The notes beneath the pieces are model-generated. The model was not told the origin of the DNA and made no database searches. It saw only the letters and a list, made by a program, of their open reading frames with translations. A stretch of DNA of 33,304 bases. Source: Syntrophomonadaceae bacterium (GTDB taxonomy: Bacteria; Bacillota; Dethiobacteria; DTU022). Shown one piece after another: positions 1 to 33,304 of this stretch. A program made the position numbers and the translations under genes. The stretch spans positions 1-33,304 of the forward strand of contig SLQM01000252.1 of the NCBI GenBank assembly GCA_007131435.1, written 5' to 3'. How positions within the stretch are numbered: position 1 is the first letter of the stretch; each line of letters begins with the position of its first letter.

Positions 1-24
1 CCATTTCAGGGAGAGAAACTCTAA
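1..24 (+). CDS. C-terminal tail of an upstream CDS (..PFQGEKL*), possibly yycH
   Basis: Frame open from base 1 to TAA at 22-24, overlapping the yycI ATG (TAATG). Identity is only a synteny guess. Confidence 0.4.
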   Translation, partial: PFQGEKL

Positions 25-911
25 TGAATTTAAACAAGGCTAAAACTATCCTGATCATAGCTTTTGCAGGGTTGAACCTGTTCCTTGGTTATTACCTTTT
101 TTGGCCGGATTTCGGAAAATTAACCCAGGTGGCGGTAACTGCAGATGATCTGCGCTTGACAGAAACAATACTCAATGATAATAATTATTTTCTGACTGCT
201 AATATTGACCGTTCAGTTCAATTCAGCGACTTTATAACAGTTGCTCCGGCAGCTAAGTTTCAACAGCAGTTGTTGATGAAATATATAGATGATGGCGCTT
301 CAATAAGTGAGTCAGGTAATGCAAGAGTTTACCGAACAGATACTGAAGTTGCACTGGTTTATCCCAGTGGGCTTGTGAGGATACATTTTGAGCCGGGAAT
401 TGTTCTAGCCGATAACCTGTTAGACATGGAAACTAAAGAACTGACAGAAAAGCTAGAAGCTTTTTTAAGAGATAATAACCTTATGCCTGAAGGGATCAGG
501 TTTGATTATCTTGAAAAGAGTGAATCAGGACGGATAGTATTTCACTACTACCAGGTTGCAGGTGATTTGTTTATCTATGCCAGCCAGTTAAAAGTAATTA
601 CTGTTTCAGATCAATTGTCTGTTGTTGAAATATACTGGCTTGAACCGGTTGAAAGGATCCCAAGCCGTGAGATGGAGCTGATATCTGCAACAGAAGCGCT
701 AACGAGTTTCGTTAACGAACTGGGCCCAAGCCCGGAAGAAAGAACAATAGAACAGATGAAATTAGGGTTTTTTAGTGGCGAGTATGATGCTGAAAAGTGG
801 GAGATACCGCCGGTTTGGCGAATCGTGTTAAATGATAATAAACACTTTTATATTAACGCGTTTACAGGTAATATAGAGCAGGATATAATTTTCCCTGATC
901 AACAGCCTTGA
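24..911 (+). CDS. yycI: YycI-like two-component (WalRK) regulatory membrane protein
   Basis: 295 aa; N-terminal MNLNKAKTILIIAFAGLNLFLGYYLF single TM anchor typical of YycI; HtrA gene two ORFs downstream as in wal operons. Confidence 0.75.
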   Translation: MNLNKAKTILIIAFAGLNLFLGYYLFWPDFGKLTQVAVTADDLRLTETILNDNNYFLTANIDRSVQFSDFITVAPAAKFQQQLLMKYIDDGASISESGNARVYRTDTEVALVYPSGLVRIHFEPGIVLADNLLDMETKELTEKLEAFLRDNNLMPEGIRFDYLEKSESGRIVFHYYQVAGDLFIYASQLKVITVSDQLSVVEIYWLEPVERIPSREMELISATEALTSFVNELGPSPEERTIEQMKLGFFSGEYDAEKWEIPPVWRIVLNDNKHFYINAFTGNIEQDIIFPDQQP

Positions 912-964
912 TTTAGCAGGGCTTATTTTGTCAAACACTGTAGTTCAGCTTTAGGGAGGTCAAT

Positions 965-2254
965 ATGGAAAAATTTATTGTAAAAGGTAAGACCGCACTA
1001 AGTGGCAGGGTTAAGATTAGCGGTTCAAAAAATTCAGCTGTAGCTATTCTACCGGCAGCGGTATTGACAGCCAATACAGTTCAAATTGATAATTTACCAG
1101 ACATAACTGATGTCAGGACAATGATCAGCATCTTGGAAAACCTGGGGGTCAATATCCGCAGAAGAGGAGTAGACGCAGTTGACCTTACTCCAGGCAGTCT
1201 ATCTAAAGTTGCACCGGCATATGATTTGGTAAAAAAAATGCGGGCTTCGTATTACTTTATGGGAAGCCTGCTTGCGCGTTTTGGACAGGCTGAAGTTCCA
1301 ATACCTGGAGGCTGTGACCTGGGTCCCCGTCCAATCGACCAACATCTTAAGGGTTTTTCTGCTCTTGGGGCGAAGATAAATATTGAGCATGGTATGATTA
1401 CCCTCACTGCAGAAAAATTAACCGGAGCGCGCATATACCTTGATGTTGTCAGTATAGGGGCAACAGTTAATTTAATGCTTGCTGCGGCAGCAGCTGAAGG
1501 CAAGACTGTACTGGAAAATGTTGCAAAAGAGCCTGAAATTGTTGACCTTGCTAACTTTTTAAATGCGATGGGCGCATCTATTCGGGGAGCTGGAACAGAT
1601 GTGATTCGTATTGAGGGCGTTAAAAAGTTCAACTCTGCCAGGCATACGGTAATCCCTGACAGAATTGAAGCGGGGACTTTCATGCTGGCGGCAGCATCAA
1701 CAGGGGGTGCTGTAACAGTGGAAGATGTGATACCCAAGCACCTTGAAGCCATAACTGCCAAGCTGAGAGAAACCGGCGCAAAGGTTATTTTAGCGCCTGA
1801 AACTATCAGGGTGGAGGCTGACACACCACTTTCCCCCTCAGATCTGAAAACTTTTCCCTACCCAGGTTTTCCGACCGATCTTCAGCCACCTGCGATGGTG
1901 CTCCTGACAGCGGCAAAGGGTTTGAGTGTTGTCACAGAAAATGTATTTGATGGGCGTTTTAACCATGTTGATGAGCTGAAAAGAATGGGCGCCCATATTA
2001 AAGTAGAAGGTCGTACAGCTCTGATAGAAGGCGGCTATCCGCTTACCGGGGCCCCGGTAACTGCACCGGATTTAAGATCAGGCGCTGCCCTGATAATTGC
2101 AGCCCTGGCTGCAGAAGGTGATAGTGAAATCAGTGCAGTGGATCATGTTGACAGGGGTTATGATCACTTTGAAGGTAAGCTCATCTCCCTTGGAGCCAGT
2201 ATAAATAGAGTACATGACAAGGGATTTGAAAATAGAGCAGGCAATCTAGACTGA
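965..2254 (+). CDS. murA: UDP-N-acetylglucosamine 1-carboxyvinyltransferase
   Basis: 429 aa; MEKFIVKGKTALSGRVKISGSKNSAVAILPAA and PGGCDLGPRPIDQHLKGFSALGA (catalytic Cys loop). RBS GGGAGG upstream. Confidence 0.95.
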   Translation: MEKFIVKGKTALSGRVKISGSKNSAVAILPAAVLTANTVQIDNLPDITDVRTMISILENLGVNIRRRGVDAVDLTPGSLSKVAPAYDLVKKMRASYYFMGSLLARFGQAEVPIPGGCDLGPRPIDQHLKGFSALGAKINIEHGMITLTAEKLTGARIYLDVVSIGATVNLMLAAAAAEGKTVLENVAKEPEIVDLANFLNAMGASIRGAGTDVIRIEGVKKFNSARHTVIPDRIEAGTFMLAAASTGGAVTVEDVIPKHLEAITAKLRETGAKVILAPETIRVEADTPLSPSDLKTFPYPGFPTDLQPPAMVLLTAAKGLSVVTENVFDGRFNHVDELKRMGAHIKVEGRTALIEGGYPLTGAPVTAPDLRSGAALIIAALAAEGDSEISAVDHVDRGYDHFEGKLISLGASINRVHDKGFENRAGNLD

Positions 2255-2354
2255 TCTAGTGTATGCACACCAGGCTAACTGTAGAAGATGTTTCTAAATG
2301 CTTATAGCTTTTAAGTATAAAAACATACAAATAATGCAGTTTATAAAGAATATA

Positions 2355-2387
2355 AGGGACGCTTTGGATATTCTATATGGCGTCCCT
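2355..2387 (+). terminator. Hairpin AGGGACGC/GCGTCCCT downstream of murA
   Basis: Perfect 8-bp inverted repeat (2355-2362 / 2380-2387), 17-nt loop, only a weak T-rich tail (TGCTTTA). Confidence 0.45.
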
Positions 2388-2440
2388 GCTTTACGTAAAC
2401 AGCATATTATTATAAACTTATGATAAAGGAGGTTGTTATT

Positions 2441-3646
2441 ATGGAAAACAACTTTAGAGAACACCCGGTTTCCCGTCGAGGCGGGATCTGGTCTTTCATA
2501 GGTTACTTGTCTTTTGGGATTCTTGGGATTTTGCTTGGAGCAGTTCTGGTTTACGGTCTTTTCGTGCACTATTTATCCCCCGGGCAAGAGCTTGTTTTGC
2601 CAGTTACTGAAGAAGATGCAGAAGCTGTGCAGGAAGAACCACCCCCGTCAGTGTTGCCGGGATATGAAATGAATCTTGCAGATATAGTGGATCAAGTGAT
2701 GCCGGCAGTAGTCAGTGTAAACAAGCATGTAAACATTACCCGTTTCGGGGAGCAGCGCTTAGAAGAGGTCGAATCTGGTTCAGGCGTTATAATAGATTCA
2801 AGCGGCTATATAGTTACAAATCACCACGTTATTGAAGGCGCTGATAAGGTGTCAGTCTTAATCCCCGGTAAAGGGCGTTACGAAGCAGACATTGTTGGTG
2901 AAGATATTTTAACCGATCTTGCGTTACTAAAGATTGACGAAACCGGGTTAATTGAAATGCCACTGGGAAACTCGGCTGAAGCCAGGGTTGGCGAAACGGT
3001 TATGGCTATTGGTAATCCCCTGGGCTACTTTCAGCAAACTGTAACAGCAGGAATAATAAGTGCCCTTGATCGCCAGGTCAGGTTTCCCGGAAGCGGCTAT
3101 GCCTATACCTTCATCCAGACTGATGCCCTTGTTAATCCGGGTAACAGCGGTGGGCCCCTTGTTAACCTGAATGGAGAGATAATTGGTATTAATACGGCTA
3201 AGATCAGCCTGATGGGGGTAGAGGGAATTGGCCTTGCGATACCAAGCAATACTGTTAAAAGGGTCGTGGATGATTTCGTTGAGCACGGCCGTGTTATTCG
3301 CCCTCACATAGGGGTAGTGCTCGAAGATTGGATTGATTACAGCGGAGAAGAACCGGAAAAGGGGGTACTAATTGTTGATATCGCCCCGGGTACTTCAGCT
3401 GATGAAGCCGGTTTAGAGCAGGGTGATATTATAGTTGAAATAGACGGTAAAGAAGTTCAATATTTTGCCCAGTTGTTTGACAGGTTGCTGGATTATTACC
3501 CTGATGATACTGTTACTATTACCTATTACAGGAATGGTGAACGGCTTGATGTTCTAGTTACTTTTGGAGAAAGGCCTGACGACAGCCCGTTATATGTTCC
3601 TGCTCCAGAAAATGATGATAATAATGAGTCGGAAGAAAATAACTAA
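2441..3646 (+). CDS. HtrA/DegP-like membrane-anchored serine protease with PDZ domain
   Basis: ORF 2420-3646; start at ATG 2441 favoured by the AAAGGAGG RBS. N-terminal TM; TNHHVIEGA (His), LTDLALLKI (Asp), GNSGGPLVN (Ser); C-terminal PDZ. Confidence 0.92.
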   Translation: MENNFREHPVSRRGGIWSFIGYLSFGILGILLGAVLVYGLFVHYLSPGQELVLPVTEEDAEAVQEEPPPSVLPGYEMNLADIVDQVMPAVVSVNKHVNITRFGEQRLEEVESGSGVIIDSSGYIVTNHHVIEGADKVSVLIPGKGRYEADIVGEDILTDLALLKIDETGLIEMPLGNSAEARVGETVMAIGNPLGYFQQTVTAGIISALDRQVRFPGSGYAYTFIQTDALVNPGNSGGPLVNLNGEIIGINTAKISLMGVEGIGLAIPSNTVKRVVDDFVEHGRVIRPHIGVVLEDWIDYSGEEPEKGVLIVDIAPGTSADEAGLEQGDIIVEIDGKEVQYFAQLFDRLLDYYPDDTVTITYYRNGERLDVLVTFGERPDDSPLYVPAPENDDNNESEENN

Positions 3647-3663
3647 CTTGACTAAATGCTTAA

Positions 3664-3693
3664 ACCGGGATGACCATACCTGGTTATCCCGGT
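3664..3693 (+). terminator. 13-bp hairpin after htrA without a T-tract
   Basis: ACCGGGATGACCA-TACC-TGGTTATCCCGGT (one G-T wobble), no following T run. Confidence 0.45.
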
Positions 3694-3732
3694 ATTAGTC
3701 CTTACTATAGAGAAAATTACAGGTGAGCTGGT

Positions 3733-4662
3733 TTGAATCTCATTTTTGTATTTATAGACGGAGTAGGTCTCGGCATAGACGGGCCTTCAAACCCTTTCTC
3801 CTACACTGAAACCCCTGGCCTGGATAGTATTCTGGAAGGGAATCGTTTAACTACCGAGTCGATTGGCTATAAAGGGCCTGATGCCAGTTTGCTGGGCCTT
3901 GATGCTACATTGGGCGTAGAAGGTTTTCCGCAAAGCGCAACCGGACAGGCTTCAATTTTTACCGGTGAAAACGCTGCTGCTCTTATAGGTTCTCACTTAA
4001 ACGGTTTTCCTGATGAACAGCTCAGGGAATTGCTGGCCTCAAAAGGGCTCTTCAAAAAGCTTAAAGAAGCCGGATATAGGGTTTCTTTTGTTAATGCATA
4101 CCGCCCTGAATTTTTTGCAATGCTCCACGATGGCCTGCAGGGCAACAATTACTCGTGCTCAACCTTGATTACCTATTACGGGGAGCTGCAATTTAAAGAT
4201 CTTAACTGCCTGCGCAGGGGAAAAGCAGTTTACATGGATATTACAAATGAACTGCTTCTGTGCCAGGGATATGATATCGCACTGATCGAGCCTGAAAAAG
4301 GGGCCGATAATTTGATAAACCTGAGTAATGGGTTCCACTTTTGTATGTTTGAATACTTTCTCAGCGACCTTGTTGGCCATTCTGCAAACAAGGCGGACGC
4401 AAAAAAAGAAGTTACTAAGCTTGATCGTTTTATTGGAAGGCTTTATGAAAAAGTTGATTTTGATAACACTTTTATAATTGTATCCAGTGACCATGGCAAC
4501 ATGGAAGACCTTTCTACCAGGGAGCATACCTTAAACTGGGTTCCGGCCTTGCTGATCGGCAGGAGGGAGATAAGAAGCGCTATTGAAGAAAAGCTGCAGG
4601 ACCTAACAGATCTGCTTCCTGCAATCCGCAAGGCGCTTTCCTATAACAGGTCTATTAATTGA
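3733..4662 (+). CDS. Alkaline phosphatase/phosphoglycerate mutase superfamily metalloenzyme
   Basis: 309 aa, TTG start; FIDGVGLGIDG, SATGQASIFTGENAA nucleophile region, SSDHGNMEDLSTREHT metal-binding motif. Confidence 0.8.
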   Translation: MNLIFVFIDGVGLGIDGPSNPFSYTETPGLDSILEGNRLTTESIGYKGPDASLLGLDATLGVEGFPQSATGQASIFTGENAAALIGSHLNGFPDEQLRELLASKGLFKKLKEAGYRVSFVNAYRPEFFAMLHDGLQGNNYSCSTLITYYGELQFKDLNCLRRGKAVYMDITNELLLCQGYDIALIEPEKGADNLINLSNGFHFCMFEYFLSDLVGHSANKADAKKEVTKLDRFIGRLYEKVDFDNTFIIVSSDHGNMEDLSTREHTLNWVPALLIGRREIRSAIEEKLQDLTDLLPAIRKALSYNRSIN

Positions 4663-4678
4663 AAGGATGATTGTTAGC

Positions 4679-5296
4679 ATGCAGGTTAAATGTCTTGTAG
4701 TAAGCATGTTTTCAACTAACTGTTATATTGCTTACTGCCCTGAAACCAGGGAAGCGGTAGTTATTGATCCGGGTGCTCAAGGAGCGGCAATTTCAACAAA
4801 TATAAAGTCGCTTGACCTGAAACTCAAATACATTTTAAATACGCATGGCCATGTTGATCATATTGGCGCAAATGGCAGGTTGAAAGAAGACTATAGGGTT
4901 CCGATCATGCTTAGTGAAAAGGATTTGGATTTGTATAGAAATCCCGGGTTTGGTTTACGCCTTGTTCTTCGCAAACAGCCGGATCCTGATCGCTTTATTT
5001 CAGAGGGAGATGAAATTAGTTTTGGCAATGTAAGCTTAAGGGTAATTGCAACACCTGGCCATACTCCGGGCGGTGTATGTTTCTTAAACAATGATGCTCT
5101 CTTCTGCGGTGATACTTTATTTGCCGGTTCAATTGGCAGAACTGACTTAGCCGGGGGTTCTTACAATACATTAATGGAAAGCATAAGGCATAAATTATTA
5201 GCCTTGCCTGAATCTACAATCGTCTATACCGGCCACGGCCCACAAACGACTATCGGCGATGAGATTAGGTCAAATCCATTTCTTAATCATATTTAG
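4679..5296 (+). CDS. MBL-fold (glyoxalase II-like) hydrolase
   Basis: ORF 4667-5296; start ATG 4679 favoured by GAAAGGATG upstream. THGHVDHIGA, ATPGHTPGG, FCGDTLF, YTGHGPQTT motifs. Confidence 0.9.
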   Translation: MQVKCLVVSMFSTNCYIAYCPETREAVVIDPGAQGAAISTNIKSLDLKLKYILNTHGHVDHIGANGRLKEDYRVPIMLSEKDLDLYRNPGFGLRLVLRKQPDPDRFISEGDEISFGNVSLRVIATPGHTPGGVCFLNNDALFCGDTLFAGSIGRTDLAGGSYNTLMESIRHKLLALPESTIVYTGHGPQTTIGDEIRSNPFLNHI

Positions 5297-5535
5297 AGCT
5301 TTAGGTTTTACTTTTGCTTTAATATTTTTAAAAACTTGCAGGAATATTGGCCTCTATATCGAATACCTTTCTACCGGATAAGAAAATCGAAGTCACCCAC
5401 TCCTTTATGTAGCTAACTATTCCTAAATAGAAATTTAATAATTAGCTTTCCCTTTCATAAAGGACACGAAAAATTATATTGAGCCTTTATTGCCATATAA
5501 ACAGGCAAAGAAGAATGCTTTAAACCGGGAGCAAC

Positions 5536-6537
5536 ATGATCAATCCATGGCTGCAGTTTCTAATTTGTGCGGTAATTATTGTTCTGGCAGGCAGCAGGTT
5601 AACCGGTAATGCCGCAATAGTTGCCAAGAAAACCGGTATCGGAACAGCATGGGCAGGAGTTCTGCTTTTACCGCTGGCCACTTCTCTACCAGAACTGGTG
5701 ACAACCCTGAGCGCAGTGGCAATTAATGCGCCAGACCTGGCCACGGGTAATATATTGGGCAGCTGCCTGTTCAATATTGCAATCCTGTTTGTGATTGACC
5801 TGGTTGAAGGAAAAGGCCCTCTGTCATCACGAATCAGCCAGGCGCACATTATTACAGTCTCCTTGAGTATTATGACAATAAGCCTGGCATCAATTGGCCT
5901 GCTGGGTGTGACATATTTTCCTATCGGCTGGATAGGCCTTGAAACGCTGCTTATAGCAGGGGTTTACCTGCTGGGAAGCAGGCTGATCTATGTAAATGAA
6001 AAAAAAGCATTTGTTGAGATTAAAGCAGCAGACAATATTTATATTCAGGGGAAGGATTTAACCGTTGGCAGGGCTCTTACCAACTTCCTTATTGCTGCAA
6101 TATTTATCCTGGTCAGCGGATTGCTGTTGGTTAATGCCACGGACAGGATTGCAATTGAAACCGGTCTTGGTTACACATTTGTGGGTTCAATATTTTTGGC
6201 AATAAGCACTTCCCTGCCCGAACTGGTTACAACGATGAGCGCAGTGCGCCTCGGATTTTCGGATATGGCAGTGGCCAATATTTTCGGGGCAAACTTTATG
6301 AACCTGTTTATTATTTTTATTGCCGATCTGTTTTACAGTAAAGGACCGCTGTTAAGCGCAGCTTCAGAAGGAAACATTTTATCCGCCCTGATGGTTGTTA
6401 TGTTAAGTTCCATCTTTGTTTTCGGGCTGTTGTTCCGCTCGGACAGGACAGTAATCCGGGTAGGTTTTGATACATTACTGATTTTTTTAGGCTACCTCAC
6501 AGCAGCACTCATGCTGTTCAAAGTGGGTGGCAATTAA
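5536..6537 (+). CDS. CaCA-family sodium/calcium antiporter
   Basis: 333 aa; two alpha-repeats LPLATSLPELVTTLSAV...GNILGSCLFNIAI and LAISTSLPELVTTMSAV...NIFGANFMNLFI. Confidence 0.88.
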   Translation: MINPWLQFLICAVIIVLAGSRLTGNAAIVAKKTGIGTAWAGVLLLPLATSLPELVTTLSAVAINAPDLATGNILGSCLFNIAILFVIDLVEGKGPLSSRISQAHIITVSLSIMTISLASIGLLGVTYFPIGWIGLETLLIAGVYLLGSRLIYVNEKKAFVEIKAADNIYIQGKDLTVGRALTNFLIAAIFILVSGLLLVNATDRIAIETGLGYTFVGSIFLAISTSLPELVTTMSAVRLGFSDMAVANIFGANFMNLFIIFIADLFYSKGPLLSAASEGNILSALMVVMLSSIFVFGLLFRSDRTVIRVGFDTLLIFLGYLTAALMLFKVGGN

Positions 6538-6556
6538 GCAAAGGCGGTGGTTTCTG

Positions 6557-7801
6557 TTGGAAACAGAAAAGTTAAAAACCATGACTCTGAATGATCTTCA
6601 CCGGTTGGCAAAAGAACACGAGATCAAGGGCCAATCAACCATGCGCAAGCAGGAGTTGATCGATTCCCTAACTAAGCTGTTCTCTGAAAATGGCGAACAA
6701 TTTAGCGCTTCTGGCATGTTGGAGATCATGCCTGACGGGTTCGGTTTCCTGCGGCGTAATAAATATTACTTCTCTGAAGATGATATATATATTTCTGCTT
6801 CGCAAATCCGGCGTTTTAACATGCGCACCGGAGATATGATTAAAGGTCGTATACGACCTCCCAAGGATAATGAACGCTATTATGCTCTGCTTCAGGTAGA
6901 GGAAATAAATGACGAAGATCCGGAAAAAATGGCCCACCGTAAAAAGTTTACCTCCCTGGTTCCCATTCACCCTGATGAACAGATCAGGATGGAAACCAAG
7001 TCCCATATCCTGTCCACCCGGATTATTGACCTCCTGGTCCCAGTTGGAAAAGGCCAGCGGGGCTTAATTGTTTCACCGCCAAAGGCAGGAAAAACGATGC
7101 TCCTAAAGCAGCTGGCCAACAGCATATCAATCAATCATCCTGAAATTGAGCTTATCATCCTGTTGATTGATGAAAGGCCTGAAGAGGTTACAGATATGCA
7201 GCGCAGTGTAGATGCAGATGTAGTAAGTTCAACATTTGATCAAAAACCGGAAAACCATATTCACATCGCAGAACTCGTGCTTGAGCGTTCCCAGCGCCTG
7301 GTGGAGCAGGGCCGTGATGTAGCTGTGCTCCTGGACAGCATTACGAGGCTTACCAGGGCTTACAACCTGGTTATCCCACCAAGCGGGCGTACGTTATCAG
7401 GCGGTATTGACCCGGGGGCATTTTACAAACCGAAAAGGTTTTTTGGCGCAGCCCGGAATATTGATGGCGGTGGCAGCCTGACCATCCTGGCTACTGCAAT
7501 AGTTGATACGGGCAGCAGGATGGATGATGTGGTTTACGAGGAATTTAAAGGCACAGGCAATTTGGAACTGCACCTGGATCGGAAAATTGCCGAGCGGCGT
7601 ATTTTCCCGGCAATGGATATTTCCAGGTCCGGGACACGTCGGGAAGAGCTGCTGCTTGACGAACACAAAATTGAGTTAATGTGGGCTTTAAGACGCGCTA
7701 TGGGCAGCAGCACCAGTGTAGAATTCCTCGAAGCGCTTATGGATAGAATGAAAAAGACTAAGACTAATGAAGACTTTCTTGGCAACATGCACACCATGTA
7801 G
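6557..7801 (+). CDS. rho: Transcription termination factor Rho
   Basis: TTG 6557 with AGGCGGTGG RBS (ORF 6527-7801). [18 protein letters not shown]-domain, [15 protein letters not shown]-loop, [34 protein letters not shown]. Confidence 0.96.
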
Positions 7802-7883
7802 GTTTATTATCTTTAGCTGTTGCACAATAGAGGGCAATATGCTATTATTCTATACCGGGAATGCCTTAAGGAGGATCAAGACA

Positions 7884-8081
7884 ATGAAAACAGATATTCA
7901 CCCAAAATATTACCGCACCAAGGTAACCTGTGCCTGCGGTGAAACATTTGAGACAGGCTCAACCAGTGAAACCTTGAAAGTGGAGATATGCTCCAAATGC
8001 CATCCGTTTTTTACCGGAAAACAAAAATTTGTTGATACCGGGGGACGAGTGGAGCGCTTTAAACGTAAATACGGCATGTAA
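7884..8081 (+). CDS. rpmE: 50S ribosomal protein L31 (zinc-binding type)
   Basis: [65 protein letters not shown]; start at ATG 7884 after GGAGG. Confidence 0.95.
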
Positions 8082-8087
8082 AGAGAA

Positions 8088-8117
8088 AGAGCAGGGCTTG
8101 ATGCTCTGCTCTTTTTT
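8088..8117 (+). terminator. Intrinsic terminator after rpmE
   Basis: AGAGCAGGGC-TTGAT-GCTCTGCTCT (10-bp stem, one wobble) running into TTTTTT. Confidence 0.9.
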
Positions 8118-8166
8118 AATGCCTGCCTGAAAGTTAAAGGAAACCGATTGTGCGGGGAGATATGGA

Positions 8167-9237
8167 ATGCAGGATAAACTAAAAATTATTGAAGAACGCT
8201 ATCAAGAGCTGGAAAAACAGCTCAGTGATCCTAAAGTTCTTGAACAGCGGGATGAATGGCTTAAAATGTCAAAAGAAATGTCTGCCATTACTCCTGTTGT
8301 TGAGGCCTATCGCCGCCTGGTTGAGGTTGATGCCGAGATGGCTGAAGCAGAAGAGATGCTTGAGGAAAGCCAGGAGGAGGAAATGTCTGACTACCTGCAA
8401 AAAGAGGTCAGTGAGCTCAGAGATGAGAAAGAAAAATTGGAAATTGATCTGAAAGAGCTTCTTCTACCTAAAGACCCCTATGACGATAAAAGCGTTTTTA
8501 TTGAAATAAGAGCAGGAACCGGCGGAGACGAAGCAGCGCTTTTTGCTGCCGATCTATTAAAAATGTACTCCCGCTATGCTGAAAGTAAAAATTACAAGGT
8601 TGAAATTGTAGATGCCCATCAGACTGATATTGGCGGTTTTAAAGAGGCAATCCTTGGCATAGATGGTACAGGCGCTTACAGCCGTCTTAAATATGAGAGT
8701 GGTGTACACAGGGTGCAGCGCATACCAACAACTGAATCGGGAGGACGTATTCACACCTCTGCGGCAACCGTTGCCGTGCTTCCCGAAGTTGAAGAAGTTG
8801 AGGTAGAAATCAATCCCCAGGATTTAAGAGTGGATACTTTTTGCGCAACAGGCCCTGGCGGGCAGAGCGTTAATACAACGCAATCCGCAGTACGGATAAC
8901 TCACCTTCCGACAGGTGTAGTTGTAAGCTGCCAGGATGAAAAATCGCAGCTGCAAAACAAGGAAAAAGCCTTGCGTATTCTTCGCAGCAGGCTTTTGGAT
9001 AAGTATATATCAGAGCAAACAGCTGAACAGGCAGAAGCCAGGAAAACCATGGTTGGCAGCGGTGATAGAAGTGAAAGGATTCGCACCTATAATTTTCCCC
9101 AGAACAGGGTTACCGATCACCGGATAGGGTTGACTTTGCATAAAATGGACTTAATCCTGGCAGGACAGTTAGATGATATAATCGAAGCGTTGATTGCCAA
9201 TGAAAGAGCTGAAAAGTTAGAAGAGACGGGAGATTAG
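8167..9237 (+). CDS. prfA: Peptide chain release factor 1
   Basis: 356 aa; [51 protein letters not shown]. Confidence 0.95.
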
Positions 9238-9244
9238 AACCGGC

Positions 9245-10129
9245 TTGTTATCACTGACGATAGACGAAGCTCTGCACAGAGCTTCTTTTAGTTTGAAAAA
9301 GGCCTCAATTGACGATCCCTTAATTGAGGCGGAAATATTGCTGGCATTTATTTTGAAAACAGATAGGCTCCAGCTGTATTTAAAAAAACAGGATCTTTTA
9401 CCACGCGCGTTATACAACTCTTTTCTTGGTCTGGTTAAACGCAGGGTTAAAGGAGAACCGGTTGCTTATATAACCGGGCAAAAGTATTTCTATGGCAGGT
9501 TGTTTCGCGTTGACCGCAGGGTTTTAATTCCCAGGCCTGAAACTGAACTGGTAATAGAAAAATCGCTCCATTTTGCCGAAATATTAATAAAGAGCGGTGT
9601 TAGTAAACCGTATATACTGGATCTTGGAACGGGCAGCGGTGTCCTTGCGGTGACGCTTGGCCTGGAACTGCCTGATGCTGAATTATATGCTGTTGATCTT
9701 TCGCCGGAAGCGCTGGATTTAGCCAGGCTAAATGCTAAAGAATATAGAATAAACGAAAAAATCACCTGGCTGGAAGGAGATTATTTTGATGTTTTGACAG
9801 ACAGGGCCCCAGGTGCAACTTTTAACCTTATTGTAGCAAATCCGCCTTACCTCAGCGCTGATGAAATAAAAAACTTACCGCCGGGTATACAAGAATATGA
9901 GCCTGTTGAAGCCCTGTATGGGGGGCTGGACGGCCTAGATGGTTACCGGCAGATAATTGGCAGGTTGCCCCCGTACGTTAAAACCCCGTTTATGCTGATA
10001 TTTGAAATTGGGTCATCGCAAGAAATGGAAGTTAAAAAACTACTTGAAGATTCCGGACTTTTTTCGGAGATCTGCTGTTATCCTGACCTTGCCGGGCTTC
10101 CAAGGGTGGTAGAAGCCTTCATTCCATAA
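9245..10129 (+). CDS. prmC: Release factor glutamine methyltransferase PrmC/HemK
   Basis: 294 aa, TTG start; ILDLGTGSGVLAVTLG SAM motif; VANPPYLSADE NPPY motif; PRPETE. Confidence 0.94.
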   Translation: MLSLTIDEALHRASFSLKKASIDDPLIEAEILLAFILKTDRLQLYLKKQDLLPRALYNSFLGLVKRRVKGEPVAYITGQKYFYGRLFRVDRRVLIPRPETELVIEKSLHFAEILIKSGVSKPYILDLGTGSGVLAVTLGLELPDAELYAVDLSPEALDLARLNAKEYRINEKITWLEGDYFDVLTDRAPGATFNLIVANPPYLSADEIKNLPPGIQEYEPVEALYGGLDGLDGYRQIIGRLPPYVKTPFMLIFEIGSSQEMEVKKLLEDSGLFSEICCYPDLAGLPRVVEAFIP

Positions 10130-10135
10130 GGTTAT

Positions 10136-10555
10136 TTAAGTTAATCCTTTGCCTGTAGAGGTTATGGTCAATTTGCCGTGTTTAACTCCTTTAACGCCAA
10201 TTAACCTGCCTGCCAGCTCTTTCGCTTCGGCAGCGCGACCCTTGATTACCATAACTTCAAGGCAGTGATCGTGCTCGAGATGAACATGCATAACTGATAT
10301 TATCATTTCGTGGTGTTCGTGCTGTAATTCAAGTAAAAGATCGCTCAACCCCCGGACGTGATGGTTGTAGATTATAGTAATTGTTCCGGCTACTTCCTCT
10401 TCATCGTTAGACCAATCAAGTTCTACCAGCTGGTTGCGAATTAAATCTCTTATAGCTTCAGAGCGGTTGGGATAACCTCGTTTAACAATCTCACGATCAA
10501 GTCTTTCCAACAGGTCTTTTTCCATGGAAATACCGAAACGCATCAACCCTGGCAA
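10136..10555 (-). CDS. nikR: NikR-type nickel-responsive ribbon-helix-helix regulator
   Basis: 139 aa; [39 protein letters not shown] domain and HHVRGL...[17 protein letters not shown] nickel-site region. Confidence 0.9.
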
Positions 10556-10616
10556 TCTAAATCAGCTCCTTCTGATAATTATATATTATAACACAAGAAC
10601 TTTAACAAGGATTAGA

Positions 10617-10645
10617 TTGAAAAAAGCAGAAGTATACTTTATAAT
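10617..10645 (+). promoter_or_regulatory. Sigma-A-type promoter for the Na/Pi cotransporter gene
   Basis: TTGAAA (10617-10622), 17-bp spacer, TATAAT (10640-10645). Confidence 0.75.
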
Positions 10646-10693
10646 GTGCTTTGCGAACTATACCAATAAGCCAATTCGGCAGGGGGCAATTTA

Positions 10694-12295
10694 TTGTTCT
10701 GGGATATAGCCTTTAGTACTCTTGGCGGCCTTGGGCTTTTCTTATTCGGCATCCAGATTATGGCTTCCGGCATGCAGAAGGCAGCTGGTGACAGGTTTCG
10801 CCGTATCTTGGAAATCTTAACCAATAAACCGGTAATCGGTGTATTGACCGGAATACTTGTCACCATTCTTGTTCAAAGCAGCAGCACGGCTTCAGTAATG
10901 GTTGTTGGCTTTGCCAATGCCGGCCTGATGAATCTTTCCCAGGCCATTAGTGTGATTATCGGTGCCAATATAGGCACCACTGTCACTGCCCAAATTGTAT
11001 CTTTCAAAATCGGTGTAATTGCTCTTCCGGCTATCGGTATCGGTTCCCTGCTCAACTTCTTTGGACGCAGGCGGTTCCAGAGGTACCTGGGGCAGACAGT
11101 GCTCGGTTTTGGGCTGCTTTTTCTCGGTATGACAACCATGTCAAACGGTATGATGCCGCTGCGGGAACTGGATGCTTTCCACAACATGCTGGCCCAGTTC
11201 AGCGCTTATCCTATTCTTGGCATCCTCGCCGGCGCAATCTTCACAGCCCTTATACAAAGCAGCAGTGCAGCTACAGGAGTCATTATCGCCCTGACCCTCC
11301 AGGATCTTATCCCATTTCACTCTGCAGTGCCTCTAGTTTTGGGGACCAATGTGGGCACCAGCATTACAGCTATCCTGGCCGGGATTGGAGCGAATGTTGC
11401 TGCGCGGCGTGCTGCTGTGGCCCATGTCCTATTTAACCTTATCGGTGTAATTCTTGCCCTGATCTTTTTGCAGCCATTTACATCAATTCTTGTGGAAACA
11501 GCTAATACCGTCCCCCGCCAGGTTGCCAATACCCATACCGCGTTCAACCTTTTTAATACGATCATCTTCCTTGTTTTCTTAAAATATTTTACCAGGCTGG
11601 TCTGCTATATCATTCCCGGAGAAGATGAAAAGATCGAATTTGGACCTAAATATCTCGATCCAAGAATTTTAAGAACTCCTGCTGTGGCGATTGGGGGAGC
11701 AAAACAGGAACTCCTGCGCATGGCTTCTATTGCCCGGGAAATGCTTGGTGAATCTATCCAGGTATTTATACATGGCGATCTAAAAAAAATTAAGCACATT
11801 GAGCAAATGGAAGACCTGATTGACGGCCTTGAAAAAGAGATCAATATTTACCTTGCAGATCTTTCCCAGCACTCCATGTCACGTGAACAATCCAATGCAG
11901 TCGGGCATATGATGTCAGCAGCCAATGACCTGGAGCGGATAGGAGATCACTCGGAAAACATTGTACAGCTGGGGGAATTAAAAGCCGAGGAAAGACTTCC
12001 CTTTTCTACGACTGCCCTGGATGAGATAAATGAGCTCTACAGCAAGGTGGATTCAATGTTGGAAAGGGCGATTATCGCATACAGAAATGATAACCATGAG
12101 CTGGCAAAACAGATAGTAGTTGAAGATGATGAAGTAGATGAGATGGAAAAGAACCTGCGCATGAGCCATATTGATCGGATCAACACCCGAAAATGCTATC
12201 CACAGTCAGGGGTTATCTACCTGGATCTACTCAGCAATCTTGAACGGATAGCAGATCATGCCAACAATATAGCAAACCTGGTTCTTGAAGAATAA
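10694..12295 (+). CDS. Na/Pi cotransporter family protein with C-terminal PhoU-like domain
   Basis: 533 aa, TTG start; repeats VQSSSTAS/IQSSSAAT and GANIGTTVTA/GTNVGTSITA; C-terminal helical PhoU-like region (DLERIGDHSENI, NLERIADHANNIA). Confidence 0.9.
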   Translation: MFWDIAFSTLGGLGLFLFGIQIMASGMQKAAGDRFRRILEILTNKPVIGVLTGILVTILVQSSSTASVMVVGFANAGLMNLSQAISVIIGANIGTTVTAQIVSFKIGVIALPAIGIGSLLNFFGRRRFQRYLGQTVLGFGLLFLGMTTMSNGMMPLRELDAFHNMLAQFSAYPILGILAGAIFTALIQSSSAATGVIIALTLQDLIPFHSAVPLVLGTNVGTSITAILAGIGANVAARRAAVAHVLFNLIGVILALIFLQPFTSILVETANTVPRQVANTHTAFNLFNTIIFLVFLKYFTRLVCYIIPGEDEKIEFGPKYLDPRILRTPAVAIGGAKQELLRMASIAREMLGESIQVFIHGDLKKIKHIEQMEDLIDGLEKEINIYLADLSQHSMSREQSNAVGHMMSAANDLERIGDHSENIVQLGELKAEERLPFSTTALDEINELYSKVDSMLERAIIAYRNDNHELAKQIVVEDDEVDEMEKNLRMSHIDRINTRKCYPQSGVIYLDLLSNLERIADHANNIANLVLEE

Positions 12296-12374
12296 GTCCG
12301 AATAACATGTATTAAAAGAATAGACGGTCAGCTTGTTTTGGCTGGCAAGTTAGATTTTACCGGGATAACGGGGA

Positions 12375-13412
12375 ATGAAGATGGGTAATTATAGGGCCAG
12401 GCGGATCAAGGGGACGCTGCTGCTAAGCAGCGAATCACCTTCAATTAAGAAAGCTGCCTCTATTCTTCAAAACGGTGGCCTGGTTGCATTTCCGACTGAA
12501 ACCGTTTACGGCCTTGGTGCATCTGCTCTTGACAGCAGCGCGGTAAAAAAAATATTTACAGCGAAAGGCCGCCCTGCAGATAATCCTCTTATTGTGCATC
12601 TATCGGCGGTTGAGGAGCTGGAAAGTGTTGCGCAAAATATTCCTGATCAGGCCTACATTCTTGCTGAGTCATTTTGGCCCGGCCCGTTGAGCCTTGTTCT
12701 TGAAAGGGCTCCAGCGGTATCACCCCTGGTTAGCGCAGGTTTAGAGACCGTTGCAGTAAGGATGCCTGACCGCAGCGAAGCGTTGAACCTGATTAAAGAA
12801 GCGAAATTACCGGTTGCAGCGCCAAGCGCTAATCTTTCAGGCAGCCCCAGCCCCACAACGTATAAGCACGTCATTGATGATCTTGCAGGCAAGATAGATG
12901 CTGTAATAATGAGTACGCCCTGTGCAATTGGGGTTGAATCGACAGTGCTTGATTTAACAGCTTCCAGGCCAGCTATTTTAAGGCCGGGAGGACTGTCAAA
13001 AGAGAGCCTGGAAAAAGTTCTCGGTATGTCGATAGCTCTATCCGGTAAGAGTCACGCTACTCATTTACCTTCTTCGCCGGGAATGAAATACCGTCACTAT
13101 AAACCCCGCATTCCCCTTTTGCTGGTTACAGGTTCGCCGCCGGGAAGGAAAAAAATTCTCAGGGAACTCGCTGCCTACTATGGTAAGAGGGGTAAAAAAG
13201 CAGCTCTTCTAAACTTTGATCTAAACCAACACACTCAGAGGGCTGGAGATATTGATGAAATTGCTTCCAAACTCTATTACAGCCTGCGCTACTTCGACAA
13301 TAAAGGATATGATCTTATTCTTGCAGAAGAAACAGACCAGGCAGGCCTGGGTTTGGCAGTAATGAACAGGCTTGCAAAGGCAGCGACAAGAATTATCAGG
13401 ATTTTGGATTAA
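12375..13412 (+). CDS. ywlC: Threonylcarbamoyl-AMP synthase (YrdC/Sua5 family)
   Basis: 345 aa; GGLVAFPTETVYGLGASA, KGRPADNPLIVHL, PSANLSGSPSPT, Sua5-type C-terminus SSPGMKYRHYKP. Confidence 0.93.
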   Translation: MKMGNYRARRIKGTLLLSSESPSIKKAASILQNGGLVAFPTETVYGLGASALDSSAVKKIFTAKGRPADNPLIVHLSAVEELESVAQNIPDQAYILAESFWPGPLSLVLERAPAVSPLVSAGLETVAVRMPDRSEALNLIKEAKLPVAAPSANLSGSPSPTTYKHVIDDLAGKIDAVIMSTPCAIGVESTVLDLTASRPAILRPGGLSKESLEKVLGMSIALSGKSHATHLPSSPGMKYRHYKPRIPLLLVTGSPPGRKKILRELAAYYGKRGKKAALLNFDLNQHTQRAGDIDEIASKLYYSLRYFDNKGYDLILAEETDQAGLGLAVMNRLAKAATRIIRILD

Positions 13413-13427
13413 CCTGGAGGCGTATAG

Positions 13428-13907
13428 ATGCTTATTATACTTTTCGTATGTACCGGCAATACCTGTCGCAGCCCCATGGCCGAAGCGCTGCTAAATGCCG
13501 GGCAGCCGGGGGCCAACCTGCCTTTTAAGGTAAAAGCTTCATCTGCCGGTTTGGCAGCTTATGAAGGGCAGGCTGTTTCTGAACCTGTGCGCCAACTCCT
13601 GGCTGCAGAAGGGATTGACCTGGCAGGCCACAGGGCCAGGCAGGTTAATAGCGAGATCATTGACAGTGCTGATCTTATCCTGACCATGACAGAATCACAA
13701 CTTCGTGAATTAAATTTTCGCTTTCCTTCTGCCGCTGGGAAATGTTTTGTTTTAAAGCCATACGCCGGCATATCTGGAGATTTTCCTGACATTAAAGATC
13801 CGATAGGCTTGGGCTTAGAAAAATATCGGGACGTTTTAGAGGAAATACGAAGCAGTATCAAGAAATTAAATCTAAAATTTGCCTCGGAAAATGGGCATTC
13901 AGGCTAA
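13428..13907 (+). CDS. ywlE: Low-molecular-weight protein phosphatase, YwlE-like (probable arginine phosphatase)
   Basis: VCTGNTCRSPMAEALL; Thr in the CxGNTCR loop is the feature associated with arginine phosphatases; ywlC-ywlE-rpiB order. Confidence 0.85.
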   Translation: MLIILFVCTGNTCRSPMAEALLNAGQPGANLPFKVKASSAGLAAYEGQAVSEPVRQLLAAEGIDLAGHRARQVNSEIIDSADLILTMTESQLRELNFRFPSAAGKCFVLKPYAGISGDFPDIKDPIGLGLEKYRDVLEEIRSSIKKLNLKFASENGHSG

Positions 13908-13929
13908 TAATCATGGGAGGGGTTAGAAG

Positions 13930-14373
13930 ATGAAGATAGCCCTGGGAAGCGATCATGCCGGTTACAACTTAAAAGAAGAGATAGCAGAGCAGTTAAAAAG
14001 CAGGGGTTGCCTAATAAAGGATTGCGGCGTATTCTCCAGGGAGAGTTCAGATTATCCTGACACTGCTGAAACAGTATCAGGAGCGGTGCAGGACGGGGAG
14101 GTTAACTTCGGCATTCTCATCTGCGGAACCGGAATTGGTATGTCGATTGCGGCAAACAAGCGTAAAGGGATCAGGGCAGCACTATGTGCTGAGTCATATT
14201 CAGCCCGCTGCGCCCGTCAACACAATAATGCCAACATTCTTGCACTCGGTTCCCGGGTAACCGGGGTGGGGCTTGCGTTGGAAATTATCGATGTTTTTTT
14301 GGCTACTTCTTTTGAAGGAGGGCGCCATCAAGGCCGGGTAGATAAAGTTACTGCATTAGAAAACACCAGATAA
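13930..14373 (+). CDS. rpiB: Ribose 5-phosphate isomerase B
   Basis: MKIALGSDHAGYNLKEEI, GILICGTGIGMSIAANKRKGIRAALC. Confidence 0.95.
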   Translation: MKIALGSDHAGYNLKEEIAEQLKSRGCLIKDCGVFSRESSDYPDTAETVSGAVQDGEVNFGILICGTGIGMSIAANKRKGIRAALCAESYSARCARQHNNANILALGSRVTGVGLALEIIDVFLATSFEGGRHQGRVDKVTALENTR

Positions 14374-14385
14374 GGATGATACAAC

Positions 14386-15651
14386 ATGAATGAACCAGGC
14401 TTTAGATTAGGTTTTGAACTGCTGGGGGAAGTTGACCCCGAGATTGCGGCAACTATTAATGAAGAAGAAAAGCGTCAGCAGGAAAACTTGATCATGATCG
14501 CCTCTGAAAACCTGGTGAGCAGAGCTGTGCTCCAGGCCCAGGGGTCGGTTTTAACTAATAAATACGCAGAAGGGTATGCAGGGGCTCGCTATTATGGAGG
14601 ATGCACTTTTGTGGACCGGGCAGAAGAGCTGGCCATTAAAAGGGCAAAAGAGATTTTTTCTGCAGAGCATGTTAATGTTCAGCCACACTCAGGCACTTCG
14701 GCCAACATGGCTGTCTACCTGGCCTTCCTGCAGCCGGGTGATAAAATCTTAGGTATGGATTTAAGTCACGGTGGGCACCTGACTCACGGGAGTAAGGTTA
14801 ACATCTCAGGTATCTACTATCAGGCATTCAGCTACGGGGTAAATCGTGAAACAGGTTTAATTGATCTCGGGAATGTTAGAAAGATTGCCAGGGAAACTAA
14901 GCCCAGGCTGATCATTGCCGGAGCCAGTTCCTACCCCAGGTTTATTGATTTTGAAGGGTTTGCCGCCATTGCAAAAGAAGTTGGAGCCCTTTTTCTTGTT
15001 GACATGGCTCATACTGCAGGTTTGGTAGCGGCAGGTGTTCACCCGAACCCAGTTTTATACGCCGACCTGGTTACAGCTACTACGCATAAAACATTTCGCG
15101 GCCCCAGGGGCGGGATGATTTTTTGCCGCAGTGAATATGCTGCTGCTATAGATAAAGCAGTTTTTCCCGGTTTACAGGGAGGGCCGCTGATGCATATCAT
15201 TGCAGCTAAGGCGGTTGCTTTTAAAGAAGCGCAGCTTCCCGGTTTTGTGAAGTACCAGGAAAAAGTAGTTGCCAATGCCCGGGCTCTTGCCGAGGGGCTT
15301 GCTGCTGAAGGGTTTAAGCTTTTAACGGGTGGGACTGATACGCACCTGGTGCTCGTTGACCTGCGCAGCAATGCCATTAGTGGTAAGGAAGCGGAGGCGC
15401 TGCTTGAAAGTGTACACATAACAGTCAATAAAAATGTAATCCCCTATGACCCTAAAGGGGCTAATGACCCCAGCGGCATCAGGCTGGGCACTCCGACTCT
15501 AACATCCCGGGGAATGGAAACCGGCCAGATGTTAGAAATTGCAGCTCTCATCGCAGAAACCATTAACTACAGGAACGATAAGAAGCGCCTGGAAAAAGTG
15601 CGAAGCAGGGTTGCAGAACTTTGCAGCGCTTTTAAAGTATATTATTTTTAG
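14386..15651 (+). CDS. glyA: Serine hydroxymethyltransferase
   Basis: 421 aa; [30 protein letters not shown]-lysine motif. Confidence 0.96.
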
Positions 15652-15666
15652 AAGGAGTTGATTTTT

Positions 15667-16296
15667 TTGGAACAGGTAGTTGTAGTCGATCATCCGCTGG
15701 TACAGCATAAGCTTTCCCTCTGCCGGCGTGTAGAGACACAGACCTGGCAATTCCGGGGACTGGTTGAAGAAATTACCGCTCTTATGCTCTATGAGGCTAT
15801 CCGGGACATAGCGACGGTTGAAGCTGACCTGGTAACACCGGTAGGTCCCGGAAAAGGCACTCAAATTAGTGCCAAGGAACCGGTATTTGTTGCAGTTCTC
15901 AGGGCCGGGCTTGGTATGGTGCCCGGCGCGCTGCGTCTTTTCCCCTATGCAAGAGCCGGCCACATAGGGCTGTACAGGGATCACGACACTCATATTCCGG
16001 TTCAGTATTATAATAACCTCCCGCCAGATATAGAAGATGTTGATTGTTATTTACTCGAGCCAATGCTGGCAACCGGCGGATCAGCTGTTCATGCGCTAAC
16101 GCTGCTTAAAGAGGCAGGAGCGAAAAAGATTAAGATCATGAGCCTGATTGCTGCGCCAGAGGGTATTAAAGCGATTACCGATAGTCATCCTGATGTTACA
16201 ATATACCTGGCGTCCATCGATGAAAAGCTGAATGACAAAGCCTATATAGTTCCGGGCCTTGGCGATGCAGGAGATCGCCTTTTTGGGACAGCCTGA
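15667..16296 (+). CDS. upp: Uracil phosphoribosyltransferase
   Basis: ORF 15658-16296; TTG 15667 favoured because AAGGAG abuts 15658. [30 protein letters not shown]. Confidence 0.93.
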
Positions 16297-16313
16297 TGCA
16301 GCAGGAGATAGCT

Positions 16314-16760
16314 ATGGATAAGCGGCCCGATTGGGATCAGTATTTTTTGGAAATAGCATCGGTGGTGGCTTCCCGTTCAACCTGCCTGCGGCGTAAGGTG
16401 GGAGCCCTGTTGGTGTTAAACAAGCGTATTTTGACAACCGGTTATAATGGTACCCCATCAGGGCTTAAACATTGCAGGGAGGTTGGCTGCCTGAGGGAAG
16501 AGTTAAAGGTGCCATCCGGGGAAAGGCATGAGTTGTGCCGGGGCCTGCACGCAGAGCAAAATGCCATTATCCAGGCGGCAGTACATGGTGTAGCTATCAA
16601 TAAGGCAGTTCTTTACTGTACAAACTATCCCTGTGCGGTATGCGCCAAGATGATCATTAACGCCGGAATTAGATCGCTGGTGCTGGCTGCCAATTATCCC
16701 GATGATTTGGCGAAAGAGATTTTTACCGAGGCTGGAATAAACGTTAGGTTTATAGTATAA
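16314..16760 (+). CDS. comEB: dCMP/cytidine deaminase family protein (ComEB-like)
   Basis: ORF 16296-16760, ATG 16314 favoured by [13 protein letters not shown] and [17 protein letters not shown] zinc motifs. Confidence 0.9.
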
Positions 16761-16810
16761 TATTTTTCGTGTTGTGATCTGGATTCGTTTAATTTTTTGC
16801 ACAATTAAGA

Positions 16811-16947
16811 GATTTGCCTGCATTTTGACTTTCGCTTAGCAATGACTGGACCATTAATAACTGTATCAGCTGAACAAGATAATGATTACCCATGAACTTC
16901 GCCGGCAAATCCAAAAGAACCCTTAAAGCTATAATTTACAGAGGGTT
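16811..16947 (+). ncRNA. Candidate structured leader (riboswitch/attenuator-like) upstream of the V-ATPase operon
   Basis: 8-bp long-range stem GATTTGCC (16811-16818)/GGCAAATC (16904-16911), then hairpin AACCCT (16918-16923)/AGGGTT (16942-16947) followed by ATTTATTTA. Not matched to a known RNA family. Confidence 0.35.
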
Positions 16948-17077
16948 ATTTATTTACTGAGGGATAAAGGCTTGGATAAAATTTACTATTGCAGCATGGA
17001 TCAGATTATTTTGTTACAGTCTTTGATTTAAATTCTGCGAGATAGTAAACCAGTATCAGTTTAAAGGATGGTGGAGT

Positions 17078-17686
17078 ATGACTATTCAGGTAAAAGAACT
17101 TATTGACAAAATTAAAAACGAGGGTGTCCTTGCGGCCGAGGCTGAGGCTGAAAAGATTATTTCCGAAGCAGAGGAAAATGCATCCCAGATAATTAAGGAT
17201 GCCCAGTCCAGGGCGGAATCGATGAAGGCGCAGGCAGAACAGGAGATCGAGCAGCAAAAAGCTGCCGGTGAAGCTGCTATTAAGCAGGCCGCCCGCGATG
17301 TTTTAATTGGTTTGGACAAGCAACTTATGAAACGATTTGACGCAGTGATTATTGAATCTGTAGATACGGCACTGACAACTTCTTTAACAGAGAAAATTAT
17401 AGTAGAAATGGTTAGCGCCTGGGTTGATAAGGGCGAAGAGGGCATCAGGGTGGTTCTCTCATCAAATGATGCCGAAAAATTAAAAGAGTCTTTAAAAGGA
17501 AAATTATCGCAGAATCTCAAGGATGGAGTGGAAATTATCCCCTCTGCTAAATTTGATAAAGGTTTTCGTATCGGTGGCAGCAGCGGGGTTTTATATGATT
17601 TCTCAAAGGAAAGTATAGCTGAGGTCTTGTCTCAAGCTCTGTCCCCGGACCTCGCGGCAGCTTTGAAAGAGGATATAAAAGACTAA
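17078..17686 (+). CDS. atpE: V-type ATPase subunit E
   Basis: 202 aa; long Ala/Glu-rich N-terminal helix (LIDKIKNEGVLAAEAEAEKIISEAEENASQII) and globular C-terminus; first gene of the V-ATPase operon. Confidence 0.85.
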   Translation: MTIQVKELIDKIKNEGVLAAEAEAEKIISEAEENASQIIKDAQSRAESMKAQAEQEIEQQKAAGEAAIKQAARDVLIGLDKQLMKRFDAVIIESVDTALTTSLTEKIIVEMVSAWVDKGEEGIRVVLSSNDAEKLKESLKGKLSQNLKDGVEIIPSAKFDKGFRIGGSSGVLYDFSKESIAEVLSQALSPDLAAALKEDIKD

Positions 17687-17714
17687 GATATACAGTTGCC
17701 TGGAGGAAAGTTTT

Positions 17715-18242
17715 ATGAAAAACTACTTTTACACCTTAGCAGCCCTGAAAACTTTAAAGCTGGGCGAAAAAATTCCAATCTCTGAAGAGTCTTTTTTAGA
17801 ATTTGCTGAAGATACCATAGCAGCAAAGGATTACCGAATTTTACTCAAATGTCGTTGGGGCTTAACGGAGCCAACGGGCTTTTCTTTTGCTGACCGGATA
17901 CTTTCCTGGGAAAAGGAACTGCGTGTGGAGCTGGCCAAGGCCCGGGTTTCAAAGCTGCCATTTGAACTTCCACCAACTCTAAAAGACCTGCCCGGCAACT
18001 ACAGCCTGCTTGAAGAGGTGCGTGCTGCCATGGCTTTAGAATCACCGCTAGATGCGGAACGATATTTGGACCAAATGCGGTGGAACTATTTAGAAGAAAT
18101 AGGTGCTCGCCACTATTTTGACTTTGAAGCCCTGGTCATCTATTATTTAAAGCTTCAACTTGCCCTGCGCCAGGAAAAATTTCAAGAGGAACTTGGCAGA
18201 GATTCTTTCGAAAAAGAGTACGCTGCTCTAACGGAAAGTTAA
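17715..18242 (+). CDS. DUF2764-like V-ATPase-operon protein
   Basis: 175 aa; MKNYFYTLAALKTLKLGEKIPIS; located between E and A as in Chlamydia/spirochaete-type operons. Family assignment from memory and position. Confidence 0.7.
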   Translation: MKNYFYTLAALKTLKLGEKIPISEESFLEFAEDTIAAKDYRILLKCRWGLTEPTGFSFADRILSWEKELRVELAKARVSKLPFELPPTLKDLPGNYSLLEEVRAAMALESPLDAERYLDQMRWNYLEEIGARHYFDFEALVIYYLKLQLALRQEKFQEELGRDSFEKEYAALTES

Positions 18243-18273
18243 TAAACTGATTACCTTATAGAAATGGGTGAGA

Positions 18274-20043
18274 ATGATTAACAAAGTAATTGGCGTTAGT
18301 GGAAACATGGTCTCTGTGGAATATACCGGTGAGGCTACGATGAACGAAGTCTGTTACATCATTACCGGGGATAAGAAATTAAAGTCAGAGGTCATTCGTG
18401 TCAAGGGCAACGTGGCCGACCTCCAGGTTTTTGAAATGACTTCTGGTATAAGCGTGGGCGACACTGTTGAATTCAGCGGTGACCTGCTCAGTGTGCAGTT
18501 AGGTCCGGGTTTGCTGGGGCAGGTATATGATGGATTGCAGAACCCCCTGCCCGAACTGGCGGAACAGTGTGGCTTCTTTTTAGAACGCGGTGTCTACATG
18601 GCGGCTCTCGATGATGAAAAAGAGTGGGAGTTTAACCCGACTGTGGAGGTTGGTGCCAGGTTGGAAGCCGGCGAACAGATCGGTTTTGTTAAAGAGGGTC
18701 TTTTTAACCACTGGATTATGGTCCCCTTTCAGCTTGAGGGTGTTCTAACCATAGAGAGCATTAAAGAAGAAGGGAAATATTCCCTTAATGATGTGTTGGC
18801 TGAAGCCAGAGATGAAAAAGGAAACCTTCACCAATTATCGATGGTATTTAACTGGCCTGTAAAGCGGGCTATTAAAACCTATGCAGAGCGCTTAAAGCCG
18901 GAAGAAACGCTGATCACCAAGTTAAGAATTATTGACACTTTCATCCCCGTGGCCAAGGGTGGCACCTATTGCATCCCCGGTCCTTTTGGTGCCGGAAAAA
19001 CGGTTCTGCAACAGATTACCTCCAGGTATGCTGACGCGGATATTATTATCATTGCTGCCTGTGGAGAGCGTGCCGGCGAGGTCGTGGAGACCCTGAAAGA
19101 GTTTCCCGAGCTGATCGACCCGAAAACCGGCCGTTCCTTAATGGAGAGGACTATCATTATCTGCAACACTTCTTCCATGCCTGTTGCTGCCCGTGAAGCA
19201 TCGGTTTATACAGCAGTAACCATGGCCGAGTATTACCGGCAGATGGGCCTGAATGTTCTGCTGCTGGCAGATTCAACCTCGAGGTGGGCCCAGGCTATGC
19301 GTGAAATGTCCGGTCGCCTGGAAGAAATTCCAGGGGAAGAAGCCTTCCCTGCATACCTGGAATCGCTGATAGCCGCCTTTTACGAGCGGGCCGGGATTGT
19401 TCGCCTGAAAAGCGGTGATACCGGTTCTGTAACCATCGGCGGCACTGTTTCTCCGGCCGGCGGTAACTTTGAAGAGCCGGTAACCCAGGCCACGTTAAAG
19501 GTGGTGGGCGCATTTCACGGTTTGTCGCAACAGCGGGCTGACGCCCGTAAATATCCTGCTATTCACCCCCTGGAATCCTGGTCAAAGTACGAGGGCATTA
19601 TCGATCAGCAGAAGACAGAATATGGCCGGTCCGTACTCTTTAAAGGTGATGAGGTTGGCCAAATGATGAAAGTGGTTGGCGAAGAGGGTACTTCACTGGA
19701 TGATTACATAATTTACCTTAAATCAGAGTTTCTGGATTATGTTTATATCCAGCAGAACTCTTTTGATCCTGTAGATGCTGCCGTGGAGCCTGAGCGTCAA
19801 CAGCATATTTATGATATTATCATTGACATTCTGACGGCCAGGTTAGATTTTGACGGTAAAGAGGAAGCCCGCTCCTGGTTCAACCGGGTGCGGCAGAACT
19901 TCCTGGACTATAATGGTAAAAAATGGAACAGTGACGAGTTTAATGACCTGGAGAAAACCATCTCTGAACTGCTGGACGACAAGAAAATAGGGGTCGAAGC
20001 AGATGCCGAAAGTCTTTGGGCAGGCGAGTCAAGGAGGGGCTAG
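18274..20043 (+). CDS. atpA: V-type ATPase catalytic subunit A
   Basis: [13 protein letters not shown]-loop; [80 protein letters not shown] 18268-20043. Confidence 0.96.
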
Positions 20044-20045
20044 TA

Positions 20046-21344
20046 TTGCAAAAAGTATACAGTAAAATCGAATCGATCTCCGGCAATGTTATTACAGTAA
20101 AGGCAGCGGGGGTGCGCTACAAAGAGCTTGCCGTTGTTGGAAGCAGGTATGGTTCATCTTTGGCGGAAGTGATCCGCCTGAAAGGTGATGAAGTTGCCCT
20201 GCAGGTTTTCAATGGTGGAAGGGGCGTATCCACCGGGGACGAAGTTCGTTTCATGGGTGAGCCGATGAAAGTATCTTTTTCCCCCAATCTTTTAGGGCGT
20301 ATTTTTGATGGTTCAGGGCGGCCGCGGGACGGGGGGCCTGAACTTGCCGATACAATGGTTGAAATTGGTGGCCCTTCTGTTAACCCTGCCAAGCGTATTA
20401 TTCCCCGTAATATGGTCCGGACGGGAATTCCCATGATTGATGTTTTTAATTCACTGGTAGAATCGCAGAAACTTCCTATCTTTTCTGTTTCGGGAGAGCC
20501 TTATAACGAACTTTTAGCCCGGATAGCCCTGCAGGCCGAGGTTGATATTATTATCCTCGGTGGGATGGGACTTAAGTACGACGATTATCTTTTCTTCAAA
20601 GATACCCTGGAAAAGGGCGGAGTGATGTCCAGGACAGTCTTTTTTGTTCACACCGCGTCTGACCCTGTTGTTGAATCCCTGCTGGTTCCCGATATTGCCC
20701 TTGCGGTGGCGGAAAAGTTTGCCATTCAGGATAAGCGGGTCCTGGTTTTACTGACCGATATGACCAACTTTGCCGATGCCATGAAGGAAATCTCTATTAC
20801 AATGGAACAGGTTCCCTCCAACCGTGGCTATCCCGGAGACCTTTACACCCAGCTGGCATCGCGCTACGAAAAGGCCGTCGACTTTGAAGGGTCAGGTTCA
20901 ATTACTATTCTTGGTGTTACCACCATGCCCGGGGATGATGTCACCCACCCTGTCCCCGATAATACGGGCTATATTACGGAAGGGCAGTTTTATCTTCGTA
21001 ATGGCCGAATCGAGCCATTCGGGTCCCTGTCCAGGTTAAAACAGCTGGTAAATGGTGATACACGTGATGATCACCGTGCCATCATGGACGGAATGATTAA
21101 GTTATACGCCGCCTACAAGGAGTCCCTGGAGAAGAAATCAATGGGTTTTAAGATGTCAGGCTGGGACGAAAAACTTTTAACATACGGCCAGTTATTTGAA
21201 CAGGAAATGATGGATCTTTCCGTTAACATTCCCCTCGAGGACGCCCTTGATAAAGGGTGGGAAATACTGGGCGGCTGTTTTGAACCGGAGGAAACAGGAT
21301 TAAGGTCGGATCTGATCGAAAAATACTACAGTAGTAAGGTGTAG
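20046..21344 (+). CDS. atpB: V-type ATPase subunit B
   Basis: TTG 20046 after AAGGAGGGG (ORF 20016-21344); [52 protein letters not shown]. Confidence 0.95.
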
Positions 21345-21347
21345 ATC

Positions 21348-21944
21348 ATGGCAAAAATCAAGTATACGAAAAATGAATTAAAAAAGCAAAAGGATCAGCT
21401 TAAAAGGTTCAAGCGCTATTTGCCTACCCTGGTTCTGAAGAAACAGCTGCTGCAAATGGAGATACGACAGGTTGAGATGCAAATAAAAGAAAAGAGTCAG
21501 CAGCGGGAAAGAATCAACGCTGAACTGATGAGCTGGGTTCATGTTTTTGGCGAAAACTTGAATATTGCCGAACTGGTAAAGGTGAAGGAGACGGATCTGG
21601 AAACCGCTAACATAGCCGGTGTTGATATCCCGGTGTTTAACGAGGTTATTTACGAGGATATACCCTATGACCTGATGTTTTACCCGCTTTGGGTGGACGC
21701 AGGTGTTGAAAAGCTGAAGGAGCTTTATTCTGCAGATACGGAACTTTCCATTCTTAAAAAACAGGCTGAACTACTGGGCGAAGAGTTAAGAATTACCACC
21801 CAGCGGGTCAACCTGTTCGAAAAGGTCAAGATCCCTGACACCCAGGAGAATATCAGGCGCATTAATATTTTCCTCGGCGATCAGCAGACAGCTGCTGTTG
21901 TGCGGGGCAAATTAGCAAAAAATAAACTGGTGAGGGAGGCGTAA
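21348..21944 (+). CDS. atpD: V-type ATPase subunit D
   Basis: 198 aa coiled-coil central-stalk protein between B and I; KNELKKQKDQLKRFKRYLPTLVLKKQLLQ. Confidence 0.88.
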   Translation: MAKIKYTKNELKKQKDQLKRFKRYLPTLVLKKQLLQMEIRQVEMQIKEKSQQRERINAELMSWVHVFGENLNIAELVKVKETDLETANIAGVDIPVFNEVIYEDIPYDLMFYPLWVDAGVEKLKELYSADTELSILKKQAELLGEELRITTQRVNLFEKVKIPDTQENIRRINIFLGDQQTAAVVRGKLAKNKLVREA

Positions 21945-21947
21945 GCG

Positions 21948-23831
21948 ATGATTGCAGAGATGAAACAAATATCGATGGTTGTCCAGACCAAAGATAAAGA
22001 GCTAACTCTCGATGCGCTGGCCGAACTTGGCCTCGTTCACCTTGAAGACTTTCAGTATTCTTCATCGGAAGTTGATGACGCTCTTGCCAGGAAAAACCGG
22101 GCAGAAGATGCATATAATTTTTTGGCCTCATTAAAAAGTAAAAATGACCTGTCTCCACCTGCTTTAGAACCCTCAGAGGCGGTAGAGGAAGTGCTTCAGT
22201 TAAAGGAAGATCTACTGGCTGCCATGGAACGGAAGGCGGCACTGGAAAAACAGATTGCCGGTTTGGAAGGCTGGGGGGACTTCGATCCCGCAGACTTCAA
22301 GTTTCTCGCCGACAAAGGTTACCACCTGAGAATTTACATCGCTGCCGGCGGGAAAGCAGAGGATTTAGGTGAGATTGAGGGTGACATGGTGATTTTAAGG
22401 GAGGACAAAAAAGAGCTGGCATTTGCCCACCTTACCCGTGAACCTGTAAAACTGGACGATTATGAAGAGCTTAACCTTCCTCCGCAAAGCCTTAGCGCTA
22501 TGCAGGCAGAAAAAAATAAATTGGCAGCAGAGGTTGCAGCGCTTACCGGAAAAGCAGAGCGCTATTATGCCCTTGTGCCTGCCCTGCGTGCTCACCTTGA
22601 AGAGCTGGATTCTAACCTGCAGTACTGGATTGCCAAGGCAAATACCGTAGATGAAGGGAACCTTACAGCCATAGTTGGATATATTCCTGCTGCAGAGATT
22701 GAGCCCGTCCAAAATTGGGCCCGGCAGAATTCTGTCGCCTTAGCCATAACAGAACCTGAAATAATAGAATCCGTACCAACGCAGATCCGTAATCCCAGGT
22801 GGTTGCAGATTGTTGAACCCGTATTCAAGTTCATGGGCACAGTTCCCGGCTACAATGAGCTGGATATCAGCCTGGTATTTCTTTGCTTTTTCACCGTTTT
22901 TTTTGCCATGATTATCGGGGATGCCGCCTATGGATGCATCTTTTTCCTGGCAGGCCTCGGCCTGGTAATTTACTACAGCAAATCTAAAAAAGAAAAACCT
23001 CCCCTGGCTGCGGTGCTGTTTACCATTCTTGGCTTGGCCACGGTTATCTGGGGTACCATAACCGGTTCCTGGTTCGGCAGCCCTGAATTGATCGAAGGAA
23101 CTTTCCTGGAAAAACTTGTAATCAGCCAGCTAATAGAGGGGTTCAGGTTCTATACACCCGCCGGTGAATTTTACAAGGTTTTAAGCGGTCAGGATGTCAT
23201 CACGCTTTTGTGTTTCATCATCGCAATATTTCACCTTACCATCGCCCAGGTTTGGAATTTCCTACTTGCCCTGTCTCAACGCTCCCTGCAGGCCCTGGGC
23301 CAGGTAGGATGGATGCTCATTAACTTTGGCCTCTTTTACCTGGTGCTCGATATGGTGGCGAGATTCAACCTCGACCAGGCTTTGGGGACGGGTGATCTTC
23401 TAGCAGGTATGAGTTTAAATATCATTATTGCCGGGTTAGTGTTGATCATTCTCTTTGGTTCACAAAGACGAAGGGGCAACTTTTTTAAAGGGCTGCTTGG
23501 CGGCCTTGGAGATCTACCGGGTACAATTCTGGGATCCATATCGGCCTTCGGCGACATCATATCATATATAAGGCTGTTTGCCATGGGCCTGGCGGGAGCC
23601 GAAATAGCAAGAGCATTTAATAACATGGCCGGGGACCTTTTATCCGGCAATACCTTCATTTTTGGAGTGCTGATCCTGTTGGTCGGGCATACTTTCAACT
23701 TTGTTCTTTGCAGCCTGGGAGTGCTGGTGCACGGAATTCGCTTGAAAATGCTGGAGTTTTCGGGCCGACTGGGCATACAGTGGTCTGGCCATGAATATGA
23801 TCCGTTCAGATATCGTAGAGACGCGGCCTAA
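21948..23831 (+). CDS. atpI: V-type ATPase membrane subunit I (a-like)
   Basis: 627 aa; soluble N-terminal half, multi-TM C-terminus with FGDIISYIRLFAMGLAGAEIA containing the essential-Arg motif. Confidence 0.93.
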   Translation: MIAEMKQISMVVQTKDKELTLDALAELGLVHLEDFQYSSSEVDDALARKNRAEDAYNFLASLKSKNDLSPPALEPSEAVEEVLQLKEDLLAAMERKAALEKQIAGLEGWGDFDPADFKFLADKGYHLRIYIAAGGKAEDLGEIEGDMVILREDKKELAFAHLTREPVKLDDYEELNLPPQSLSAMQAEKNKLAAEVAALTGKAERYYALVPALRAHLEELDSNLQYWIAKANTVDEGNLTAIVGYIPAAEIEPVQNWARQNSVALAITEPEIIESVPTQIRNPRWLQIVEPVFKFMGTVPGYNELDISLVFLCFFTVFFAMIIGDAAYGCIFFLAGLGLVIYYSKSKKEKPPLAAVLFTILGLATVIWGTITGSWFGSPELIEGTFLEKLVISQLIEGFRFYTPAGEFYKVLSGQDVITLLCFIIAIFHLTIAQVWNFLLALSQRSLQALGQVGWMLINFGLFYLVLDMVARFNLDQALGTGDLLAGMSLNIIIAGLVLIILFGSQRRRGNFFKGLLGGLGDLPGTILGSISAFGDIISYIRLFAMGLAGAEIARAFNNMAGDLLSGNTFIFGVLILLVGHTFNFVLCSLGVLVHGIRLKMLEFSGRLGIQWSGHEYDPFRYRRDAA

Positions 23832-23936
23832 CCGGCAGCCATCTCTACCTTTTTGCGACTGGTAGAAATTGTATCTTTTATAGTATCGGGATAAATTACC
23901 GAAATAAACTGCATTATTGAAAAGGAGCCTGATAAA

Positions 23937-24383
23937 ATGGTTGAGTATGGATTAATGGGTATCAGCGCAGCGCTTGCAGTCTCTGCTGTTGGTTCTGCAC
24001 TCGGTATCGGTGCGGCCGGGCAGGCCGTTATTGGAGCGTGGAAAAAGGCTTTTATGCAGAACAAGCCTGCTTCGTTTATGTTATTGGCTTTTACTGGTTT
24101 CCCGCTTTCCCAGACTTTTTACGGTCTTATTCTGATGAATACCATCGTGGCATCGGCGGATCTCTTAGAGAGCGGTGTAATTCTGGGTATCGGTATTTTT
24201 GGTGGTCTTGCCATGGGTACGTCTGCCTATTTCCAGGGCGTTGCCGGTGCCGGCGCAGTCGATGCCTTTGCAGAGACAGGCAAGGGCTTTACCAACTATG
24301 TTCTGGTGCTTGGTGTTATTGAATCGGTTGCCCTGTTGACCATGGTCTTCCTGATGACGATGATCAACACCATGGCAGGGTAA
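23937..24383 (+). CDS. atpK: V-type ATPase rotor subunit K (c-like, two hairpins)
   Basis: 148 aa, four TM helices; ALGIGAAGQAVIG, PLSQTFYG, AYFQGVAGAGAVDAFAE, LGVIESVALLTMVF. Confidence 0.93.
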   Translation: MVEYGLMGISAALAVSAVGSALGIGAAGQAVIGAWKKAFMQNKPASFMLLAFTGFPLSQTFYGLILMNTIVASADLLESGVILGIGIFGGLAMGTSAYFQGVAGAGAVDAFAETGKGFTNYVLVLGVIESVALLTMVFLMTMINTMAG

Positions 24384-24427
24384 TTTTCTGCAGCAGAGCT
24401 CCACTATAGTTCGGATTATTCATTTGG

Positions 24428-24523
24428 AGGGCTGTCTTTAAAAAGTGTTCTGGGGCAGCCCTATTAGCATCAATTGGCAGGTTTGCAGCGGTTTTGAAGA
24501 CAGGCTAAGCAAGCCCGGCCGCT
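24428..24523 (+). other. Two potential hairpins between atpK and the PHP gene
   Basis: AGGGCTG (24428-24434)/CAGCCCT (24456-24462); nested AGCGG/CCGCT (24487-24491/24519-24523) enclosing GGCT/AGCC. No T-tract. Confidence 0.3.
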
Positions 24524-24600
24524 AAGTTAGATTTTGAAGAGAGGTTTCCCGAGATGCGCTATAAAGCATCCGGAGAATGACCTGTCTCCAGGGTGGGCAT

Positions 24601-25659
24601 ATGTATACTTACCCGGGTAACATCCACATTCACAGCGCTTATTCCGATGGAAGCGGATCATTCGAAGAGATAGCTGCGGATGCTGCTGCCGCAGGGTTAA
24701 GTTATGTGATCATTGCCGATCACGAAACCCTGGCAGGGCTGCCGGAAGAGGGCATGAACCACGGTGTGGCAGTGCTGGTGGGGAATGAGCTGAACAGAAA
24801 AAATAACCACTACCTTGTTCTGAACCTGGATAAATATTTCCCGGGAAATGAAGAAGATCCGCAGGAGCTAATCGACCGGGTTGCCCGCAGCGGGGGGCTC
24901 GGTTTTTTAGCGCACCCCTTCGAAAAAGGTTCTCCATATATTGAGAAAGGTAAAGCTCAGCCCTGGGTAGTGTGGCCGGTTTTCCGTTTTCATGGTATGG
25001 AGATATGGAACTATACTTCGCACTGGCGGGGTTTTCACCCATCACCTTTCAAAACCCTATACCACTTTTTTTTCGACCGGAAAGGAGCAATGAGCGGCCC
25101 TCCGCCCGAGCTGCTGGCGCTTTGGGACTGCTATAATAACAGCGGCCACAGGGTGGTTGGAATAGGCAGCAGCGATGCCCATGCTTTCCCCTATAAACTG
25201 GGCCCATTTTCTATTGTTATTTTTCCTTACCGCTACCTTTTTAAAACTATAAACACCTATATTGTCCTGGAAACAGATTTAAGCAGTGAATTTGTCACGG
25301 CCCGCAGCCAAATTCTTGGTGCCCTGCAGGCAGGCCGCTGTTACAGCTGTTTTGACAGCCTGCACAGCGGAAAAGAGTTTAGGTTTTATGCAGGCAGCCA
25401 GGATGATCCGGTGATGATGGGAGATACGGCAAGCTATGTAAAGGGCCTGCAGCTTAATATTGCGGTGCCTTCAGAACGCTCTATAACCCGGCTTGTGCGC
25501 AACGGCCGGGTAATCAATGAGTTCAGAAAAAAAATTATTGTCCTCGACCCGCCAGGCCCAGGGGTCTACAGGGTTGAAGTACTCTATCGCAGGCGGTTTC
25601 ATCACCCCAGGCCCTGGATCTATTCAAACCCCATCTTTTTACAGCCTCCCTTGCAGTGA
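24601..25659 (+). CDS. PHP-domain metallohydrolase (CehA/McbA-like)
   Basis: GNIHIHSAYSDGSGSFEEI, IADHET, FLAHPFEKG, GIGSSDAHAF PHP metal-binding motifs. ORF 24577-25659, ATG 24601 favoured. Confidence 0.85.
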   Translation: MYTYPGNIHIHSAYSDGSGSFEEIAADAAAAGLSYVIIADHETLAGLPEEGMNHGVAVLVGNELNRKNNHYLVLNLDKYFPGNEEDPQELIDRVARSGGLGFLAHPFEKGSPYIEKGKAQPWVVWPVFRFHGMEIWNYTSHWRGFHPSPFKTLYHFFFDRKGAMSGPPPELLALWDCYNNSGHRVVGIGSSDAHAFPYKLGPFSIVIFPYRYLFKTINTYIVLETDLSSEFVTARSQILGALQAGRCYSCFDSLHSGKEFRFYAGSQDDPVMMGDTASYVKGLQLNIAVPSERSITRLVRNGRVINEFRKKIIVLDPPGPGVYRVEVLYRRRFHHPRPWIYSNPIFLQPPLQ

Positions 25660-25679
25660 GGATATAGATGATCTACAAT
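25651..25679 (+). promoter_or_regulatory. Probable sigma-A promoter of gap
   Basis: TTGCAG (25651-25656), 17-bp spacer, TACAAT (25674-25679). Confidence 0.5.
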
Positions 25680-25732
25680 TAATAATAGATAACAATTGAT
25701 GGTCAATTAAATAGATTGAAGGAGGATTTTAC

Positions 25733-26725
25733 ATGCTAAAAGTAGGTATTAACGGGTTTGGCAGGATTGGCAGGATGACTTTTCGTGCCTCTCTGAACCA
25801 GGAGAAGGTGAAAGTAGTAGCAATAAATGATCTCGCCGACAACGACTCGCTGGCTCATTTGCTAAAGTACGACTCGGTTTATGGAATTCTTGACGCAGAA
25901 GTTGAAAGTGATGACCAGGGCTTCCTGATTGACGGAGAAAGGGTCAGGGTTTTTTCGGAAAGGGAACCGGCGAATATCCCCTGGAAAGAAGCAGGGGTTG
26001 ATATTGTTATAGAATGCACAGGAATTTTCACCAAGCGTGACGCGGCAGCAGCCCACCTCGATGCGGGAGCTGAAAGGGTAATTATTTCGGCCCCTGCTGC
26101 TGTTGACCTTGTAGTGGTACTCGGTGTTAATGAGCAGGAATATGATCCAGAAAAACACTATGTTATTTCCAACGCTTCCTGCACCACAAACGCCCTTGCA
26201 CCCCTGGTAAAAGTTCTTCATGAAAACTTCGGTGTGGTAAAAGGGCTGATGAACACAACTCATGCTTACACGAATGATCAAAACTTGCATGATTTCCCCC
26301 ACAAAGATATGAGACGGGCCAGGGCAGCAGCGCTTTCTCTAATTCCCACCACGACTGGTGCGGCAAAAACCGTTGGTGAAGTTATACCGGAGTTGAAAGG
26401 CAAAATTGATGGCTTTGCAGTCCGGGTGCCAACTCCAACAGTGTCGCTGGTAGATTTTGTGGTTGAACTAAGCAAGAAAGTAACAGCCGAAAGTATAAAC
26501 GAGGCTTTCAAAAAAGCAGCTTCCGGCTCTCCCTATCTCGATTACAGTGAGAAACCACTGGTTTCCATCGACTACACCGGTAACCCCTACTCATCCACGG
26601 TTGATGGCCTTTCAACCATGGTTGTCCAGGATACCCTGGTCAGGGTTGTCGGTTGGTACGATAACGAGTGGGGCTATTCCTGCCGCCTCTTAGATCTTGC
26701 CGCTATGATTGCAGAAAAAAACTGA
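25733..26725 (+). CDS. gap: Glyceraldehyde-3-phosphate dehydrogenase, type I (NAD-type)
   Basis: 330 aa; INGFGRIGRMTFRA, SNASCTTNALAP catalytic Cys, WYDNEWGYSCRLLDL. RBS GGAGG. Confidence 0.96.
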   Translation: MLKVGINGFGRIGRMTFRASLNQEKVKVVAINDLADNDSLAHLLKYDSVYGILDAEVESDDQGFLIDGERVRVFSEREPANIPWKEAGVDIVIECTGIFTKRDAAAAHLDAGAERVIISAPAAVDLVVVLGVNEQEYDPEKHYVISNASCTTNALAPLVKVLHENFGVVKGLMNTTHAYTNDQNLHDFPHKDMRRARAAALSLIPTTTGAAKTVGEVIPELKGKIDGFAVRVPTPTVSLVDFVVELSKKVTAESINEAFKKAASGSPYLDYSEKPLVSIDYTGNPYSSTVDGLSTMVVQDTLVRVVGWYDNEWGYSCRLLDLAAMIAEKN

Positions 26726-26747
26726 TTGCCGTTAAATATACCAGTAT

Positions 26748-26783
26748 AAACAAGGATCTCGTTTTCTTACGGGATCCTTGTTT
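26748..26783 (+). terminator. Probable terminator after gap
   Basis: AAACAAGGATCTCG-TTTTCTTA-CGGGATCCTTGTTT (14-bp stem, one wobble); could act bidirectionally toward modC. Confidence 0.75.
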
Positions 26784-26893
26784 GGTAAACTCATTTGAGG
26801 ATCTAAAAAAGGCCAAACCAGCGCGATCCAAAACAAACATACTCCCGGCCTGATTAAGATAAAAGAGATCTAATGTAACAGAAATATCGGGCT

Positions 26894-27949
26894 TTACCGG
26901 TTGAAGGTCATCACCCTGGCCGGATCTATATGCAGGTTTAATCTATCTGATTTGCCAAGCTTCATCCCGGGTGTTTTCGGCATCCTTAGCTGCAGGCGGG
27001 AACTGCCGCTGTCACCTCCCGGGGTGCTGAGCATTAATAAGGTAGAGGACACATCTTCAATAACCTGGTCGACCTGGCATTTGATTTTGTTGGTAACTTC
27101 ACCGTTGGCGAATACCAGGTCTTCTTCTTTTACAGCGATATGTGAAATGCCAGTGGGAACAGCTTTACCCGTGCATAATCTTGTTCCCCAGTCGATTGCT
27201 TCGATGGTATAATCGTCAACGGTCCGGGCGCGGGAAATATTATTTATGCCGAGAATCATACATTCCGACATAGTTGAAGGCGCTTCAAAAAGCTCTTTAA
27301 CCGGCCTTTTCTGTTCAGCACTTCCATCGTTCAAAACACACACGCTGTCGCTTAAGCGATATACTTCATCCTGTTTGTGTGAGACAAGAAGTGTCGTTCC
27401 CTCGTAAGATTTTATAGTTTCAGCCAGTTCAAGCTCAAGCTGCCACCGAAGATGTGAATCGAGGGCGGAGAAGGGCTCGTCCAACATCAGCAGTTTCGGG
27501 CAGCTGATCAAGATGCGTGCCAGGGCAACCCGCTGTTGCTGTCCCCCGGAGAGCTCGGCCGGCCGTTTTTTCCAATGGCTATTTAACTTCATCCGTTCAA
27601 TCATAACTGCAACTGCTTTCTGTCTTTCTGCCCTGGTCATTTGCCACATACCGCAAGCGATATTTTGTTCCACGGTCATGTTCGGGAATAGGGCATACTG
27701 CTGAAAGAGGTAGCCTACCCGGCGTTTCTGTGGAGGTAGGTTAATCCCTTTTTGGGAATCAAACAAAACCTGCCCATCCAGGACAATTTGTCCTGAATCA
27801 GGTTTTTCGATTCCCGCTATACACTTCAGGGTCAGACTTTTTCCGCTGCCGGAAGTGCCCAGCAGGGCCATTCTTTCATTTCCTGCTTCGAAAGCAACCT
27901 TAAGGTTAAAGTTTTCTAATCTCTTTTTTATATTTACTGTCAAAGACAT
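26894..27949 (-). CDS. modC: Molybdate ABC transporter ATP-binding protein
   Basis: 351 aa; GTSGSGKSLTLK Walker A, LSGGQQQRVALARIL signature, LLMLDEPFSALD Walker B, C-terminal regulatory extension; follows ModB/ModA. Confidence 0.88.
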   Translation of the reverse strand: MSLTVNIKKRLENFNLKVAFEAGNERMALLGTSGSGKSLTLKCIAGIEKPDSGQIVLDGQVLFDSQKGINLPPQKRRVGYLFQQYALFPNMTVEQNIACGMWQMTRAERQKAVAVMIERMKLNSHWKKRPAELSGGQQQRVALARILISCPKLLMLDEPFSALDSHLRWQLELELAETIKSYEGTTLLVSHKQDEVYRLSDSVCVLNDGSAEQKRPVKELFEAPSTMSECMILGINNISRARTVDDYTIEAIDWGTRLCTGKAVPTGISHIAVKEEDLVFANGEVTNKIKCQVDQVIEDVSSTLLMLSTPGGDSGSSRLQLRMPKTPGMKLGKSDRLNLHIDPARVMTFNR

Positions 27950-27970
27950 CAGCTCAGACCTCCCCTGTAA

Positions 27971-28672
27971 TTAGCTGGCATTCTTAGTTCTAATGGTCAG
28001 GTTTCTTTTTTCGAATATATTTATTGCTATTAAGGCAACAGCAGATATGGCAATGTTGATAAGTACCCAACGCATTGCCATTTCATCATTGTTAATTCGC
28101 CAAAAATGATATACAGTGGTTGCTATCGTAGCGGTTTTTCCCGGTATGTATCCAGCCACCATGATTGTAGCGCCAAATTCCCCGAGCGCCCTCGCGAAAG
28201 CTAAAACCGTGCCGGCCAGGATGCCCTGACGGCAGTAGGGCATGCGGATCCGCCAGAAGATAAAAGCGTTCGACAGGCCTAAGGTTTGGCCGGAATAGGC
28301 CAGGGTTTCATCGAAAGATTCAAAAGCTCCCCGGGCCGTGCGGTACATTAAAGGGAAAGAGACGATCATTGTGGCGAAGATGGCGCTCCACCACACTAAG
28401 ATCAGCTTTATGCCGAATAAATCCTGAAAGAAAATGCCAACCGGGTGGTTGGGGCCAAGCGCCCTGATGATCAGGTAGCCGACCACCGTCGGCGGCAGGA
28501 CCAGGGGTAGGGTTAAAATTACATCCAAAAAGCCCTTGACCAGCCTGTTTGCCCTGGAAATGTAGTAGGCAGAAAAGATCCCCAGGAAAAATACTGCTAT
28601 AGTAGAAATAATGGCGATCCTGATTGAATTAAAAAGCGGGAATAGCTCCATGTTTAAACTCCCTGGCTGCAA
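27971..28672 (-). CDS. modB: Molybdate ABC transporter permease
   Basis: 233 aa; LPLVLPPTVVGYLI, ARALGEFGATIMVAGYIPGKT. Confidence 0.92.
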   Translation of the reverse strand: MQPGSLNMELFPLFNSIRIAIISTIAVFFLGIFSAYYISRANRLVKGFLDVILTLPLVLPPTVVGYLIIRALGPNHPVGIFFQDLFGIKLILVWWSAIFATMIVSFPLMYRTARGAFESFDETLAYSGQTLGLSNAFIFWRIRMPYCRQGILAGTVLAFARALGEFGATIMVAGYIPGKTATIATTVYHFWRINNDEMAMRWVLINIAISAVALIAINIFEKRNLTIRTKNAS

Positions 28673-28760
28673 ATTAAATTATGCTGTCAGTTATGATCAG
28701 CTGCGCCGTGAGGTAAGTATATTTGCTTATTTAACAGATGCAGCTGAAACAGCTTAATAA

Positions 28761-29645
28761 TTAACGGATCGGTGTAAAGCCAAAGGCTTCAAAAAATAAT
28801 GCCCCTTCAGTGCCGGTTAAGTAGTCCAGGTAAGCTTTTGCTTCATCCACTGAATTGCTTCTCTTAATAACCGCAGCGGGATAAATGACCTGACCGCCGG
28901 TCATCTCCCTGGTCGCCTGATCGACAACCTCCAGGTTGGCAGCCCTGGCATCGGTTGAATAGACTACTCCGCAATCAACGAGGCGCTCAGATACCTGGGT
29001 TGTTACCTCTTTGACGTTTGAGGCGTAGGTAATCACCCCGGAGGCGGCCAACTCTTCTTCATCGAGATTATAATATTGCAATATCTTGGAACTATACTGC
29101 CCCACGGGAACATCAATGTTGCCCATGGCCATCAAAATATCGCCTTCTGACAGGCGTGTAGCCAGTTCGTCAAAGCTGCCAATATTGTTTGGATTGCCGT
29201 TGGGAACAGCCAAAACTACTTTATTTTCAAGGATATTCCTGCGGGTTCCCTCAAGCACAAGGTCCAGCTGGCCTGCGTTGACCTCCGGGTCTGCGCTAAT
29301 GTCAAGTTCATTCATCGCTTTTTGAGCGGCGGAAATGAATACATCACAATCAGCGCCTTCTTCAATCTGGGTTTTAAGAGTTCCTGAGGAATCGAGGTTT
29401 ATAATTACAGTAACATGCGGGTTTGCCTCCATGTAGGCCTTGATTATTCCTTCAATAACTTCTGTCAACGAGGCTGCGGCGAAAACAATCAGTTCAACAT
29501 CCTGTGTTCCGGAAGCAGTTTCTCCGCGATCTATATCACCTGCAGGTTGGTTGTCCGGGACTGTGGTTTCCTCCGTACCACAACCAGCTGTCCCGGCCAG
29601 CAAAAATAAGGCCAATAATACAATACAGATTTGCTTTAAGCTCAT
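28761..29645 (-). CDS. modA: Molybdate ABC transporter substrate-binding lipoprotein
   Basis: 294 aa; lipobox LLAGTAGC; VFAAASLTEVIEGI, NLDSSGTLKTQIEEGADCDVFISA, VPVGQYSSKIL. Confidence 0.92.
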   Translation of the reverse strand: MSLKQICIVLLALFLLAGTAGCGTEETTVPDNQPAGDIDRGETASGTQDVELIVFAAASLTEVIEGIIKAYMEANPHVTVIINLDSSGTLKTQIEEGADCDVFISAAQKAMNELDISADPEVNAGQLDLVLEGTRRNILENKVVLAVPNGNPNNIGSFDELATRLSEGDILMAMGNIDVPVGQYSSKILQYYNLDEEELAASGVITYASNVKEVTTQVSERLVDCGVVYSTDARAANLEVVDQATREMTGGQVIYPAAVIKRSNSVDEAKAYLDYLTGTEGALFFEAFGFTPIR

Positions 29646-29664
29646 TAATGATCTTCCTCTTAGC

Positions 29665-29704
29665 TATATTCTATAAAAAGAATATATTCTCATGCGAGAG
29701 TATA
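29665..29704. promoter_or_regulatory. Overlapping inverted repeats, candidate operator at the modA promoter
   Basis: TATATTCT-ATAAAA-AGAATATA (29665-29686, perfect) and TATATTCTC-ATGC-GAGAGTATA (29683-29704, one wobble/mismatch). Confidence 0.6.
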
Positions 29705-29727
29705 TACTAAAATATCATAACTGGCAA
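29699..29727 (-). promoter_or_regulatory. modA promoter
   Basis: On the minus strand: TTGCCA (plus 29722-29727), 17-bp spacer, TATACT (plus 29699-29704). Confidence 0.65.
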
Positions 29728-29735
29728 TAATTAAT

Positions 29736-29764
29736 TTGAAATAATTATTATTCACTGTTATGAT
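29736..29764 (+). promoter_or_regulatory. Promoter of the ModE-like gene
   Basis: TTGAAA (29736-29741), 17-bp spacer, TATGAT (29759-29764). Confidence 0.55.
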
Positions 29765-29817
29765 CCTGTTAAGTAATAGTAAATAGGATTGCGCATATTA
29801 CCCGAAGAGGTTGGAAA

Positions 29818-30171
29818 ATGTCAAACAATATGCACCCAAAAACCAGGTTAACCATCTATAATGACTACAACCCCGAATCAAGAGGTTTTGGTCGAGGGAT
29901 TGTCATGCTTTTGGATAACATTGAAAAAACGGGATCGATCAGAAAAGCTGCCAGTATCATGGGAATGGCTTATTCAAAATCATGGAAGATATTAACAGAG
30001 GTAGAGCGGGAATTCGGAATTAGGCTTCTTGAGCGCGATGGGCACAGGGGATCATCTCTGAGTATTCAGGCCAGGCTGCTGCTTGACGCCTATAAAAGTG
30101 TATTGGATGAGCTTGAGAAAACTGCCGATAGCGCTTTTAAGAGGCACTTTAAAGAGCTGCCTTTTGATTAG
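29818..30171 (+). CDS. ModE N-terminal-type winged-helix regulator (no molbindin domain)
   Basis: 117 aa; GIVMLLDNIEKTGSIRKAASIMGMAYSKSWKILTEVEREFGIRLLER...GHRGSSLS; divergent from modABC. Confidence 0.85.
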   Translation: MSNNMHPKTRLTIYNDYNPESRGFGRGIVMLLDNIEKTGSIRKAASIMGMAYSKSWKILTEVEREFGIRLLERDGHRGSSLSIQARLLLDAYKSVLDELEKTADSAFKRHFKELPFD

Positions 30172-30243
30172 TGAAATTGACTGTTATATGAGACTTTGCT
30201 GTTCTATCTTTTCATACTGATCAACAAAAAGGGAGGTGGCCCG

Positions 30244-31464
30244 GTGAAGGTAAGCCGGAGTATTGCAGATATTAACGCAAAAATCAAGGCAGGAAAAGCG
30301 GTTGTATTCACCGCGGAAGAGGTTATTGAATTGGTGGCAGACAAAGGCGCTGCTGCAGCAGCACTGGAAGTAGATGTTGTAACCACGGGAACCTTCGGGC
30401 CCATGTGCTCGTCGGGAGTTTTTCTCAACGTGGGCCATCCCCAGCCAAGGATTAAACTGAACGAGGTATACTTGAACGGTGTTCCCGCTTATGCCGGGAT
30501 TGCCGCCGTTGATCTTTACCTTGGAGCGACGGCAATTCCAGAGACCGACCCTGCTAACCGCAGCTATCCCGGGGAGTTTATATATGGTGGCGGGCACGTA
30601 ATCGAAGACCTCGTTTCCGGCAAAGAGGTGCGCCTTGAGGCTTCTTCGTACGGCACAGACTGCTATCCGTTGAAAAGAATTGAAACCGCCATTCGCCTCG
30701 ATGAGATAAACGAGGCTATTCTTTATAACCCGCGTAATGCTTACCAGAACTACAATGTGGCGGTTAACCGGGGCGAAAAAACAATCTATACTTACATGGG
30801 CATATTAAAACCGGGGATGGGTAATGCCAACTACAGTTCGGCCGGCCAGTTAAGCCCGCTGTTCAACGATCCCCTGCTGAAGACTATTGGTTTGGGAACC
30901 CGCATCTTTTTAGGCGGCGGCATTGGCTATGTCGCCTGGCATGGAACCCAACACAACCCATCTGCAGAGAGAGATGAACGGGGAATGCCAAAGGGCCCGG
31001 CAGGCACCCTGGCCCTGACCGGGGACTTAAAACAGATGAAGCCTGAATGGCTGAGGGGGCTAAGCTTTCTCGGTTATGGTGCAACCCTGCAGGTAGGAGT
31101 TGGCATACCAATACCGATCCTGAATGAGGAAATAATGAGCTATTGTGCTGTCCGGGATGAAGATTTAGTTGCTCCTGTTGTTGACTACAGCCAGGCATAT
31201 CCCCAGCGTTTGAGCGGAAACCTGGGCCTGGTCAGCTATGCAGAATTAAAAAGCGGTTCAATCAGCGTGGAAGGCAAAAAGATTCCTACCGCATCACTCT
31301 CCAGTTACGCTAAAGCAAAAGAGATCGCGCTTACCTTAAAGGATTGGATCGAGCAGGGTGAATTTATTTTAACTGAACCGTCGCTGCAGCTGCCCTCAGT
31401 TGATTCTGGTATAACACTTAAACCAATGCCCCGGAAGGATCCTGAAGAAAGGGAGGACAGGTAA
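30244..31464 (+). CDS. Homocysteine biosynthesis protein (DUF39/HcyBio, COG1900)
   Basis: GTG 30244 after AGGGAGGTGG (ORF 30196-31464). VVTTGTFGPMCSSGVFLNVGHPQPRIKLNEVYLNGVPAYAGIAAVDLYLGAT; SSYGTDCYPLKR. Confidence 0.85.
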   Translation: MKVSRSIADINAKIKAGKAVVFTAEEVIELVADKGAAAAALEVDVVTTGTFGPMCSSGVFLNVGHPQPRIKLNEVYLNGVPAYAGIAAVDLYLGATAIPETDPANRSYPGEFIYGGGHVIEDLVSGKEVRLEASSYGTDCYPLKRIETAIRLDEINEAILYNPRNAYQNYNVAVNRGEKTIYTYMGILKPGMGNANYSSAGQLSPLFNDPLLKTIGLGTRIFLGGGIGYVAWHGTQHNPSAERDERGMPKGPAGTLALTGDLKQMKPEWLRGLSFLGYGATLQVGVGIPIPILNEEIMSYCAVRDEDLVAPVVDYSQAYPQRLSGNLGLVSYAELKSGSISVEGKKIPTASLSSYAKAKEIALTLKDWIEQGEFILTEPSLQLPSVDSGITLKPMPRKDPEEREDR

Positions 31465-31890
31465 ATGATTAGACAAAAAATAGTGCTGCGTTTCCCACCC
31501 CATATTGTAGAGCAACCGACTATCTACCACCTGATAAAAGATTTCGACCTGATGGTTAACATATTAAGGGCAGACATTAACCCCAAAAAAGAGGGGCGCC
31601 TGATCATGGAATTAAGCGGTGATGATACTGCCTACAAGCAGGCGATTGAGTGGATGAAGGGCCAGGGCCTTGAAGTTATGAACCTGGAGCAGCAGATTAT
31701 CTGGCGCGATGATCGCTGTACTCACTGCGGCGCATGTACCGTAATCTGTCCTACCGAGGCTTTATATTTTGAACGTCCTGATATGATAGTTAAGTTTGCC
31801 GAGGATAAGTGTATTGTCTGCGAACTTTGCCTGAGGGCCTGCCCGGCCAGGGCGATGGAAACCCTGGTTGAGAACGCAAACTTTGGATGA
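31465..31890 (+). CDS. NIL-domain / 2x[4Fe-4S] ferredoxin protein
   Basis: 141 aa; N-terminal NIL-like domain; CTHCGACTVICP and CIVCELCLRACP clusters. Confidence 0.88.
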   Translation: MIRQKIVLRFPPHIVEQPTIYHLIKDFDLMVNILRADINPKKEGRLIMELSGDDTAYKQAIEWMKGQGLEVMNLEQQIIWRDDRCTHCGACTVICPTEALYFERPDMIVKFAEDKCIVCELCLRACPARAMETLVENANFG

Positions 31891-32624
31891 GCGGCAGAAG
31901 GTTATACCGCAGGGCTTTAACCAACTCGAGGTTGACATCTTTTACTGTCCAGGTCAAAGAAAGTGATCTCTGGATTGCTGTCAGCAGCCAGAGCTTTAGA
32001 GATACTTTTCCGGAACAGGTGGAAAGTATTGTTTTAAACAGTAGAAACGTGATCGAGGCTTTTCTGAAAGAAGAGCCGCACTTTGCTGCGGCCCTTGAAC
32101 CCTGTCTTTTCCCACCGGGTGCGCCCCGGATTATGCGAAAGATGGTTGTCGCCGGCAACAAGGCCGGGGTGGGGCCCATGGCTGCCGTAGCAGGAGCGAT
32201 TGCCGAAGAAGTCGGCTTTTACCTGGCCAAAAAATCCACCGAGGTTATAGTTGAAAATGGTGGGGATATTTATCTAAAAGTTGTTGAGCCTATCCGCATG
32301 GGAATCTATGCCGGTAATTCACCGCTCAGCGGAAAAATTGCCCTGAAAATGGAACCCAACCAGACACCGCTCGGTATCTGTACGTCTTCGGGAACAGTGG
32401 GCCCCTCTTTCAGCTTTGGCTGTGCCGATGCTGCAGCGGTTCTTTCGCCCTCTGTGCCGCTGGCTGATGCAGCTGCCACCGCCCTCGGCAACCGGGTAAA
32501 AGGCATTACGGATTTAGAGGACGCCCTTGATTTCGCACGGGGCATTGAGGGAATAACCGGTGCTTTATTGGTATTTAAGGATAAAGTAGCCGCCTGGGGA
32601 GCCATTGAACTGGAAAGAGTTTAG
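31887..32624 (+). CDS. UPF0280 (ApbE-like, COG2122) family protein
   Basis: 245 aa; start overlaps the upstream stop by 4 nt (ATGA); MAAVAGAIAEEVG, VENGGDIYLKV, GICTSSGTVGPSFSFGCADAA. Confidence 0.83.
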   Translation: MSGRRLYRRALTNSRLTSFTVQVKESDLWIAVSSQSFRDTFPEQVESIVLNSRNVIEAFLKEEPHFAAALEPCLFPPGAPRIMRKMVVAGNKAGVGPMAAVAGAIAEEVGFYLAKKSTEVIVENGGDIYLKVVEPIRMGIYAGNSPLSGKIALKMEPNQTPLGICTSSGTVGPSFSFGCADAAAVLSPSVPLADAAATALGNRVKGITDLEDALDFARGIEGITGALLVFKDKVAAWGAIELERV

Positions 32625-32639
32625 TAAAAGAAGGAGGTA

Positions 32640-33167
32640 GTGAAATTGCCGCTTTTAGCTTATAAAAACTATTACCCTGAACTGGGTGAAGAGGCATACG
32701 TTGCACCTGGTGCATATGTGATCGGTAACGTAAAAGTGGGGGCGCGCACCAGCATCTGGTTCGGTGCTTCAGTGCGCGGCGATATGGAGCAGATTACTAT
32801 TGGAGATGAAAGCAATATCCAGGATAATGTAACCGTTCATGTTGACTATGATACACCTACCATCATAGGCAGCAGGGTAACAGTTGGGCATAACGTGGTT
32901 TTACACGGCTGCAAGGTAGAAGACGGTGCGCTGATCGGTATGGGTACTGTTATCTTAAATGATGTTGTTATAGGTAAAGACAGCCTTATTGCTGCAGGCA
33001 GCCTGATAACGCCGGGCACAGAAATCCCTCCCCGCTCCCTGGTGATGGGTTCGCCGGGTAAAGTTGTGCGAACGCTTGAAGAGGATCAAATTCCTGTTAA
33101 GGCTGAAATGTTCCGTAATTACCTGAAGCTGGCTGAAGAATATCGCACAGCGAAGCAGCTTGACTGA
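32640..33167 (+). CDS. Gamma-carbonic-anhydrase-like left-handed beta-helix protein
   Basis: 175 aa; hexapeptide repeats, VRGDMEQITIGDESNIQDNVTVHVD, GHNVVLHGCKVEDGALIGMG (three His). Start may be TTG 32646. Confidence 0.87.
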   Translation: MKLPLLAYKNYYPELGEEAYVAPGAYVIGNVKVGARTSIWFGASVRGDMEQITIGDESNIQDNVTVHVDYDTPTIIGSRVTVGHNVVLHGCKVEDGALIGMGTVILNDVVIGKDSLIAAGSLITPGTEIPPRSLVMGSPGKVVRTLEEDQIPVKAEMFRNYLKLAEEYRTAKQLD

Positions 33168-33173
33168 GCAGGC

Positions 33174-33202
33174 TTGAAGCGCTTGACAACCTGCGCTATA
33201 AT
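33174..33202 (+). promoter_or_regulatory. tRNA-Thr promoter
   Basis: TTGAAG (33174-33179), 17-bp spacer, TATAAT (33197-33202), 14 nt upstream of the tRNA. Confidence 0.6.
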
Positions 33203-33216
33203 ATTTATTGCACAAT

Positions 33217-33292
33217 GCCGGCATAGCTCAATTGGTAGAGCAGCTGAATCGTAATCAGCATGTTGGGGGTTCAAGTCCTCTTGCCGGCTCCA
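33217..33292 (+). tRNA. tRNA-Thr (anticodon CGT)
   Basis: Cloverleaf read by eye: acceptor GCCGGCA/TGCCGGC, D-stem GCTC/GAGC, anticodon stem GCTGA/TCAGC with loop ATCGTAA (CGT), TTCAAGT T-loop, encoded CCA. Confidence 0.93.
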
Positions 33293-33304
33293 TATTTTAA
33301 AGGG

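Follow-up and report, generated by a model that had tools for sequence, protein, structure and literature searches.

Introduction

Which rotary ATPase occupies the chromosomal site behind comEB in the Syntrophomonadaceae bacterium studied here, and how did it come to be there? Rotary ATPases are commonly seen as conserved core machines, and their lateral transfer has been argued from deep trees. An F1Fo operon at this locus is known from many Firmicutes. The window, i.e., the whole analyzed stretch of 33,304 nucleotides (contig SLQM01000252.1 of assembly GCA_007131435.1), carries a V-type operon at this position, and the sequence-only reading proposed that it had displaced an F-type operon in situ with the neighboring synteny intact. 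The genome of the window (G000) is a MAG of 83% completeness, and nearly all of the compared genomes are MAGs.

Gene Content of the Locus

On the forward strand, rpiB, glyA, upp, and comEB were followed by seven V-ATPase genes (17078-24383), as assigned from the ORF list using Pfam and NCBIfam (Table 1). The gene order given by the sequence-only reading was confirmed, with a spacer separating comEB from the operon. No F-type subunit genes were found within the window. The conserved hairpin behind the K gene was considered as a possible terminator, but it has no T tract and folds no better than shuffled sequences.

Table 1. Features of the ATPase locus in the window and the basis of their assignment.
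Feature	Position	Strand	Basis or remark
rpiB	13930..14373	+	Upstream anchor of the site; ORF, synteny in relatives
glyA	14386..15651	+	Upstream anchor; ORF, synteny in relatives
upp, uracil phosphoribosyltransferase	15658..16296	+	PF14681, 6e-68
comEB-like dCMP deaminase	16296..16760	+	PF00383; best NCBIfam match TIGR02571, 120.6 bits (below family cut-off of 219)
Spacer, comEB to operon, 317 bp	16761..17077	+	Alignable along its entire length with the G021 spacer
V-ATPase subunit E, spirochaete-type	17078..17686	+	Best NCBIfam match PRK01558, 172 bits (below cut-off of 241)
DUF2764 protein, operon-specific subunit	17715..18242	+	PF10962, 3.7e-11
V-ATPase catalytic subunit A	18268..20043	+	PRK04192, 776 bits (above cut-off of 470)
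V-ATPase subunit B, PRK02118 (spirochaete/chlamydia) type	20016..21344	+	761 bits (above cut-off of 431); overlaps A
V-ATPase subunit D	21348..21944	+	PRK02195, 245 bits (above cut-off of 189)
V-ATPase subunit I (a-like stator/ion channel)	21948..23831	+	PRK05771.2-2, 457 bits (below cut-off of 799); PF01496 above cut-off
V-ATPase subunit K, four-helix proteolipid	23937..24383	+	PRK06649, 188 bits (above cut-off of 127)
Hairpin 3' of K	24428..24462	+	Also present behind K in G001, G021, and G023
PHP-domain gene	24577..25659	+	PF02811; follows the site downstream in most genomes of f1
gapA	25733..26725	+	Downstream anchor; ORF, synteny

Rotary ATPases Encoded in the Genome

Judged from its sequence, the window operon is a V-ATPase of the spirochaete/chlamydia type and not of the ordinary bacterial V/A type. 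Its gene order is E-DUF2764-A-B-D-I-K, a gene set also found in spirochaete loci; ORF, Pfam, and NCBIfam analyses showed that the canonical V/A subunit genes C, F, and H/G are missing from the operon and that a DUF2764 gene is there instead. The operon had been described as complete, which is true only by the seven-gene spirochaete/chlamydia standard and does not hold for a canonical V/A operon. The B, A, D, and K subunits each exceeded the curated NCBIfam cut-offs (PRK02118, PRK04192, PRK02195, and PRK06649). The E and I subunits, scoring 172/241 and 457/799 bits against equivalog cut-offs that are naming thresholds and not defining traits of the type, were assigned as best full-length matches and by operon position. 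Full-length matches of subunit B to PRK02118 reached 757-770 bits in seven-gene operons versus about 375-402 bits in canonical V/A operons. In the tree, the window operon grouped with the enzymes of spirochaetes and was separate from canonical V/A.

The Spirochaete/Chlamydia/Bacteroidetes branch of V-ATPases has been discussed previously (PMC2359735), and an operon with DUF2764 is known from Bacteroides fragilis (PMC10790697). The window operon shares with this branch the subunit families, DUF2764 as the second gene, a reduced set without accessory stalk subunits, and a four-helix K with Na+ ligands, spirochaetes being its nearest relatives. It differs in its host, which belongs to a Bacillota class where this type is otherwise foreign, and in that the copies of the class form a separate clade and lie at the upp/comEB site. 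The canonical V/A-ATPase (Enterococcus hirae/Thermus type) has the same chromosomal position and belongs to the same overall enzyme class; however, it is encoded by nine genes (H-I-K-E-C-F-A-B-D) versus seven in another order.

The DUF2764 protein yielded a confident all-helical model (pLDDT 88.6), for which no fold match was found in the PDB at E<=0.001. A reading of DUF2764 as a diverged subunit C was set aside, given a probability of 0.4% in a profile comparison that included only 3 C sequences and the lack of a PDB fold for its model. In subunit K, residues S58, Q59, Q100, and E130 are the counterparts of the Na+ ligands T64, Q65, Q110, and E139 of Enterococcus hirae K. No PDB relatives of K were found by single-sequence search, and the ligands were therefore read via the canonical K. 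In the MAFFT alignment, the final glutamate is shifted by a few columns; its match to E139 rests on the Q-to-E spacing, which is 30 residues in the window protein versus 29 in E. hirae. From these K ligands, Na+ coupling of the window V-ATPase is predicted. The seven-gene enzyme may serve the cell as an ATP synthase or ion pump.

The absence of F-type genes, correctly noted for the window, does not extend to the genome, which carries an N-ATPase operon (a subclass of the F-type) on contig C126. Its alpha subunit scored 822.5 bits against the TIGR03324 cut-off of 750.5, and the gene order was beta-epsilon-R-a-c-(b delta)-alpha-gamma, with a fused b-delta-like subunit and a beta gene truncated by the contig end. 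This operon resembles the N-ATPase of the Dibrova type (PMC11738941, PMC5376962) in its TIGR03324 alpha and fused b-delta-like subunit. Its gene order is comparable in part with the pattern beta-epsilon-X-X-a-c-(b delta)-alpha-gamma, with beta cut by the contig border and R as the one X gene of two that was identified. It is separate in the genome from the window's V-type operon.

Occupants of the Site across the Class

In total, 98 genomes of the class were taken for comparison, including those of the window's family (f1). The site downstream of comEB, which forms its upstream border, contained an F-type operon, a second F-type kind, a canonical nine-gene V/A operon, the seven-gene type, F and V/A in tandem, or no operon. 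F-type operons were found in G047, G049, G050, G051, G055, G062, G065, G073, and G076, and V/A operons in G006, G008, G013, G027, G061, G063, G072, G077, and others, the canonical nine-gene form being present in most of f1 and also in f7. The seven-gene type was located at the site in G000, G016, G021, G023, G024, G046, G048, and G054, the tandem in G058, and an empty site (comEB-x-murA) in G010, G019, G026, G029, G032, and G045. The flanks were kept on both sides while the operon differed from that of sister taxa; upp was missing at the site in many relatives. In several genomes, contigs break within the operon, and its assignment to the site relied on a single flank. The operons of G059 and G068 lie 3.7 and about 12 kb away from comEB; thus, some arrivals were not exact replacements.

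The F operons at the site in f4, f5, and f8 formed one clade (support 99) and were vertically inherited. Taken with the general knowledge of Firmicutes, these families suggest an F-type ancestry of the class.

Operon and Species Histories

The history of the operon is at odds with that of the species. In the rpoB tree, the seven-gene genomes sit singly beside V/A relatives (G021/G006, support 99; G023/G013, 100; G000/G027, 98), and the state of the site changed at least 10 times on the rpoB tree of 29 genomes. The seven-gene operons of the class formed one clade (support 100) adjoining the spirochaetes and separate from every spirochaete, while monophyly of the f1 seven-gene copies was rejected (p-AU 5e-9). 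The ratio of operon to rpoB distance was 0.33-0.36 for G000, G021, and G023 versus 0.64-1.40 in 55 V/A pairs, i.e., relative to rpoB these seven-gene operons are about threefold less divergent than the V/A operons within their family; congeneric seven-gene pairs gave 0.73-1.45. Since canonical V/A operons occupy the site in 31 of the 42 scorable f1 genomes and the V/A operons of f1 form one clade (support 98), the ancestral occupant in f1 was most likely a canonical V/A operon. Most likely, this was also the operon displaced in the window's lineage, where a type acquired laterally took its place at a later time (V-for-V' replacement).

Traces of Exchange

Decayed atpI, atpB, and atpE were detected between comEB and the seven-gene operon of G054 (3e-16, 4e-21, and 5e-29; none in shuffled sequences), which indicates that, within the class, a V-type operon did displace an F-type operon in situ. 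No relics of F or V/A genes were found in the window's own spacer. The comEB gene of G021, whose congener G006 retains a V/A operon, is a hybrid with a G000-like 3' end (max-chi2 p=0.0005, with no significance in three control triplets). The breakpoint in G023 comEB was not significant. According to the breakpoint test, the comEB 3' end of the window is a recombination tract in common with G021; the demonstration of a hybrid is independent only for G021, and the donor is not distinguishable from the recipient. The spacer is shared with G021, and homology of the exchanged segment stops just past the hairpin conserved behind K in G001, G021, and G023, a shared 3' border.

Origin of the Window Operon

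It is highly probable that the interval from comEB to murA/PHP/gapA is a conserved slot for repeated exchange of whole rotary-ATPase operons, in which the window's spirochaete-like V-ATPase replaced the V/A operon of f1, and V replaced F deeper in the class. The seven-gene V-ATPase would have entered the class once from a spirochaete-like source and then passed between families and genera. In f1, it would have replaced the canonical nine-gene V/A operon, at least partly via homologous recombination in flanking genes; deeper in the class, the vertically inherited F1Fo operon would have given way to V operons. Synteny states, tree conflicts, the F relic, the tandem, the empty sites, and the hybrid comEB are demonstrated, and from them we infer the direction of each swap. 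Charging of the membrane could be accomplished by Rnf, with the C126 N-ATPase as a putative additional pump.

A direct displacement of F1Fo genes by a V-type operon at the upp locus in the window's own lineage is improbable. The F-type occupies the site in f4, f5, and f8, V-type operons sit there in other families with undisturbed neighbors, and F relics adjoin the seven-gene operon in G054, so displacement in situ holds for the class; however, the close f1 relatives have V/A, seven-gene, or empty sites and never F, their V/A operons are one clade, and the window spacer lacks an F relic. The sequence-only reading had named two observations that would count against it, an intact F-type operon of vertical ancestry elsewhere in the genome and a V arrangement ancestral throughout the class. 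Both were found in part, since the operon on C126 is of the F family and V at the site is old in f1, though not class-wide. The earlier idea is partly supported, being right in kind and wrong on the immediate step.

Very unlikely, too, is a coexistence of both V operons side by side in the f1 ancestor, with each lineage losing one and no lateral exchange. Tandem operons do exist at the site (F and V/A in G058), but the two V types never occur together there in f1 genomes, the between-genus divergence of the seven-gene operons is about one third of the rpoB expectation, the f1 seven-gene copies are not one clade, and comEB of G021 is a hybrid. An assembly or binning artefact, by which a spirochaete operon or foreign contig was placed in a Bacillota MAG, might be suspected from the prevalence of MAGs and the rarity of the seven-gene type, present in 4 of a phylum-wide sample of 399. 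This explanation is extremely unlikely: the copies of the class cluster in a separate clade that contains no spirochaete, the comEB-operon junction of the window recurs on single contigs of the independent MAGs G021 and G023, and the operon-PHP-gapA junction recurs in G001 of the same genus. The arrangement is therefore not an accident of assembly.

Significance

Displacement of genes or operons in situ (xenologous replacement) was reportedly described by Omelchenko et al. 2003, a study cited in PMC1274311. The replacement of resident genes by foreign ones with undisturbed neighbors is common to both cases; the unit here differs in being a rotary ATPase, several kinds of enzyme have used the one slot repeatedly, and each of the tandem, relic, empty, and hybrid-flank states is still represented. 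No description of repeated rotary-ATPase exchange at one locus was found in the open-access literature, which is weak evidence of absence.

It is possible, though rather doubtful, that the comEB-murA/PHP interval is an active slot where recombination in the flanks lets lineages, even those of one genus, trade alternative bioenergetic modules like alleles. If so, neither the cell's main coupling ion, H+ or Na+, nor its class of ATP synthase would be a fixed lineage trait; both would switch quickly with environment, e.g., salinity or pH. In one slot of one class, the stages of a replacement have been preserved: a new operon added next to the resident one, decay of the latter, empty sites, and cassette swap by neighbor-gene recombination. 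The locus provides a Bacillota setting for studying the seven-subunit V-ATPase, an enzyme of uncharacterized structure, together with its DUF2764 subunit. It also opens to testing the question of how a cell can switch to another main ATPase, and perhaps to another coupling ion, while staying viable.

Gene Content of the Locus and Predicted Ion Coupling

The gene map and family searches bore out a V-type operon behind upp and comEB in the window. Its B, D, and K genes exceeded the cut-offs of PRK02118, PRK02195, and PRK06649, respectively; those for E and I gave best matches, yet stayed under the strict equivalog cut-offs. The operon is of the reduced type known from the V-ATPases of spirochaetes, chlamydiae, and Bacteroidetes and not of the canonical V/A type; the sequence-only reading had called it complete, which is right for the reduced seven-gene type and wrong for the canonical V/A set. 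The DUF2764 protein gave a confident all-helical model (pLDDT 88.6), which matched no fold in the PDB, and no relation to subunit C was detectable.

Positions of the genes and operons at the site, in the own genome and in relatives
Feature	Stretch	Position	Strand	Content
Na+/Ca2+ exchanger	window	5536-6537
prfA	window	8167	+	
prmC	window		+
NikR-like regulator	window		-
Na+/Pi cotransporter	window	10694-12295	+	PhoU domain
ywlC, ywlE, rpiB, glyA	window		+	in this order
upp	window	15658-16296	+
comEB	window	16296-16760	+
spacer	window	between comEB and operon		317 bp
V-ATPase operon	window	17078-24383	+	E, DUF2764, A, B, D, I, K
DUF2764 gene	window	17715-18242	+
PHP-domain gene, gapA	window	3' of V-ATPase operon	+	in this order
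N-ATPase operon	C126 (L005)	1-5917		end of beta, epsilon, R, a, c, b-delta-like fusion, alpha, gamma
F1Fo and V/A operons	G058 (L125)	1-20000	one strand	tandem
F-operon remains	G054 (L109)	5089-6554		atpI, atpB, atpE, frameshifted
c-subunit genes	G049 (L105)	4847-6321
c-subunit genes	G050 (L103)	10100-10942

Positions of the Na+ ligands, reportedly listed by Murata et al. in 2005, were read from a match between the E. hirae K ring (2bl2) and the canonical K of G013, a relative; S58, Q59, Q100, and E130 of the window K correspond to E. hirae T64, Q65, Q110, and E139 (E130 placed by spacing). All of these ligands are present in the Bacteroides enzyme of the seven-gene type, which acts as a fitness factor when cells meet bile acid (PMC10790697). 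Because Na+ calls from sequence can fail, as with an N-ATPase from Burkholderia for which Na+ specificity was predicted and H+ specificity measured (PMC5376962), Na+ coupling of the window's V-ATPase is considered likely rather than firm. The Na+/Ca2+ exchanger and the Na+/Pi cotransporter near the site are consistent with a Na+ economy.

In the window's genome, G000 (2.2 Mb, 261 contigs, 83% complete), PF00006 matched A, B, Rho, and one further protein; the last lies on contig C126, which carries an N-ATPase operon. The C126 alpha scored 822.5 bits against an N-ATPase cut-off of 750.5, passed in 23 of the 98 class genomes, G000 included; the N-ATPase frequently accompanies a V-type enzyme in the class. 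The lack of F-type genes, remarked on for the window, extends to the genome in part: an N-ATPase is encoded, and no ordinary F1 alpha was seen in an assembly perhaps 17% short. An Rnf complex subunit, RnfC, was also found (578 bits).

Occupants of the Site across the Class

Within the class (98 genomes), stretches around upp, comEB, and ATPase genes were mapped by BLAST against reference proteins. Upstream of the site lies (rpiB-glyA-upp-)comEB, sometimes followed by a flippase-like (PF03706 in G048) or thiolase-like gene before the operon. An F1Fo operon occupies the site in families f4 (G047, G049), f5 (G050, G055, G062, G065, G051), and f8 (G073, G076). For most members of f1, the window's family, and also for f7 and some of f5, the occupant is the canonical nine-gene V/A operon (H-I-K-E-C-F-A-B-D). 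The seven-gene operon was found at the site in G000, G021, G023, G016, G024, and, from the downstream flank, G001 (f1), and also in G046, G048, and G054 (f5), lying farther off in G059 and G068; an f6 contig (G071) terminates inside it. In G058, a full F1Fo operon is directly followed by a complete canonical V/A operon, and the congener G051 (L141) has the F operon alone. The site is ATPase-free in G010, G019, G026, G029, G032, and G045, where on longer contigs comEB precedes the usual murA-...-PHP neighbours. The f1 sites were scored as 6 seven-gene, 31 V/A, 5 empty, and 1 without a call, a few assignments resting on one flank because contigs break within the operon. Many f1 genomes (L092, L093, L094, L301-L305) have a murA-like gene as the next one downstream, which is absent from that side of the site in G000 and G023; therefore, the downstream border of the slot varies too. 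The F1Fo operons of G049 and G050 have two or three c-subunit genes of single- and double-hairpin size, which suggests mixed c-rings.

Origin and Exchange of the Operons

The closest out-of-class matches among GTDB species genomes were spirochaetes (B about 83% identical), and with canonical V/A as the outgroup all class seven-gene copies formed one clade (support 100) among spirochaete sequences, apart from canonical V/A; the operon is read as laterally acquired. The seven-gene B cut-off was passed by 4 of the 399 genomes sampled across the phylum, three of them from the class; the sole out-of-class genome was G359 (L321, 724 bits). Inside the class clade, the copies of G000, G001, G021, and G023 are nested together with those from f5, G016 and G024, also of f1, fall outside, and forced monophyly of the f1 copies was rejected (p-AU 5e-9). 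The A+B+D+I distances among G000, G021, and G023 were 0.33-0.36 of the rpoB distances, and the ratios of V/A operons in f1 (0.64-1.40, 55 pairs) were all higher. Congeneric seven-gene pairs gave 0.73-1.45; therefore, the type is not simply slow-evolving.

With G051/G058 set aside, the F operons that occupy the site in f8, f4, and f5 formed one clade (99), the pattern expected from vertical descent. That of G051 and G058 is another F kind, whose other members are located elsewhere in their genomes, and F-for-F replacement in their genus, g26, is possible. In G054, frameshifted remains of atpI, atpB, and atpE in F-operon order (tblastn E 3e-16, 4e-21, and 5e-29) lie between comEB with its flippase-like gene and the seven-gene operon; five shuffles of all spacers gave no F-gene matches. 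These remains are a fossil of the F1Fo operon that was displaced. A weak atpB match (E 0.006) was present at the site in G048 and an atpI-like frame of 148 aa in G046. The G054 relics and the vertically inherited F operons therefore make F-to-V displacement in situ, the mechanism of the sequence-only reading, real in the class.

In f1, the V/A operons formed one clade (98), within which G006 and G013 are sisters, like their genera in the rpoB tree. The rpoB tree pairs seven-gene with V/A genomes, namely the congeners G021 and G006 (99), the congeners G023 and G013 (100), and G000 and G027 (98); on it, the site state requires at least 10 changes across 29 genomes. On the simplest reading, canonical V/A would have occupied the f1 site first and the seven-gene type would have arrived later.

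Homologous recombination in the DNA on either side would have replaced the cassette. Over its first three quarters, the G021 comEB resembles that of the congener G006, and the remainder and the entire spacer resemble G000, identity to G000 in 60-bp windows rising from 56-70% to 85-93%. Maximum chi-square placed a breakpoint in this gene (p = 0.0005), with G000-matching informative sites at 144/513 to its left and 31/46 to its right; no significant breakpoint was detected in three control triplets or in the G023 comEB. On the 3' side of K, the similarity of G021 to G000 stops about 90 bp past the stop codon, and G021 then has its own murA. The hybrid comEB and this border fit cassette replacement, with either partner as the putative donor.

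Neither the lateral transfer of rotary ATPases nor displacement in situ is a new idea. Many combinations of F, A, and N ATPases have been catalogued in genomes (PMC11738941), and no account of one site with repeated exchange of several rotary ATPase kinds was found in the open-access literature. What is apparently new is a single exchange site that preserves tandem, relic, empty, and hybrid-flank states.
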